From Candidatus Cloacimonadota bacterium (lineage in GTDB: Bacteria; Cloacimonadota; Cloacimonadia; Cloacimonadales; Cloacimonadaceae): 63,567 nucleotides of DNA. A program made the position numbers and the translations under genes. The notes below the pieces were generated by a model. The model did no database searches, was not told the DNA's origin, and saw nothing but the letters and a program-made list of their open reading frames with translations. Below, piece by piece: positions 1 to 63,567 of the stretch (position 1 is its first letter; every line of letters begins with the position of its first letter). The DNA is taken from contig JAQWBI010000005.1 in NCBI GenBank assembly GCA_028706475.1, positions 1-63,567 of the forward strand. Direction: 5' to 3'.

Positions 1-67
1 CACTGCGAGCGTCCTTCGATTTCAGTCGCTGCACGCCATATCCTTGCTCTGACTTAATCTTGTCCAT
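1..67 (-). CDS. 5' end of an unidentified gene (partial)
   Basis: Reading leftward from 67, an ATG follows a good Shine-Dalgarno (AAGGAGA) at a spacing of six bases and opens a frame that stays open to the window edge. Only 22 codons are visible (MDKIKSEQGYG..., ending ...KSKDARS), too little to assign a family. No signal peptide is apparent, so a cytoplasmic protein is more likely. A weak promoter-like pair (TTGTTA, 17 bases, TATCAT) lies upstream on the same strand. Confidence 0.6.
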   Translation of the reverse strand, partial: MDKIKSEQGYGVQRLKSKDARS

Positions 68-149
68 AAGAGTCTCCTTATTTCTGATAGCTTACTCCTA
101 TGGTCATATGATACAAACTTAAAATAACCTTAACAACAACCTAATACAG

Positions 150-179
150 AACCCCGGATACTCTTCGGGGTTTTTTGTT
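150..179 (+). terminator. Intrinsic terminator, + orientation
   Basis: AACCCCG (150-156) pairs with CGGGGTT (166-172) around a nine-base loop and runs into six Ts. No + strand gene precedes it in the window and the neighbouring gene reads away leftward, so it may end a short untranslated transcript. The opposite strand has no T run. Confidence 0.7.
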
Positions 180-204
180 AGAGGATTCGACAGGTCTCCT
201 TCGG

Positions 205-345
205 AAGGTTGAATGTTCCGCTTCGCGTCACTGTTGAAACGGCCTTCGGCCTGTTGAACGCTCAGGCTTCGCCTTCGCTGTTGAGCGGTACTGTAGTGCT
301 GCAGTGTTGCAGTGCTGCGGTTCTGCAGTTGATGGTATTGCTGGA
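205..345. repeat. Degenerate low-complexity repeat block
   Basis: Short units related to CTGTTGAAACGG recur (for example 228-240, 250-260 and 278-288), followed by CTGCAGTG/GCTGCGG-type units (about 298-330). A 72-codon reading frame crosses the block but has no ribosome site and no protein-like composition. I treat the stretch from about 180 to 460 as non-coding. Confidence 0.4.
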
Positions 346-464
346 GTGTAGCTCATGCCTCCGGCACGTTCTCGTTATTGCAGCTCTCCTGAGGTGTCAA
401 AGTGCAGAGATCAAATGTCAACCCTGAGGGGGTTTTGGGGACTCCGGCCAACCACCCTTCAAAA

Positions 465-491
465 ATCTGCGTGATCTGCGTAATCTGCGTG
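465..491. repeat. Three tandem 9-mers
   Basis: ATCTGCGTG, ATCTGCGTA and ATCTGCGTG stand head to tail immediately before the first copy of the dispersed palindromic repeat. Confidence 0.7.
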
Positions 492-500
492 CTATTCCAA

Positions 501-576
501 GCAGTGCCGAACTGGATATAAAGCCGTTATCAAGCAGTGGTCACTCGATGATAACCCGATGATATCTGCTTCATAT
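501..576 (+). repeat. Dispersed palindromic intergenic repeat, copy 1
   Basis: One of five related elements of about 73 bp in this window. Shared features are a left GCAGTGCCGAA edge, GATATAA, GTTATCA, a central GTGGTCACTCGA, then TGATAAC, GATATC and TGCTTC. The GATAT/GTTATCA arm is complementary to the TGATAAC/GATATC arm, so it can fold into an imperfect hairpin. It contains no open frame. Confidence 0.8.
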
Positions 577-621
577 CAAGAGGAAGCAAAAAGCATCAAT
601 GTGGAAACTTGCACATTTTGC

Positions 622-649
622 TTGACACGATATCATCGCAATTTATGTT
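622..649 (+). promoter_or_regulatory. Sigma-70-type promoter of the rimP-nusA-infB operon
   Basis: TTGACA (622-627), 16 bases, TATGTT (644-649). Transcription would start near 656, about 215 bases before rimP, leaving a structured leader. Confidence 0.6.
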
Positions 650-655
650 GTCTCA

Positions 656-871
656 AATAGTAGATTCCGCCCAAGATGGCGGCTAAGTTGTTATGGTTCC
701 CGCATTTGCGGTTTTGATAGCTACAAGGGTTAGCTATTTTTTTTGATGTGAAACAGATGTGTTTGCGCTCATGGGGACTTGCTCTCCGGGCACAGTCACA
801 AGAGATTTACCGAGTATTTGCCGGTAGAATGGATATGAACAGCGGTTTTTCCGCAAAGATTAGAGGTTTAT
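656..871 (+). promoter_or_regulatory. Structured leader of the rimP-nusA operon
   Basis: Between the promoter and rimP are small hairpins (CCGCC/GGCGG at 668-682, CCGCA/TGCGG near 700-711), then an intrinsic terminator (717-744), then a GCGG/CCGC hairpin at 842-854 just before the ribosome site AGAGG (862-866). The layout suggests premature termination that must be overcome for operon expression. NusA, encoded second in the operon, is the natural candidate regulator, but that is inference. I could not match the leader to a known riboswitch. Confidence 0.45.
717..744 (+). terminator. Intrinsic terminator inside the rimP leader (possible attenuator)
   Basis: ATAGCTA (717-723) pairs with TAGCTAT (731-737) around CAAGGGT and is followed by eight Ts. 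It lies between the operon promoter and its first gene. Confidence 0.65.
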
Positions 872-1351
872 TTGCAATACTTTAGAACTCAGATTGAAGA
901 CATCGCCAAGAAGATCTGCGCAGAAATGCATCTTGCCCTGTACGACATTGATGAAAAGATGAGCGGCAAGGGGCGGATCATCATAGTGTACCTTACCAAG
1001 ATCGGCGGAGTAACGCTGGATGAGTGTGCCCGTTTCAGCCGGGCTCTGAGTGATGAGTTGGAGACCTTTGATCTGATTCCGGAGCGCTATTTTCTGGAAG
1101 TGTCCTCTCCCGGTTTGGAGCGACCGCTAAAGCTGAAGAGTCACTGGGTGAGTGCCATCAATGAGAAAGTGGCGGTTCAATATAGCGAAGAGGAAGAGAA
1201 GCGCTCTGTGATGGGTACTTTGCTGGAGGTAAATCAGGATACCGTGGTTTTGGACGATCGCGGGGAGCGGATCGAGATTGCACTGAAATCGATCTCCAGA
1301 GCCAAAACAGTATATTTGGGAATAGTCCGAGGTGAGAACAATGAACGCTAA
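872..1351 (+). CDS. rimP: Ribosome maturation factor RimP
   Basis: RimP assists late maturation of the 30S subunit in the cytoplasm. The 159-residue product has the usual family length and carries the hallmark VSSPGLERPL segment at the end of the N-terminal domain, followed by the small SH3-like C-terminal domain. The start is a TTG preceded by AGAGG at a spacing of five bases. No ATG nearby fits better. It is the first gene of a long operon and overlaps nusA by eleven bases. The rimP-nusA order is very widely conserved and supports the assignment. Confidence 0.93.
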   Translation: MQYFRTQIEDIAKKICAEMHLALYDIDEKMSGKGRIIIVYLTKIGGVTLDECARFSRALSDELETFDLIPERYFLEVSSPGLERPLKLKSHWVSAINEKVAVQYSEEEEKRSVMGTLLEVNQDTVVLDDRGERIEIALKSISRAKTVYLGIVRGENNER

Positions 1352-2579
1352 TATTCTGGATGCGGTTATCAAGCTGGCCGCGATCAAACAGTTGGATGGA
1401 GCTTTGATCCAAGAGATCATCGTGGAATCCATCACAAATACTTTGTCCAAGAAATTGGGGCCTGAAAACGAACTGGAAGTATATATCGATGAAGCGGTGA
1501 GCGGCATAAAGGTTCGCTTTAAATGCCAGGTGGTGGAATTGGAAAATGAACTAGGCGAGATATCTTTGACCGATGCCCGGGCAGACTTTGATCCCCGCGC
1601 TCAGTTAGGCGATTACATCCAAAAAGAGATGTCGCTGTATGAGTTCGAGCCCAAATTGGTAAAAACAGCGCAAAAGATTATTCAAGATCGTATCCGCAAT
1701 CTGGAAGATGAAAAGATACAGAACGACTTCAATAAACAGAAGCACACTATCGTCTCCGGAAAGATAAAATCCATCGACGAAAACAACGGCGGATACCGCA
1801 TAGACTTCAGCTACACAGATGCGCTATTGCCGCTGGACGAACAGATTGAGAACGAATTTTACCGTGTGGGCGACAATATCAAAGCCTACGTGACCAATAT
1901 CCGCAATGGAAATAAAGGTGTGACGGTGATCCTCTCCCGCACGAATCCTGAATTTGTGAAAAAGCTGTTCGAAGCGGAGATCCCCTCCATATTCAACGGT
2001 AAGATGCACATCCGCAAGATCGTGAGAGAGCCCGGAATCCGCACCAAAGTGGAATTGGAAAGCATGGATGAGAGCTTGGACCCCATCACAGAATGCGTGG
2101 GCCCAAAAGGTACCAGAATCGACAGTATCCGCAGAGAACTGCACGGCGAACAGATCGACATCGTGGTACATAGCGAAGACATGGAACAGATGGTTCAAAA
2201 CGCCCTGGGCATCAGCAATGCCAAGCGCGTGGTGGTCGAACGCGGCCGCGCCGCTAGTGTGATCGTGGATGAAGCGGACAAAGTGGTGGCCATAGGCAAG
2301 CAAGGCAAGAACGTGCGTTTGGCTGCCAAGCTTACCGGACTCAAAATCGACATCTTTACCAGCGAAGAATATGAAGAAAAGATGTCCAAAGAACGTCGCA
2401 CCGTAAGCCATATCACCGAACTGGACGGAGTAAGTCCCAAGATTGCCGAAGTGTTGCGCAATGCAGGATATACAAGTGTTCAGGATATCTTCCAGGCCTC
2501 TGTGAATGAACTGGCATCCCTGGAAGGCATGGGCCAGAAAACAGCGGAAAAGCTGAAGGAAGCTGCTAAGTATTTCTAA
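1341..2579 (+). CDS. nusA: Transcription termination/antitermination factor NusA
   Basis: NusA binds RNA polymerase and nascent RNA and modulates pausing, termination and antitermination. The 412-residue product has the N-terminal polymerase-binding domain (about 1-125), an S1 domain (about 130-200), two KH domains (about 205-345; GPKGTRI and GKQGKNVRLA are the two GxxG-type loops) and one C-terminal helix-hairpin-helix segment ending ...GMGQKTAEKLKEAAKYF. The ATG at 1341 has AGGTGAG upstream. An in-frame GTG at 1332 lies inside that ribosome site and is unlikely. It overlaps rimP and touches ylxR (TAATG), so coupled translation is likely. The gene could also control its own leader. Confidence 0.95.
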   Translation: MNANILDAVIKLAAIKQLDGALIQEIIVESITNTLSKKLGPENELEVYIDEAVSGIKVRFKCQVVELENELGEISLTDARADFDPRAQLGDYIQKEMSLYEFEPKLVKTAQKIIQDRIRNLEDEKIQNDFNKQKHTIVSGKIKSIDENNGGYRIDFSYTDALLPLDEQIENEFYRVGDNIKAYVTNIRNGNKGVTVILSRTNPEFVKKLFEAEIPSIFNGKMHIRKIVREPGIRTKVELESMDESLDPITECVGPKGTRIDSIRRELHGEQIDIVVHSEDMEQMVQNALGISNAKRVVVERGRAASVIVDEADKVVAIGKQGKNVRLAAKLTGLKIDIFTSEEYEEKMSKERRTVSHITELDGVSPKIAEVLRNAGYTSVQDIFQASVNELASLEGMGQKTAEKLKEAAKYF

Positions 2580-2812
2580 TGACAAATATGAATAGTAAAG
2601 CCGGACACATCCCCATTCGCAGCTGTGTAATCTGCAAGACAAAGCGGGCACAGAAAGAGCTGCTGGGCTTCATGATGATGCCCTCGGGGATCGTGTATGA
2701 CCTCGCTCGCCGGCTGCAAGGGCGCAAGCAGTATGTGTGCCCCTCCAGGGAATGCGTTGCCCTATTGCCCAAATGGCAGAAAAGACGCGCAAAAGGGAGG
2801 TCAGCGAAATGA
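2579..2812 (+). CDS. ylxR: YlxR-family (DUF448) RNA-binding protein
   Basis: A small basic protein of 77 residues. It opens with the family's RSCVICKTKR-like cysteine segment and contains LQGRKQYVC, the equivalent of the GRGAYVC motif. YlxR homologues are small nucleic-acid-binding proteins encoded between nusA and infB in many bacteria, and their exact role is not settled. The start shares the A of the nusA stop (TAATG). An alternative ATG at 2588 would shorten it by three residues. The stop overlaps the next gene (ATGA). Confidence 0.85.
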   Translation: MTNMNSKAGHIPIRSCVICKTKRAQKELLGFMMMPSGIVYDLARRLQGRKQYVCPSRECVALLPKWQKRRAKGRSAK

Positions 2813-3126
2813 CAGAGCTGAATCCCAAGATATTGAATCTGATGCAGTTTGCCCGTAAGGCAGGGAAACTGGTGGCGGGAGTGGATGCCTGCATAAGAGG
2901 CATGCATCACAGGCATATACACTTGATTGTGATAGCCGGAGATACCTCGGAGCGTACCGCAGAACGGATTCGCTACGAGATCAAAGAAGACGGTAACAAG
3001 TTGCTGATTATCCGCGCAGGAGAACAGGCAGAGATAAGCGCTGCTTTGGGATTGCCCGTCACCGGAGTGTTTGGCATCAGCGACAAAAATTTTGCTGCCA
3101 AGATGATCGAATATTGGCAGGCGTGA
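2809..3126 (+). CDS. L7Ae/L30e-family ribosomal-type RNA-binding protein (YlxQ-like)
   Basis: A 105-residue protein of the L7Ae/L30e/S12e fold. ILNLMQFARKAGKLVAG near the N-terminus and GLPVTGVFGISDKNFAAKM near the end are characteristic. Family members bind kink-turn RNA. The bacterial YlxQ version sits in the nusA-infB operon, as here. I chose the ATG at 2809, which overlaps the ylxR stop and follows a strong GGGAGG. A longer frame starting at 2737 has no ribosome site and lies inside ylxR. It overlaps nothing functional downstream, because infB begins 12 bases after its stop. Confidence 0.87.
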   Translation: MTELNPKILNLMQFARKAGKLVAGVDACIRGMHHRHIHLIVIAGDTSERTAERIRYEIKEDGNKLLIIRAGEQAEISAALGLPVTGVFGISDKNFAAKMIEYWQA

Positions 3127-3137
3127 GTGGAGGAACC

Positions 3138-5768
3138 TTGCAGATACGAGTACATGAATTAGCCAAGGAACTCAAGATCAGTACAATGGCTCTAAAAAAG
3201 CATCTTACAGATCTGGGTGTGGTAACTAAAAGCCACATGAGCTTTATCGAAGAAGAAGTCGCGGATAAAATCCGTGCAAAATACAACGAACAGGTTGATG
3301 CCGAAAAAAGAGCGGAAAAAGACCGTAAAAAACTGATTGAACTGCGCCAGCAGGCAAGGAAAAGCGAAGCTAAGGCCGCTGCCAAGGCAGAAGAAATAGT
3401 ACCTACCGAACCGGAACCGGTACCTGAAGTAGAAGAGCCTAAAACGGAAAAAGCCAAACGAACCAAGAAAGCTGCCAAGTCAGATGAGCCCGAAGCAGAA
3501 GCAGAAGATACCGCTATAGCGGAAGAAAGTTCCGAAGCTCCTATGGTACCTGCAGAAAGCATTACTCCGGAAGAAGCCAAACCATCGTATCAGGAATTGC
3601 AGGAACAGAAAGCCCGCGAAGAAGTAAAAAAGAAGCGTGAATCCCTGGATATCCGCGTGCCTTATAAGCAGGCTACTCCGCCTCCAAAGGCCAGAGAGAG
3701 CAAGAGTAAAGCGGTGGAGAAACCCCGCAAAAGCCGTGCAACAGCCACCCACACTCCCCCTCCCTCTCCACCCGTGGTGATTCCGGAGAAAAAGGAGATC
3801 GAAAAGAAGTTTGGCAAGGCTAAACCCGTTCACGATGAACTGGGCGAAAAGAGTAAGCACAAAAAAGCTCTGCTCTCCAGTAAAAAGGGTAAAATCAAGG
3901 TTTTGGAACCCACAGAAGTTGACGAAGCCGTAATCTCCAGAAACATCAAGAAAGTGATGCAGAAAACCACGAAGCGCAAAAAGTATCATCGAGAAGCGCA
4001 AGTAGTGGAAGACAACAGCAGTGAGATCATCATTCGCGAATTCACTTCGGTGTCCGAGCTGGCCAAGATCATGAATGTATCTCCCAGCGAGATTATCTCA
4101 AAGTTCTTTATGATGGGGCAGCTTGTTACCATGAACCAGCGTTTGGATCGGGATTCATTGGAGATGATTTGCGATGAGTTCAAGGTAGATTTCCGCTTTG
4201 AAGATGAGTATGGCTCAGAGCTTATTGAACAAGAAATGGACAAATATGCTGATGTTCCCGAAGTGCCCAGGCCTCCTGTGGTTACTATTATGGGTCACGT
4301 GGACCACGGTAAGACCTCGATTCTGGATTATATCCGCAATGAAAACATCGTAGCCGGAGAATCCGGAGGCATCACTCAGCACATCGGTGCCTATCAGATA
4401 GAAATAAACAACTATAAAATAACTTTCCTGGATACCCCCGGTCACGAAGCATTCACCGCTATGCGTGCCCGTGGCGCCAATGTTACAGATATCGCCGTGA
4501 TCGTGGTTGCCGCTTCCGAAGGGGTGAAACCTCAGACCCGCGAAGCTATCGACCATGCCCGTGCAGCAGGAGTCTCGCTCATTATTGCGATTAATAAAAT
4601 TGATTTGCCTGAAGCGAATGTAGATAAAACCATCGCTGATCTGCTGGAAGCTGGCGTTTATCTGGAACAATACGGCGGTGATGTACCATGGTGCAAAACT
4701 TCCACCGTGACCGGAGAAGGCATCCTGAATCTGATAGAATTGATCCTTTTGACAGCGGAGATGCTGGATCTGAAAGCGAAAGAGAACATTCCGGCAGAAG
4801 CTATTGTAGTGGAAGCGCAGAAAGACTCCCGCATGGGATCAGTAGCTACCATCCTGATGCAACAGGGAACCCTAAGACGAGGTGATATAATCGTTTGCGG
4901 CGCAGTTAGCGGTAGAGTTCGGCGTATGGAGAATGCGAGCGGTCTGGAAATGAAAACGCTATACCCCAGCGATGTGGCACGAATCTACGGTTTATCCGAT
5001 ACACCCAAGGCTGGTGACGTCCTGAACCAGGTGGATAGTGAGAGAACTGCGCGGGCAATTTCGACCGAGCGTCAGCAAATCCGCATGGAACGAGAGAAAT
5101 ACCAGAACAAATCCAGTCTGCAAAACATCTTTGCCCGCATCAAAGAAGAGCAGGTAAACACATTGAACATAATCCTGAAGACAGATACGGACGGCTCGGC
5201 TGAGGCAATAGCGGATAGCTTGCAAAAACTTGCTAATGAGGAAGTATCGGTTAAAATTATTCACAAGAGCGTGGGTGGTATCTCCGAAACTGACGTATCA
5301 CTAGCTTCGGCTTCGGATGCCATCATCTTGGGATTCCATGTTCGTGCTACTCAACAAGCTCGTCGCCTGGCGGAAGATGAAGGAGTTCAAATACAGCTCT
5401 ATCAGGTAATCTACGATGCCATAGACGATATCACGGCAGCTCTGGAAGGAATGCTGGCTCCCACGATTGAAGAACAAAATATAGGCAGCGCCACAGTAAA
5501 ACAAGTGTATAAGATCAAAAAGCTTGGTACCATCGCCGGTTGTCAGGTGGATCGCGGAGTGATCCAAAGCAATTGTCTGGTACGTATATATCGCAACGAT
5601 GTGCTGATTAACGAAGCCAAGCTAAGCTCTTTGAGGCATTATAGCAACGATGTGAAAGAAGTCCGTGCGGGTTCCGATTGCGGCATCACTCTGGAAAACT
5701 TCTCCGACATCAAAGAAGGCGACGTTTTTGAAGCATACATCGAACAAGAGGTAGCCAAGAAACTCTGA
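3138..5768 (+). CDS. infB: Translation initiation factor IF-2
   Basis: IF-2 is the GTPase that places initiator tRNA on the 30S subunit and promotes subunit joining. The product has 876 residues. The IF2-N domain starts MQIRVHELAKEL; a long Lys/Glu/Pro/Ala-rich linker follows (about 55-280) and then a second IF2-N domain. The G domain has GHVDHGKT at 386-393, DTPGH and NKID. Domains II, III and IV follow. The start is a TTG four bases after GGAGG (3129-3133). An upstream in-frame TTG at 3114 overlaps the previous gene and would precede the conserved N-terminus. The stop overlaps rbfA by ATGA. Confidence 0.96.
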   Translation: MQIRVHELAKELKISTMALKKHLTDLGVVTKSHMSFIEEEVADKIRAKYNEQVDAEKRAEKDRKKLIELRQQARKSEAKAAAKAEEIVPTEPEPVPEVEEPKTEKAKRTKKAAKSDEPEAEAEDTAIAEESSEAPMVPAESITPEEAKPSYQELQEQKAREEVKKKRESLDIRVPYKQATPPPKARESKSKAVEKPRKSRATATHTPPPSPPVVIPEKKEIEKKFGKAKPVHDELGEKSKHKKALLSSKKGKIKVLEPTEVDEAVISRNIKKVMQKTTKRKKYHREAQVVEDNSSEIIIREFTSVSELAKIMNVSPSEIISKFFMMGQLVTMNQRLDRDSLEMICDEFKVDFRFEDEYGSELIEQEMDKYADVPEVPRPPVVTIMGHVDHGKTSILDYIRNENIVAGESGGITQHIGAYQIEINNYKITFLDTPGHEAFTAMRARGANVTDIAVIVVAASEGVKPQTREAIDHARAAGVSLIIAINKIDLPEANVDKTIADLLEAGVYLEQYGGDVPWCKTSTVTGEGILNLIELILLTAEMLDLKAKENIPAEAIVVEAQKDSRMGSVATILMQQGTLRRGDIIVCGAVSGRVRRMENASGLEMKTLYPSDVARIYGLSDTPKAGDVLNQVDSERTARAISTERQQIRMEREKYQNKSSLQNIFARIKEEQVNTLNIILKTDTDGSAEAIADSLQKLANEEVSVKIIHKSVGGISETDVSLASASDAIILGFHVRATQQARRLAEDEGVQIQLYQVIYDAIDDITAALEGMLAPTIEEQNIGSATVKQVYKIKKLGTIAGCQVDRGVIQSNCLVRIYRNDVLINEAKLSSLRHYSNDVKEVRAGSDCGITLENFSDIKEGDVFEAYIEQEVAKKL

Positions 5769-6259
5769 TGAAGAACTATCGCATACCCAGATTGCAGGAA
5801 GAACTGAAGAAGATCTTCAACATCACACTCAGCAAGAAACTGGGGGATCCCATGTTGGCTTGGGTAAACATCACGGATGTAGTGATCTCCAAAGATCTGC
5901 GCTATGCAAAGATATACTTTTCCCATTACAACAATCCCGCCTCGCACAACGAGATCCGGGAGCACCTGATGAAGACAAGCGGATTCTTTAAGAAACAAAT
6001 TGCAGGAGCACAAATTATGAGAACAATACCTGAACTCTCATTCTTCTACGATGATACCGAAGACCGCGCCGCGAAAGTGGAAGCCCTTTTGGCTGGTATC
6101 AAAGACGATTATGACGATGCTGACGATTACGATCCGGACATCGATATCGACGATTATCTTGATGATGATGAATACTATGAGTATGATGACGAAGACCTCG
6201 ACGAAGATGATTATGAAGACTTTGACGATGACGACGACGATGATGATGAGGATGATTGA
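5768..6259 (+). CDS. rbfA: Ribosome-binding factor A with an extreme acidic tail
   Basis: RbfA is a KH-like cold-shock factor that binds immature 30S subunits. Residues 1 to about 110 are a normal RbfA (RIPRLQEELKKIFN at the start, VVISKDLRYAKIYFS in the core, RTIPELSFFYDD near its end). From residue 113 to 163 the protein is almost only Asp, Glu and Tyr, ending in a run of Asp and Glu. The tail is encoded by GAT/GAC-rich sequence without frame disturbance. It overlaps infB by ATGA and is followed closely by the nrnA-like gene. The tail resembles the acidic end of GyrA in this window and may be a lineage feature. Confidence 0.93.
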   Translation: MKNYRIPRLQEELKKIFNITLSKKLGDPMLAWVNITDVVISKDLRYAKIYFSHYNNPASHNEIREHLMKTSGFFKKQIAGAQIMRTIPELSFFYDDTEDRAAKVEALLAGIKDDYDDADDYDPDIDIDDYLDDDEYYEYDDEDLDEDDYEDFDDDDDDDDEDD

Positions 6260-6298
6260 GCTACCCTGTTGAATCACAACGATCACGACATACAATTG

Positions 6299-7285
6299 AT
6301 GAATAAAGACATATCGAGCGACTTCTTTGCCTTGGTGAAAGAGGCTGAGAGCATCGCGTTGACTACTCATATCCATTCGGACGGCGACGGCATGGTGACC
6401 TGCTTTGCCTTGCAGGAGATCATGAAAGCTTCCGGTTTCGACTCTACCATCGTTACCGACGGGGAAGAGCTGGATCGCTATGCTTTCCTGATGCGATACA
6501 CAAAGGTGCAAGCTTTTCACGAAGACATGGACTTTGGGCTGGTGATTGTGCTGGATTGCAATAGCTACGACCGCATCGGTAACCGGCATACACTTCTGGA
6601 CAAAGCCCGGAAAGTGGCAGTATTGGATCACCATATGATAGAGCATAATCACATCCCTGCAGATCTGCAACTGGTGGATTACAGCTATCCTTCGGTGGGA
6701 GCGTTGATCTGGCGCAGTATGCGAGAGACAATTCAAAAGCTGAATCCCGCTGTTCGGAAATATGTGGCAGATTGTGTGTATGTAAGCATTCTGAACGATA
6801 GCAACAACTTTAGTAATGCCAATACCAATGCCACCATGTTCGAGATCTCCGCAGAGCTTGCCCAGGAAGGCATCAAAGCCCACGAGCTGCACATGGCTTA
6901 TCTGCAAAATCACAGTGCCAAAGAAATGCTCTATGTGGGCAGAAGTCTATCCACAATCCGCCTGTTCGAGGATGGCAAGTACCTGTTTCTGCACTCCGAC
7001 AAAGCTTTGGCGGAAGAATTGGATGTGGATCCCTCTGCATATATGAGCGTAACTCGTTGGGTACAGGGCATATCTGGCCTCAGTGCCATCGCTTATTTTC
7101 GTGAAGATGAACCCGGAATGTGGAAAATATCGCTACGTTCTTTAATCCTGGATATGCACGAAGTAGCAGCTCGGCACGGAGGCGGTGGGCATCGCCAAGC
7201 ATCCGGATTGACCTTGATGGGCAGTCTTCAGGAAGTGCAGGAAGTCATTTTGCACGATCTGAAGCAGGCCAATTCCTTATCATGA
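6299..7285 (+). CDS. nrnA: DHH/DHHA1 phosphoesterase, NrnA-like
   Basis: A probable nanoRNase / 3'-phosphoadenosine-5'-phosphate phosphatase. Motif I is HSDGDG, motif II VLDCN, motif III DHH (VLDHHM) and motif IV the NDSNNFSNANT segment. The C-terminal DHHA1 domain carries GGGGHRQASG, the substrate-binding loop. Known family members use Mn2+ to degrade short oligoribonucleotides left by RNases. The ATG at 6299 places motif I about 24 residues in, as usual for the family. A TTG at 6269 would add ten residues, and neither start has a strong ribosome site. The position between rbfA and truB matches the same operon in many Firmicutes and Bacteroidota. Confidence 0.88.
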   Translation: MNKDISSDFFALVKEAESIALTTHIHSDGDGMVTCFALQEIMKASGFDSTIVTDGEELDRYAFLMRYTKVQAFHEDMDFGLVIVLDCNSYDRIGNRHTLLDKARKVAVLDHHMIEHNHIPADLQLVDYSYPSVGALIWRSMRETIQKLNPAVRKYVADCVYVSILNDSNNFSNANTNATMFEISAELAQEGIKAHELHMAYLQNHSAKEMLYVGRSLSTIRLFEDGKYLFLHSDKALAEELDVDPSAYMSVTRWVQGISGLSAIAYFREDEPGMWKISLRSLILDMHEVAARHGGGGHRQASGLTLMGSLQEVQEVILHDLKQANSLS

Positions 7286-8154
7286 ATTCGTTCTTCCTGA
7301 TCGACAAGGAGGCGGGTATCTCCTCCTTCAAAGTGATTAGTTCCCTACGCAAGATATTGGGCATCCGCAAGATAGGGCATAGCGGCACCCTTGATCCATT
7401 TGCCACTGGACTCCTAATCTGCGCTACCGGTCAATATAGCCGATTGTTAAAATACGCTTTATCCCAAGACAAGGTCTATGAAGTGGAGTTACTGCTAGGC
7501 AGCAAGAGCAGTACCGGCGATCCTGAAGGAGAGATCATAGAGGAAACGGAGCTTCCGGAGAGCCTCAGCATTCCTGCCAATCTCGAAACGAAAGTTAGGG
7601 CTCTGCAAGAACTGCCCATTCCGAGATACTCCGCTGTGAAGATTGCAGGTAAGAGGGCATACAGACTTGCCCGGCAGGGGATTGAGGTGGACATGCCCAT
7701 GCGTGAGGTGAAGATACTGGATTTTGAACTCTTGAGCGGAATCGAAGATAAACGCTTGTGCTATCGAGCTAAAGTATCCAAAGGCACTTATATCCGCGCC
7801 CTAAGTGAATACATCGCCGGTGAATTGGGATGTGTGGGAATGACTACTCAGCTTCGCAGATCCGCAATCGCAGACATCAGTGTGGATGAAGCATGCATTG
7901 TGGAAGATCTGGCAAAGGACATACACTCCAAAACGTTTGATGTGCACAGGATACTCCATCATCTACCTGCAATCGAGCTTTCCGAATCGCAGTCAAAGAG
8001 CTTTTTGCATGGTATGAGACTGCCGACAGATGCTGCTGATGCCCCGGATACAGCGATATATTCTGCAAATGGACTCTTTCTGGGTATAGCGAAGGTAGAA
8101 TCCCTTGAGATTATCCCACAATTGGTGATGGACGGAGGCAAGACATGTGCGTAA
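7282..8154 (+). CDS. truB: tRNA pseudouridine(55) synthase
   Basis: TruB converts U55 in the T-loop of tRNAs to pseudouridine. The 290-residue product has the catalytic Asp at position 38 in GHSGTLDPFATG, and the later conserved KVSKGTYIRALSEYIA region. The ATG at 7282 overlaps the preceding stop (ATGA). The longer in-frame opening back to 7120 lies inside the nrnA-like gene and is a shadow. A C-terminal extension after the catalytic domain fits a small PUA-like module. It overlaps ribF by ten bases. Confidence 0.95.
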   Translation: MNSFFLIDKEAGISSFKVISSLRKILGIRKIGHSGTLDPFATGLLICATGQYSRLLKYALSQDKVYEVELLLGSKSSTGDPEGEIIEETELPESLSIPANLETKVRALQELPIPRYSAVKIAGKRAYRLARQGIEVDMPMREVKILDFELLSGIEDKRLCYRAKVSKGTYIRALSEYIAGELGCVGMTTQLRRSAIADISVDEACIVEDLAKDIHSKTFDVHRILHHLPAIELSESQSKSFLHGMRLPTDAADAPDTAIYSANGLFLGIAKVESLEIIPQLVMDGGKTCA

Positions 8155-9041
8155 TCAGTCTGGGTACTTTCGATGGCCTTCATTTGGGTCACCGCAAGCT
8201 TCTGGATAGAGTTCGCGAACTTGCTTCTACCGAATGCTTGAAATCCGTGATCATCACATACAAAGATCACCCGGCCTTTATCCTGAATCAAAGAGCTCTG
8301 CCCAAATTGCTCTGTCCCTCGGAAGTGAAAGAGCAGGAATTGAAGCGATTGGGCATTGACCAGGTGGAAATGCTCGATTTCTCCCAGGACTTAGCTGAAA
8401 CCTCTGCACTAGATTTCCTGCAGAATGTGCTCATTCCGCGTTGGCGGCCAAAAATCATCGTAGTAGGTCACGATAGCCATTTCGGCAAAAACCGGGAAGG
8501 CGATCGCAGCTTTCTGGAGCGATTTGCATCGCGTTTCAATTTCCGGGTGGAGTATGTAGAACCGCAGTTATTTGAGGGCAAACCGATCAGTAGCAGTATG
8601 ATCCGAGACTTTCTGAGCCGGGGACAGATCGAAGAAGCCAACCATCTCTTGGGCAGGAGTTACCGTCTTTCAGGCAAAGTGGGGAAGGGTTTGGCCAGGG
8701 GCAGGGAGTTTGGTTTCCCCACCGCAAATCTGATCCTGAGCAATCCGCACCAGCTTATCCCCGCGGAAGGGATATATCTCAGCAAAGCACATTTGGAGCA
8801 AGCGTCTTTTTTTAGCTTGACCAATATCGGGAAGTCTCCTACAGTGAAACACACAGGAATCGTGGAGATAGAAACTTTTCTGATCGATTTTACCGGCGAT
8901 ATCTACGACGATAATATGCAGGTGGAATTGTTACATTATCTCAGGGAGGAAAGGATGTTTGCAAATACTGACGACTTGGTCGCAGCCATGAATCGCGATC
9001 TGGAACGTGCCATCGCTCTGGTAGCGGAGTTGCAAGCTTGA
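8145..9041 (+). CDS. ribF: Bifunctional riboflavin kinase / FAD synthetase
   Basis: RibF phosphorylates riboflavin to FMN and adenylates FMN to FAD. The 298-residue product has the N-terminal nucleotidyltransferase signature GTFDGLHLGH (residues 7-16), SSSMIRDFLSRG closing that domain, and the C-terminal kinase motif GKGLARGREFGFPTANL. The ATG at 8145 lies within the end of truB. Its stop overlaps the TTG of the next gene. truB-ribF adjacency is common in bacteria. Confidence 0.95.
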   Translation: MCVISLGTFDGLHLGHRKLLDRVRELASTECLKSVIITYKDHPAFILNQRALPKLLCPSEVKEQELKRLGIDQVEMLDFSQDLAETSALDFLQNVLIPRWRPKIIVVGHDSHFGKNREGDRSFLERFASRFNFRVEYVEPQLFEGKPISSSMIRDFLSRGQIEEANHLLGRSYRLSGKVGKGLARGREFGFPTANLILSNPHQLIPAEGIYLSKAHLEQASFFSLTNIGKSPTVKHTGIVEIETFLIDFTGDIYDDNMQVELLHYLREERMFANTDDLVAAMNRDLERAIALVAELQA

Positions 9042-10906
9042 AACGCAGCCTTATCATCCTGGCATTGCTCTTCAGCTATCTGTATGGGATAGTATGCATA
9101 TCTGCAGACGGAGAGCAGATCCCGCAGGACCGCGAGTATCACTATTATCTGCATAATAATGCACATGACTACAGCTTTTACGGTGCCAATAAATGGGCGG
9201 TGAGATTCGATTTTAGCCAGGCATATCCTCTTATGAGCAACGTGAACTTCACCGCTAGCGGAGCCAGACTGTGGTTTCCGAATCCTGGAGGACAAGTAAC
9301 GGTAGAACTTTGTACGGACAATGTATCTCAACCTGGTAGCGTAGTATCCGTGCAAACGGTGGAAGTATCATCCCAGCAGATTGACATCGCCTTTCCCTCC
9401 ACCAGCACACATGATATTGCCTGGCTGGTGGTTACATACGAGACAAACATGCAATCCCGCTATGTAGCGGCTAGTGCGGGAGGCGGTGATAATAGCTTTT
9501 ACATGACAACCGTGGGCGATCAGTTTTACCTGTCTTCACTTAGCAATGCCGGTTTTAACTGTGAACTGCTGTTTGGTTTGTTAGGCGACTTCACTCACAC
9601 AGAGGTGGATCTGGAATTATGTGATTTTTACCTTGAGGGAGATCTGTTGCCAGGTAGCAGAGTGTATCCCAGATTCACAGGTTACAATCACAGCAATCAG
9701 ACACTGGATGAGGTGGGCTTGAGCATCACGATGAACCGGCCGGGAGAACCCCGGTTTGACAGTCTCTATATTGCCTTGCCTCAGAGCCTTGCCCCACTTA
9801 GCAGCTTTGACTATACCAGTGATCTGCAGTTTATAGAGCTGCCCTCAGATCCATTGCAACTACGTCTTGATATGAAGCTGATTAGTGAAATTGCCGAGAG
9901 TGATTCTCTCTCCGGCAATAACAGCTTCAACTGCTTTTTCAATATATTTGCAGATCCCATGCCAGGTCAAGTGGTGGAGAACTTTCTGCGTACTAGCGGT
10001 GACAATGCTATTTCCACGATCCAGTCTCCATATTTGAACCGTGATTTTCATGTGCTGGACTACTATCCTCTGTTATCTGACCCATTATCAAATCTGGGAG
10101 CAATGCAACGCTTCAATTGGTATGGTTTCAATGCGTTACCTCAAACTATCGGTAATGGACACAGCCGCATTATCGGGCTTACGCAAGCTTACGAAAGCAG
10201 TTTTGCCGAGCTATTGGACGACATCTCTGCCGATCGCACCTTTATCTCTGAATCCTCTTGCCGGTTGGATTCCATTCCGGAGTCCGCAAACATGTATCTT
10301 AGCGTCAGTTTGCTGAATCAGAACACGAGCTTGTATGAGTCCAATCTGGAAAACATCACACTGGATTCCCGTTTGTTTGTGGGTCTTTTTGCCAAACCAA
10401 GCGCAGAAAGTACACAGAAATACAGTTTATTACAGTGGATTTGTTTTGCCGATACCATAAATACGGCCCTCCAACCGGAAGTAACTGTGGAAAAGACTTA
10501 CAGTGTAAGTTTTAGCAATCTGTTCAATGACAGTGCAGAGACAGATTACCGCATCTACTATTGGTTGCAGGATCAGTACGGCGGCAGAATTCATTTTATG
10601 AATTTCTACGATTTTGACCCCCAGCAGTATACTTCAAATGCGGATTTATATACACCAAGCCTGAGCTTTAGCGCTTATCCCAATCCGCTGAGGCAGGATG
10701 AATATCTGCATCTCAGCATAAAAGACGCTACTGCAGCGAAGATAAGCATTTACAACCTGAAAGGTCAGCGGATCCACAGGCAAAACGACATCACGGGGAA
10801 ACTGGATCTATGCGGAAAGCTCTTCCCAGCATCAGGCATTTACTTTATCCGTGTGGAACAAAGCGGTAAGGCCCCTCAAACGAAGAAAATAAGCATTATT
10901 AAGTGA
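9038..10906 (+). CDS. Secreted protein with FlgD-like C-terminal sorting domain
   Basis: I do not recognise the body of this 622-residue protein. It begins with a signal peptide (basic start, hydrophobic LIILALLFSYLYGIVCIS, processing near residue 24). It is rich in Ser/Asn/Tyr and beta-type segments and ends, from about residue 545, in a FlgD-like sorting domain (YPNPLRQDEYL..., ISIYNLKGQRI, ASGIYFIRVEQSG, basic tail). Such domains direct outer-membrane translocation by the type IX-like route in the FCB group. The TTG at 9038 overlaps the ribF stop and has GGAG eight bases upstream. A secreted protein inside a translation operon is unusual. Coupling to ribF and the six-base gap to the next gene suggest co-transcription. 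Confidence 0.75.
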   Translation: MKRSLIILALLFSYLYGIVCISADGEQIPQDREYHYYLHNNAHDYSFYGANKWAVRFDFSQAYPLMSNVNFTASGARLWFPNPGGQVTVELCTDNVSQPGSVVSVQTVEVSSQQIDIAFPSTSTHDIAWLVVTYETNMQSRYVAASAGGGDNSFYMTTVGDQFYLSSLSNAGFNCELLFGLLGDFTHTEVDLELCDFYLEGDLLPGSRVYPRFTGYNHSNQTLDEVGLSITMNRPGEPRFDSLYIALPQSLAPLSSFDYTSDLQFIELPSDPLQLRLDMKLISEIAESDSLSGNNSFNCFFNIFADPMPGQVVENFLRTSGDNAISTIQSPYLNRDFHVLDYYPLLSDPLSNLGAMQRFNWYGFNALPQTIGNGHSRIIGLTQAYESSFAELLDDISADRTFISESSCRLDSIPESANMYLSVSLLNQNTSLYESNLENITLDSRLFVGLFAKPSAESTQKYSLLQWICFADTINTALQPEVTVEKTYSVSFSNLFNDSAETDYRIYYWLQDQYGGRIHFMNFYDFDPQQYTSNADLYTPSLSFSAYPNPLRQDEYLHLSIKDATAAKISIYNLKGQRIHRQNDITGKLDLCGKLFPASGIYFIRVEQSGKAPQTKKISIIK

Positions 10907-10912
10907 TATAGT

Positions 10913-11863
10913 ATGGAAGAACACATTTTTGTAGCAGACATGCATCAGCATGAGAACAAAGAGATTAGCGGGTTCTATCTGGCTCAGGAGAAAGAACTGC
11001 GAGAGGGTAAGGGCGGCAGCTTTATCCGCATAAAGATTCAGGATAGAAGCGGTTATGTCACGGCTAATGTATGGAAAGACGCTGCTAAGACCAGTGAACT
11101 TTTCGATGCCGGAGATGTGGTTCACATCAAAGCTCAAGTGGTGAATTACAAAGGCCAGATTCAACTGAGTATCCAACAATTGCGTTTTGCGGATAAAAGC
11201 GAATTTGATATTGGTTTGTTTGTGGCAAAAAGCAGATTTACTCCGGATTTTCTGGCAGAACGCTTTTGGGAATTTGTGGATAAAGTAGAACATGAATATC
11301 TCAATCGACTTTTACACGAGATCTTCGATGATAAACCGTTTTTCCAGCGTTTTTTGGAAGCCCCCGCCGCTAAAAGCTGGCACCACAATTATGTTCACGG
11401 GCTCATCGAACATACCGTAGCCGTAGCTGCCCTGTGCGAGTTTACCTCTACCCAGTATCCGGTATCCATGGATCTCATGCTCTGCGGAGCCTTACTGCAT
11501 GACGCCGCCAAACAGAGAGAATACCATGGAAAGGCCAGTATAGATTTTACCGATGAGGGACGCCTATTGGGGCATCTCAGTATGGGTGATCAGATGGTGG
11601 TCGAGGCTGCATCCCGGATCCCAGGATTTCCTGAAGAAGTGTTGTTAAATCTGCGTCATCTCATCCTTTCCCATCATGGCGAATACGAGAAAGCATCTGT
11701 GCGCCTGCCGCAAACTCTGGAAGCACTTCTGCTGCACCATTGTGACAATCTGGACGCCCAAAGCGCCGGAGTGTGTCAATTGCTCGCCGCCGCTCCTCCC
11801 GATGCAGTCTGGAGTGAGTACGACAAGCTGAACAACCGCTATTATCGCATTGTAAGAATTTAG
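10913..11863 (+). CDS. OB-fold plus HD-domain 3'-5' exoribonuclease, YhaM-like
   Basis: A 316-residue protein with the architecture of YhaM. An N-terminal OB-fold nucleic-acid-binding domain (about 10-100, with VTANVWKDA and GDVVHIKAQV) is followed by an HD phosphohydrolase domain. Metal ligands are visible in HGLIEHT, LLHDAAK, LSHHGEYE and LHHCDNLDA. YhaM enzymes trim RNA and DNA 3' ends in a Mn2+-dependent way. The gene follows the secreted protein by six bases and precedes the MBL-fold gene by four, so it belongs to the nusA operon, consistent with an RNA role. Confidence 0.85.
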   Translation: MEEHIFVADMHQHENKEISGFYLAQEKELREGKGGSFIRIKIQDRSGYVTANVWKDAAKTSELFDAGDVVHIKAQVVNYKGQIQLSIQQLRFADKSEFDIGLFVAKSRFTPDFLAERFWEFVDKVEHEYLNRLLHEIFDDKPFFQRFLEAPAAKSWHHNYVHGLIEHTVAVAALCEFTSTQYPVSMDLMLCGALLHDAAKQREYHGKASIDFTDEGRLLGHLSMGDQMVVEAASRIPGFPEEVLLNLRHLILSHHGEYEKASVRLPQTLEALLLHHCDNLDAQSAGVCQLLAAAPPDAVWSEYDKLNNRYYRIVRI

Positions 11864-11867
11864 GCTT

Positions 11868-12644
11868 ATGTTCCAAACCTCCGTACTTGCCAGCGGCAGC
11901 AAAGGTAATTCGATCCTCGTGCGTAGCCGGGATACAGGGATTATTTTGGATGCAGGGATCAGCATGAAGCGGATTTGGGAAGCTCTAGACACACTTAGAA
12001 TCCAGCGCAGCATCATCAAAGCCGTAATAGTGTCCCACGAGCATTCCGATCATACCCGTAGCGCCGGAGCGCTGTGCCGCAGCCTGAAAATCCCGCTCTA
12101 CATTTCTCCAGATACTTTTGCCTATAGCTCGCACAGACTGGGTAGCGTGGATGAGCGTCTGTGCTATTTTGACGCTGGAACAGAGTTTCTGATTGGAGAC
12201 ATCCTGATACAGCCTTTCCGCTCTTCACACGATGCGGTGGACAGCTGCAACTTTACCTTTGAACATGATGACCGGAAGCTGGGTGTAGCCATCGATCTGG
12301 GGTACTTTTCCAAACTGACCGTAACCAAACTGAGTGATGTGCATACTTTGGTACTGGAAAGCAATCACGACCTGCAGATGCTGATGGACGGCCCTTACGA
12401 CTGGAATCTGAAGAAACGTGTGAAAAGCGAACACGGACACCTTTCCAACGAACAAGCGGTGGGACTTCTCTCCCAAGTGCTGCATCCGGGATTGAAAAAC
12501 CTGGTGCTGGCTCACCTTTCAGAAACCAACAACCGCCCCGATCTGGCATATCAGACGATGAACGAGTATCTGCAAACCATCCGTAGCGACATCAACCTCA
12601 TGGTGGCAGATCAGTATTGTCATACTCCACTGGTGGATATCTGA
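11868..12644 (+). CDS. MBL-fold metallohydrolase, WalJ/YycJ-like
   Basis: A 258-residue metallo-beta-lactamase-fold protein. It starts with the LASGSKGNSILV signature of the YycJ/WalJ group and carries the metal-binding HEHSDH (57-62), SSHDAVD, DLGY and LVLESNHD motifs. Homologues are predicted nucleases with a 5'-3' exonuclease function linked to repair or cell-wall homeostasis in Firmicutes. The role here is inferred only from the family. It is the last gene of the operon. No clear T-rich terminator follows, but a palindromic repeat lies 80 bases downstream. Confidence 0.87.
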   Translation: MFQTSVLASGSKGNSILVRSRDTGIILDAGISMKRIWEALDTLRIQRSIIKAVIVSHEHSDHTRSAGALCRSLKIPLYISPDTFAYSSHRLGSVDERLCYFDAGTEFLIGDILIQPFRSSHDAVDSCNFTFEHDDRKLGVAIDLGYFSKLTVTKLSDVHTLVLESNHDLQMLMDGPYDWNLKKRVKSEHGHLSNEQAVGLLSQVLHPGLKNLVLAHLSETNNRPDLAYQTMNEYLQTIRSDINLMVADQYCHTPLVDI

Positions 12645-12723
12645 GCAGGCTCTGAGCCCAAGCCGCTCCTCCATTTACAGCATCCGTCGTTCAGTCTCAA
12701 TCTTCCCCCTCTGAGCTTACTAT

Positions 12724-12799
12724 ATATGAAGCAGATATCATCGGGTTATCATCGAGTGACCACTGCATTATAACGCGTTTATATCTAGTTCGGCACTGC
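12724..12799 (-). repeat. Dispersed palindromic intergenic repeat, copy 2
   Basis: Read on the - strand it matches copy 1 almost base for base over the right half (GTGGTCACTCGATGATAACC and onward through GATATCTGCTTCATAT) and shares the GGCAGTGCCGAACT left edge. It occupies the gap between the convergent walJ-like and priA genes, next to a GGATATATAG direct repeat (12801-12810 and 12823-12832). Confidence 0.85.
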
Positions 12800-12844
12800 C
12801 GGATATATAGGGGGAATATCCAGGATATATAGTCTGAAACTCTG

Positions 12845-15187
12845 CTACATCAACATCGAAGGATCAATGTCGATCTGAAAATAGAGCTTGGTTTTAAAGG
12901 AATTGCAGATATTGTCTATGGCTTGTTTTAATACTGCCGGATTGTAGCCCTTCAAGATGAGATGATGGCGGTACATGTTGTTAATCTTGGTAAAGGGAGC
13001 GGGGGCAGGGCCCAGAATAAGCAAGTGCTCATCGGTCTTGGGCAGGTGATCCCGGCTCAAGCGTGCCATTTCGGAAACGATTTCCTGTTCATCTGCGCTT
13101 TGATAGAGGATGCGCGCCAAACGGTAGTAGGGAGGGTAATACAGCCTTTTACGCAATGCTGTTTCCACGCGGGCAAAGCCTTCAAAATCCTGATGGCTGG
13201 CATATTGAATGGCGTAGTGCTCGGGATTGTAGGTCTGGATGATTACTTCTCCTTTCTTCTCTGCTCTGCCGCTGCGTCCCGCTACTTGCGTAAGGAGCTG
13301 AAAGGTTCGTTCCGCAGAGCGAAAATCCGGGATGTTCAAGCTGATATCCGCGTTCACGATGCCAACCAGGGTTACATTGGGAAAGTCGAGTCCCTTGGTG
13401 ATCATCTGCGTGCCCAACAGAATGTCCAGCTCATGCTTTTTCATGCGTTGATACATGCTTTTCAGGTTGATGCGGCTGCTGTCGCTATCCAATCTGAGAA
13501 TCCGCGCCATGGGAAAAAGAATCTTCAGGCTTTGTTCTACCTTCTGAGTTCCAGGATATCCATAGGAAAAAGTAAAAGAATTGCAGGAGGGGCATCGTCG
13601 GGGTACGGGGTAGAAGGATCCGCAATAATGACATTGCATTTCTTCACGGTCGCGATGGTAATACATGCTAATTTCGCAGTTTGGACAGGTAATCAGTTTA
13701 CCGCATTTCAAGCATTGCACAAAGGATGAATATCCGCGGCGGTTTTGGAAGAGGATTACTTGTTCTTTACGATCCAGCCGTTGTGCTATCGCCTTGGCCA
13801 AGTCGTCCGAAATCAGTTCTGTGCTGTCACAATCGCAGAGATCCAGGATTCTAACTTCCGGCAATTTGTAGTTCATCGGGCGTTGAAGCAATTTGTGCAG
13901 TTTATACTTTCCGGTCATACTGTTGTTCCAGCTTTCCAGAGATGGCGTGGCAGAACCCAATATAACTTGCGCACCTTGCTGTTGCGCTCGTACTATTGCT
14001 ACATCCCGTCCATTGTAGCGGGGTTGGCTATCCTGTTTATAACTTTGTTCATGCTCTTCATCTACGATGATCAGTCCCAGGTTTTGCACGGGAGCAAAGA
14101 TCGCACTACGGGCTCCAAGAGCGATGCGGCATTCGCCATTCTGCAGCTTTTGCCACTGGGCAAAGCGTTGGGTGTCGGTTAACTGACTATGTAGTATGGC
14201 GAGTTGTTCACCAAAGCTTGCATCAAATTTGTCCAGCATTTGGGGAGTGAGGGCGATCTCCGGGATTAGAAAGATCACGGATTTTCCGGCATTCAGATAC
14301 TTCCGGATTATCTCGATGTATACCTCGGTCTTGCCACTACCGGTGATGCCATAGAGTAAGTGAACCTGAAAGCTGCCAAAATCTGAGGATATTTCTGAGA
14401 TGGCAGAAATCTGTGCATCATTCAACACGATGTTCTTGGCTTTTGCGCCTGTATCCCTGAGTAATTGAGCGCTCTGCACTTCTCTGGGGAAGATCTTGAT
14501 AATTCCCTTTTTCACTAATGCCTTGAGGCTGCTGTAGGAAACTACATTGCTGATGTCCGCCATGGGGAAGGGCTTGGTCTGAGTTTTGATGAGTTCCCAA
14601 GCTTCTCTTTGCCTGAGTGGAAGAGTGTCCGGATCAAAATCACTACTTATTATCTGAATAAAATTTAGGATCTTGGGCTTATCTTTGTGCCGCAATTTGT
14701 TATCTATCTTTAGTAAACCTGCAGTTGCAGCGGCTTCGCAGAGACGGTATATGGGAAGATTGGGGAAGCTTTTACGCAGATCGCATATTCGGCTTTTTCC
14801 ACTGTGGATCAAAGCTCTGTAGAGTGCTTCAAACTGAGGGGGGATATCTTCTTCGGGGCCAATCCAGATCAGTTCGGCATCCACATCACTTTGCAGCTTT
14901 GCAGGAAGCATGGCAAATAGTGCTTTTCCCATGCTGCAATGATAGTATTCGGACATCCATCTTGCAAGCTTGATCAACTCAAGTGGCAGGATGGCAGTGT
15001 CGTCCAAAACCTCGGCAACGGACTTGTAGTTTAGCTTTCCAGCAGTATGGCTTTCCAGACATATACCCAGCATCAGTTTGGCTTTGAGAGGTACCAACAC
15101 CCGGGCACCCAGAGGTATGGGATCCTGGCTGCTATAGCTGAAATCACGGTTTATTCCAAGAGGGAGTGCGATTTTGTAGTAATGCAT
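12845..15187 (-). CDS. priA: Primosomal replication-restart helicase PriA
   Basis: PriA is a 3'-5' DEAH-type helicase that reloads the replisome at stalled forks. The product has 780 residues. After the N-terminal DNA-binding part come Walker A GITGSGKTEV (about 280-289), DEEHEQSYKQ (Walker B) and the zinc-binding cysteine cluster CLKCGKLITCPNC ... CHYCG ... CPSC (about 488-530). Conserved RSGRAEKKGEVIIQT follows in the helicase C-domain. The ATG at 15187 is preferred over an in-frame TTG at 15199, since neither has a clear ribosome site. The gene stands alone between two convergent or unrelated units. Confidence 0.95.
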   Translation of the reverse strand: MHYYKIALPLGINRDFSYSSQDPIPLGARVLVPLKAKLMLGICLESHTAGKLNYKSVAEVLDDTAILPLELIKLARWMSEYYHCSMGKALFAMLPAKLQSDVDAELIWIGPEEDIPPQFEALYRALIHSGKSRICDLRKSFPNLPIYRLCEAAATAGLLKIDNKLRHKDKPKILNFIQIISSDFDPDTLPLRQREAWELIKTQTKPFPMADISNVVSYSSLKALVKKGIIKIFPREVQSAQLLRDTGAKAKNIVLNDAQISAISEISSDFGSFQVHLLYGITGSGKTEVYIEIIRKYLNAGKSVIFLIPEIALTPQMLDKFDASFGEQLAILHSQLTDTQRFAQWQKLQNGECRIALGARSAIFAPVQNLGLIIVDEEHEQSYKQDSQPRYNGRDVAIVRAQQQGAQVILGSATPSLESWNNSMTGKYKLHKLLQRPMNYKLPEVRILDLCDCDSTELISDDLAKAIAQRLDRKEQVILFQNRRGYSSFVQCLKCGKLITCPNCEISMYYHRDREEMQCHYCGSFYPVPRRCPSCNSFTFSYGYPGTQKVEQSLKILFPMARILRLDSDSSRINLKSMYQRMKKHELDILLGTQMITKGLDFPNVTLVGIVNADISLNIPDFRSAERTFQLLTQVAGRSGRAEKKGEVIIQTYNPEHYAIQYASHQDFEGFARVETALRKRLYYPPYYRLARILYQSADEQEIVSEMARLSRDHLPKTDEHLLILGPAPAPFTKINNMYRHHLILKGYNPAVLKQAIDNICNSFKTKLYFQIDIDPSMLM

Positions 15188-15232
15188 GGTTATAGGCAAT
15201 GGAAAGCCTGATTTTTGTCAATACAAAGCTCA

Positions 15233-15262
15233 CAAAAAAAGGCCTCGTACAATAACGAGGCC
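15233..15262 (-). terminator. Terminator of the TPR-ExbB-ExbD-TonB operon
   Basis: GGCCTCGT (15241-15248) pairs perfectly with ACGAGGCC (15255-15262). Read on the - strand the stem is followed by seven Ts. It lies 30 bases after the TonB/AgmX-like gene. Confidence 0.85.
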
Positions 15263-15292
15263 ATTATTAAGTATATGATTGATTAACTTACA

Positions 15293-16702
15293 TTATCCTG
15301 CTCTTACGCGGAACTGGTATGCTTCTTCCTGGCTTACATTGAATCTCCAGCTGTTTACGATGGATTTTACACGTGCCACAAAGGATTCTGGATAAGCTCC
15401 TGCAGGAACCACCATTGATTCTCTAACCGTACCATTGGCGTTTATAAACAGGGTGATGGTAAAGCTTACGCTTTGGCGTAATTGAGCTTCGCGATAGGCT
15501 TGGTCAATCTGAGCCTTACGAGCTTCCACCTGATCACGCAGATTTGTAACGCGGGCTATTCCGGCTTCATCCAATCCGGTTACACTACCTTCTTTGAGGG
15601 TCTGAATGCCTCTGCGTTTGTAATCTGCAGCAATTCTTTGCTGTTCCACAATGTCGCCCCAAGCTTTGCCGCTGGGAGCAAGAGCGCTGGCATCACCAAC
15701 GATGTGCGTGCCTGCAACACCAGCAGGACGTTCGGAATGTCCGGCAGTTGCCGGTCCGCGGGTCACAACGGATCCTACGTCACCGAAATTCGGAGTGCTG
15801 GTTGCGCTGAAAGAGGATCCTGCTCCGGTTCCGGCTCCGCCGAAAGCTCCGCTGCCACCACCGGTACCACCTCCACCTCCACCTCCGCCGGGACGACGGG
15901 CAGAAAAGCCTTCCTGTACTGTGACGATTTTAAGAGTAGGTGCTACACCGGTTGCACTTGCATCGAATCCGCCGGCAAAAGCAGCATCCAGGGCAGAAGA
16001 GCCGTAGGCTCCGGGTACGCCTTGTTGGGCAGTTTGGCCGGTCTCAGCTTCTCCAGTCTCTTCCGGAGGAGTCTCTTGTGCGAAGCTTTGAGTCATAGGA
16101 GTGAGATCTGCTTCAACCCGCTGAGCTTCGCTCTTGATGTTTTCAAGGCGTTGTGCCACGGTTTCTTCTTCCATCACATAGTCAGGTTTCAGGGCAAGAT
16201 CAAACAGGATAGCAAACACAACGGCAAGCAAGATTATCATCCACATCATCATCCGGTTGAAGCGGGTAGTAGAGTCAGGTTTTGCTCTGCGAGCATATTG
16301 TGCTACAATTTGTTTTTCTTCAGCAGTAAGCACAGCCACCCATGGTTCGCGGTATTCGAAATGGACGTCCCAATCTGGAGCAAGAGTAACAGTACCTTTC
16401 AGGTCTTTCTTCAAAACCAATTGGTTTCCTGAAAGCAGTTTGTTCTGTTTCAGATAGTTACCGTCCAAGACATTGCCGTCTTTCTCAATGGTCAATTGAG
16501 ATCCGGGTAGCACTTGCATTACGTATTCGCCGCCTTGTTGTTTTACAAAGAGGTGTTTATCCGGAAAAGAAGGGGCTAATATCTGCCATTGCAGGAATTT
16601 GTTTGAGCCAATTGTGAAGCTTCTTTTGATTTCTCTGCCTTCTTTGGCGTAATCCAGAAACTTCCCTTTATAGTTCAATCTAAGACTTAGTATTTTAGCC
16701 AT
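15293..16702 (-). CDS. TonB/AgmX-like energy-transducing protein with folded cytoplasmic N-domain
   Basis: A 469-residue single-span protein. Residues 1 to about 115 look like a compact beta-rich, possibly FHA-like, domain (SFTIGSNKFLQWQI, LLSGNQLVLKK) on the cytoplasmic side. Residues 151-171 form one transmembrane helix after a basic stretch. Then come an acidic helix, a Gly-rich flexible stretch (about 270-300, with eight consecutive Gly) and a C-terminal domain (about 385-469; VSFTITLFINANGTV, IVNSWRFNVSQEEAYQFRV) like the TonB/AgmX-PglI C-terminal fold. TonB-type proteins carry proton-driven motion from ExbB/ExbD to the outer envelope. GGGGAGG precedes the ATG. It is the last gene of its operon, eleven bases after an ExbD-like gene. 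The partner and cargo are unknown. Confidence 0.8.
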   Translation of the reverse strand: MAKILSLRLNYKGKFLDYAKEGREIKRSFTIGSNKFLQWQILAPSFPDKHLFVKQQGGEYVMQVLPGSQLTIEKDGNVLDGNYLKQNKLLSGNQLVLKKDLKGTVTLAPDWDVHFEYREPWVAVLTAEEKQIVAQYARRAKPDSTTRFNRMMMWMIILLAVVFAILFDLALKPDYVMEEETVAQRLENIKSEAQRVEADLTPMTQSFAQETPPEETGEAETGQTAQQGVPGAYGSSALDAAFAGGFDASATGVAPTLKIVTVQEGFSARRPGGGGGGGGTGGGSGAFGGAGTGAGSSFSATSTPNFGDVGSVVTRGPATAGHSERPAGVAGTHIVGDASALAPSGKAWGDIVEQQRIAADYKRRGIQTLKEGSVTGLDEAGIARVTNLRDQVEARKAQIDQAYREAQLRQSVSFTITLFINANGTVRESMVVPAGAYPESFVARVKSIVNSWRFNVSQEEAYQFRVRAG

Positions 16703-16713
16703 ACTACCTCCCC

Positions 16714-17247
16714 TTACATTCTAGAGGCAGTTCGGTATGATTGTAACCAATCTGCTTCTTCCAAAGTTGCGAAATAAATGTTTGCGTAACCCACTGAGGT
16801 GCCAACACTCACTATCTGAGTTACATATCCACAAGGCAGATCTGCATCGGCCTGAACTATTAGACAGGCATCACCAAGTTTGTCTTCCGGGATCACACTG
16901 ATCTCAGTTTTGAAGAAATCCTGCATGACTTGGCGAACTTCAGCACTTTCCACCATTTCCTGGGGAGTCCCAAGATATTGGCTGCCAATACCCAGTAGTA
17001 CTCTGTCCATGTACAATTTGACAGGAGTCACCATGGCGTTTTCCATCAGTTTCTCTTTGGTGATGGAGGTGGGATACTTCATATCCGGTAACTGGTTAAT
17101 CTTCACTGCATCCATCGACACGTTTTTGATGAGAAAAACCAGGATGATAGTTAATGCGTCAAGAAGAGAAGTGATCGACAAGCTCTTTACGTCTTCTACT
17201 TTACGACGTACTTGTCTGGTTCCCTTACGACTACGATTCGAAATCAT
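16714..17247 (-). CDS. ExbD/TolR-like proton-channel subunit (with conserved Asp)
   Basis: A 177-residue protein with a short basic N-terminus, one transmembrane helix (about 24-42) and a periplasmic domain, as in ExbD/TolR. The helix contains SITSLLDALTIILVFL with Asp30 at the position of the proton-relay Asp of ExbD (Asp25 in E. coli ExbD). The periplasmic part ends with the family's QIVSVGTSVGYANIYFAT-like strand-helix unit. With the ExbB-like protein encoded two genes upstream it should form the energised motor. The preceding ExbD-like gene ends 17 bases upstream. Confidence 0.88.
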   Translation of the reverse strand: MISNRSRKGTRQVRRKVEDVKSLSITSLLDALTIILVFLIKNVSMDAVKINQLPDMKYPTSITKEKLMENAMVTPVKLYMDRVLLGIGSQYLGTPQEMVESAEVRQVMQDFFKTEISVIPEDKLGDACLIVQADADLPCGYVTQIVSVGTSVGYANIYFATLEEADWLQSYRTASRM

Positions 17248-17264
17248 AATATCCTCCCCCAGCC

Positions 17265-17813
17265 TTAATAAATGTATGTAGTTTTGGGGTTACGATAATG
17301 TACTGTTACAAAACCGTTATCTTTGCAGAGGTCAATGGTGCGGATCAGGGTGTCATACAGAACATCAGGATGTACGATTACGGCAATCTCAGTAGTATCA
17401 GAATACTTTTCTTTCAGATCCACCAGCAAGGTGTTCAATCCGTCAAAATCGTAAACATCTTCTCTAAGCCACGGTATTTTGTGAATGGTTTTTTTGTCCG
17501 GTTCTCGTATTTCCATTCCAGGGAACAGTTGGGCCTGTGCATGTTCCTTCATCATCAGATGAATTTCGACGATTTCCGCTTGAGCACCGCCACCTTCTCC
17601 AGTTCCGCCACCACCTCCGTCTGAGGTAAAACTAAGCGCAATCAGAGCTACCTGTGAGATCGAAATCATCATGATCAAAAAAGGTATGATCGAGACGAAA
17701 AGATTCATAATAGGAATCAAGTTTGGTTCCTCAGGTGCAGTCTGACTGTTTTGCTGCCTTGCCTCAGAAGGGCGATATACCTTTCTCGCCCCTGAAGGAT
17801 TTAGTCCTGCCAT
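17265..17813 (-). CDS. Second ExbD/TolR-like subunit, relay Asp replaced by Asn
   Basis: A 182-residue ExbD-like protein with a longer N-terminal cytoplasmic tail, one transmembrane helix (about 32-55; LIPIMNLFVSIIPFLIMM), a Gly-rich turn and a periplasmic domain of the ExbD type (DVLYDTLIRTIDLCKDNGF). Aligning the PxxD segment of ExbD with PIMN here puts Asn37 where the proton-carrying Asp normally is. The subunit may be structural, pairing with the Asp-containing ExbD encoded next. It follows the ExbB-like gene by four bases. Confidence 0.85.
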   Translation of the reverse strand: MAGLNPSGARKVYRPSEARQQNSQTAPEEPNLIPIMNLFVSIIPFLIMMISISQVALIALSFTSDGGGGGTGEGGGAQAEIVEIHLMMKEHAQAQLFPGMEIREPDKKTIHKIPWLREDVYDFDGLNTLLVDLKEKYSDTTEIAVIVHPDVLYDTLIRTIDLCKDNGFVTVHYRNPKTTYIY

Positions 17814-17817
17814 GATC

Positions 17818-18591
17818 TTATTCCTTGATCTGGTTGTTAATGTGGTTCACCAATTTCACACTGTATTCGTCGATATCGCTAATCAAATTCTGAGCGCGGG
17901 TGTAGAGACCACCTTTGATCAGAGTAAGCGGAATAGCACCCATTAGACCGAGAGCAGTAGTTCCGATAGCCATATAGATACCTTCGGTAAGAGCGTTCTG
18001 AGCTGCAACACCGGTTAAGAAACGCAAAGAGTTGAAAGCTTGGATGAGGCCAAAGATGGTTCCCAGAAGTCCAAGGTAGGTGGAGATTTGGGCCAGAGTA
18101 TCAAACCAGAATAATCCGCCATCCAGTAGGTGTACTTTCTGCAACACAGCTTCATCAAATGCGTTTTGAACAGCGATGCGGGCTTCTTCGCCCTTCTTGC
18201 CGGTTTTACGCACATCTTTGAAAACAGACAATCCACTCCAGAAAATGAAGCCCATTGTGGTGCCCTTGAATTGGTCAGCAATCTTTGTTGCTTCGTCAAT
18301 TTGATCGTTTTTCACGAAGTTCTTCAGTTTGAAGAAGAATTTCTCGGCATCAATCTTCTCTCGTACATACAGTTTAACGTAGCGCATGACCGCCAAAGTC
18401 AAACCAATCAGTAAATTGATCAGGATGAGGTGAGCCCAAAATCCGCTGGTGCTGTAAACTTCAATCAGGTTTACGCCGCTACCGGATGCTGCTGCGGTTT
18501 CGGGTACTGCTTCGGTAGCTTCCTGTGCAAAGAGGAAACCAACACTCAATAACAGGGCAATTACAACGAGTATGTTAAGCTTGCTTTTCAT
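17818..18591 (-). CDS. MotA/TolQ/ExbB-family proton-channel protein
   Basis: A 257-residue ExbB/TolQ homologue with a cleavable-looking signal peptide (LNILVVIALLLSVGFLFAQ), a first membrane helix (about 49-68), a cytoplasmic region with a basic stretch, and two further helices. These include the hallmark ISTYLGLLGTIFGLIQAF and AIGTTALGLMGAIPLTL segments. ExbB pentamers around ExbD dimers use the proton gradient to move TonB-type proteins. A signal peptide on ExbB is seen in several non-enteric lineages. The ATG overlaps the stop of the small upstream gene (ATGA). Confidence 0.92.
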   Translation of the reverse strand: MKSKLNILVVIALLLSVGFLFAQEATEAVPETAAASGSGVNLIEVYSTSGFWAHLILINLLIGLTLAVMRYVKLYVREKIDAEKFFFKLKNFVKNDQIDEATKIADQFKGTTMGFIFWSGLSVFKDVRKTGKKGEEARIAVQNAFDEAVLQKVHLLDGGLFWFDTLAQISTYLGLLGTIFGLIQAFNSLRFLTGVAAQNALTEGIYMAIGTTALGLMGAIPLTLIKGGLYTRAQNLISDIDEYSVKLVNHINNQIKE

Positions 18592-18881
18592 TTTGACTCC
18601 TTAAGCCATTTATTTAGTAGTATTTCACTGTTCTCTTGAACGATTCTGTCGTCTATTACAAAACGGTACTTACCGGTTGCTTGGAAAGTGTCGGACTTTG
18701 ACTTGTAGATACCGGATACCGGTGCCATGGCTTCAACTCGAATTTCAATGACTTCTGTATCAACCAATATCCCTTCTGCATTGCGGATGGGACCGGTCGT
18801 GGGTTGAGGATTCGCCTGTTGTGCCAGTAGCACTCCTGCCAGGAGGCTAAGCACAATTACCATCAACAGGTGTTTCTTCAT
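18588..18881 (-). CDS. Small exported protein of unknown function in the ExbB operon
   Basis: A 97-residue protein with a clear signal peptide (MKKHLLMVIVLSLLAGVLLA, cleavage near Gln21) and a mature part of about 75 residues with alternating beta-type segments (VIEIRVEAMAPV, GKYRFVIDD). I do not recognise the family. It has an excellent AAGGAGG ribosome site and overlaps both neighbours by ATGA: the 1,944-residue TPR gene before it and exbB after it. It is therefore almost certainly made in concert with them and may be a periplasmic accessory of the motor. Confidence 0.75.
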   Translation of the reverse strand: MKKHLLMVIVLSLLAGVLLAQQANPQPTTGPIRNAEGILVDTEVIEIRVEAMAPVSGIYKSKSDTFQATGKYRFVIDDRIVQENSEILLNKWLKESK

Positions 18882-21800
18882 CGGATTTCCTCCTTTCCTG
18901 CTTGTGAATATGTGATCTTTGCCAAAAAGCCCCGGTAAACCGAGCTATTGGATACCTCGAAACGTAACACATTTCGACCATTTACTACGTGACTTGCGTT
19001 TATGAGGACCTCGCCTTTGTATATCTCGAGGGGGTCCGGATCGTAATCGAAAATTGCACTACCAATCTCTGATCCGTTCAGATATACTGTCACGGCTTCA
19101 GGAGCAATAAATTCTATGATACCTTCTTTGAATTCCGAATCCAGCATAAAATCTGTTTCAAACACCAGATCGTTTACCGGACCTTCAAGTTCGGAAACCC
19201 AAATTGGGCGGGCTGCATTTGGTTCCATGTTTACCAGATTGTCCCAGGTTATATTCCATTCTGAGGCATCTGCCGCATAACTGGAGCTTTCTTCGCCAGT
19301 ATCCGGATCGCTGGTGATTATTCTCCATCCGGAGTTTGTGAAGATGTTTTTCACTACAGGTGGGATGTTTTCCCGGATTCGTTGCAGACTGGTCATGGTC
19401 TGCAAGGCAAGGGCAGCTTGTTGTTCATCGGCGCTGCTGTTTTCCAAGGACAGTTCAAACACATTGCTACCGCGGGCAAACATCTCTCCGGGAATAATGA
19501 AGCTATAGAGCGTGCTGGCGGGTTTGCCTGCTTCCAGAGTGTCTATTACCACCCAGGAAGAATTTACCACACTTCCATTCAGCTTTACTTGGATACCCAA
19601 GGGGAATGATATGTGCAGATAGGCGAAGTTTGGTTCCAGATCCATATTGAAACTGCGTGTCACATTCAAAGTGTTGTTTGAAGGAATTGTGGTGCGTCCA
19701 AGGCTTTGCCCCTTCGGACTCTGGATTCTGCTGAAATTAACAGTAGTTGCGGCTGGATCCAGATTCTGTTGCCATTGGTTGTCCAGCACGTAATCCTGAC
19801 TGCGGTATTCAACACTCTGATTGTATTTCAAGAGGGCGTCTTTAGCTGCTTGTGTGATTGCATTTTGGTAGCCTGCCAGATGGAATTGAGTATATATCTG
19901 GTTGTTGTAGGTAAGTGAGTTTATGATGTACTCTTGAATATTTTGCATCTTGAAACCTTGGATTTGTGCTTCTGCATTTTCACCCCATTGTTCGCGGTAA
20001 TATCTGCCCTGGGTGGTGATGCGGAAGAAGGTCTCTATCTGGGTGCCCACTACCTCTGCACCACGGTCATAGATTCTTGCGATCAAAGCAAGCGCCTTGA
20101 TCTGACGATCGTTGTCCATGTCGATCTCACTCTCCGCAGTTTGGCGAATAAGGGTTCTAACCTTGTTCACTTCTGCTTCGATAGTGCTCATATACTTCTT
20201 GATGCGATTGTCGCCGCCACCAAGGTTACTATCCCAGGTTGTAATAGCAACCACTCTGATTTGTTGAGCGGGACTCTGAGTAAAGATGGAGGATCTTCCC
20301 AAGGCCTCAAGGCGTGAATCATAGTTTGCCAGGAAGGCTTTGCGTTCTTGGATCTTGTCGTATTCACGTTGAACGGCAGCGAATATCTCGTGGATGTCTT
20401 CCGGGAAACTGAGACCTTCTTTCTTGTATGCGTTCTCCAGGCTGCGGTAACGATCGCGAGCAGCAAAGGCACCTTCAAAATCCTGATTCAGGTATGCAGC
20501 GTCGAATTCCTGGGCAATGGTTCGCAATTCCGTAGTGGCTACGTCCATATAATATGAGTTTTTGCTGGGGTCTTTGGCATATATCGCCTTGGCCATTCGC
20601 TTGTAATCTTCGTTTTCTTTTCGATCATAATAACCCTTGGCCATGTATTCCATATAAGGTACTGTGTCTGAGTGATTGGGATAGGTCTCGATAAAGCGAT
20701 TCATCAAGGCATAACCGGTCGGGATGTTTCCTTCCAGGTTGTAAAGGCGAATAGCGTCTGCCAATAGGCTGCTTTCGGGCACATCTTCGGTGTCAATACT
20801 TCCGGCATGTGCTTCTTCGTAAAGAGCTAAATAAGCTTCGGCAGCTTCGGTTCTGCGGGATGCATTTTCTGCTTTTGCGGAAATGGCGGCAAGGCGTAGG
20901 AAGAAGGCGTAACTGCTGCCGGGATGAGCATCTATAAACTCCTGTTCCAAGCTCGCTGCCAGGGTGGGATTGTTCATCATGGTCTCAGATTCGGCAATGT
21001 CTATGGCTTGGCTGTAGCGAGTGTAGATGGCGTCCAACTCTGTATCCGAGGCGGCCAGCTCCATCAAGAGGTCGATGGCTTGCTGATATGCACCGGCTTT
21101 CTTGAAGGCTTCCACGGCTTCGTTCTTCTGCCCCAGGATCTCCAATCTGCGGCTGGGATCCATCTCTGCTGCCAGTCTCAGGCGTTCATTGGCTTCAGTA
21201 AGAAAATCACCGGAGCCAGAGGCAGTCTCGAAGCTGTTTTGAATTTGAACCAAAATATCCTGGTTGATATTGGCTCTGTCTTCATCACTCTCAGCCAGCG
21301 GTAGAGCTTTGCGGAACCAGCTTTCAGCATCTGCAAAACGTTCCTGGCGAATACTCATTTCGGCAAGTTTCAGGTAGGTGTCACGTTTGTCGGAGTCCGT
21401 CGTCAAATCTTCGTATTCCAAGGCTTGCTGGTATAGAGCAATGGCGTCAGGATACTTTTCACGGCCAAATTGAATGTCTCCCAAGAGCAGGATAACATCC
21501 AGAGCGTTCGTCATTCTTTCGGGAGTTTTGAAGCGATCCTGATTGCTAACCTTCAAATATCTGTCCGCGCAGTTCTTCAAAACTGCAAAAGCTTCGTCTT
21601 CATTTGCCGGAGCACCTTCCTCTACAGTATATTCATTGCTTGCCATCAAATCCATAGTTGTGGCATAAGCATTGCGGGCATATATCATAGCCAATTCTTC
21701 ATTTTCGTAGAATTGGCTGTTTTGAGGATGCTTATCGTTATAATCATAGAGCTTCTTTATGGCTGAATTGATGTCATGAATATCCTGAGTACGATCCGCC

Positions 21801-24712
21801 AGCACAGAATATGCTGTTACAATCAGACTATCTGATGATGCACTGTCGGCTTCATAATCGGGATTGTGCAATTGAGCGAATTCCTTGTAAACACGCAAAT
21901 GGTTTTCGTAAGCAGTGAGGTTCTCGCGGTTAATTGAATTCACGAAGTTATTGTACAATCTGAAACCGCGTTGAGTGTAAGCATTATCTACTATGCTCAT
22001 TTGGCGGCTGATGTCTTTATCTTTATTTTGGCTGTACCATTGAGAATCATGGCTGTAGTTGTTGATGATTTTTTGATAGATGTTCTGAGTAATCTGATCC
22101 AGGTCTTCGCCTTCACGCAGATTCTGGCCGGAGTTGTGGTACAGGAAGAGGATAGAGTCCTGCAGGACGGGGTTTATCAGTGCCATTGGTGCAGTATCGA
22201 TCCTGAACTGTAAGAAGTCTATCGCTTGCAGTGAAGCGTTCATGTTCAGTTTCAGTTGAGTAGAACGATCCAAAACTTTTTGAACTATTTGCTCGTTGCT
22301 ATAACCGTCAAAAACGCGCTGCAATTCGGCAATACCCCGCGAGAGCGAGCTGAAATCAGTTCCGTCCAGAGCGATCAGGCAGTAGGCGATGTTGTCCACG
22401 GCATCAGAACAGTAGTCTGCGGCAAGCTGCTTATCGGTGATCAAACCGGATTCGGAAGCTTTCAACAATTCCATAAAGTCGTTCATAGCCATACGCAGGT
22501 CTTGCTCGGCAAAGCTATTGAGGCGTACCCATCCTCTTTGATATAGGGCATCGTAGTAGAGAGGGCTCTTGGAGTTTGCTACGATCTGATCGAAGTATCC
22601 GATGGCTCTGTCGCGATAGAGCTCGGGATTATCAGAGTCGGTGGAAAAACTGAAATTGAGCAAGCCTAGGCGATATACGGATTCCTCATAGACTTTGGAA
22701 TCCGGGAAATCTCGGACAATCTCTTGTAAAGCAGCTAGAGCTTCGCTGAAATTGGCTTCACTATACAGCGAATTGGCTGGTGCAACATCATCAAATCCAG
22801 CGGTATTACGGAAGGTGATCTTGTTGTTGCTTACTTCCATACGTTTCAATTCGCTGGTAATAAAAGCGATATTGTATAAGGCTAAATCCCGGTTCGGCAG
22901 ATTGGGATCCAACTCCAGGGCCTTGCGATAACTGACCAATGCGGGATTCAGATCCTCGGGAATGGCGTAGTACTGCAACTCTGCTAAATAGTAATAAAGA
23001 TCGGCAGTACCTACTAATTGATTGCCACCGGGCTGGTCAATCGAACTAAAATCAGGATTGTTTGCCAGGAAAGTATTGATCTCGCCGATCAGTTTCAGCT
23101 GTTCGGAGCGCCAATATGCTTTGTGTTCTTCCTGTTCTTCCTCAGTAAGATAGATCTGAGCTTCCAGGTACTTCTGGTAAACCGCCATCAAGCTGCGGTA
23201 AGACATCTGCAGGGTGATGAAATCCATTGCAGTAAGAGTCTCATCCCAGCCTTCATTATAAACCGCATCCCGTTGTGTAGATAAAGCTACGTCACTGATC
23301 TGGGAGGCGATCATGGGGCGGATACTGTTGCGGAAATCCTCATCATACATAGTATTGGAGAGGCTTAATACATAGTTTTCATAATCAGTGGCAGTGTCAT
23401 CCAACTGCTTCTTTTCCGCTAATAGAGCATAGTATTCATCCAGGATTTCCAACAGGGCTTCACCTTCCTGAGCATCCAGGTTGTGTACATCACTCACATA
23501 TTTCTGATGTAATACTTCAGCTTCAGCTTTACTTCTCATGGCCTCATTTCTTTCCATCATGAGGCGATCGTGGCTTTCCGGGAACTCTCCGCTGGCTAAT
23601 AGCTCGTCGATCTCTTTGATTATCTCATCGTAGGATGTAATTATCATCTGGATTTGGAATATGCGATCCAGATACAAATCGCCGGTATAAACTTCGGTAT
23701 CTGAGGTCGCTTCGGTGCTAAGCTTCAGGAAGTTCTGCGATAACACCAGGTCAAACTGTTTTAATACCCGATCATAGAAAGCCAGACTTTGCTTTGAAGC
23801 TTCAATGTACTTCATGGCGGGTATAAGAAATTCTTCAGAACCGATGGAGGCATTGGCATAATCTGTCATCAAGTGCTTTAACTCATCCAAACCGCTCATT
23901 TCTATGTCATAGTTTTCAATAATGGTATCCAGGAAGAGAATTCCTTCCATGCCGATTATTTCGTTGTAGATGGCTGTAATATCCAATTTGATCTGATCAA
24001 TCTGCCCTGACAAGTCTTTTAATGCTGCTTTGCTGGGTGATTGATAAAACGTGTCTATGTCCAATGAGTTTAAACGGTTCAGAACGTTCTGTTTTAGCGG
24101 CAGAAGCGCGTTCAAGACGATCTCCCGGTTTCCGTTGTAGCGCATTATAAGATTTGATACGTCATCAAAATGTTTACTATCTGTGCCTAGATCCGAGTAG
24201 AGATAAAGATAAGCAGGGAAATACTGCTCTGTATTGTAGTTATCAAAAACGATGGCGCTCAAATAGTCTCTGGCTGTCTGACGCTCTCCGGCTTGCAGGA
24301 GTTCGGTCAGTTTGCGGTACAACACAATATTGAGCATTTTGCGTGCACCATAATTCAGATCTGTCTTCAGGAGTGAGTCGAATATGGAAATAGCTCTGTC
24401 ATTCTCACCTGCTCTGGCATACATATGCCCCAAAAGATACAAGACATCGTTGTCACCCAGCAAGCTTAATGTACTGCTGAATTCTTGTAACTCTGCATTT
24501 GCTTGCGCAGGGTTCAATTCAATGACACTCGGAAGCGCGTCAACCAAGAATTCTTTGGCGACTTTTCGCAATTCCTGCCTCTGAATGCGGATTTCTTCTT
24601 GTAGCTGCTCAACAGTCACATTCTCGTCGTACTCAATGGTCTGGGCAGATAAATAAGAAAAGCAAGTCAACCCAAACATAAGGAGCAAAAACACAATAAA
24701 ATTCTTTTTCAT
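18878..24712 (-). CDS. Giant exported TPR-repeat protein with C-terminal jelly-roll domains
   Basis: A 1,944-residue exported protein. After a signal peptide (NFIVFLLLMFGLTCFSYLSAQ) most of the chain is helical and carries many tetratricopeptide-type repeats (for example LYLLGHMYARAGENDRAISIF near the start, YLKLAEMSIRQERFADAESWF in the middle), suited to holding partner proteins in the periplasm. From about 1690 there are two jelly-roll-like beta domains (LHISFPLGIQVKLNGSVV; VTVYLNGSEIGSAIF ... NGRNVLRFEVSN), of the type that binds sugars or packs against other domains. The ATG at 24712 starts the signal peptide. A GTG four codons upstream is possible. It heads the ExbB/ExbD/TonB operon, so it is probably the machine's scaffold. 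The function is unknown. Confidence 0.85.
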   Translation of the reverse strand: MKKNFIVFLLLMFGLTCFSYLSAQTIEYDENVTVEQLQEEIRIQRQELRKVAKEFLVDALPSVIELNPAQANAELQEFSSTLSLLGDNDVLYLLGHMYARAGENDRAISIFDSLLKTDLNYGARKMLNIVLYRKLTELLQAGERQTARDYLSAIVFDNYNTEQYFPAYLYLYSDLGTDSKHFDDVSNLIMRYNGNREIVLNALLPLKQNVLNRLNSLDIDTFYQSPSKAALKDLSGQIDQIKLDITAIYNEIIGMEGILFLDTIIENYDIEMSGLDELKHLMTDYANASIGSEEFLIPAMKYIEASKQSLAFYDRVLKQFDLVLSQNFLKLSTEATSDTEVYTGDLYLDRIFQIQMIITSYDEIIKEIDELLASGEFPESHDRLMMERNEAMRSKAEAEVLHQKYVSDVHNLDAQEGEALLEILDEYYALLAEKKQLDDTATDYENYVLSLSNTMYDEDFRNSIRPMIASQISDVALSTQRDAVYNEGWDETLTAMDFITLQMSYRSLMAVYQKYLEAQIYLTEEEQEEHKAYWRSEQLKLIGEINTFLANNPDFSSIDQPGGNQLVGTADLYYYLAELQYYAIPEDLNPALVSYRKALELDPNLPNRDLALYNIAFITSELKRMEVSNNKITFRNTAGFDDVAPANSLYSEANFSEALAALQEIVRDFPDSKVYEESVYRLGLLNFSFSTDSDNPELYRDRAIGYFDQIVANSKSPLYYDALYQRGWVRLNSFAEQDLRMAMNDFMELLKASESGLITDKQLAADYCSDAVDNIAYCLIALDGTDFSSLSRGIAELQRVFDGYSNEQIVQKVLDRSTQLKLNMNASLQAIDFLQFRIDTAPMALINPVLQDSILFLYHNSGQNLREGEDLDQITQNIYQKIINNYSHDSQWYSQNKDKDISRQMSIVDNAYTQRGFRLYNNFVNSINRENLTAYENHLRVYKEFAQLHNPDYEADSASSDSLIVTAYSVLADRTQDIHDINSAIKKLYDYNDKHPQNSQFYENEELAMIYARNAYATTMDLMASNEYTVEEGAPANEDEAFAVLKNCADRYLKVSNQDRFKTPERMTNALDVILLLGDIQFGREKYPDAIALYQQALEYEDLTTDSDKRDTYLKLAEMSIRQERFADAESWFRKALPLAESDEDRANINQDILVQIQNSFETASGSGDFLTEANERLRLAAEMDPSRRLEILGQKNEAVEAFKKAGAYQQAIDLLMELAASDTELDAIYTRYSQAIDIAESETMMNNPTLAASLEQEFIDAHPGSSYAFFLRLAAISAKAENASRRTEAAEAYLALYEEAHAGSIDTEDVPESSLLADAIRLYNLEGNIPTGYALMNRFIETYPNHSDTVPYMEYMAKGYYDRKENEDYKRMAKAIYAKDPSKNSYYMDVATTELRTIAQEFDAAYLNQDFEGAFAARDRYRSLENAYKKEGLSFPEDIHEIFAAVQREYDKIQERKAFLANYDSRLEALGRSSIFTQSPAQQIRVVAITTWDSNLGGGDNRIKKYMSTIEAEVNKVRTLIRQTAESEIDMDNDRQIKALALIARIYDRGAEVVGTQIETFFRITTQGRYYREQWGENAEAQIQGFKMQNIQEYIINSLTYNNQIYTQFHLAGYQNAITQAAKDALLKYNQSVEYRSQDYVLDNQWQQNLDPAATTVNFSRIQSPKGQSLGRTTIPSNNTLNVTRSFNMDLEPNFAYLHISFPLGIQVKLNGSVVNSSWVVIDTLEAGKPASTLYSFIIPGEMFARGSNVFELSLENSSADEQQAALALQTMTSLQRIRENIPPVVKNIFTNSGWRIITSDPDTGEESSSYAADASEWNITWDNLVNMEPNAARPIWVSELEGPVNDLVFETDFMLDSEFKEGIIEFIAPEAVTVYLNGSEIGSAIFDYDPDPLEIYKGEVLINASHVVNGRNVLRFEVSNSSVYRGFLAKITYSQAGKEEIR

Positions 24713-24756
24713 AACCCCGCTCACTTTAGACTCTCATTAAGTTAATTTGCAGTGAA

Positions 24757-24792
24757 TAAAAGCACGCCAGGATACAGCTTGCACCCTGGCGT
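24757..24792 (-). terminator. Terminator of the outer-membrane barrel gene
   Basis: ACGCCAGG (24764-24771) pairs with CCTGGCGT (24785-24792). On the - strand the stem is followed by GCTTTTATT. It separates the barrel gene from the TPR operon, although the T run is short enough that read-through is possible. Confidence 0.6.
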
Positions 24793-24851
24793 ACTGCTTC
24801 AACATAGGAAAGTATGAATCCTACGTTCCACCGCTATGTTATATGTATGCT

Positions 24852-26036
24852 TTAATCCCGTTCAGCTTTCAGCTCTTGAATCCAAGAACGAAGATCATCA
24901 AGAGACTTCTGGGCTTTCTCGCGTTCAGCACGCAACTGCTTCAACTCTTCCAGCAGATCCCGAACTTCGGGAGAGAGCTGAGAATAGGATGTGCTTCCGC
25001 CACTACCGGTAAGACCAGGTGTCTCCAGAGTGGTTCCGGAGCTGGATGTACCCAGAGCTACTTCTCCAGTGCCAGTTTTGGGTTTGGTCTCTTGCGGAGG
25101 AATGATAACTACTTCGCGATCTGTGGGATCAGTGGTTGTACCAGTCGGAGGAATAATGATACCTTCCTGAGGAGGCAGAGTACCAGAATCCACAAGGTAG
25201 GGTTCTTCCAGATCGCTATCCACGGCATAACGCTTCAGATCAGGACGACGCTGTGCTTCGGCATATTTGTCGAAGAGGTAAGAGAGAGCAAATGCAATTC
25301 TCAGGTTGTCTTCGTAACCATTGTCCTTAGTGAGGTCTTCCAGAGCTTGTGCTCCAACCTTGACGCCCCAGTTCTTCCAGCTGTATTTGACGCCAGCGTT
25401 GAATTCATGACCGTCGAATTCACCTTGCAGGGCAAGGTTTCTGATCGGAGACAATTCAGCAGACATAAACAGACCATTGAACCTACGGGCACGTCCTGCT
25501 TGACCTACGAAACGGTTTGAACCGATCCCGAGGTTGAACATCCATGGGATACCGAAAAGTACTGCCTGCTTTGATGCAACTGCATAAGGCGAATAGTTCT
25601 CGTATCCTGCTTTGTCCGGGTGAGTATAGAAGTCATCACCAGGAACCATGTCCTGAACTCTGTGATTAGTCATCGGAGACAGGATATTGTCCATACCTAC
25701 AGAAATCTGCGGAATACGCGGAGTCTCCTGCAGTACCTTAAATTTTAAATTCAAAAAATATACCAAGGGTTCATCTTCAACTTTGTCGCCCACGAACAAA
25801 CCTAGTTCCAAGCGGTTAAAGAGACCTACTCCGGCCATCATGTAGGGGACAAAGCCGTCGTATTCCACAGGCATTGCAATGTCACGATAATAACCGGCCA
25901 ACATAAACTCTGCTGCCTTATGTGGTAATACATAGGCATCCGGAGTACGCAACATGCCAAGCGTCTGAAAAGGCGCTGCCTGCAAGAGGCCAAACATCGT
26001 CGCGATAACGATTACACTCAATATAACTTTTTTCAT
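24852..26036 (-). CDS. Predicted outer-membrane beta-barrel protein with C-terminal coiled coil
   Basis: A 394-residue exported protein. After a signal peptide (VILSVIVIATMFGLLQAAP) it has about 230 residues of amphipathic strands typical of a small barrel, with glycine-rich turns (YMMAGVGLFNRLELGLFVGDKV, FNAGVKYSWKNWGVKVGAQAL). The opening (LGMLRTPDAYVLP) resembles YjbH-type barrels. Residues about 285-345 are a Pro/Thr/Gly-rich linker, and the last 45 residues form a coiled coil (EVRDLLEELKQLRAEREKAQKSL). The ATG at 26036 follows GGAGGG. It lies immediately upstream of the TPR-ExbB-TonB operon and is a candidate outer-membrane partner. That link is inferred from position only. Confidence 0.7.
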   Translation of the reverse strand: MKKVILSVIVIATMFGLLQAAPFQTLGMLRTPDAYVLPHKAAEFMLAGYYRDIAMPVEYDGFVPYMMAGVGLFNRLELGLFVGDKVEDEPLVYFLNLKFKVLQETPRIPQISVGMDNILSPMTNHRVQDMVPGDDFYTHPDKAGYENYSPYAVASKQAVLFGIPWMFNLGIGSNRFVGQAGRARRFNGLFMSAELSPIRNLALQGEFDGHEFNAGVKYSWKNWGVKVGAQALEDLTKDNGYEDNLRIAFALSYLFDKYAEAQRRPDLKRYAVDSDLEEPYLVDSGTLPPQEGIIIPPTGTTTDPTDREVVIIPPQETKPKTGTGEVALGTSSSGTTLETPGLTGSGGSTSYSQLSPEVRDLLEELKQLRAEREKAQKSLDDLRSWIQELKAERD

Positions 26037-26122
26037 ACTTCCCTCCACCTTTCGGTGATTAGTCTATTCATGTATCCTTCAATATCATTGACAATTTATA
26101 CGTCAAGCTTTTTCTTGAGTCC

Positions 26123-26509
26123 ATGAAACAAAGTTTAAACCAGGAACTGGCCCGAACAGGAGAAACCCTAGCCGTTGATTATCTCGTAACAAACGGCTAC
26201 AATGTGCTTTGCAGAAACTTTCGAGTTAAACAAGGCGAGATTGATATCATCGTAGAAAAAAATCAACACCTCATATTTGTCGAAGTAAAAACACGTTCCT
26301 ATCACTCTATTCAAACCGCTCTGGACAATGTCTCATATACCAAACAGAAGCATATTTCCAGAGTTGCACAAGTATATTGTAAGCAAAATCCTCAATATGA
26401 CAAGTTCAATACTCGGTTTGATGTAATTGTCTTGCTCTTTAATGCCAGAAATGAGGAGTTTAGTATCCATCACTTCCCTGATGCATTTCTTCCGATTGCA
26501 GACCAGTAA
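26123..26509 (+). CDS. yraN: YraN / UPF0102 family nuclease-fold protein
   Basis: A 128-residue protein of the UPF0102 family, which has a restriction-endonuclease-like fold. Conserved features are GEIDIIVEK (Asp41), IFVEVKTR (Glu54, Lys56) and RFDVIVL near the end. The biochemical role is not firmly known; a link to Holliday-junction or DNA processing has been suggested for the fold. It is a lone + strand gene in a - strand neighbourhood, with a TTGACA at 26088-26093 upstream but a poor -10 and weak ribosome site. Its stop is 14 bases from the convergent GWxTD gene. Confidence 0.88.
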   Translation: MKQSLNQELARTGETLAVDYLVTNGYNVLCRNFRVKQGEIDIIVEKNQHLIFVEVKTRSYHSIQTALDNVSYTKQKHISRVAQVYCKQNPQYDKFNTRFDVIVLLFNARNEEFSIHHFPDAFLPIADQ

Positions 26510-26525
26510 CTCATCAAGTCACTAC

Positions 26526-27872
26526 TTAGTTTCTCAGGAGACTGGTATCGAAGTCTTCGCCAAGAAATCTCAGCCAATCCGGATTGGATACTTCCATATC
26601 ATCTCCGGAAACATATATCAGGCGGTAGTTGTTGTTCATTTGAATATCTATGAATACGTAAACGGCACGGTTTCCGCTGGAGTACTTCCAGATCTGGTAA
26701 TCCTTGCGGACAAAGCGGCTTTCATCCGAGCTGGTACCTTTTTCGATGTCTGAAGGGGCTCCGTTGCGAATATAGATTCTGCCCATATCGGAGGTCCAAC
26801 CGGGTTTGAGGGATGAGTAGTATGTATTTGCATGGTCCACGCGTTCATGCACCAGATCGATGACATTCTGTTCGCTCATTCCGGTGCTAGTGGCCATGGT
26901 CTTCCAAAAGTTCGTAATGTGTCTGCGCTTTGCCTCCTCGTTCATGGCATCCCAGTTTGAAGGCAATTTGCTGGCCATAAAATAGCGCATCAGTCCATAT
27001 TCATCCTCGGTATCGGGGAAGAGGCTCAGCATCAATTCCACTTCCTCGGAGATCACAAAGTCGAAGCTTCGGCTGATTGTGGATTCTCCAGCTTGCAAGC
27101 TGATAGTACCCTCATATATCCCGGCTTTTAGGTCTTCCAGCGGGATCTTCAGGCTAATCCCTTCACTGGGATTGTGGGGAACAATATCCATATACTCATC
27201 CATCACCAGCTCGTCTTTATGCTCTAAACTTAATATCAATAGTTGTGCCATTCCCATTTCTTCTTCTGGAGTATATATCTCAAAATAGATGTGAGCGTTA
27301 TCGTGGTATTCCCGGTTTAGAATTATTGATGGCAGGGATTCGAAGACTTTGCCATTGCGCCGAAACTTCTGCAGAAAGGAGCTGCTATCGGCATATACCC
27401 GGCTGTTTAGTTCCACATCGCTGATGCGGGTATCGGTGGGTAGAGCGTCGATTTCAAAGCTGTAGATGAAGCTTTTGTTGCTGTTTACGTCCACAGCCTT
27501 GAAACTGAGGGTATAACTATGCGGATCCAGCATGAAGCTCATGCGGTTCAGATACGATTTTTGTGTGGATAGTGCGTCGTGTTTGCTGCTGATGCCGATA
27601 TTGTCGGTAATACTCTGAGTATAGACCACTGAGTCCTGGTTTGATATCTGTACTTCCACATCCACTTCAGCAAAATAGGCGTTATTCTTTGCTATAAATA
27701 TCAGGGAGCGGTAGGGGATTTGATAATCGAGTAGCAGAACAGTGTTCTTATCCGTACCGAGAAAACGACTATAATCAATATGCATGTGCAAGCGTTCTTG
27801 TGCTGCGACTCCCATGCATAGCAGCAGTATCGTCAGGCATAGCGAGATTCTTTTAATTATCGATGTACTCAT
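26526..27872 (-). CDS. GWxTD-domain exported protein (first of a tandem pair)
   Basis: A 448-residue exported protein with a signal peptide (ISLCLTILLLCMGVAAQ), a beta-rich middle region and, near residue 357, the GWxTD-domain core (KPGWTSDMGRIYIRNGAPS). It ends with a WxYSSGNRAVYVFID-type strand. GWxTD-domain proteins occur mainly in the FCB group and Acidobacteria and have no established function. It overlaps the end of the adjacent GWxTD gene by 20 bases. The two share the plan signal - beta region - GWxTD and look like an ancient duplication. Expression is presumably coupled to dnaE upstream. Confidence 0.82.
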   Translation of the reverse strand: MSTSIIKRISLCLTILLLCMGVAAQERLHMHIDYSRFLGTDKNTVLLLDYQIPYRSLIFIAKNNAYFAEVDVEVQISNQDSVVYTQSITDNIGISSKHDALSTQKSYLNRMSFMLDPHSYTLSFKAVDVNSNKSFIYSFEIDALPTDTRISDVELNSRVYADSSSFLQKFRRNGKVFESLPSIILNREYHDNAHIYFEIYTPEEEMGMAQLLILSLEHKDELVMDEYMDIVPHNPSEGISLKIPLEDLKAGIYEGTISLQAGESTISRSFDFVISEEVELMLSLFPDTEDEYGLMRYFMASKLPSNWDAMNEEAKRRHITNFWKTMATSTGMSEQNVIDLVHERVDHANTYYSSLKPGWTSDMGRIYIRNGAPSDIEKGTSSDESRFVRKDYQIWKYSSGNRAVYVFIDIQMNNNYRLIYVSGDDMEVSNPDWLRFLGEDFDTSLLRN

Positions 27873-28974
27873 CTTCTTTATTCCTCAATGTGTATTGCCC
27901 GAAACCACGCTCATCAACAAAGACGAAACTGCGGTTCAGGTGAAAATAATGCCAGGTTATACTGGGTGGTCGTCCGATCGGGAATGTGTCACTGGCAATC
28001 TGGTCTGGTTGTCCATACTTGATAAAAATCCTTCCCCGGTCGGATTTCCAGCCTTGCATGCGTTTATGAATGCTAAATTGTTCATCGGCTTGCAGCACAC
28101 GCTGATAAAAGAACTCTCGGTTCTCATTGCGCAGAGTACCGGGGGTGGGGTCGTTGGCTTGCCAGAAGCTCTCAATTGCTTCTGAGCGTTTATTGGCTGC
28201 AACTCTGCGCAGGGTTTGCCATTGGTTTTGATTTGCCACATAGCGCAGTTGAGCGATCTGGTCTTTCAGAGAATAACGGAGATTGAAGGAAAACCATGGT
28301 TTATACAGCAAAGGTTCCAATTGATAACGGATGTTCATCTCATCCACTGATATCTGCAGATTCTGAATGCTATCTTTTTCAGTGATGCTCTTCAGATCCA
28401 GCTCAAAGGGGCTGATTGGATTCTCATAGACATGTTCTTCTCCATCCAGATCCAAACGCAATTGACTGGCGCCGACCGCGAAACTATGTCTCAAGGTCAG
28501 GCTATCCAGACTTTTCACACTCATGTTATCCGGGAGATAGGAGAAGTCCTCTCGCTTGGCGATCAAGTAGGCCTGACCCAATTCGGTGGCTTGGCTGCCA
28601 ACGCTGAAATTACGGCTGAAGCTTTGTTTATCTCCCAATTTACGATTCCTCAAGCTTACGTTTAACTGATGATTTCCCGTTGTCAGATTATAACTCTTGT
28701 AGAAAGGGATGGCGGTGCCTATCAGCCAATCTCGTCTGGGAATCTGCAAGCGGGATTCATCCACTGCTACTTGTTTTCCGCGGGAATTTGTGATCTGAGT
28801 GGATACCTGATACTCGGAGTAATCGGCATCTTTGGCAAAGATGAAAATATCGTATGGGAAGAGTATCCAGATATCCACTCCGCTCGCGTAGTTTTCTATC
28901 ATTATTTCCTGACCAAATACAGGCAGGCATGACATGGACAGTATTGCCAGGCTAAGCAGGATTCTGCGAAACAC
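27853..28974 (-). CDS. GWxTD-domain exported protein (second of the pair, next to dnaE)
   Basis: A 373-residue exported protein. It has a signal peptide (ILLSLAILSMSCLPVFGQ), a beta-rich central region and a C-terminal GWxTD-like domain near residue 307 (QGWKSDRGRIFIKYGQPDQI), where Lys-Ser replaces the x-T of the name motif. It starts inside the last 23 bases of dnaE and its end overlaps the next GWxTD gene, so the three appear to be one transcript. The function is unknown. An in-frame fusion with dnaE is excluded because the frames differ. Confidence 0.8.
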   Translation of the reverse strand: MFRRILLSLAILSMSCLPVFGQEIMIENYASGVDIWILFPYDIFIFAKDADYSEYQVSTQITNSRGKQVAVDESRLQIPRRDWLIGTAIPFYKSYNLTTGNHQLNVSLRNRKLGDKQSFSRNFSVGSQATELGQAYLIAKREDFSYLPDNMSVKSLDSLTLRHSFAVGASQLRLDLDGEEHVYENPISPFELDLKSITEKDSIQNLQISVDEMNIRYQLEPLLYKPWFSFNLRYSLKDQIAQLRYVANQNQWQTLRRVAANKRSEAIESFWQANDPTPGTLRNENREFFYQRVLQADEQFSIHKRMQGWKSDRGRIFIKYGQPDQIASDTFPIGRPPSITWHYFHLNRSFVFVDERGFGQYTLRNKEDEYIDN

Positions 28975-31900
28975 TGAAAATCTCCAGTTTGTAATTTATC
29001 TTTTGTGCATCCAGCCAAGCTAATACGCTGTTATCCGGAAAAACGCTGTGCTTGGTTTGCAGGGAATAATACTCATTATCTTTAGTTTCTACTTCTACAA
29101 ATAGGGAGACTTGCCCCGGTTTGCGTTTTATCCAGCTGGCCACTTCCACCAAAACACCTTTCTTGATCTGAGCTTGATTGAGTCTCAGCTTCAGGTTGCC
29201 ACCCAGTTTTTGCGGTAGTTCATCAAACAATATCAACTCCGCTGGTAGCACCCTCAATATGCCGTCATCATTACCGTTGAAGCCGCTTTTGTTGCCCAAG
29301 ACATAATACACTTTTCCCACCTGTATCAAAGGGAAAAACTTCACAAAATCTTTGTTGAAGAGTGGTACTTCAAACTTACCGTTAAGGTCTTCCATTTCCA
29401 CAAAAGCTATGGGATCGCCCTTGGAATCCTTTTTTCTGCTGATGTTTGAGACGATTCCTACCATTTGCAGTTCGCTGTTCTTGGTCTTACCGCTGATGGA
29501 ATTGGCATTGCAGATGTTTTTAACCAAGCTGCGGTATTCGAAAAGGGGATGTCCGCTCATATAGAATCCCAGTACTGCTTTCTCCTGATCCAGTTGATAC
29601 AGATATGTCCAATCCTCTACACTGGGCAGGGGCGGGAAATAATCGCTATCGTCTTCTTTATCTGCGAAAAGGTCAAACAAGGTGGTTTGTCCTCTTCTGC
29701 GGTCGCGTTGATCTCCGCTGGATAGCGCCAGGGCTTGTTCTATTACTGCCCATTTCTGTGCTCTGCTACCTTCCAGTTCGTCCATTGCACCGCTGGCGAT
29801 CAGGCTTTCCAGCACAGTTTTGTTTACTGAGGAGCTATCCAGTCGCGAGCAGAAATTGAAGATACTGCTAAAGGGGCCGTTGTGAGCACGCTCTTCTATG
29901 ATCGCGCGCATTGCAGCATCTCCCAGGTTCTTGATGGCTCTCAAACCAAAAAGCACATCGCAATCGTGAACGCTAAATTCTGCATTACTGCGATTGATAT
30001 TAGGCGGGATAATGTTGATGCCCATGCTTTTGCATACTTCGATCTTGATCGGGACAGCGCTGGGATCATCTTCCAGGGAGAGCAGAGCGGCCATAAACTC
30101 TACCGGGTAATGAGCCTTAAGCCATGCCGTTTGATATGCCACCAATGCATAGCATGTGGCATGACTCTTGTTAAAAGCGTATTCGGCAAAATGAAGCCAA
30201 TCCTGCCAGATCTTTTCGATGGTGCTGGATGGGACCTGGTTTTTTGCCGCTCCTTCGATGATCTTTTCTCGGAATTTCATCATCAATTCGGAGTTTTTCT
30301 TGCCCATGGCTTTGCGCAGAGTATCTGCCTCACCACCAGTAAGCCCGCCCAATTCCCGCGATATCTGCATCACCTGTTCCTGATATATCGTTACGCCATA
30401 AGTACCTTTCAGGGCATTTTCGACCAAGGGGTGATCGTAAATAACCTTCTCTTTTCCGTGTTTACGAGCGATGTAGCTATCGATGAACTGCATGGGACCT
30501 GGTCTATACAGCGCTACCATCGCAATGAGATCTTCAAACATATTGGGTTTCAATTCGATCAGGTATTTGCGCATACCATCGCTTTCAAACTGAAATACAC
30601 CGTCGGTTTCGCCTTTACTGAGCATGGAATACACTTTTTTGTCATCAAGGGGGATGCTATCGATATCAATACTTTCATTGTGGCTTTCTTGCACCAGATC
30701 GATGGTTTTCTTGATCAGTGTAAGGGTTTTCAATCCCAGGATGTCCATCTTCAGCATTTTCAGCTCATCCAGCCATTTGCCTTCATACTGAACTAGGATA
30801 ACCTTTTCTCCGTCTTTTTGGATGCTGCAGGCCAGAGGAACATACTCAGTCAGATCTCCAGGGGCAATCACTACTCCGGCGGCATGAATACCGGTTTGAC
30901 GCACCAGACCTTCCAATACCATGGAATGTTTCAAGATGCTTTGATACAATTCATTCTGATTGATCAGATGTACAAATTCCGGGAATTGCTTTTGTGCTTC
31001 TTCCAGGCTTTTTACCAGACCGGGGATGGTCTTAGTGATGGTGTTGGCATCTGCTGCAGGTACAGAAAGCACTCGCGCCACGTCCTTGATTACGCTTTTC
31101 GCGCCCAGAGTGCCGAAGGTAATGATCTGGGTTACGCTTTCCCGTTTATATTTCTGTACTATATAATCAATGACTTTTCCCCGTTTATGCGCGCAGAAAT
31201 CTATGTCGATATCCGGCATGCTGACGCGGTCTGGATTCAAAAAGCGCTCGAAGAGCAAACCGTACTTGATGGGGTCAATTTTGGTGATGTTCAATAGATA
31301 GGCAATAATGCTGCCTGCTGCCGATCCGCGACCAGGACCCACCGGAACATCCTGCTTGCGGGCATTGTCGATGATGTCCTTCACCACCAGGAAGTAGCCC
31401 TCGAAGCCCATACGCTTGATCACGCCCAGCTCATATTCTATTCGATCGCGAACCTCCTCATTAAGCTGGGGATACTTGATCCGAGCTTCTTGATAACACA
31501 GATGGCGCAGATATTCTCCCATTTCGCTAAATTCTGGAGGTGTCTCCACCTTGGGTAAAAGAAATTTGTCGTATCGCAATTCCAGATCTATGCGGTCAGC
31601 AATTTTAACTGTGTTCTCGAAGGCTTCAGGCAGATCAGGAAATATTTCCTGCATTTCCTGAGGAGATTTAAAGTATAGTTGAGTAGTATTATAGCGCATT
31701 CTGCCGGGGTCGTTCAGCAGTTTCCCAGTCTGTATGCAGAGCAGGATATCGTGAGCTTCATGGTCTTCCTGATGCAAGTAGTGGCAGTCGTTGGTCAGTA
31801 CCAGCGGGATGTTCAGCTCTTTTGCCAGATCGATCACCTGGGGCATCACCGTCTTTTCCATTTCGAGGTTGTGGTTTTGGATCTCCAGATAGTAGCGATC

Positions 31901-32395
31901 TCCAAAGAGCTCTTTATACCACAATGCCGCTTCCCGCGCTTCCCGAACCCTGTTATTGCTGAGTAGGGAGGGAATCTCGCCTTTTATACAGGCAGAAAGG
32001 CAGATCAAACCTTCGCTGTGTTTCTGGAGCAAACTCTTGGAAATGCGTGGTTTATAATAAAAACCCTTGATATAAGACATCGAGGATAGCTTCATTAGAT
32101 TCTGATAGCCTTGATAGTTTTGAGCCAGCAGAACCAGGTGATTGCGGGGATCATTCTTGCTTAGTTCGTCTTCCAATTCGCCACTGATAATGTATGCTTC
32201 AATGCCGATGATTGGTTTGATATCCGCCTTTTTGGCCGTTTTGTAAAAGTCTATTACTCCAAACAGATTACCATGATCCGTGATTGCCACCGCAGGCATA
32301 CCCATGTCTTTGGCCAGTTTTACCATCCGGTCAACCCGGCAGGCACCATCTAAAAGACTATATTGGGTGTGGTTGTGTAAATGTACAAAAGACAT
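28952..32395 (-). CDS. dnaE: DNA polymerase III alpha subunit (DnaE)
   Basis: The replicative polymerase subunit. The 1,147-residue product has the PHP domain at the start (HLHNHTQYSLLDGA, then AITDHGNLFG), the polymerase palm with the catalytic PDIDIDF near residue 395, GRGSAAGS, the finger region, the (HhH)2 motif and a C-terminal OB domain (VGIVSNISRKKDSKGDPIAFVEMEDLNG). It lacks the exonuclease insertion of PolC, so it is a DnaE type. The ATG at 32395 has GGAG seven bases upstream. A weak promoter (TTGACA at 32452-32447, AACAAT at 32429-32424) precedes it. Confidence 0.96.
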   Translation of the reverse strand: MSFVHLHNHTQYSLLDGACRVDRMVKLAKDMGMPAVAITDHGNLFGVIDFYKTAKKADIKPIIGIEAYIISGELEDELSKNDPRNHLVLLAQNYQGYQNLMKLSSMSYIKGFYYKPRISKSLLQKHSEGLICLSACIKGEIPSLLSNNRVREAREAALWYKELFGDRYYLEIQNHNLEMEKTVMPQVIDLAKELNIPLVLTNDCHYLHQEDHEAHDILLCIQTGKLLNDPGRMRYNTTQLYFKSPQEMQEIFPDLPEAFENTVKIADRIDLELRYDKFLLPKVETPPEFSEMGEYLRHLCYQEARIKYPQLNEEVRDRIEYELGVIKRMGFEGYFLVVKDIIDNARKQDVPVGPGRGSAAGSIIAYLLNITKIDPIKYGLLFERFLNPDRVSMPDIDIDFCAHKRGKVIDYIVQKYKRESVTQIITFGTLGAKSVIKDVARVLSVPAADANTITKTIPGLVKSLEEAQKQFPEFVHLINQNELYQSILKHSMVLEGLVRQTGIHAAGVVIAPGDLTEYVPLACSIQKDGEKVILVQYEGKWLDELKMLKMDILGLKTLTLIKKTIDLVQESHNESIDIDSIPLDDKKVYSMLSKGETDGVFQFESDGMRKYLIELKPNMFEDLIAMVALYRPGPMQFIDSYIARKHGKEKVIYDHPLVENALKGTYGVTIYQEQVMQISRELGGLTGGEADTLRKAMGKKNSELMMKFREKIIEGAAKNQVPSSTIEKIWQDWLHFAEYAFNKSHATCYALVAYQTAWLKAHYPVEFMAALLSLEDDPSAVPIKIEVCKSMGINIIPPNINRSNAEFSVHDCDVLFGLRAIKNLGDAAMRAIIEERAHNGPFSSIFNFCSRLDSSSVNKTVLESLIASGAMDELEGSRAQKWAVIEQALALSSGDQRDRRRGQTTLFDLFADKEDDSDYFPPLPSVEDWTYLYQLDQEKAVLGFYMSGHPLFEYRSLVKNICNANSISGKTKNSELQMVGIVSNISRKKDSKGDPIAFVEMEDLNGKFEVPLFNKDFVKFFPLIQVGKVYYVLGNKSGFNGNDDGILRVLPAELILFDELPQKLGGNLKLRLNQAQIKKGVLVEVASWIKRKPGQVSLFVEVETKDNEYYSLQTKHSVFPDNSVLAWLDAQKINYKLEIFSVSQNPA

Positions 32396-32522
32396 GATCT
32401 ACTCCATCTCGCTCTTATGATTCATTGTTTGGGACGATGCCTTATATGTCAATTGAAATCCTTTGTCTTTAGTGACTCGTCAAGGCATGAATGTCGTTTT
32501 GCTACTGGGCTGCCAAATTCCC

Positions 32523-32576
32523 AAAAGGCAGATACTTCTGCCGAATGAATCAAAAGCTCCCTTCGGTACGAGCTTT
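32523..32576 (-). terminator. Two hairpins after the small lipoprotein gene
   Basis: On the - strand GAAAGCTC/GAGCTTTTG (32576-32552) and then CGGCAG/CTGCC followed by four Ts (32543-32523). The T runs are short. They probably end the lipoprotein transcript ahead of the dnaE promoter. The rest of 32396-32643 holds nothing else recognisable. Confidence 0.45.
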
Positions 32577-32643
32577 CTAATGGGCACAATTCCACCATGA
32601 GGCTGGATTGCCTCAAAGCATGGAAGAATGGACGCTTAGTTTG

Positions 32644-33108
32644 TTACTCCCAGGATTCGTGTAAATGGCTAACCTGCCACCGTCCGTCCTGCTTTTCCCA
32701 AAGCCATGTTTCAGTGTAGTTCATCGATTCCTGATAGCCCTGATTGTCAGTGCTGTCACCCTTCATCTGTGCAGTATACAGTACGGTGGTAGGCTGGATG
32801 AAGCGGATGTTGTGTTCTACGATGCTCAGGTTTTGGGAAGTGAAGCCAGAAAACTCCTCTTTGGTGATGTCAATCAGATCCTGTTTACTATAGGCTGCGC
32901 CGGACATATAGAAATTTGCTTCAGGACCGTCGGTCAAATACTCTTCCAAGGCTGATGTACTTAGGTTGTTTGCTGCTTGGACGACTCTGTCCACATTTGC
33001 TTCAACTTCAGAGAGAATGGCGTCAATTTCTTGCTGAGAAAGCTCAGGGGCTTTTTGGCTACAAGCAAATAGACTGAGTAAAATCACGATTGTACACAGT
33101 ATTCTCAT
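32644..33108 (-). CDS. Small lipoprotein with an NTF2/SnoaL-like fold
   Basis: A 154-residue lipoprotein. The signal ends in LLSLFAC, with Cys16 as the predicted acylation site. The mature part (a first helix around EIDAILSEVEANVDRVVQAA, then FYMSGAAYSKQDLIDI, strands with TTVLYTAQMKG and a final WLWEKQDGRWQVSHLHESW) follows the pattern of NTF2-like/DUF4440 proteins. These act as small-ligand pockets or scaffolds, and no catalytic claim is possible here. The start has AGGAGA, and a good promoter lies at 33150-33177. Confidence 0.7.
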   Translation of the reverse strand: MRILCTIVILLSLFACSQKAPELSQQEIDAILSEVEANVDRVVQAANNLSTSALEEYLTDGPEANFYMSGAAYSKQDLIDITKEEFSGFTSQNLSIVEHNIRFIQPTTVLYTAQMKGDSTDNQGYQESMNYTETWLWEKQDGRWQVSHLHESWE

Positions 33109-33149
33109 ATGTATCTCCTACTTAGCACATTGTGCAGATGCTTTTTTCC

Positions 33150-33177
33150 ATCATATTCCGAAAATAAAATCAGTCAA
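33150..33177 (-). promoter_or_regulatory. Promoter of the small lipoprotein gene
   Basis: On the - strand TTGACT (33177-33172), 16 bases, TATGAT (33155-33150). It diverges from the promoter at 33215-33242. A perfect GCACATTGTGC palindrome lies between it and the gene (around 33125-33135). Confidence 0.6.
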
Positions 33178-33214
33178 GCGATATCTGTGTTCTGTGCACA
33201 TTCAGATTCCGGGC

Positions 33215-33242
33215 TTGACAGCATAGAGCATTTAATTATATT
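33215..33242 (+). promoter_or_regulatory. Promoter of the membrane protein gene
   Basis: TTGACA (33215-33220), 16 bases, TATATT (33237-33242), then a short leader with AAAGGAC before the ATG at 33269. Confidence 0.65.
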
Positions 33243-33268
33243 GCCATCATCAAACTAAAGGACAAAAA

Positions 33269-33937
33269 ATGGATTACAAAGATCAAGAAACGGGTCTTGC
33301 CCCCGAAAACCCGGATTATACCAGCTACGAAAGCGAAGAGCTGGAGCGTTTGTTTGAAAGTGCCGAAACTGATAGTGAAGTGTATAAGGCTATCATGGAT
33401 GAATTAAGCAACAGAGGTTACGACTTCACCCCCGCGGACACATTGATTGATATCTCCGATGATGCAACTCTACCGAAATTAGAACCATTGCGTTACAGCA
33501 TCGGTGGCACACGCATCTGGAATATTGTAGCGCTTATTGTCGGCATAGTTGGAGCATTTTTCTTTCTAAGGGTTCAATCCTCATTTAGCGAAGTAGATGC
33601 TTCTCTCCGTATTATGGTATATTCAATGGTGCTTCTATTGATAAGCCTTAGTTATCTGATCTCAGGGATCAGGCTTCTGGCAAATCATAAGGATCCCAAT
33701 AACCCATTGCGCGCGGTATTCACTTTTGAATACTGGTTTCTGGCTATGCTCTGGTTCGCCTTTGGCGCATACGAGATCTTTGTCGCAGTAAAGGGTTTTA
33801 TAATGTATTGGAACATGCAGCTGGGTTTAAGCATTTCTATGTATGCTGTGATTCCGTCCATTGCTATGACCTTGTTCAGCTTTATGTTGGGAATGGCCAT
33901 GCTGTACCTGGCGCTGGAGCTGAAAGTAAAACAGTAG
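33269..33937 (+). CDS. Four-helix membrane protein of unknown function
   Basis: A 222-residue protein I do not recognise. The first 80 residues are acidic and soluble (SYESEELERLFESAETDSEVYKAI suggests a helical segment). Four hydrophobic segments follow at about 88-106, 116-137, 152-170 and 188-212. The helices contain few charged residues, so a transporter or channel is not indicated; a small integral membrane protein with a cytoplasmic regulatory head is the simplest reading. It is monocistronic, with its own strong promoter and ribosome site, and converges on a sorting-domain gene. Confidence 0.7.
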   Translation: MDYKDQETGLAPENPDYTSYESEELERLFESAETDSEVYKAIMDELSNRGYDFTPADTLIDISDDATLPKLEPLRYSIGGTRIWNIVALIVGIVGAFFFLRVQSSFSEVDASLRIMVYSMVLLLISLSYLISGIRLLANHKDPNNPLRAVFTFEYWFLAMLWFAFGAYEIFVAVKGFIMYWNMQLGLSISMYAVIPSIAMTLFSFMLGMAMLYLALELKVKQ

Positions 33938-33972
33938 ATAAGCCGGATTATCGGCTCTTTAGAACACTATGG

Positions 33973-34001
33973 AAAAGGGGGCGGATAGCATTACCCGCCC
34001 C
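33973..34001 (-). terminator. Terminator of the sorting-domain gene
   Basis: GGGGCGG (33978-33984) pairs with CCGCCCC (33995-34001). On the - strand it leads into CTTTTCC. A smaller hairpin AGCCG/CGGCT (33940-33955) followed by CTTTAG may serve the convergent + strand gene. Confidence 0.55.
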
Positions 34002-34012
34002 GGTTGTTGAGC

Positions 34013-36004
34013 TTATTTTATCAATAGTAGCTTGTGCTTGGATATCTTGTCTCCGCTCTTCATCCTTAGGTAATATACTCCGCTGGCGCAGCTCCTACCT
34101 TTATCATCTTTTGTATCCCAAGCAAATTCATTGAGTCCGCCTGCACATATCCCATTGCTGAGATTGCGCACTTTCTGCCCCTTGCTGTTATACACATCCA
34201 GCTTCACATGAGCGCTTTTATCCAGTTCAAAGTTGATCCGGGTCTGTCCCGAGAAGGGATTGGGATAATTTGTTAGTTTGGGTACTGCAGTAATCAGTTC
34301 GTCCTCAACTGCGATGTAGGTGAGATTAGCCAGTAAAGTGCGGCTTTCCAGATACACTTCATCGGGGTTGTAGTAAACCGCTCCCACTTTGATCTCATAA
34401 TAGGTAATGGGATTCATCCCGCTCAGGTTATAGTTGCGACTGTCTCCCGGAATTTCAATGATGTTCCATTGCGAAGCCGGTTGTCCGTACTCTTTCCATG
34501 CTACTTCAAAGTGATGGGGATTGGTCATGGAAAACCAGTTCAATACAAAGGTATCCGGGGCCTGATTTTGGATGGCTTTCAGATAAGGGATTGAGGTGAG
34601 ATCACCTTCTGGATCTACATAGAAATCATTATCAATGAAGGATTCTATCGCTTGAGACTGAGTCTTCAGATCATCCAGGGAGTCTCCTACAAATTGAATC
34701 ACATAGAAAGTGATGGATTCATGAGGTTCCAGAGAGAGACGATACAGGTAGTTACCCTCGTTATCTGTTTCATCGTATTCAACCATCCCCGGTTGAGCCC
34801 CATACAAGGTGTTCAGCACTCTGGTATCGTTGGGACTGGGCTGCTCATACTCGTCCACGTTAGGATTTTCCGGTCGCAGGGGAGTATATTTCGATGGATC
34901 GGGATTTCTGCCGGTCGCCAGCCAATACTTCTGATTTGCTGTTATAGTATATGGGATGTAGTTCAGGGGATTATAATCATCCGGTCCGTCACCTACCCGC
35001 CAGTACCATGCGTGATTCTTCGAGAAGGGCAGATTTGGTATATAGACTTTGGATGCTATATAATACGGTATCTGCCCGAAGCCTGTATTGGCATCCCTAC
35101 TATAGGCAAATTCATAGCCCTCACCTTTCACAAATCCGCTTTTATCATCTGAGGCAATTACAATGCTCCCGGAAGCCGGGCCCATATCTGCATCAAAGTA
35201 GTGAGAGATGGCCAAGTCTTCGATCTTGGCTTCTGCGTTGGTATTGTATATCACATGCTTCTGAACCAAGTACTTATAATAATCCTGAACGGGCCAGCTA
35301 TATGTTTCCTGATGTACTGCCAGACCCAGGGGATAATGGGTGTTTACGCTAGAAGAGGAACCATAATCCCGATCACCTTCAGTGCCAAAGGGACAATAGT
35401 CGTAGAAATAAGCGCTGTGAGTAATGAAGCCTGGAGTTTCGAATGAGCCTTCCTGGGCTATGGAAAAACAGAAGGTCTCGCTATTGAAGGGATCGAAGGG
35501 GATCGGAGCGGGAACTCCCATAAGGCTTTCCAATACTCTATCATTCTCATAATAGTACGCGGCATTCGGTAGTATGGAAGGTAATTCATACTCATTCAAG
35601 GGATTGTATGCCGGTAGTAGTTCATGAAGATCATCATCACCATCCACTCCTATGGAACTAAGTGTGTCTTGAACTGCGACCAGATCTGGATTCCAGAGCT
35701 CATGCCCCTCGTACACCAAATCATTGGCATCCTGAGGTGGATAGTGTAGCCAATACAATTGGCGGCCCAGATCATCTTTGCGGTATCTCTTGCCCGAGAT
35801 CCAGATGCCGGATTGATACAATAGGCGATAATCCTGTAGATAGTTCAAAGAGGATATTATGCCATAATTGCTTAAAGTGAAGTCAAAAATTCCGTTGTCC
35901 ACATAATAATCATTCATCATTCGATCCGGGTTTCTCTCTTCAAGGGGCAAAGCCCATGCAGCGATAGCCAGCAACATCAGGGTAATCAACATTAGACGTT
36001 TCAT
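34013..36004 (-). CDS. Secreted protein with FN3-like region and FlgD-like sorting domain
   Basis: A 663-residue exported protein. It has a signal peptide (LMLITLMLLAIAAWA), a long region rich in Tyr/Asp/Asn/Pro with no recognised catalytic motif, an FN3-like segment (about 490-580; QAPDTFVLNWFSMTNPHHFEVAWKE..., ending at the YYEIKVGAVYY strand) and the C-terminal sorting domain (YPNPFSGQTRINFEL, VYNSKGQKVRNL, CASGVYYLRMKSGDKISKHKLLLIK). Such domains mark type IX-like export to the cell surface. It overlaps the preceding lipoprotein gene by ATGA, so the two are probably made together. The substrate or ligand is unknown. Confidence 0.78.
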   Translation of the reverse strand: MKRLMLITLMLLAIAAWALPLEERNPDRMMNDYYVDNGIFDFTLSNYGIISSLNYLQDYRLLYQSGIWISGKRYRKDDLGRQLYWLHYPPQDANDLVYEGHELWNPDLVAVQDTLSSIGVDGDDDLHELLPAYNPLNEYELPSILPNAAYYYENDRVLESLMGVPAPIPFDPFNSETFCFSIAQEGSFETPGFITHSAYFYDYCPFGTEGDRDYGSSSSVNTHYPLGLAVHQETYSWPVQDYYKYLVQKHVIYNTNAEAKIEDLAISHYFDADMGPASGSIVIASDDKSGFVKGEGYEFAYSRDANTGFGQIPYYIASKVYIPNLPFSKNHAWYWRVGDGPDDYNPLNYIPYTITANQKYWLATGRNPDPSKYTPLRPENPNVDEYEQPSPNDTRVLNTLYGAQPGMVEYDETDNEGNYLYRLSLEPHESITFYVIQFVGDSLDDLKTQSQAIESFIDNDFYVDPEGDLTSIPYLKAIQNQAPDTFVLNWFSMTNPHHFEVAWKEYGQPASQWNIIEIPGDSRNYNLSGMNPITYYEIKVGAVYYNPDEVYLESRTLLANLTYIAVEDELITAVPKLTNYPNPFSGQTRINFELDKSAHVKLDVYNSKGQKVRNLSNGICAGGLNEFAWDTKDDKGRSCASGVYYLRMKSGDKISKHKLLLIK

Positions 36005-38109
36005 TGTTTCCTCCCTTGAGCATAATCTTCAGCCAGAAAATATTCTGCCACCAATTCCAGCATGTTGGCTACGGCTTCCTCCTGCATGTAGGACAGAGGG
36101 AATGTGAATACTGCAACCTTGGATTGGCCGCTGTTGTGGCGATATCCCACATATTTCGAGGAATAATATTCATACTGTTCCTGTGTGGGTGGGAAGACTT
36201 CGTGGTCTACTGGTTTACAACCGACCGAATAAATCCAATCCAGATCAAGCGCTGGGTCAAGGAGCAGAACAGCCGATAGACCTTGTCCGAGTTCCACAAT
36301 GGGATTGAAGGGATCTCCCAGATTGAGTGGAATATCCCCATACTGCTGCAGTCCAATACCCTTAATAAAGAATGGATTCAAATGTAGCCCCGTACCCATT
36401 ACTTCCAGTAAGCCAGGATCGCTGATCCCAAACTTATCACTGATGATATGCTCAGTATAATAATGCATGCTCGTTTCTGTGATGAAGTTCATCAGTTTGT
36501 GTGTACCACTTAGAATCAGGTTTCCATTATTACTCAGATAGATATTCAAAGCATCCAGATGATTCCTAAGATCGACTGATGACACAGGATTATCTGCGTG
36601 GAACAATACAGCCTTGCGATTCATCATTGCAGCCGCTGATACTGTTTGACCAAATTCCATGGAATATACCGGCGCCAATGTACTCGGTACCACATTGGAG
36701 TAGAACGAATCGACATAATAATCAGGAGACATATTTGCATTGTCCGAATCGCCATCGATAATCAACAATCCATCTCGTGCAGAAGGAGCGTCATAATGCG
36801 CCAGGTTGAACTCATATCGGCATACATCACTCAATTCACCCTGAAGATCTTCCGCCATCACCTCAAACAAATGAATCCCATCATTCATGTTTTCAAATAC
36901 ATGATATCGGCTCATATGGTTCAGGTTATGAATTCTCAGCCAGGGGTTTCCATTAGTATCATTAACTATTTCAGAGCCTGCATAATAATCCTGATTAGGG
37001 AAGGGGTCACTATCAAAACGCAACCAGAAAGCGACTATGTTGCTGGAGTAATCTACCCCGTTTTCGTCCAGGACAACATTGGTTTCCCAAGTGTTTATGG
37101 GGTTATTATCGTTGTATTGTCCACTGTATCCCCATTGGATGTGCAGCTTGAAATCCACGGAGTTGATGGCTTCCCATACTCCTTCATTATTCCACAGAGA
37201 CCTGAAATAACCGTTGTTGTTAGTAGGTAAGGGTGGATCCCATCCGGGATCTTGCATTGTATAATGATAGGCTCCGATACCTACGGCGGTTTGGGGGTAG
37301 ATCATAGCTACTGGCCGGAATCCAGATATAGCCCGGAATACAAATGATCCCGGATCCTGTTGGATGACCCCGGTTCTGCTTACCACATAATATTCGAACT
37401 CTGTGAAACTATCGCCTTCATTGCTCAGTATTGCCGGCTCGGAGTGTTGAGACAGATGAATCCTGCGGATGTCTGGGCAGTCTATGGAATTGTACCAGGT
37501 TCCCTCCGAGACTACATTGTGGTCGGAATCAAGTTGATTGATGCGATACATGAAATGATGAGCGTAATTGCCGTCCACATATACATCACCAATCTCCTCC
37601 GTCAAAATGAATTCGATCCCCAGAGTATAAGTGCCCCCATACTCTGAGGGGCTAATCAATCTGCTACCGAAAATCCGATTGCTCTTGAACGGTGAGGACA
37701 GCTCTTCTATATGTCCATCCGGAAACCTGATCCTGGCGCTTACGGAATTTACCAGGTTAGTCAGACTTCCATTTACAGATTCAAAATCGAAACTCAATTC
37801 GTCTTTATCTGTCCAAATGGTAGCACCGGGCCATAATATCCAGCCGGAATCATCTGTTTCAATACCCGGCAGGGAAAGATTTTGAAGAGTCTCCACTTTG
37901 TAGGCATAGGTGAAATTCTCCGGATTATGAGATTGTACTGCGATAATCTGCCTGAATCTATACTCTCCATTTTCCAGATCAATCTTCTCCTCAGCGAAAT
38001 TGAGTGTGGGATACCCCGATACTTCCGGAGCCACAGTCTTACGACTTTCGCATGAAATTAATAAAACCAAAAGCACAATATAAAGAAATGGTTTCATTAG
38101 CCTGTTCAT
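36001..38109 (-). CDS. Large lipoprotein with a Rossmann/amidotransferase-like C-terminal region
   Basis: A 702-residue lipoprotein. The signal ends LLVLLISC, giving an acylated Cys19. The N-terminal 430 residues are beta-rich and Trp/Tyr-rich. From about 450 a different region begins with GLLIIDGDSDNANMSPDYYVDSF and ends SKVAVFTFPLSYMQEEAVANMLELVAEYF. This matches in pattern a region of the M28-peptidase protein encoded at 40111 and resembles class-I glutamine-amidotransferase / ThuA-like Rossmann domains, without a visible catalytic triad. AGGAGG precedes the ATG. It is co-transcribed with the sorting-domain gene that follows. The role is unknown. Confidence 0.75.
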   Translation of the reverse strand: MNRLMKPFLYIVLLVLLISCESRKTVAPEVSGYPTLNFAEEKIDLENGEYRFRQIIAVQSHNPENFTYAYKVETLQNLSLPGIETDDSGWILWPGATIWTDKDELSFDFESVNGSLTNLVNSVSARIRFPDGHIEELSSPFKSNRIFGSRLISPSEYGGTYTLGIEFILTEEIGDVYVDGNYAHHFMYRINQLDSDHNVVSEGTWYNSIDCPDIRRIHLSQHSEPAILSNEGDSFTEFEYYVVSRTGVIQQDPGSFVFRAISGFRPVAMIYPQTAVGIGAYHYTMQDPGWDPPLPTNNNGYFRSLWNNEGVWEAINSVDFKLHIQWGYSGQYNDNNPINTWETNVVLDENGVDYSSNIVAFWLRFDSDPFPNQDYYAGSEIVNDTNGNPWLRIHNLNHMSRYHVFENMNDGIHLFEVMAEDLQGELSDVCRYEFNLAHYDAPSARDGLLIIDGDSDNANMSPDYYVDSFYSNVVPSTLAPVYSMEFGQTVSAAAMMNRKAVLFHADNPVSSVDLRNHLDALNIYLSNNGNLILSGTHKLMNFITETSMHYYTEHIISDKFGISDPGLLEVMGTGLHLNPFFIKGIGLQQYGDIPLNLGDPFNPIVELGQGLSAVLLLDPALDLDWIYSVGCKPVDHEVFPPTQEQYEYYSSKYVGYRHNSGQSKVAVFTFPLSYMQEEAVANMLELVAEYFLAEDYAQGRKQ

Positions 38110-38138
38110 AATACCTCCTTATAGAACCAAAGAATTTT

Positions 38139-38168
38139 CTAATATTCAAATGTCGTCTTGGCTGTCAA
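38139..38168 (-). promoter_or_regulatory. Promoter of the lipoprotein/sorting-domain pair
   Basis: On the - strand TTGACA (38168-38163), 18 bases, TATTAG (38144-38139), about 30 bases before the lipoprotein ATG. Confidence 0.5.
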
Positions 38169-38242
38169 GCAATATTTTTGTTTTGGCGCATCAATACGAT
38201 CGGGGCCTCCAAAGCTGAGCGCAGCAAAGGTTTGGGGTAAAG

Positions 38243-38275
38243 GAGACGTATCGTAGCTTTCCGAAGCTACGTCTC
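38243..38275. other. Strong intergenic hairpin
   Basis: GAGAC (38243-38247) and GTAGCTT (38253-38259) pair with AAGCTAC (38264-38270) and GTCTC (38271-38275), leaving a five-base bulge. There is no T run on either strand. With the repeat copy at 38410 and the terminator at 38560 it is all I can see in the 500-base gap 38110-38621. Confidence 0.5.
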
Positions 38276-38409
38276 TCTCTCGGAGCTACGGATCTACAAG
38301 TCGCCTTCTACTCAAACCTACACTATAATGAGATCACATGAAGTAGAAAGAGCCACACCATAAGAGTACAATTCACTATCTGCAAGGGCTCTTTCATCCC
38401 CATGCTTCA

Positions 38410-38483
38410 AGCAGTGCTGAAGTAGATATAATCGGGGGATAGTCGAGTGCTCACTCGATGATAACGGGATAATATCTGCTTCG
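38410..38483 (+). repeat. Dispersed palindromic intergenic repeat, copy 3
   Basis: Matches copy 1 at GCAGTGCTGAA, GATATAA, GTGCTCACTCGATGATAAC and AATATCTGCTTCG. The left arm has diverged (GGGGGATAG instead of CCGTTATCA). Confidence 0.8.
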
Positions 38484-38559
38484 CCAATAGATGAAATACT
38501 GGGAAAGATTAAGGATGAAGTAGGGGAGAACATCTGTGCTAGCTTATTATGCAGAATAT

Positions 38560-38589
38560 AAAAAAGGCCCCTTCCGGAAAGAAGGAGCC
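38560..38589 (-). terminator. Terminator of the PDZ-barrel gene
   Basis: GGCCCCTTC (38566-38574) pairs with GAAGGAGCC (38581-38589) with one mismatch or wobble. On the - strand it is followed by six Ts. Confidence 0.75.
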
Positions 38590-38621
38590 AGGATGTTTAG
38601 GGAGTGCTTTTGTTTATAGCT

Positions 38622-39827
38622 TTAGAAACCGAACCAAGGGCCGATACTAATGGTCATGCCTTGGAAGGGAGTGTCCGGAGAACCGTGAACTTCAAAGGTT
38701 TCATCATCCAGACCGTGCACGCGCCAATCTCTTGTGAGAGAGTAGCCATAAGTATAGCCCACTTCAGCACGGAGGCCCATCCATGAAAGCACGCGATACA
38801 TAATCTCGGCTCTGGGTTGAACGTTCAGATAACCTTTATGCAGCAGGAAATGAGTGTTGTTTGATCCGGTGATGGTATCTGGTAATTCTCCCCAGTTGTA
38901 ATTTCCGTCGGTATTTATGAATTCTAAATCGTGGTAGGATCCGCCAACCATCAAGCCCATGCCCACCAAGAGGTTCTTGGTGATGGGGATGCGTTTATCT
39001 AAAGTGACGCCACCCAGCAAGTTCTTGTATCTCATATATATCTGATAGTTGCTCATGCCCACTCTGTTGTTCTGAGTCTTTTTGGTATCCTCAAACCACG
39101 TGATCTGACCGCCCAGAAAGTATCCTTTACCGATGCTGAGCTTTCCGCCCAAACCTTGTTGCAAGAGGCCGTCTTCACGGAATTTGTTGAAGCCCAGGGA
39201 ATCATGAGTCACGATGGAGTTGATGTCTTCCATATCCAGATCTATCCACATAGGTATCCAGGTACCACCGCCATAACCAGCACTCAGTTTCTTCTTGCCG
39301 GGAACTTTTGGATCCGTTACATCTACCAGGTCTTTATTACGGCTGCCAACCGTCATATCCATGCTTTCGGTTTTACCGTCACGAAACAGGCGGAGGCTGA
39401 TTTGATCACCGGCGCGAAGGCTATTACGAATCTTTTCGAAAGTAGCGTAATTCGTAACTTCCTTTCCGTTAATATGAGTGATCACGTCGTCTTCACGTAA
39501 ACGGAAATGCCATGCGGGAGAATCCTCGACTACCCCTGTGATCAGTACTCCAATCGTGCCATTGTAATGCAGCTCTTGAGCTTTGGGGAAAGTGAGATCC
39601 TCCAGATACAAACCAAAATAAGCGGCATCCTTTGCTTCTCTATCCACATTCATTCTAAATTGGAAAATTGAATCCGTGTTCTCCACATCTTTCAGATCAT
39701 TCAGCTTCATGATGATGAGTTGATCTTCCTTTTCCTCTGTGTCCTTTGTTGTTTCTTCGGCTTCCTGAGCCAATAAGGGTAGTGCAGTCAGCAATACTAA
39801 CAGGGTTAGCATAAATAGCTTCTTCAT
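38622..39827 (-). CDS. PDZ-domain protein with a C-terminal outer-membrane barrel
   Basis: A 401-residue exported protein. It has a signal peptide (LFMLTLLVLLTALPLLAQ), a charged segment, a PDZ domain (about 60-150; AYFGLYLEDL, GVLITGVVEDSPAWHFRLREDDVITHINGKEV, GDQISLRLFRDGK) and a region of strands with aromatic girdles ending in Phe (SIGPWFGF) typical of an outer-membrane barrel. No protease triad is present, so the PDZ domain probably binds peptide ends at the inner face of the barrel. The ATG at 39827 has AGGAGAC; the open frame extends 83 codons further without a start signal. A sigma-54-type promoter lies 46-60 bases upstream. Confidence 0.75.
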   Translation of the reverse strand: MKKLFMLTLLVLLTALPLLAQEAEETTKDTEEKEDQLIIMKLNDLKDVENTDSIFQFRMNVDREAKDAAYFGLYLEDLTFPKAQELHYNGTIGVLITGVVEDSPAWHFRLREDDVITHINGKEVTNYATFEKIRNSLRAGDQISLRLFRDGKTESMDMTVGSRNKDLVDVTDPKVPGKKKLSAGYGGGTWIPMWIDLDMEDINSIVTHDSLGFNKFREDGLLQQGLGGKLSIGKGYFLGGQITWFEDTKKTQNNRVGMSNYQIYMRYKNLLGGVTLDKRIPITKNLLVGMGLMVGGSYHDLEFINTDGNYNWGELPDTITGSNNTHFLLHKGYLNVQPRAEIMYRVLSWMGLRAEVGYTYGYSLTRDWRVHGLDDETFEVHGSPDTPFQGMTISIGPWFGF

Positions 39828-39872
39828 TGGTTGTCTCCTATTAATTTTGTCATTATCTACCGCATCTAATAA

Positions 39873-39888
39873 GCAAGACTTGTGCCAA
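39873..39888 (-). promoter_or_regulatory. Sigma-54-type promoter of the PDZ-barrel gene
   Basis: On the - strand TTGGCAC, five bases, TTGCTT: the invariant GG and GC are ten bases apart and eleven of the core bases agree with the consensus TGGCACN5TTGC. Predicted start is about 12 bases downstream, giving a 30-40 base leader before the ATG at 39827. Confidence 0.6.
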
Positions 39889-39934
39889 TTAAGTGCTGAG
39901 TGATAATATACTGTAGAGTAATGACTTGCCTGAT

Positions 39935-39948
39935 CTGGATTAATCCAG
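39935..39948. promoter_or_regulatory. Perfect 14-bp palindrome, possible activator site
   Basis: CTGGATTAATCCAG lies between the two divergent genes, roughly 60-75 bases upstream of the - strand sigma-54-type site and about 110-120 bases upstream of the + strand one. That distance suits an enhancer-binding protein. The binding factor is unknown. Confidence 0.4.
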
Positions 39949-40056
39949 AACCAGCTAACGTATATCGATATGATATGGAAATATATCCAATTGATTATCA
40001 CGAATGGCTTGGCCTTGTTATCGATACCACCGAGGGGTTCAAAAAAACGCCCTAGC

Positions 40057-40072
40057 TGGAATGTAAATTGCA
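40057..40072 (+). promoter_or_regulatory. Probable sigma-54-type promoter of the M28 peptidase gene
   Basis: CTGGAATGTAAATTGCA keeps the GG (40058-40059), the ten-base spacing and the GC (40070-40071), with TGG at -24 and TTGCA at -12. The CA of the -24 box is replaced by AA. The gene starts 39 bases downstream. Confidence 0.45.
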
Positions 40073-40110
40073 ACAATTTTAGTTTAGCAAATCTTCAAAA
40101 GGAAGAGCAA

Positions 40111-42969
40111 ATGAAACGAACCATAATTCTGGCTATTCTGGTGAATATAGCAGCGCTTCTGAGTGCGTCGGGCTTACAATTGTCTGTTTTGACTGCAGAG
40201 AAAGGTATTGATCCGCTGAAGTGGGTGAAAAGTCCCCAAAGAACAGACGCTACAATATATTATTACAATGACGAGTATATAATAGCTGCCTTGGATCCTG
40301 CAGTGTATCCGGACTTTGAATACCTGGGTATGCCTGCAGGCAGAGAGAAGCTATATCTGATTGAATCGCCAGATTCTCTGGAGCGTATAAAGATTCAGAC
40401 TCTGGGCAGTATCCACCAGCTACCAAATGGCGATATGTTGCTGTTCTCAGAAGTCGGGGAAGTGAAATTACGCTCTGAATGTAGCTCTCAGTTTATCAAT
40501 CTGCTCCTCAATCCGATAACGGTTCAGGACAGTGATTTTGGCTATCCTGAGGTGCTGGAATATAGAACTGAGCTTGCGCAATTGTCCCAGATGGTATCGG
40601 CAGACAGTGTGGAAGCATTTATCCAGTCTCTGCAAGATATGCAGACACGCTATGCTTTGGCAGACAACCGCTTGGAAGTGGCGAACTGGATCAAGAACAC
40701 CTTTCAACGCTTTGGTATCAGCAATGCTCATCTGCAGGAATTTACCTGGAATGATACTCAGCAATACAATGTGGTCGCTACCATAGAAGGCACCATGTTT
40801 CCGGATGAATACGTGGTAGTAGGCGGACATCACGATTCCATAACTTATACGAATCCCTTAGCTTTTGCCCCGGGAGCAGACGACAACGCTTCGGGAGTGG
40901 CAGCCGCCTTGGAGACAGCCAGGGTATTGGTGCAGGCAAATTATCAGCCAAAATGCAGCATCCGCTTTGTTACTTTTGCTGCTGAAGAATTCGGTTTGTA
41001 TGGATCGCACTTCAGCGCTCAGAACAGTGTGGATATGGGCGAGAACATTCGACTGATGGTAAATCATGATATGATTGCGAATAACCCCGACAACCTTGAT
41101 ACAGTGCGGTTGATGCCCTACGACGGCAATTTGGCACAAAGCGAGTATGCAAGTATGTTGGTGAGTGAGTATAGCTCGTTGAGCGCAAATTTTGGCAACC
41201 TGAATAGCTCCAGCAGCGACAGCTTTTCCTATTGGAGCAGGGGTTATCCGGTAATATATTTCTATGAACAGGATTTTAGCCCCGTGTATCACAGTAATGA
41301 GGATGTGGTTGCCAATCTGAATCCAGCTTATTGTGCGGAAGTGATAAAAGGCTCTCTAGTGAGCACCGTAAGCTTTGCGAATATGCCGAAAGTAGTATCC
41401 GGATTGGAAGTACGGGACTATGGTGACGGAAATTCTCTGCTGGTATCCTGGCAGGAACCCCTTGATTCCGATATCGATCATGTGATGCTGCATGTCAGCA
41501 CGGGGGATCCGGAACAAAGCGAAGCGATAGCCGTGTATGATGCTGACAGTTATGTGGTTACAGGTCTGGTGGAAGGGCAAATGTATAATGTGATGGTATA
41601 TACGGTAGATACCTCGGGAAACGATAGCTATCGCCAATATTCATCCGGAGTGCCCTTCAGTAGTCCAATGGCACCGCAGGATTTTACCGCCAGCCCAATC
41701 CCAGATGCAGTAAGGTTGAACTGGAGAACAAATCAGGAATGCGATCTGGCGGGGTATAGTATCTATCGTAGCACGGATTTCGGCGCATCCTTCTCTCTAC
41801 TTACCACAGCAGATGCAAGCGACAGTACATATATAGATACTGATGTCTTTGGCAGTGTGGAACAGTATTATTACTATCAAATGCAAGCCATCGATAATGA
41901 TGGTAATACAAGCGAATATGGAAGCCAGAGTATATCACGTCCGGTAAGCCTAGATCAAGGAATTCTGATAGTGGACGAGAGCTCCGATGGTAGCGGCTCA
42001 AATCCCTTTCAACCCACAGATGAAATGGTGGATCAGTATTATGCCAATGCTATGGATGGCTTTGATCATGATACTCTGGATATAATAACGCTTGACCGGG
42101 ATCTGAGCTTATACGATATTTGCGTATACTCCACAGTAGTGTGGCACAATACGGATCTCTATGACGCAAGCTCCCCCTATTACATCAGGGAGGTGATTCG
42201 GGATTATATTGCTTTTGGAGGCAAGCTGCTTTATACCGGCTACAATCCCACCAAAGCATTTGAACTCAATGCCGGATATCCTGTATATTTTGATGCGGAC
42301 TCATATATAAACAGTGTTTTGGGAATTTCCGGGGCAAACTTCAGTACTCTGGCACGCTTTTCTGGGGCGATCTCCCAAGTGGATCAATTTGGAGACTTTA
42401 CGATCGATCCGGATAAAACCTTTGAATTCCTGGAAGACCATATTACCAGGGTGGAAGCTCTGTATCCGGCCCCCGGAGCGCAAGTGTGGTACACTTATGC
42501 AACAGAGTATGAGCAGAATTCAGCTTACGGAGAATATGAAGGCTTGGCTGTAGCGGTTTACCATGAGTATGGCGAGGGAAAAAGCGCAGTATTCAGTTTT
42601 CCCATCTACGCAGCTAATCAGGGGGATCAACTGCAACAAATATTAACTGTTGGTTTCGGGGAATCGGTAAGCAATGATGATGCCCTGGCTCCGGTTTCAC
42701 CAGCATTGCAGATTGCAGCAATATATCCCAATCCCTTCACAAAAAGTACCAGACTGGTAGTAAAGGGAAGTGATGAAAAGCAAATATCGGATATGAAGAT
42801 TTACAACCTGCGGGGACAGCTGGTGCGCAGCCTTGGCGCAACGAAAAGCGGAGAATACGATTGGGATGGAAAGGACGACAATGGGCAGACTATAGGTAGC
42901 GGAATCTATTTCGCACGAATCCGCCAGCAGGGCAGGACGGCTCAACGGAAGCTGCTAAGATTGAAGTAG
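40111..42969 (+). CDS. Secreted M28-family metallopeptidase with FN3 and sorting domains
   Basis: A 952-residue exported zinc peptidase. After a signal peptide (TIILAILVNIAALLSASG) and a prodomain of about 160 residues, the M28 catalytic domain (about 180-450) shows the metal ligands and base: GGHHDS (His240-Asp242), ADDNASG (Asp257), AAEEFG (Glu292/Glu293), VNHDM and YHSNED. M28 enzymes are mostly aminopeptidases. Two FN3-type domains follow (about 460-640), then a region beginning GILIVDESSDG that matches one in the lipoprotein at 36001, and a FlgD-like sorting domain (YPNPFTKSTRLVV, IYNLRGQLVRSL, IGSGIYFARIRQQG). AAGGAAGAG precedes the ATG. The open frame upstream to 39970 lacks a start signal. 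It is predicted to be surface-exported and to feed on extracellular peptides. Confidence 0.9.
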   Translation: MKRTIILAILVNIAALLSASGLQLSVLTAEKGIDPLKWVKSPQRTDATIYYYNDEYIIAALDPAVYPDFEYLGMPAGREKLYLIESPDSLERIKIQTLGSIHQLPNGDMLLFSEVGEVKLRSECSSQFINLLLNPITVQDSDFGYPEVLEYRTELAQLSQMVSADSVEAFIQSLQDMQTRYALADNRLEVANWIKNTFQRFGISNAHLQEFTWNDTQQYNVVATIEGTMFPDEYVVVGGHHDSITYTNPLAFAPGADDNASGVAAALETARVLVQANYQPKCSIRFVTFAAEEFGLYGSHFSAQNSVDMGENIRLMVNHDMIANNPDNLDTVRLMPYDGNLAQSEYASMLVSEYSSLSANFGNLNSSSSDSFSYWSRGYPVIYFYEQDFSPVYHSNEDVVANLNPAYCAEVIKGSLVSTVSFANMPKVVSGLEVRDYGDGNSLLVSWQEPLDSDIDHVMLHVSTGDPEQSEAIAVYDADSYVVTGLVEGQMYNVMVYTVDTSGNDSYRQYSSGVPFSSPMAPQDFTASPIPDAVRLNWRTNQECDLAGYSIYRSTDFGASFSLLTTADASDSTYIDTDVFGSVEQYYYYQMQAIDNDGNTSEYGSQSISRPVSLDQGILIVDESSDGSGSNPFQPTDEMVDQYYANAMDGFDHDTLDIITLDRDLSLYDICVYSTVVWHNTDLYDASSPYYIREVIRDYIAFGGKLLYTGYNPTKAFELNAGYPVYFDADSYINSVLGISGANFSTLARFSGAISQVDQFGDFTIDPDKTFEFLEDHITRVEALYPAPGAQVWYTYATEYEQNSAYGEYEGLAVAVYHEYGEGKSAVFSFPIYAANQGDQLQQILTVGFGESVSNDDALAPVSPALQIAAIYPNPFTKSTRLVVKGSDEKQISDMKIYNLRGQLVRSLGATKSGEYDWDGKDDNGQTIGSGIYFARIRQQGRTAQRKLLRLK

Positions 42970-43015
42970 GGCAGAGCTGCCAGACTGAGACGCCTGGATG
43001 AACACGCAGAAATCA

Positions 43016-43309
43016 TCATGTCTGAGTGTGGAAGTTATAGAACTCATTGTTCAACATACTGTTGATGGGACTCTTAAGCTTTGTTGCCTGAAGGCTGGCT
43101 ATCCCGGAAAACAGAGAGCGTGATCCCTGAAGCATAATGATCAGCATCAGATACATCATGTACTGAATCGGATATCTCTTATCTTTTCCAATGCCATGTC
43201 GCCGGAGAACACTCACTAACTTGAACCGCCTAAATAGGAAACTGGTATTGCTTTCTACCAGATTTGAAGTTTTGACTTGACTGATTTGGGCTATTCTTAG
43301 ATAATTCAC
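43016..43309 (-). pseudogene. N-terminal fragment of an IS transposase
   Basis: A 97-codon frame whose product resembles the N-terminal part of DDE transposases of the IS4-like group (RTSNLV-type opening SQVKTSNLVESNTSFLFRR, then GKDKRYPIQYMMYLMLIIML and SLFSGIASLQATKLKSPINS). It stops after ...NEFYNFHTQT with no catalytic DDE region, and the M28 gene begins 46 bases further. The GTG start is preceded by GAGGTG, which sits inside the stem of a hairpin (43313-43370), a device many insertion sequences use to block translation from outside transcripts. The family assignment is by recall of pattern and is moderate. Confidence 0.5.
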
Positions 43310-43312
43310 TTT

Positions 43313-43375
43313 AACACCTCGTTGTTATTCATTGCCTAAAGCATAAAGCAACAATAATATACGAGGTGTTTTTAT
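43313..43375. other. Inverted repeat at the transposase 5' end
   Basis: AACACCTCGT (43313-43322) is exactly complementary to ACGAGGTGTT (43361-43370). On the + strand it is followed by TTTTTAT and could terminate transcription. On the - strand it sequesters the transposase ribosome site GAGGTG. From here to the gyrB promoter (about 300 bases) the only other item is repeat copy 4. Confidence 0.6.
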
Positions 43376-43451
43376 CAAGAAGTATTTTAAGCTATTTTAC
43401 TGCCTCTCAATCACTTGGGCTACTAGGAAAGATTAGTTAGTTAGTGACTAA

Positions 43452-43530
43452 AGCGGTACCAATGCAGATATAATCCCGTTATGATGCAATGACCACAAGA
43501 TGATAGCGGGATTATGTCTCGTTTGGCAGC
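43452..43530 (+). repeat. Dispersed palindromic intergenic repeat, copy 4
   Basis: The most diverged copy. It keeps GATATAATCCCGTTATGATG and GATGATAGCGGGATTATGTC, which are complementary to one another, so the hairpin is preserved better than the primary sequence (AATCCCG pairs with CGGGATT). Such compensating change supports selection on structure. Confidence 0.65.
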
Positions 43531-43670
43531 TATCTAAGCAAGGGGCAAGAGGAGTGTAGGGCAGCTTGGAAACGGAGCACTTTGTATCCGGATTTCCGGG
43601 TGAAATATATGGCTCTGTAATTGATTGATATACAAGCAAATAAAAGCCATGATTATTTCAAGAAAGTTCT

Positions 43671-43699
43671 TGACAGATTCGGTATATCATTTTATATGG
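43671..43699 (+). promoter_or_regulatory. Promoter of gyrB-gyrA
   Basis: TTGACA (43671-43676), exactly 17 bases, TATATG (43694-43699). The start would be near 43706, leaving an 85-base leader before gyrB with AGGAGA ahead of the ATG. Confidence 0.75.
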
Positions 43700-43789
43700 C
43701 AACAAGATAAGGATGCTTGCACGAGCTTTGAAATGCGAGCTAATCCCCACAGCTTATCTAAAATGGCTTAAACATATAGGAGACAATAG

Positions 43790-45691
<1,902 letters not shown>

Positions 45692-45702
45692 TGGAGCTAT
45701 AA

Positions 45703-48324
45703 ATGTCTGATAATACAAAGATTATACCCACTCAAATAGAAGAATACCTGAAACAAGCTTATCTGGATTATTCCATGAGCGTGATCGTGTCCCGCGCTCT
45801 GCCGGATATCAGGGACGGCTTGAAACCTTCGCAACGGCGTATTATTTATGCCATGCACGAACTGAATCTGAGTCCCGGCGGACACTTCCGTAAATGCGCC
45901 AAGATCGCCGGTGACACCTCAGGAAACTATCATCCTCATGGCGAGCAAGTGGTGTATCCCACCCTGGTGCGTATGGCACAACCGTGGATAATGCGCTATC
46001 CCCTGGTTGATGGTCAGGGTAACTTCGGTTCCATCGACGGTGATCCTCCTGCGGCGATGCGTTATACCGAAGCGCGCTTGCATAAAGTAAGTATCGAGCT
46101 GTTATCCGAATTGGATAAAGAGACGGTGGATTTTAAGAGCAACTACGACGATACCCGTAAGGAACCGGAAGTATTTCCCAGCCGTATGCCAAATCTGCTT
46201 CTGAATGGTTCTTCCGGTATCGCTGTAGGTATGGCAACCAATATGCCGCCTCACAATGCCGGCGAGATCTGTGATGCCATTGTGGCTTTGATCGACAATC
46301 CCGAACTGGAACCGCTGGACATGCTTCAATACATCAAGGGTCCGGATTTTCCGATGGGCGGCATCATACTGGGCACAGACGGCATCAGAGAGTACTTTGA
46401 AACTGGTCGCGGACGTCTGCTGGTGCGGGGTGAGGTGGATGTGGAAACCTTGCCCAACGACAGCGAGCGCCTGATCATTCGCTCCATTCCTTATCAGGTC
46501 ACCACTTCGTTACTCATTGAGCGTATGGTTCAACTGGTGAAGGACAAGAAGTTGGATGGAATCAGCGATATTCGCGATGAATCCGGCAGAGACGGTATGC
46601 GCGTTGTGATACAGATAAAGCGCAATCACGATGCACAGGTAGTAAAGAATCTGCTCTACAAACACACTCAGCTACAGAGCACATTTGGCGTGATCAATCT
46701 CTGCCTGGTGGATGGTGTTCCGAAAGTAGTGAACATGAAGGACATGGTGGCCAATTTCATCGAATTCCGGCATGATGTGGTTCTGCGGCGGACTCAGTTT
46801 GAGCTGCGCAATGCCGAAGCCAGAATGCATATCCTGGAAGGTTTCCGCATTGCTCTGGATCATCTGGATGAAGTGATTGCCACCATTCGCGCTTCCAAGA
46901 CTCCTCCCGATGCCAATCTGGCACTGCAAGAGAATTTCGGGCTTTCCGAGCTTCAAGCCAAAGCTATTTTAGATATGCGTTTACAGCGCCTAACCGGAAT
47001 GGAACTGGAGAAGATTGAGGAAGAATACAGTGAACTATTGGTCATCATTACACGCTTGCGTGAATTGGTAGAACACCGCGAACTCCGCATGGATCTGATC
47101 AAGCAGGAAACCCTGGAAATGAGCGAGAAATACACGGATCCGCGTAGAACCTCCATCATTGAGGGGCATGGCGGCAGCTTCAATATGGAAGACCTCATTG
47201 CGGACGATATGATGGTGGTAACTATCACTCACGACGGTTATGTGAAACGCTTGCCGGTGGATACCTATAAAGTACAAGGCCGAGGCGGCAAGGGCTTGAG
47301 CGCTTCAAACCTAAAGGAACAGGATTTTATCCAGTATCTCTTTGTGGCCAGTGCGCATTCCTACATTCTGCTCTTCACCGATCATGGCATGTGTCATTGG
47401 TTGAAGGTTTATGAGATTCCCGAGGCCAGCCGTACAGCCAGGGGTAAAGCCATAGTGAACTTGGTAAAATTTAGTGAGGGAGAGAAGATCAAGGCTTTTG
47501 TGACACTGAAGACCTTCCATCCCAAGCAGACCATAGTTATGTGCACCAGAAACGGGCTGATCAAAAAGACCTCTCTGACAGCCTATTCCCATCCTCGCAG
47601 CAACGGAATCAGGGCTATCAGACTGATGGACGGCGATGAACTGATCGATGCCAGAATCTCAGAGGAAGGCGACGACATCTTGTTGGCAACTCGAAACGGC
47701 TATTGCAATCGCTTCAGCGAGAAAGACATTCGTGCCATGGGCAGAATTACCAAAGGAGTACGCGGTATTCGCTTGAGAGACGAGGATTATGTGATCTCCA
47801 TGACTCTGGTAAGTGCAGAACAGATCCTGGAAAACGGCAAAGGCGGAGCTACGATCCTAACCGTTAGCGAAAACGGCTATGGAAAGCGCACCTCGATTTC
47901 CAGCTATACCGCTACAAAACGTGGCTCAAAGGGAGTAATCACGCTGAAGACAACCACCAGGAACGGACATCTGGCTTCTCTGATGATGGTGAGCGATGAA
48001 GATGAACTGATGATCATTACCCACGATGGCATGATCATCCGCCAAAGCGTGAAAGAGATATCTTCGATCGGAAGAAACACTCAAGGCGTAAGGCTGATCA
48101 ACCTGACCAAGGGCGACAAAGTTCACGACATCACTCGCGTACCTCCGGAAGACACCGATGATGAGAGCTTGGACAAAGAAATTGAGAAGTTGAAACAAGT
48201 ACCCAAGATGAACTTGACTGATCTGGCGGAAGAAGCTGATGATCTGATGGAAGCCGATGATGTGGATATCGAAGACGACACGGACATCGACGATAACGAT
48301 GATTCCGAAGATACTGACGACTAG
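45703..48324 (+). CDS. gyrA: DNA gyrase subunit A with an acidic C-terminal tail
   Basis: The DNA breakage-reunion subunit. The 873-residue product has the catalytic Tyr121 in [10 protein letters not shown], the winged-helix and tower region, and a C-terminal DNA-wrapping beta-pinwheel containing the gyrase-specific GyrA-box (QGRGGKG near residue 525), which supports gyrase rather than topoisomerase IV. In the quinolone-binding helix the positions of E. coli Ser83 and Asp87 are Gln82 and Pro86 ([19 protein letters not shown]). From about residue 843 the protein ends in an Asp/Glu-rich tail of some 31 residues. It lies 11 bases after gyrB and overlaps the lipoprotein gene that follows. Confidence 0.97.
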
Positions 48325-48862
48325 TATCCTTCTTGCGGTTTTGACGGGATGCGCAATCAGCGGATACCAACCGATGCCGGGAGACTATCAAATAGAAGAA
48401 GGATTTGCGATAATCAGGACGGATAGCTTGCAATTGGCTATCCGTCCCCAATCTTACCGGGGATCTTATCGGGATCTGAACAACAACTTCTTCTCAATGT
48501 ATGTAATGGTACGCAATGTGTCTTCAAGCAAGCTGAAATTGCCGCAGGAAAGCTTCAGTCTGGTATCCGGAGGCAGACAGTACGACTACATAGATCTGGA
48601 ATTCATTTTGAGCAGCTACCGGCAGCAATATGTGTTTGAGCAATGGCAGGATCCTTTCAATGCGGATCCCTTGCAGCCGGTGAACAATGAGCAGAATATC
48701 GAAGGCTATTATGAGCTGATGGCCTCCTCTTTCACTTTTGGGGACTTACAGGCGGGAGCTAGCAAGGAAGGCTATCTGTTTTACGATCGGAACCTTCATC
48801 GAGCCTCAGAGCTGGTTTTTGATGCTTTGGGTGTTCCGGTCACTTTTGTTCGGGGGAAATAA
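48299..48862 (+). CDS. Lipoprotein of unknown function overlapping the gyrA tail
   Basis: A 187-residue lipoprotein with a short signal ([14 protein letters not shown], acylated Cys18) and a mature beta-rich domain with an Ig-like pattern ([31 protein letters not shown]), like domains that follow 'non-hormone' extracellular adhesion modules such as DUF4352. I cannot name the family. The ATG at 48299 lies in the last 26 bases of gyrA, in another frame, without a clear ribosome site. An in-frame ATG at 48257 is possible but lengthens the signal peptide oddly. A strong terminator follows directly. Confidence 0.7.
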
Positions 48863-48863
48863 A

Positions 48864-48887
48864 AAAAGGACCTGCTGAGGTCCTTTT
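48864..48887 (+). terminator. Terminator of the gyrB-gyrA-lipoprotein operon
   Basis: AAAAGGACCT (48864-48873) pairs with AGGTCCTTTT (48878-48887) around GCTG. The A run on the left makes it usable from the opposite strand too. The following 245 bases to 49132 show nothing recognisable. Confidence 0.8.
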
Positions 48888-49132
48888 GCGCGTCTGCCTA
48901 TATGTAGGTATTATCTATACTGTCATAACTCTATTGCTATACTTTCGCTTAGCTTTATGAGGAGCCTTGGGAAATGAACTTCCTCAAGACTTTTTTCTCC
49001 CGTTTGCATCTTTTTTCACGAAAACCACGTTTTTGTCCTAGTTTTGTCCGCCATATATTTTATGAGAGACCCCTCTGTTCGCAAGCTGGTGCATAAGCGA
49101 CGAGGCGAAGCGCACTCAAGCAAAAGATATAA

Positions 49133-50455
49133 TCAGGGGCGTCCGATACCGTAGTAGGTGAATCCCATTTCTCGCAGGGCTTTTGGATCATACTGGTTGC
49201 GGCCGTCAAAGATCACCGCTTCTTTTAACTCGGCTTTGATGCGATTGTAATCCGGATAGCGGAATTGGTGCCACTCTGTGATCAGTAGCATTGCACTGGC
49301 TCCCTTGAGAGCGTCATATTCATCGTTGCACAGAGTAAGGCCTTCCAAGTCTGCAAAGATGTGCTTGGCTTCTGTCATTGCTACGGGATCATAAGCTCTT
49401 ACCTTGGCTCCTGCTGCAATGAGAGTGCGGATAATCACGATTGCGGGAGCTTCACGCATGTCATCAGTTTGGGGTTTGAAGGACAAGCCCCATACGGCAA
49501 AGGTCATCCCCTTCAAGTTTTGACCAAAGTGAGCATTCAGTTTCTGCACCAGAAGGAGTTTCTGATCCTGATTCACCGCTTCCACTGCTTTCAGGATGCG
49601 GCTGTCGTAACCTACTTCGGAAGACATGTGGATAAGGGCTTTGATGTCTTTGGGAAAGCAACTGCCACCATATCCCACTCCGGGGTAGATGAATTTGTAG
49701 CCAATGCGGCTGTCGCTGCCGATGCCATTGCGAACTTCTTCCACATCAGCTCTGTAAGCTTCGCATAATCTGGAGATTTCGTTTATAAAAGATATTTTGG
49801 TAGCCAGCATAGCATTAGCCGCATATTTGGTCATTTCAGCGGAACGGATGCTCATGACGATCACGCGATCGTGAGTGCGGTTGAAGGGAGCGTATAAAGT
49901 ACGCATGGCTTGTGCTGCTTGTTCACTGTCTGTTCCTATCACTACACGGTCAGGGCGCATAAAGTCTTCGATGGCAGCGCCTTCTTTCAGAAACTCCGGA
50001 TTGGACACCACATCGAAGGGGACCTTGCTGCCTCTTCTATCCAGCACTTCCTGGATTCTGGCTTTCACCCTATCTGCGGTGCCGACCGGTACAGTGGATT
50101 TGTCCACTATGATCTTGTATTCGTTCATGTATTCAGCTATCTCGCCTGCTGATGCCAGTACATGAGAAAGATCAGCACTACCGTCTTCTTCGGGAGGAGT
50201 GCCCACTGCGATGAACAGGATGAGGGAATCCTCGACAGCGGTTTTGATGTCTGTGCTAAAGCTTATTCTGCCTTCGGTTACATTGCGCTTGATCATACTG
50301 TCCAAACCGGGCTCGAAGATGGGGATGTCTCCCTGTTTTAACATTTCGATCTTGCGGTTGTTGTTATCCACGCAGATCACGTTGTTGCCCATATCGGCAA
50401 AGCAAGCGCCACTGGTGAGCCCTACATAACCGGATCCTATCACTGCAAGCTTCAT
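49133..50455 (-). CDS. ugd: UDP-glucose 6-dehydrogenase
   Basis: Oxidises UDP-glucose to UDP-glucuronate with two NAD+, supplying uronic acid for surface polysaccharide. The 440-residue product has the N-terminal Rossmann GSGYVGLTSGACFADMG, KSTVPVGT, NPEFLKEGAAIEDF and the catalytic Cys in GGSCFPKD near residue 263, and a C-terminal UDP-binding domain (GLSFKPQTDDMREAPA). Its ATG overlaps the stop of the epimerase gene, so the two are translationally coupled. It is last in the ahcY-nusG-like-epimerase-ugd set. Confidence 0.95.
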   Translation of the reverse strand: MKLAVIGSGYVGLTSGACFADMGNNVICVDNNNRKIEMLKQGDIPIFEPGLDSMIKRNVTEGRISFSTDIKTAVEDSLILFIAVGTPPEEDGSADLSHVLASAGEIAEYMNEYKIIVDKSTVPVGTADRVKARIQEVLDRRGSKVPFDVVSNPEFLKEGAAIEDFMRPDRVVIGTDSEQAAQAMRTLYAPFNRTHDRVIVMSIRSAEMTKYAANAMLATKISFINEISRLCEAYRADVEEVRNGIGSDSRIGYKFIYPGVGYGGSCFPKDIKALIHMSSEVGYDSRILKAVEAVNQDQKLLLVQKLNAHFGQNLKGMTFAVWGLSFKPQTDDMREAPAIVIIRTLIAAGAKVRAYDPVAMTEAKHIFADLEGLTLCNDEYDALKGASAMLLITEWHQFRYPDYNRIKAELKEAVIFDGRNQYDPKALREMGFTYYGIGRP

Positions 50456-51396
50456 TGTTCGACTCCCAATAAGTCTTTGTAATAGCTTATCACTTGTGCA
50501 ATACCCTGGCTAAGGTCGTACTCTGGTTGCCAGTTCAGTATGCGTTTGGCTTTATTGTAATCCAGCATCGAACGATGCAGATCCCCCTTGCGTGCGTCCG
50601 CTTTCCGTGGTTCGATGCAAAGTTTCAACTGGCGGGAAATCTCATCGTATAGCTGCCTGGTTGTAGTGGGTGTGCAGGTACCGATGTTGAAGGCTTCACC
50701 GCTTCCTTTCTCAAAGGCGATCAGATTGGCTTTTACTACATCTGTTACAAAAACATAGTCTCGGATCATCCCATCCGGTTCATTGGGGTACGTATTCAGA
50801 GTGGGGGTTTCGCCTTTCAGAAGCTTTTCCACAAAGATCGATACCACACCTGCTTCACCGTGTGAGACCTGGCGGGGGCCAAAGACATTGGCATAACGTA
50901 GTACGGTGTAATCCAGACCATATTGTTGATTGTAGAAATACAGGTAGTTTTCACCCACCATTTTGTTGATGGCGTAAACAGAAAGAGGACGGGGAATGTA
51001 TGTTTCGGTAGTGGGATATTCTTCGGCTTCTCCGTACATGGCACCACCGGAGGAGATGTAAACGATTTTCTTTACAGAGTGTTTAACTGCTGCTTGGAGG
51101 AGGTTAATCAGACCTTTTACATTGATCTCGGCATCAGTAAGAGGATCTTCAATTGAAAGCGGGACGGAGATTTGAGCGGCATGATGATCTATGATATCCG
51201 GTTTTTCTGCTGCAATCACATTATCGATTGCGGGATCGCAAATATCCATTTCGATAAATTTCGCGAGGGGATTTAGATTGCGTTTGTAGCCACTACGCAA
51301 GTTGTCTACTATCACTACTTCATATCCTGCATTAATACAAGCATCTGCTATATGGGATGCGATAAATCCGGCAGCTCCAGTAATCAGAATCTTCAT
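50452..51396 (-). CDS. NAD-dependent UDP-sugar 4-epimerase (GalE/WbpP-like extended SDR)
   Basis: A 314-residue extended short-chain dehydrogenase. It has GAAGFIASHI at the N-terminus for NAD binding, YISSGGAMYG, and catalytic YAINK (Tyr about 140) with the upstream Ser in the ISSGG strand. RYANVFGPRQ is typical of UDP-glucose/UDP-GlcNAc 4-epimerases and of UDP-glucuronate epimerases or decarboxylases. Because ugd follows in the same operon, a UDP-glucuronate 4-epimerase activity is possible; the sequence alone does not decide. ATGA overlaps link it to the NusG-like gene and to ugd. Confidence 0.88.
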   Translation of the reverse strand: MKILITGAAGFIASHIADACINAGYEVVIVDNLRSGYKRNLNPLAKFIEMDICDPAIDNVIAAEKPDIIDHHAAQISVPLSIEDPLTDAEINVKGLINLLQAAVKHSVKKIVYISSGGAMYGEAEEYPTTETYIPRPLSVYAINKMVGENYLYFYNQQYGLDYTVLRYANVFGPRQVSHGEAGVVSIFVEKLLKGETPTLNTYPNEPDGMIRDYVFVTDVVKANLIAFEKGSGEAFNIGTCTPTTTRQLYDEISRQLKLCIEPRKADARKGDLHRSMLDYNKAKRILNWQPEYDLSQGIAQVISYYKDLLGVEQ

Positions 51397-51968
51397 TCTT
51401 CGATCTCCTCTATTTCGTATTCACCAATAATTTTGATGTTCTCAGGATCGATTTTTACCATTACAGCTTGCCGGAGAAGATCAACCTGCAAGCGTACTTC
51501 TGATATTTTGTCGTGACTTTCCACGATGCCTCTCATGCCTTTAAGCGCACCTTCCGTGATCTCTACTTCCAAACCTTTGAAGAGCCACAATGCGCGTTTC
51601 ATGGGTACTTCTTTTTTCCCTGTGAAGCAGATGCGAGAAAGATCGTTCAATAGTTCCTGTTCATTTACCACGCGGATGTAATTGACGATCAGCCCAGATT
51701 GAGATACAAGCTCCTTGTTTGCTACCGAGAGCACTAAAAAAATGTAACCGGGAAACATCGGTTGAGTGGAAACTACTTTGCGGCGTTGGTATATCTTTGA
51801 TGTCTTTAACTGGGGCAGGTAGTAGTGAATCAGGTTTTTGGCGGCAAACTCTGCCACACGCTTCTCTCTACGAGGTTTGCAATAAGCTACGTTCCAGTGC
51901 TCTCCTTCGGGAGGGAGGCACAGTTCGCCGAAGAGTTCGTTGATAATTACCGGTTTGTGAGTGGCCAC
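51393..51968 (-). CDS. NusG-family specialised antiterminator (RfaH/UpxY-like)
   Basis: A 191-residue NusG paralogue. The NGN domain (about 23-120) starts with HWNVAYCKPRREKRVAEF and contains PMFPGYIFLVL. The C-terminal KOW domain follows (LFKGLEVEITEGALKGMRGIVESH). Specialised NusG paralogues such as RfaH, UpxY and LoaP are encoded at the head of long polysaccharide operons and let RNA polymerase pass terminators. Here it directly precedes the epimerase and ugd genes. The core NusG normally sits near rplK. The start is a GTG with AAAGGAT upstream. It begins ten bases after ahcY. Confidence 0.87.
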   Translation of the reverse strand: MATHKPVIINELFGELCLPPEGEHWNVAYCKPRREKRVAEFAAKNLIHYYLPQLKTSKIYQRRKVVSTQPMFPGYIFLVLSVANKELVSQSGLIVNYIRVVNEQELLNDLSRICFTGKKEVPMKRALWLFKGLEVEITEGALKGMRGIVESHDKISEVRLQVDLLRQAVMVKIDPENIKIIGEYEIEEIEE

Positions 51969-51978
51969 TATTTATCCT

Positions 51979-53382
51979 TTAGTATCTGTAAAGATCGGGT
52001 TTATATGGTCCTTCGATGGGCACTCCGATATACTCGGCCTGCTTTACACTAAGGCGAGTGAGGTCCACGCCCAGTTTTGCCAGATGCAAACGCGCTACTT
52101 CTTCATCCAAATGTTTGGGCAAGGTGTAAACTCCAATCTCGTGCTTGGTTTGCCACAGTTGTATCTGTGCCAGCACTTGATTTGTAAAAGAGCAGCTCAT
52201 TACGAAAGAGGGGTGACCAGTGGCATTGCCGAGGTTTACCAATCTGCCCTCAGAGAGCAGGATGATGGCTTTGTCGTTTGGTAGTCTGATCAAATCCACC
52301 TGGGGCTTAATGCACTCTCGGTTTACTCCGTCCATCTCATAGAGTTTGCTTACTTGAATCTCGTTGTCGAAGTGTCCAATATTGCAGACAATGGCATTGT
52401 TCTTCATTTTTAATATATGATCTACTCGGATCACATCGCAATTTCCGGTTGCAGTAACGAAGATGTCGGCATATTCAACCGTGTCGTCCAGATTACGCAC
52501 TTCAAATCCTTCCATAGCTGCTTGGAGGGCACAGATGGGATCGATTTCGCTGATGATTACTCTTGCACCAAAACCGCGCATGCTCTGAGCGCATCCTTTG
52601 CCTACATCACCATATCCGCAGATCATGACGGTCTTTCCCGCTACCATTATGTCGGTACCTCGCTTGATGCCATCAGCCAGGCTTTCTCTGCAACCATAAA
52701 GGTTATCGAACTTGCTTTTGGTGACGCTGTCGTTCACATTTATGGCGGGGAAGAGTAAATTGCCCTGTTGCATCATCTGATACAAGCGATTGACTCCAGT
52801 AGTGGTTTCCTCGCTAACTCCCTTGATGTGATGGGCGATTTTGTGCCAGCGCTGGGGATCTTCTTCCAAGTGTGAGATGAGCAATTCCTGCACCAGGCGA
52901 TATTCAGGATTGTCGCTATCGGGCAAAGGGGAAATACCGGTTTCCGAATAGAGTTCTTCCAGTCGGTACCCTTCATGAACCATCAGAGTAGCATCACCAC
53001 CATCGTCCACGATCATATCGCAAGTAGCTTCAGGCCAGACCAGGGCTTGGTATGTGCACCGCCAGTAATCCTGAAGGCTTTCGCCTTTCCAGGCAAACAC
53101 GGGGATGCCACGTTGTGCTATTGCTGCTGCAGCGTGGTCTTGAGTACTAAAGATGTTGCAACTAGCCCAGCGCACTTTGGCACCCAGTTCCACCAGAGTC
53201 TCGATGAGCACGGCAGTCTGAATGGTCATGTGCAAGCTGCCGGTAATCCGAGCTCCTTGTAAGGGTTTGCTGTCGGCGTAACGCTCTCTGAGCGCTATTA
53301 GGCCTGGCATTTCGACTTCTGCCAGGGCAATTTCTTTGCGGCCAAATTCAGCCAATTCTATGTTTGCGATTTTGTAATCCAT
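51979..53382 (-). CDS. ahcY: Adenosylhomocysteinase
   Basis: Hydrolyses S-adenosylhomocysteine to adenosine and homocysteine in the methyl cycle. The 467-residue product carries [33 protein letters not shown], the NAD-binding [13 protein letters not shown] and the C-terminal Lys/Tyr segment ([15 protein letters not shown]) that contributes to the neighbouring active site. The insertion around residues 130-200 is typical of the longer bacterial form. It is followed after ten bases by the NusG-like gene. This linkage of a methyl-cycle enzyme to sugar genes looks positional rather than functional. Confidence 0.96.
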
Positions 53383-53398
53383 CTCTACCTCTCAAGAC

Positions 53399-53431
53399 CT
53401 GGGCGCGACACTAATCAAGAATCGCGCCCAG
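53399..53431 (-). terminator. Perfect hairpin between pnp and ahcY
   Basis: CTGGGCGCGA (53399-53408) pairs perfectly with TCGCGCCCAG (53422-53431). There is no T run on the - strand, so it may be a 3'-end stabiliser for pnp mRNA or a weak terminator rather than a canonical one. Confidence 0.5.
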
Positions 53432-53451
53432 TAGATGTTCAATGCATTTAT

Positions 53452-55680
53452 CTATCTGCGGTTACGGTCTCTACCGCCACCGCCTCTGCGATCACGGTCT
53501 CCACCGCCACGACGGAAATCATCCCGTCTGGGAGCAGCGGGTCTGTCTTTGGGAGCATTGGGATCGGGTTCAGGATTTCCGGGGATTCCTTTCATGGTAA
53601 GGGATAGTTTGCCTTTATCCATACCCAGGGCTTTTACCTTCACTATATCGCCAAGCTTTACCATATCTTCGGGATGGCCAATGCGGGAGGTGTGCATCTG
53701 AGACACGTGAACCATCCCTTCCTTGGCTCCGCCCAATACCTTCACAAATACTCCGTAAGGTTCGATGCGGGTTACAGGGCCTTCATACTCTTCGCCTGGT
53801 TCAGGATCGATAGCAATACCTTTGATGATAGCTTTTGCTTTGTCGATGGAAGCTTTGTCCGGAGAAAGGATTCTCACTGTGCCGTCATCTTGGATATCTA
53901 TGCCTACCTGGCAGCTTTCGATGATGGATTTGATCATCTTTCCAGCAGGGCCTATGATCTCGCCGATTTTGTCAGTTGGAACCTTAAAGCTTTCAATTCT
54001 GGGAGCTGTGGGAGAGAGGTCTTCTCTGGGTTTCTCAATGCAAGCTTCCATCAGGTCCAGGATGTGGAAGCGGGCTTTTTTTGCTTTATCCAGAGCGATG
54101 CGCATAATATCTTTGGTGATGCCTTCGATCTTGATATCCATCTGCATGGCAGTGATGCCTTCGCGCGTTCCGGCACACTTGAAATCCATGTCACCCAAGT
54201 GATCTTCCAGACCCATTATGTCTGTGAGAACCACATATTTATCGCCTTCCATAATCAGACCATTTGCGATGCCAGCTACTGGGGATTTTATGGGCACTCC
54301 AGCAGCCATCAAGGCCAGGCATCCGCTACAGATCGAAGCCATGGATGAGGAACCATTGGATTCCAATGTGTCGGCTACGATGCGAATAGTGTAAGGGAAA
54401 CGTTCGGAATCCGGCAATACTGCTTTCAATGCTCGTTCAGCCAAGTTTCCATGACCCAGTTCGCGGCGTCCGGTGGGACCCATTCTACCCGCTTCGCCTA
54501 CGCTGAAAGGCGGGAAGTTGTAGTGCAGATAAAAGTTCTTTTTGTATTCTTCTTCCAAGCTATCGATTACTTGTTCATCGCTGCCGCCACCTAAGGTGAC
54601 AGTGCCCAAAGATTGGGTTTCGCCTCTGGTAAATAGGGCAGACCCATGTACGCGGGGTAGAATATCGATTTCGCAAGTGATGTCACGGATTTCGTCCAAA
54701 CCTCGACCATCTACGCGGAAGTGTTTGTCCAGAATCGATGCGCGCACATAACGGCGAATGATCTCATGGAAGGCCTCTTTGTATTGCTTTTCATTGTCAG
54801 CATAAAGTTCTTCACCATCTTCAGCCAGGTGTTTCTCCAACATCTCGGCTTCAAGGGCATCAAAAGCGTCCTGACGTTCCTGCTTACCCAAGATTGTGGC
54901 AGATTCAGCAATGCGAGAGCCATAGTTGTCTTCCATCTTTTGCAGTAGTTCCGAAGGAAGCTCGAGCATAGTGACTTCCACTTTCTCTTTACCACAGGCA
55001 GCCACGAATTCCTCTTGCAGGGCGCATAAGGTTTTTATGGCTTCATGACCGGTATATACTCCGTCCAGCATGATGTCCTCAGACAGCTCACTGGCTGCGG
55101 ATTCAATCATTACTACTGATGTGGCACTACCTGCAACAGTCAAGTTCAATTTGGATTCTTCGCGTAGTTGTTTTACGTCCGGATTGATCACATAATCTCC
55201 GTTGATATAGCCTACTGTGAGACCGGCAATGGGTCCGTGGAAGGGAATATCCGAAATGGATAGCGCCAAAGAAGCACCCAATACGCCAAGATTGGCGGGG
55301 TCTACTTCGCCATCGTAAGCCAGGACATTCAATACCACATGGACTTGATTGCGAAATCCTTCCGGAAATAACGGACGGATAGAACGATCGATCACGCGGG
55401 CCTGCAGAGTGGCATCGGTGGAGGGCTTGGCTTCACGTTTGAAAAAACCTCCGGGTATCTTGCCGGCAGCGTACATCTTTTCGATAAAATCGACTGTGAG
55501 CGGGAAAAAGTCCTGGTTTTCCGAGGCTTCTTTGCTCATGGTAGCTGTTACTAAAACGGCGGTCTCACCCAATTGCAGATATATGCTGCCATTGGCTTGC
55601 TTGGCCATCTTGCCGGTTTCGGCAATGAGTTTACGGCCGAAAAAATCGATTTCCCGCCTGGTAATGTTAAAATTGTGCAT
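53452..55680 (-). CDS. pnp: Polyribonucleotide nucleotidyltransferase (PNPase)
   Basis: A phosphorolytic 3'-5' exoribonuclease and part of the RNA-decay machinery. The 742-residue product has two RNase PH cores (the first with LQLGETAVLVTATMS, the second with RGETQSLGTVTLGG, GRRELGHGNLAERAL and ESNGSSSMASICSG), a KH domain near 565-620 (KIGEIIGPAGKMIKSI) and an S1 domain near 628-697 (GPVTRIEPYGVFVKVLGGAKEGMVHVSQM). An Arg/Gly/Asp-rich tail follows from about 715 and may add RNA affinity. The ATG at 55680 has AAGGAGAAC. The open frame upstream is a leader artefact. It follows rpsO, the classical order. Confidence 0.97.
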   Translation of the reverse strand: MHNFNITRREIDFFGRKLIAETGKMAKQANGSIYLQLGETAVLVTATMSKEASENQDFFPLTVDFIEKMYAAGKIPGGFFKREAKPSTDATLQARVIDRSIRPLFPEGFRNQVHVVLNVLAYDGEVDPANLGVLGASLALSISDIPFHGPIAGLTVGYINGDYVINPDVKQLREESKLNLTVAGSATSVVMIESAASELSEDIMLDGVYTGHEAIKTLCALQEEFVAACGKEKVEVTMLELPSELLQKMEDNYGSRIAESATILGKQERQDAFDALEAEMLEKHLAEDGEELYADNEKQYKEAFHEIIRRYVRASILDKHFRVDGRGLDEIRDITCEIDILPRVHGSALFTRGETQSLGTVTLGGGSDEQVIDSLEEEYKKNFYLHYNFPPFSVGEAGRMGPTGRRELGHGNLAERALKAVLPDSERFPYTIRIVADTLESNGSSSMASICSGCLALMAAGVPIKSPVAGIANGLIMEGDKYVVLTDIMGLEDHLGDMDFKCAGTREGITAMQMDIKIEGITKDIMRIALDKAKKARFHILDLMEACIEKPREDLSPTAPRIESFKVPTDKIGEIIGPAGKMIKSIIESCQVGIDIQDDGTVRILSPDKASIDKAKAIIKGIAIDPEPGEEYEGPVTRIEPYGVFVKVLGGAKEGMVHVSQMHTSRIGHPEDMVKLGDIVKVKALGMDKGKLSLTMKGIPGNPEPDPNAPKDRPAAPRRDDFRRGGGDRDRRGGGGRDRNRR

Positions 55681-55705
55681 TTGTTCTCCTTGATTTATGT
55701 GCCCG

Positions 55706-55770
55706 GGGAGAATAAGCAATAGGCAAAGAGGTGCATCCAACAACCCATTTGCTTATTGCTGATTGCTCCC
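55706..55770 (-). promoter_or_regulatory. Long stem-loop in the pnp leader
   Basis: A left arm at 55706-55727 and a right arm at 55748-55770 can form an imperfect stem of about 22 base pairs with only three mismatches or one bulge and a 20-base loop, ending 26 bases before the pnp start codon. In E. coli an RNase III-cut stem in the same place lets PNPase repress itself. The same logic is likely here, inferred from position and structure. Confidence 0.6.
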
Positions 55771-55791
55771 AGGTACATTAGTTTGTGTTGC

Positions 55792-55834
55792 TAAAAAAGA
55801 AAGTGGTGCCTTGCATGCGCCGGCATCCACTTTC
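55792..55834 (-). terminator. Terminator between rpsO and pnp
   Basis: On the - strand GAAAGTGG pairs with CCACTTTC (outer stem 55799-55806 and 55827-55834), TGCC pairs with GGCA inside, and six Ts follow. It probably attenuates read-through from rpsO into pnp. Confidence 0.8.
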
Positions 55835-55862
55835 CATGATTCTAATTATCTTGGCTGAGTAA

Positions 55863-56132
55863 TTACTTTCTGATGCCAAGCGCTTTGATCAGTTCACGGT
55901 AACGGTTGATGTCCTTCCGTTTCAGATAATCAAGTAAGCGCCTGCGCTGCCCGATCAGCTTCAGCAGTCCCCGACGGGTCGAGAAATCTTTTGAGTGCAC
56001 TTTCAGGTGCTCAGTGATATCTTGGATGCGTTTGGAAAGCATCGCGACCTGTACTTCAGGGGAACCGGTGTCTGATTCATGGAGTTTAAACTCTGCCATG
56101 ATAGCCGTTTTGGCCTCAGGTGTTAAAGGCAT
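55863..56132 (-). CDS. rpsO: Small-subunit ribosomal protein S15
   Basis: An 89-residue S15, the usual length. It has the conserved [19 protein letters not shown] and [24 protein letters not shown] segments that bind 16S rRNA helices 20-22. GGGAGG sits just before the ATG. A sigma-70-type promoter (56242-56271) and a leader hairpin precede it. pnp lies downstream, as in many bacteria. Confidence 0.98.
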
Positions 56133-56158
56133 TCATCCTCCCAGATGATATGGTTAAC

Positions 56159-56174
56159 TCAGGCTCTAGCCTGA
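56159..56174 (-). promoter_or_regulatory. Hairpin in the rpsO leader, possible S15 operator
   Basis: TCAGGCT/AGCCTGA is a perfect seven-base inverted repeat 27 bases ahead of the rpsO start codon. S15 represses its own translation through leader structures in several phyla. That this hairpin is the site is only a suggestion. Confidence 0.35.
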
Positions 56175-56241
56175 TGATTGGCAATTACATGCCGACTAAT
56201 GATGCCAGCATTTTCTATCCCCATAATCTGTCCAGCTTTTT

Positions 56242-56271
56242 TATCTTGGCAAAGTACTAATGTCATGTCAA
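56242..56271 (-). promoter_or_regulatory. Promoter of rpsO-pnp
   Basis: On the - strand TTGACA (56271-56266), 18 bases, AAGATA (56247-56242), about 110 bases before the rpsO ATG. Confidence 0.5.
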
Positions 56272-56350
56272 GCATGGGGTGGCAATCTACGACTTGCCAC
56301 AACGACCGAAGGGAGCCTTTGAATCCATTATTATCTTTCCCTTTGTTCGA

Positions 56351-56424
56351 TCCAGTGCTGAACCTGATATCAAGGTGTTATCATCCTGTGCTCACTCGAT
56401 GATAACCCGATGATATCTACTTCT
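56351..56424 (+). repeat. Dispersed palindromic intergenic repeat, copy 5
   Basis: CCAGTGCTGAACCTGATATCAAG begins the copy (first 20 bases match copy 1 with few changes), and GTGCTCACTCGATGATAACC onward through GATATCTACTTC closes it. It lies in the 600-base gap between rpsO and the next gene. The remainder of that gap (56425-56731) shows no supported gene. Confidence 0.85.
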
Positions 56425-56731
56425 CTACACGTTGAGACACAGAGTGTGAACCGCAGCTCTGAATCATTCGGCAGAAGTATCTGGGAGATTGGAGTTTGGC
56501 AGCGCAATATCAAAACAACATTCATGCCTGTACGAGTCACTAGTAAGGTAGCGCTTATGATGAGCAATGTAGAAAGAATTCCTAATTTCGAAAGCACTGT
56601 TCTTTCTATTAAGATGGATACTCCATGGAAGACAGGTTTTTGCGGGAGTTGATTGCCATTTTCTGCATTCCATATCGTAAGTTGGTTTTCTTACTGTTTT
56701 TTTATGTAAATTATTCCAGCTGTCTGGTAGC

Positions 56732-58003
56732 CTATTTGCCCACAATCAACTTCTTGGTATAGCAGGAGCCATTGGCTTCCAGACGGACGAAATAGATGCC
56801 ATTGCAAAGAGATCTGCCCTGTGCATCCGTAGGACTCCAGAGGATTTCGCCGTTTTGTGCTGAAGTGCTGTATGTTTCTTTTTTCAGCAGCTGGCCTTTG
56901 ATGTTGTAGGTGCTTATTGATAGGGTAGCTGCTTTAGCCAGAGAGTAATGTAGACTGGCTATCTGTTTGACTGGATTGGGCCATATATTCATTGTTATTT
57001 GTGGTATCTGGGGTGAATGAGGAATGGATGTGTCCGTGGAATGCTGGTAACTCAAATAGAACGAGGGTAATTCGTCATATTCCATAACTCCAGTTTCCAA
57101 CAGAAGTCCATTGTTATCGTAACGATTCTGATAACCATGATAAGTGTCCGAAATATAGATTTCTTCTTCCTCAGGGATCTGAGAGTAGCTGATATAGTTT
57201 GTTTCGGGATTATACCATTGCCCTTGGGCATCGCTCATCTGAATGGTGGTGGAATAGATTGGATAATCGTTGTTCAAATAGATGAAATCGGAGTAACCGC
57301 ATTGTTGCATGAGATAATCTGGGGTATATAAAGCGTGCTTTTCAAAATCCCGGCTTTCCCCAAACGGTTCGGTACCATATTCAAAAGTGATACGTTTTGT
57401 AGCTTGCCAATCCAGTGAATCTGGGGAGCTATAGTGCATCTCCTCAATTCTGCGTCCTTGCAGATCCACAATGTATTCTTTTCTTTGGTAGGAGAGAGGC
57501 TCGCTATACTTTATCACCGAAGCCAGTAACCGCATATTATCATCATAGTAGTGCCAGGCTTTTAGATAATAATCTTCAGGATCCAACGAATTCGAAAGAC
57601 AATCCTCCAGATAGTAGCCCTGATAGTTTATCTTGCTGATGCGGTACATTGTCATGGATGGGTGATATCTGCCTGGGCTTCTGAGGATGAAGTAATCGGT
57701 GAAGAGTTGCAAATCCCCATCAAATGGGCGGATCTCATCAATATCAACATCAAAATCAGGATTCTCCTCATCATGATGAAATATATAGCGCAGGCTGTCA
57801 ACGCATAGCGGGTTGTCTTCAGAAGTATAGAACACAGAGCTTCCCATCGTTGACCAATCCAGTCCTCCGAACATCCCCCCTGACGCGTACCATTGGTAAC
57901 TATACAGATAATGTATCCCGGGGTACTCCTGCGCCCATCCCTCACTGCTGATAATGGTTAGGAGCACGATGATGAGCACTATCACAAGTTGTCTTGTTCT
58001 CAC
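56732..58003 (-). CDS. Secreted protein with FlgD-like sorting domain
   Basis: A 423-residue exported protein I do not recognise. It has a signal peptide (LVIVLIIVLLTIISSEGWAQ), a body rich in Tyr, Ser and Asp with repeated short beta segments of the YD-repeat kind (DLQGRRIEEMHYSS, YDNNGLLLETGVME), and a sorting domain from about residue 350 (MNIWPNPVKQIASLHYSL, STYNIKGQLLKKE, LCNGIYFVRLEANGSCYTKKLIVGK). The GTG at 58003 follows GGAGG; the longer open frame has no such site. A promoter overlapping an inverted repeat lies at 58070-58096. Confidence 0.75.
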   Translation of the reverse strand: MRTRQLVIVLIIVLLTIISSEGWAQEYPGIHYLYSYQWYASGGMFGGLDWSTMGSSVFYTSEDNPLCVDSLRYIFHHDEENPDFDVDIDEIRPFDGDLQLFTDYFILRSPGRYHPSMTMYRISKINYQGYYLEDCLSNSLDPEDYYLKAWHYYDDNMRLLASVIKYSEPLSYQRKEYIVDLQGRRIEEMHYSSPDSLDWQATKRITFEYGTEPFGESRDFEKHALYTPDYLMQQCGYSDFIYLNNDYPIYSTTIQMSDAQGQWYNPETNYISYSQIPEEEEIYISDTYHGYQNRYDNNGLLLETGVMEYDELPSFYLSYQHSTDTSIPHSPQIPQITMNIWPNPVKQIASLHYSLAKAATLSISTYNIKGQLLKKETYSTSAQNGEILWSPTDAQGRSLCNGIYFVRLEANGSCYTKKLIVGK

Positions 58004-58069
58004 AATACCTCCATGTACATAGCGTCGATATCTACCGCATATGGCAGATACTACGAATCGCATACCATA

Positions 58070-58096
58070 CTTGACTGGGTACCGAGACTAGTCAAG
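58070..58096 (-). promoter_or_regulatory. Promoter overlapping an inverted repeat
   Basis: CTTGACT (58070-58076) and AGTCAAG (58090-58096) are complementary. The - strand TTGACT (58095-58090) can serve as a -35 with AAGTAT 17 bases further. A regulator bound to the repeat would block the promoter. The rest of 58097-58331 holds nothing I can name. Confidence 0.4.
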
Positions 58097-58331
58097 CAGA
58101 ATGTTTCAAATTTTGTTTCGGATAATCGAGAGTAGGTTATTTAGTCTTTCATGGAGTCTGTGTAATCGTTTGTGGTGTAGTTATTCAGGGATGTATACTT
58201 TTTTCCATGTATGTTTAGAAAAACCGGAAGAATTATACTTGAAAATCCGAAATCCTATATTAATCTGATGGTGTCTGTCTCTTGTGGAATCGCATTTGAA
58301 GGACATTTACACTTTCGTGAGATTATATAAA

Positions 58332-58682
58332 TGGTGGAGGTGGCGGGGATCGAACCCGCGTCCAAAGAACAGCGCCATAGAGAATCTACATGCTTAGTTG
58401 TCTTTAGGTCTCAGGCATTACGGCAAAGACAATCAGACCCGCAAAGCCCCAGCCGAAAAGCTTAACATGTGTATATCGGCGGTCAACACACGGGCAGCCA
58501 TACTGTTACGACGCCCAATCCTTTCCCGATGGCACGAAAAGGTTGAACGTAACCGCACTAAGCGGCTAAGAGTAAGTTATCGTTTGCAGTTAATTTGCAT
58601 TTGCTACTTGTTGACGGAGTGGATAGCATCTCCGACATGCATCTCTACCACACTGGTTCCCTGTCGAAACCATGTCACCCCC
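58332..58682 (-). ncRNA. ssrA: Transfer-messenger RNA (tmRNA)
   Basis: The RNA that rescues stalled ribosomes and tags their products. It is read on the - strand, 351 bases. The 5' GGGGGUG pairs with CACCUCC before the encoded ACCA end, and the T arm GCGGGUUCGAUCCCCGC is present. The 5' part has the GACAUGGUUUCGACAGGG tRNA-like signature. The tag frame at 58587-58558 reads GCA AAC GAU AAC UUA CUC UUA GCC GCU UAG, giving a tag (A)ANDNLLLAA. The ends are set by the acceptor stem. It is an uninterrupted one-piece tmRNA. Confidence 0.96.
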
Positions 58683-58706
58683 TATATACTTTGAAGAACT
58701 GTAGAC

Positions 58707-58734
58707 AATATAATTTCCCTCTCCTGAGTGTCAA
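58707..58734 (-). promoter_or_regulatory. Promoter of tmRNA
   Basis: On the - strand TTGACA (58734-58729), 16 bases, TATATT (58712-58707), 25 bases before the mature 5' end. Confidence 0.75.
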
Positions 58735-58772
58735 GCAGCATTTTGCACAGGCTTCTTTGATAGCTGCTTTGC

Positions 58773-58801
58773 TTGCAATTCTTGTGCATTTCGCTTACTA
58801 T
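58773..58801 (+). promoter_or_regulatory. Probable promoter of xthA
   Basis: TTGCAA (58773-58778), 17 bases, TACTAT (58796-58801), 28 bases ahead of the ATG. Confidence 0.4.
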
Positions 58802-58829
58802 ATCTATTAGAAACGATAATGAGGAACAC

Positions 58830-59603
58830 ATGAAGATCACAATCTGGTCATGGAACGTGAACGGACTAAGGGCTGCCATGAACAAAGGCTTTATTCCCAG
58901 TATCAAAAAAGCTGATGTGGATATCGTCGGTTTACAGGAAACAAAGCTGCAGGAACATCAGATTCCTGAGGAGCTGGCAGAGCTTAGCTCTTATCACAAA
59001 TACTGGTCTTTTGCCCTTCGCAAGGGTTATTCCGGTACAGCTCTGTTTTCCAAAGTGGAACCGCTTTCCTTCTCAGATGCCTTTGGAGTAGAGGAGTTTG
59101 ACACCGAGGGGCGTATAAACATTGCCGAATACGATCAATTCATTCTCTTCAATGTCTATTTCCCCAATGGAGCCATGAACGACGGCCGCCTGGATTACAA
59201 GCTGCGATTTTACGACAAAGCGCTTGAAGTAATGGAAAGCAAGCGCAAGAGCGGAAAAGCGATATTAGTTGCGGGAGATTACAACACTGCACACAAAGAG
59301 ATTGATCTGGCAAGGCCCAAGGAAAACGAGAATATATCAGGCTTTCTACCCATCGAAAGACAATGGCTGGATAAACTGGTTGAACACGGTTGGGTAGATA
59401 CTTTCCGGCATTTCGATTCATCTGAGGATCAGTATTCCTGGTGGAGTTATCGCGTCGGAGCCCGACCTCGCAACATCGGCTGGAGAATCGACTATTTCTT
59501 CATCGATAAGGAACATCTGGACATGATTAACAAAGCCGGTATCCGCCAAGATGTAATGGGCTCAGATCACTGTCCAGTATATGTAGAGCTTACTTTGCGC
59601 TAA
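58830..59603 (+). CDS. xthA: Exodeoxyribonuclease III / AP endonuclease
   Basis: A DNA-repair enzyme that cuts at abasic sites and trims 3' ends. The 257-residue product has every family motif: WNVNGLRA near the start, LQETKL (Glu37, metal ligand), NVYFPNGA, VAGDYNTAH and the C-terminal GSDHCPV with the catalytic His. The ATG at 58830 has GAGGAA; the open frame reaches back to 58773 without a better signal. It converges on the CAP-domain gene with a 14-base overlap and diverges from tmRNA. Confidence 0.96.
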   Translation: MKITIWSWNVNGLRAAMNKGFIPSIKKADVDIVGLQETKLQEHQIPEELAELSSYHKYWSFALRKGYSGTALFSKVEPLSFSDAFGVEEFDTEGRINIAEYDQFILFNVYFPNGAMNDGRLDYKLRFYDKALEVMESKRKSGKAILVAGDYNTAHKEIDLARPKENENISGFLPIERQWLDKLVEHGWVDTFRHFDSSEDQYSWWSYRVGARPRNIGWRIDYFFIDKEHLDMINKAGIRQDVMGSDHCPVYVELTLR

Positions 59604-60375
59604 GGGTGATACCTTCCGGAAAATACCCGCCATCAAAACCGAAACAAAGCTTGTAATCGCCCTTACCTGCCCAAAAGGGAACATCCACATAAAAATCTGT
59701 CGCTGAACTCCAGCAGATCGGCAGGGGCTGTCCGCCCACCATAGCCTGCTCTTCAGAAATCTTGTAGATTATGTTCTTGTTCGGAAAGCGTAGAGTTGCT
59801 GTTAGCTTTTGTGATGGTTGTCCGGACATATATTCAAAGCTTAAGCGATAGGTTTTGTCCTTACTTAGCTTTTTTGGTAGTCCTGATGTCATCTTAGTGA
59901 TGGGAGTGGCAAAGTTTTGTGTGGTATACATGGTCTCTCCATTTAGAATCAAACCCACCCCCAGATGAGTATATTCTGGATTCAGAATGTTATCCCGGTG
60001 AGGCGGAGACATCATCCAACCGGTAATCACTTCCATTGGGCTGAAAGTACCAGCGGAATTGCGGAATTTACCCAGGTTTTCTCCGATGGTTGTAACCAGA
60101 AGGTTGGGGTAGTATTTCATTTTTCGTCCGCCAACCTCATCTCCCAGATGATCTTTGTGAGCAAAGAAGTTGTGTTTCAGCATGTTCTGAGAGTGTAGTC
60201 GGGAAAGATCTGCCAAACCGTGATCATAAGCTAGAAGAGGGATATCGTAATGCGCTCTCTGCACATTTGTAAGCCTCCAGACCTCCAACTCAAACTCCTG
60301 AACTGTCATGGTTTTCGCTGCAATCAAAATCAGAGGTAAAACCAAGATAAATACAAACAGGTATTGTTTTTTCAT
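59590..60375 (-). CDS. Exported CAP-domain (SCP/PR1-like) protein
   Basis: A 261-residue exported protein. After a signal peptide (YLFVFILVLPLILIAAK) comes a CAP domain (about 25-160; NVQRAHYDIPLLAYDHGLADLSRLHSQNM is split by the family's first helix, then HNFFAH, IGENLG and HRDNILNPEYTHLGVGL). The C-terminal 100 residues are a beta-type domain without assignment. Bacterial CAP proteins bind lipids or act as secreted effectors or proteases in a few cases, and no function is established here. The ATG at 60375 follows GGAG. The DUF5683-like gene ends 19 bases upstream, indicating one operon. Confidence 0.85.
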   Translation of the reverse strand: MKKQYLFVFILVLPLILIAAKTMTVQEFELEVWRLTNVQRAHYDIPLLAYDHGLADLSRLHSQNMLKHNFFAHKDHLGDEVGGRKMKYYPNLLVTTIGENLGKFRNSAGTFSPMEVITGWMMSPPHRDNILNPEYTHLGVGLILNGETMYTTQNFATPITKMTSGLPKKLSKDKTYRLSFEYMSGQPSQKLTATLRFPNKNIIYKISEEQAMVGGQPLPICWSSATDFYVDVPFWAGKGDYKLCFGFDGGYFPEGITLSAK

Positions 60376-60394
60376 ATATGCTCCAATGTTAATG

Positions 60395-60829
60395 TTAAAA
60401 GACCAATTCCAGCCCTGCCTTTCCTTCTTCAAAGCGCAGATGCAAGCGCTGTTTTTCACTGTCGAAATTCTCCAAATGAGCATCCACATAAGCGTCCAAC
60501 ACACTCAGGGCAGTGGTGATGCCAATCCACCAGATATCGCTGCGGCGCTTCTGCTTGTGTTCTTCCGCCCTGTCCTTGTAATACTGAGTGTAATAAGCAT
60601 CGGTGCTTAGCTTGGACTTCTTGATAAAGTCATCCGCTTTGGCGTCGTTATACAATGCTCTGCCCACATTCCATGCCTGCAAACCCACCACAATCCCCGC
60701 TTTTACATAAGCTTTATTGTACACTTGCCCACCTCCAGGTATCAAGGCAGAATACAGCATAGCTCTCTCAGGACTTACTGCAGCCAGCAGCGAACACCAT
60801 AGCAACGGGATGATTAGCAGTTTCTTCAA
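60395..60829 (-). CDS. DUF5683-like membrane-associated protein
   Basis: A 144-residue protein with an N-terminal signal or anchor (LLIIPLLWCSLLAAV) and the segment MLYSALIPGGGQVYNKAYVKAGIVVG, characteristic of DUF5683 proteins of the Bacteroidota and relatives. A charged helix (YYTQYYKDRAEEHKQKRRSD) and a final amphipathic part follow. No function is known for the family. The start is a TTG at 60829. A TTG at 60886 opens the same frame but falls on a TTGACA that looks like the promoter -35. It is followed by the CAP-domain gene. Confidence 0.7.
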   Translation of the reverse strand: MKKLLIIPLLWCSLLAAVSPERAMLYSALIPGGGQVYNKAYVKAGIVVGLQAWNVGRALYNDAKADDFIKKSKLSTDAYYTQYYKDRAEEHKQKRRSDIWWIGITTALSVLDAYVDAHLENFDSEKQRLHLRFEEGKAGLELVF

Positions 60830-60886
60830 AGTAGCTTCCCAAATCTCATTTTCTTTCAAACATGTCACAGGGCAATAAAATGTCAA

Positions 60887-61425
60887 GTGGAATTCTCGGA
60901 ATTACTTACTGTTTTGTTGCAAGATTACCACCCCTGCTTGACAACTCTGCACTCATGCTCTTTATTTTCTTGCAGACGCGCATGTACCTTATCTACCCAT
61001 GTATTGCCCTACTTACCGATACAGCTTCGCCCCGTCGCTTATGCAGAGCGATGTATTTCAATATGTTTTTTCTAGCTTTAGAGGCTATCCCCAAAGAAGC
61101 CTCTAATACTATGTAGCGGACAACACTGGGACAAATCCGGCAAATCCTTTACAATAGCGGTTCCCAAGCGATCGCGCGTCGAAACATGTAATAACTCTAC
61201 CCGAAAAGTGGTCTTCCCATCTGGATAAATGGTAAAGCCTAAGCAAGGATAAAAATTGAGATTATGCAACACTATAATGCAAAAGATGCGTTTCATCATA
61301 GCCAGCCCGGGTACTGCGTTGCAATAATGTATAGACAGGGCAACGGCTCATCGAAAAGCTCTTGTAAAAAGCCAGGTATTACACCGATATTTGAGAAAGA
61401 GTCTTCCAGCTCAGGTCAAGACTTG
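60887..61425. other. Gene-poor stretch
   Basis: About 540 bases with only short frames on both strands. A 73-codon - strand frame (61299-61078) has no signal sequence, ribosome site or family resemblance that I can defend. Base composition and start contexts look unlike the surrounding genes. I see no RNA gene here. Confidence 0.4.
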
Positions 61426-61640
61426 CTATTGCTTTTTGCTCAATTCCTCACGCAGAGCTGCCAATTCCTTATGAATGCTTTGTAATACCTGCAATTCACT
61501 ACTCTTGTTATCCACTGATCTATCGGCAGGAGAGCCGGATATGTTCTGAATTCTCTGCATAATGAGTGCTTTCAAGCTTTCGGCATCCCGGATACCCACC
61601 ATTGTCAGTTCTGCTTTATCTGCATTCGGTCCGCCGGACC
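61426..61640 (-). pseudogene. C-terminal remnant of a PH-like-domain protein
   Basis: On the - strand the last 65-70 codons read like the end of a bacterial PH-like-domain (bPH_2-type) protein: ADKAELTMVGIRDAESLKALIM, split here as a strand and helix, then a coiled-coil end (ELQVLQSIHKELAALREELSKKQ). The frame continues upstream to 61830, but that part is antisense to a more convincing + strand frame. The gene therefore seems to be cut off near 61630. The assignment is from pattern recall and tentative. Confidence 0.35.
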
Positions 61641-62083
61641 CTGCAGTTTGGGTGTATAAGCAACACAAAGAATATGAACCCGGTATTTTGATGCCCACCC
61701 GCAAAAACCCTGTCCCTGCCCTATTTACTGCGGCTACACCCAAATACGATTTCTGCGTATCCTCAAATTTTAACGCATCTTCACAGCAATATCGAGTGCT
61801 GATGGAAATCAACCATTCCACAGATTTCAACGCATTCTACACGGCAGATGCTCCCCAGGGCGATCCAGCCTTTTCGGGCGGACGCTGGGGCTCTGGTCAA
61901 CCCTCGATGATATGGGAAGCACAGGCAGAATTTGGTTCCAACGCCAATACCACTCCCTTCAGGCTAATTGGTCACGGAAGTCCGGATGGCGGCAGCGGCG
62001 ACTTGTATGCCATCTCTGCGAACATCACCAGTGTAGTTGACATCATTCCGGAGGCAAAGCTTATTCGAAATCAGCAAAGATAG
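61562..62083 (+). pseudogene. Truncated gene, family not recognised
   Basis: An open + strand frame of 173 codons whose product from about residue 28 onward looks protein-like (DPAVWVYKQHKEYEPGILM, TRKNPVPALFTAATPKYDF, YRVLMEINHSTDFNAFYTAD, GSGQPSMIWEAQAEF, RLIGHGSPDGGSGDLY). There is no ribosome site, and the first 27 codons overlap the end of the opposing frame. It is most simply read as the C-terminal part of a larger protein, perhaps periplasmic, that lost its front. The junction with the opposing fragment is near 61630-61645. Confidence 0.4.
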
Positions 62084-62307
62084 CGGTTCAAAAGAATGCA
62101 GTTTCTCCACCCGCACCAGCTAGGATATTGTACAATCCCCGAAATATATCAGCTCTATTTGTAACAACTTACAGAGCTTCTAGGGAACACTTTATTATTT
62201 TAAGAGCTAATCTGTAGGGGAAAAGTGGAGATTAACTCATGTTAGTTCTTTCGATACTTTTCTGGTAATCACTATAGGGTATCCTAAACAAGATCCTGTT
62301 GTCACTG

Positions 62308-62351
62308 CGAACGCCGAGCCTGGATATTTCCGGGTGGCGTTCGTTTTTTTT
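62308..62351 (+). terminator. Intrinsic terminator, + orientation
   Basis: CGAACGCC (62308-62315) pairs with GGCGTTCG (62336-62343), an inner CC/GG stem extends it, and eight Ts follow. It lies 225 bases after the truncated + strand frame and ahead of the BaiN-like operon promoter, so it ends a transcript I cannot identify. Between 62084 and 62307 I see no gene. Confidence 0.8.
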
Positions 62352-62416
62352 GGCGATCAAATGTAGCGTAACCGCAATCAAAATAGAGCCTTATAACGCC
62401 TCTGCGCAGTATGTTC

Positions 62417-62444
62417 TTGACAGATACTACGGAGAAGATATTCT
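62417..62444 (+). promoter_or_regulatory. Promoter of the BaiN-like gene
   Basis: TTGACA (62417-62422), 16 bases, TATTCT (62439-62444), leading to a short coding leader at 62480. Confidence 0.6.
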
Positions 62445-62479
62445 TACAGAATAAACATAAACAATGAGGTGAAGCGTTC

Positions 62480-62572
62480 ATGATCACCAAGCAAATCAGT
62501 ATTTCCTTACCTACAAAAATCAATCCCAAACTCCCCGCCCATATCTTCAGCAAGGCGATGCTCAAGAAATGA
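62480..62572 (+). CDS. Short leader ORF coupled to the flavoprotein gene
   Basis: A 30-codon frame (MITKQISISLPTKINPK... to ...HIFSKAMLKK) with a good GAGGTG ribosome site nine bases before its ATG. Its stop overlaps the start of the following gene (ATGA). The flavoprotein start itself has no strong ribosome site, so the small frame may exist to deliver ribosomes to it. No similarity is recognised. It could instead be chance. Confidence 0.4.
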   Translation: MITKQISISLPTKINPKLPAHIFSKAMLKK

Positions 62573-63567
62573 TCGCAATCGTAGGTGCAGGTCCTGCGGG
62601 TCTGGCAGCAGCCATAGCATGCGGAAAAGAGGCAGTAATTCTGGAGCGCAATCCTATGGCGGGCAAAAAACTCTTGCTTTCGGGCAGCGGACAGTGCAAC
62701 TTTACAAATTCCTGCGATAGCGAGAGCTTCCTGAAAGCCTTGGGTGAATTCCGCAACTGGCTCAAACCCGCCTTCTACGCTTTCGACAATCGTGCTTTTA
62801 TCCGCCTTTTGGAGGATGCTGGCTGTCCGGTATTTATTCGAGAAGATGGCAAAGCATTTCCCCAAAGCCGAAAATCCGCGGATGTACGGGATACCCTGCT
62901 CAGACTCGCCTTAAGTCGCGGGGCTACCATCCGCACGGCTTGTAATATCTCTGGGATCAGCATCCGGGACGGCGGTTTTACGCTATCCACAGATGACAGC
63001 AGGCAATTTGCCGCATCTGCTATCATTCTGGCTGCAGGAGGAGCTTCCTGGCCCCAATCCGGCAGCGACGGCTCTTCCTACCGTCTGGCACAAAGCCTGG
63101 GTCACAGTATAATTCCACCTCGGCCGGCTTTGGCTTCTATCCGCATCAAGGACTACTCGGCATTCTGCACCTGCGCCGGAGTATCGCTGAAGGCTTCGCT
63201 CTATTTTGGCAAACACTGTGCCACCGGGGATTTGCTCTTCACTCACACCGGTTTCAGCGGTCCCCTGATCCTGGACAATTCACGTTCTTTAAACGCTGGA
63301 GACCACATCTATCTATGCCTGGCGGATGCCTCCCAGATATCCGCTCTCATTCAAAACAATCCCAAGAAGCGCGTAACCAGCATTCTGCAAATGCTTGGTT
63401 TACCGCAATCTCTGGCGATGGCTCTGTGCAATAAACACGGCATTCCGGCAGACATTGCCGCTACAAACCTGAAAGCGCCGGAGCGCAAAGCCTTGACAAG
63501 CTTGCTGGAAAAAACTCCCTTTACAATTGTCGGAATTGAAGGTCTGGAAAGCTCCATGTCGGATTTT
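62569..63567 (+). CDS. BaiN/HI0933-family NAD(P)/FAD-dependent oxidoreductase (partial, 3' cut by window end)
   Basis: The frame is open to the last base, 333 codons of an expected 390-410. The N-terminus has the FAD-binding dinucleotide motif VGAGPAGLAAAIA, then GKKLLLSGSGQCNFTNS, the HI0933 signature, a second glycine-rich segment (SAIILAAGGASWPQSGSDG) and LLFTHTGFSGPLILDNS. Family members are flavoproteins of mostly unknown substrate; BaiN itself acts on bile-acid intermediates in clostridia, which should not be assumed here. Its ATG overlaps the stop of a small leader frame and lies 125 bases after a clear promoter. Confidence 0.88.
   Translation, partial: MIAIVGAGPAGLAAAIACGKEAVILERNPMAGKKLLLSGSGQCNFTNSCDSESFLKALGEFRNWLKPAFYAFDNRAFIRLLEDAGCPVFIREDGKAFPQSRKSADVRDTLLRLALSRGATIRTACNISGISIRDGGFTLSTDDSRQFAASAIILAAGGASWPQSGSDGSSYRLAQSLGHSIIPPRPALASIRIKDYSAFCTCAGVSLKASLYFGKHCATGDLLFTHTGFSGPLILDNSRSLNAGDHIYLCLADASQISALIQNNPKKRVTSILQMLGLPQSLAMALCNKHGIPADIAATNLKAPERKALTSLLEKTPFTIVGIEGLESSMSDF

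Follow-up and report, generated by a model that had tools for sequence, protein, structure and literature searches.

Organization of the operon

The window, meaning the whole 63,567-nucleotide stretch of DNA that was analysed, comes from a Candidatus Cloacimonadota genome of 2.06 Mb that is 97% complete (96.8%). Six co-directional genes occupy positions 15293–24712 of the minus strand, flanked on both sides by terminators. Their products are an exported TPR protein of 1,944 aa, a second exported protein of 97 aa, an ExbB, a pair of ExbDs and an FHA-TM-TonB-like protein. The features of the region are, in the direction of transcription:

24852..26048, minus strand: 398-aa exported outer-membrane-type protein with a weak YjbH resemblance and a C-terminal coiled coil
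24761..24795, minus strand: intrinsic terminator-like hairpin of 16 pairs that separates the operon from the upstream gene
18878..24712, minus strand: giant exported TPR protein, 1,944 aa, with its ATG at 24712
18588..18881, minus strand: 97-aa exported small protein, its position conserved throughout the phylum
17818..18591, minus strand: motor subunit of the ExbB/TolQ/AglR type that begins with a signal-like segment
17265..17813, minus strand: ExbD1, an ExbD-like axle subunit in which Asn takes the place of the membrane Asp (PIMNLF)
16714..17247, minus strand: ExbD2, an ExbD-like axle subunit in which the membrane Asp is kept (SLLDAL)
15293..16702, minus strand: GltG-like putative force transducer, 469 aa
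15241..15262, minus strand: intrinsic terminator-like hairpin at the operon end, 8 pairs (6 G-C) followed by a T run

The original prediction had described a six-gene minus-strand set closed by a terminator, and all six ORFs were found, with a strong terminator-like stem at 15262–15241. The short gaps and ATGA overlaps were also confirmed: the TPR gene overlaps the 97-aa gene (18881/18878), which in turn overlaps exbB (18591/18588), and the remaining intergenic gaps from exbB onward are 4, 17 and 11 nt. Pfam searches matched the ExbB with an E-value of 1e-19, the two ExbDs with 2e-7 and 3e-6, and TPR_2 with 3e-11.

Conservation within the phylum

The phylum set comprised 125 genomes from 50 genera. 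Of the 125, 87 have the TPR protein, 81 have ExbD1 and 79 have both (Fisher p 3e-21, a statistic that ignores the kinship of the genomes). In 75 of these 79 genomes the two genes lie less than 4 kb apart on one strand, and in the other four they are on different contigs. This linkage is far above chance, and the association of the TPR and small genes with the motor genes, which the original prediction had set as a test, holds across the phylum. Nearly all of the 40 fetched regions exhibit, where the sequence allows, the same gene order of outer-membrane-type gene, TPR, small gene, ExbB, ExbD1, ExbD2 and TonB-like gene, and priA often follows next after the TonB-like gene. A literature search on Cloacimonadota with ExbB found no paper.

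Four genomes of two genera (G082, G087–G089) contain the TPR protein without ExbD1. The loci of two of them (L036 and L039, from G082 and G089) retain the outer-membrane-type gene, two TPR genes and the small gene but have lost ExbB, the two ExbDs and the TonB-like gene, in whose place stands an exported protein of approximately 255 aa. A second TPR locus in genome G092 also has no motor beside the TPR gene.

Related loci in other phyla

A scan of 84,980 named species genomes identified 80 loci, a sample shaped by the ExbB proteins of these operons with which the scan was seeded. ExbB is accompanied by ExbD1 in 79 of the 80 and by ExbD2 as well in 78, and an ORF of 60–160 aa lies beside ExbB in 77. 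A TPR protein of more than 700 aa is encoded within 2.5 kb upstream in 63 of the 64 loci with room for it, and a TonB-profile match is next in line in 61 of the 75 with room. Most of the 80 loci, which come from Gammaproteobacteria, Desulfuromonadales, Myxococcota and KSB1, share the arrangement TPR, small exported protein, ExbB, ExbD, ExbD and TonB-like protein. The KSB1 locus L141 encodes an outer-membrane protein, TPR proteins of 457 and 972 aa, a 122-aa small protein, ExbB, ExbD1, ExbD2 and a 457-aa TonB-like protein, an order that is the unfused form of the set in the window.

The original prediction knew of no described system with exactly such a composition. One was reported by Luciano et al. 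in 2011 as the Group B core complex, consisting of the TPR proteins GltD, GltE and GltC, the FHA-TonB protein GltG, and AglR, AglQ and AglS (PMC3169522), and the same order is found in dozens of named genomes. In Gammaproteobacteria, a betaproteobacterium, Fibrobacter and Geobacter, the Group B genes and one further gene make up a single cluster; the further gene is absent from Myxococcales, and the function of the complex outside the myxobacteria is not known (PMC3169522). PglI of Myxococcus xanthus is GltG, combines FHA with TonB and is bound by AglR, and AglRQS forms a channel driven by the PMF (PMC3169522). Wartel et al. in 2013 noted that many Gammaproteobacteria have the core system by itself and suggested the core as a basal transport machinery (PMC3858216).

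The Cloacimonadota operon most likely belongs to the Agl/Glt core-complex kind, with orthology to the named Glt and Agl proteins resting on architecture and gene order. Like the core complex, it unites in one cluster a TPR gene, AglR/AglQ/AglS-like motor genes, a gene for a GltG-like protein of probable FHA-TM-TonB architecture and a small extra gene, in the order observed in the gammaproteobacterial and Desulfuromonadales loci. It differs in having a fused 1,944-aa TPR protein with an extra beta-rich C-terminus, in being without the third gene of approximately 210 aa, and in a small gene that is not demonstrably homologous. It shares with the M. xanthus AglRQS-Glt gliding machine an ExbB with two ExbDs, a probable FHA/TonB transducer and TPR proteins, with no sign of the Group A additions or of gliding. 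The range of the core complex would thereby grow by KSB1 and by one entire phylum more, its gene order being unchanged in both.

A core-complex-like cluster is also located on the mobilizable Vibrio alginolyticus plasmid pMBL96 (L061:2106-9292), near transposases. This cluster resembles the operon in encoding an outer-membrane barrel, a large exported protein, small exported proteins, ExbB, an Asp-less ExbD, an Asp-bearing ExbD and a TonB-like protein; it differs in its mobilizable setting and in its TonB-like protein, which is short and without a cytoplasmic domain.

One alternative is that the operon encodes the phylum's type IX secretion (T9SS) motor, in place of GldL/GldM. SprA_N was detected in 108 of the 125 genomes and in 71/71 good genomes, and two proteins of the window (34013–36004 and 39970–42969), one of them an M28 peptidase, have T9SS sorting domains (Por_Secre_tail). 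Neither GldL nor GldM gave a match over the cut-off in the 125 genomes, although this absence rests on searches without a positive control. SprA occurs without an ExbD1-type motor in 20 of the 71 good genomes, SprA and the operon are not linked, and core-complex relatives are plentiful in Gammaproteobacteria, so that a T9SS role is unlikely. The phylum nevertheless has a T9SS translocon with no recognisable GldLM.

TPR protein, small exported protein and outer-membrane-type protein

The 1,944-aa protein has a hydrophobic N-terminus and many Pfam TPR matches. Residues 1 to approximately 567 correspond to a separate gene of approximately 670 aa in other families of the phylum, which lies just upstream and was matched at 13 loci (E to 3e-20), and the TPR gene that occupies this position in a KSB1 genome, of 457 aa, matches the same residues (6e-10). 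Since residues 1–567 match separate upstream genes elsewhere, the giant protein appears to be a lineage-specific fusion of two TPR genes; less simply, the other forms would be splits. Residues ~567–1570 constitute the widely conserved TPR part, with profile matches to the TPR gene of the named core loci of E to 1e-38. Outside the family of the source genome the large TPR protein is mostly 1,300–1,750 aa in length. No GltE-like third gene (~210 aa) was found at the operon.

The last ~300 residues are beta-rich in a low-confidence single-sequence model (pLDDT 48) and gave no Pfam domain match. Jelly-roll folds had been proposed for both ends of this protein; such a fold could apply at most to the C-terminus, given this weak model, and not to the N-terminal end.

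The position of the 97-aa gene matches that of a small exported gene beside ExbB in the named core-complex loci, and an hhalign comparison of its product with the small gene of other phyla identified the signal peptide as the only common part (hhalign 39%). In many Gammaproteobacteria (L064–L142), the small exported protein upstream of ExbB has a conserved motif of the type GNEEAPKSLYIVPWK.

The gene at 24852–26048, though behind a terminator, is conserved as a neighbour within the phylum and is probably part of the system; its product has a weak relative in KSB1. The order of genes in the Vibrio plasmid cluster and in KSB1 suggests this protein as the candidate outer-membrane partner of the machine.

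ExbB and the two ExbD-like proteins

ExbB shows no variation at the Thr residues of the proton path. In the ExbB tree, the core-complex ExbBs, including those of this phylum, form one side of a 100/95 branch, and across it lie TolQ, the ExbB of E. coli, the source genome's two ExbB paralogs and the larger ExbBs encoded in three other gammaproteobacterial clusters. The motor genes share common descent with those of the other core complexes.

The membrane Asp of E. coli ExbD and TolR sits in PFID/PLLD. At this site ExbD1 is without the proton-carrying Asp and carries Asn or Ser in 115/115 sequences: within the phylum the motif is PIMN, with Asn in all 36 loci read, and the 79 named loci have Asn in 73 and Ser in 6 (L107 and L025 both have Asn). 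ExbD2 keeps the Asp in 118/118 (36 phylum loci and 82 named loci), as do the source genome's three other ExbDs. Across phyla, all ExbD1 proteins fall into one clade and all ExbD2 proteins into another (98/87), and therefore the split and the loss of the Asp are old. This conserved pairing of one ExbD with the Asp and one without it is newly described here; a literature search on ExbD without the conserved aspartate found no paper.

By gene order (aglR-Q-S), ExbD1 occupies the place of AglQ. The Asn at its site is the residue introduced by the D28N substitution in AglQ of Myxococcus, which abolished proton conductance and paralysed the machine (PMC3858216). Cloacimonadota ExbD1 has Asn whereas AglQ needs Asp28, and the motor is not identical to AglRQS because AglQ and AglS are both reported to carry the Asp (PMC9389320). 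The same review left undecided whether those two form homodimers or heterodimers, and the asymmetry described here speaks to whether AglRQS-type ExbDs pair with themselves or with each other.

On the simplest reading of these sequences, ExbD1 and ExbD2 would pair obligately as a heterodimeric axle that has a single proton site. The axle may alternatively be an ExbD2 homodimer, with ExbD1 elsewhere. If the heterodimer is adopted for the whole core-complex family, its members would be a class of 5:2-type motors in which the axle is always an ExbD1-ExbD2 pair and a single Asp carries protons, and this natural half-site design would have become fixed before the family spread across phyla; the chances that this broader proposal is right or wrong seem to us evenly balanced. 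Were it true, each turn of the ExbD pair would comprise one proton-driven step and not two, or else the Asp-less strand would passively anchor or grip the transducer. A heterodimeric axle would also mean that two-site models of 5:2 motors must admit a one-site version.

GltG-like transducer

The last gene of the operon encodes a protein composed of an FHA-like domain (1–120), a membrane helix (~144–166), a Gly-rich disordered linker and a TonB/AgmX-PglI-like C-terminal domain (~380–469). The AgmX/PglI C-terminal model of NCBIfam (NF033768) was matched by 15 of 18 TonB-like relatives, the best at 1.6e-7. An AF2 model built from five sequences is weak overall (pLDDT 49). Its folded C-terminal part resembles TonB/TolA C-terminal folds (Z ~7), and residues 1–120 of this low-confidence model resemble FHA folds (Z up to 5.8). 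The N-terminal domain is therefore a probable FHA fold as modelled, with the FHA domain detected by Pfam in no member of the family. The original prediction had named this product only as a TonB/AgmX-like protein and had overlooked the FHA-like N-terminal domain.

Transducers of KSB1, Myxococcota, HyVt-473 and BMS3Bbin03 appear to have the same N-terminal domain, while the long-form transducers of gamma- and deltaproteobacteria have a different region ahead of the membrane helix. A tblastn search of plasmids with the TonB-like protein gave no match, and a PDB profile search with its alignment returned chance Gly-rich matches and weak TonB matches, with nothing else.

With an ExbB, ExbDs and a TonB-like tip all in the operon, the set could be a Ton system that energises nutrient uptake via TonB-dependent receptors. 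A similar cluster in Fibrobacter (FSU_2396–2403) is upregulated on cellulose and has been interpreted as a cellodextrin Ton system (PMC6851124); to us it looks like a cluster of the core-complex kind. As originally predicted, no TonB-dependent receptor is encoded at the operon, and the genome's three receptors are located elsewhere. A separate canonical ExbB-ExbD-ExbD-TonB operon, in which both ExbDs have the Asp, lies beside a receptor on contig 2 (L018:3879-9243), and a Ton system has no need of a giant TPR protein, an FHA domain or an Asp-less ExbD. We regard a Ton function as very improbable.

The set could also be a divergent Tol-Pal system that keeps the outer membrane stable during division and in which the TPR protein stands in for CpoB, as the ExbB scores best against TolQ among the named families and a TPR stretch weakly matches YbgF/CpoB. 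The OmpA/Pal domain (PF00691) gave no match in the 96.8% complete genome, in which the controls matched; TolQ falls outside the core-complex ExbB clade; and the transducer is GltG-like with an FHA-like domain, not TolA-like. The absent PF00691 and the position of TolQ rule against a Tol-Pal variant, which we judge to be highly unlikely. Of the two machines originally named as nearest, the Agl/Glt type is upheld by the ExbB clade and gene order, while the Tol-like alternative falls with the missing OmpA/Pal domain. ExbBD-TonB and TolQR-TolA-Pal share with this operon the motor and transducer folds, but their ExbDs are of a single, Asp-bearing type, they lack a giant TPR protein and an FHA domain, and they require receptors or Pal.

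Proposed function

The product of the operon is probably a machine of the Agl/Glt core-complex kind that transduces force across the envelope. The AglR-like ExbB, presumably a pentamer, would surround the ExbD1-ExbD2 axle, presumably a heterodimer, and protons would drive the motor through the single Asp of ExbD2. The membrane helix of the GltG-like protein would hold it to the motor, with the FHA-like domain sensing or binding a cytoplasmic partner and the Gly-rich linker and TonB-like tip reaching across the periplasm. There the TPR and small exported proteins may constitute a relay to an outer-membrane protein, probably the product of 24852–26048, so that proton-driven cycles would pull on or move the outer-membrane component. 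The stoichiometry, the pulling and the outer-membrane partner are parts of the machine that we infer.

Just upstream of the outer-membrane-type gene lies an adjacent pair of genes (26526–27872 and 27853–28974) encoding GWxTD-domain proteins. A literature search on GWxTD found no paper. Many genomes of the phylum keep the nearer of the two as a neighbour.
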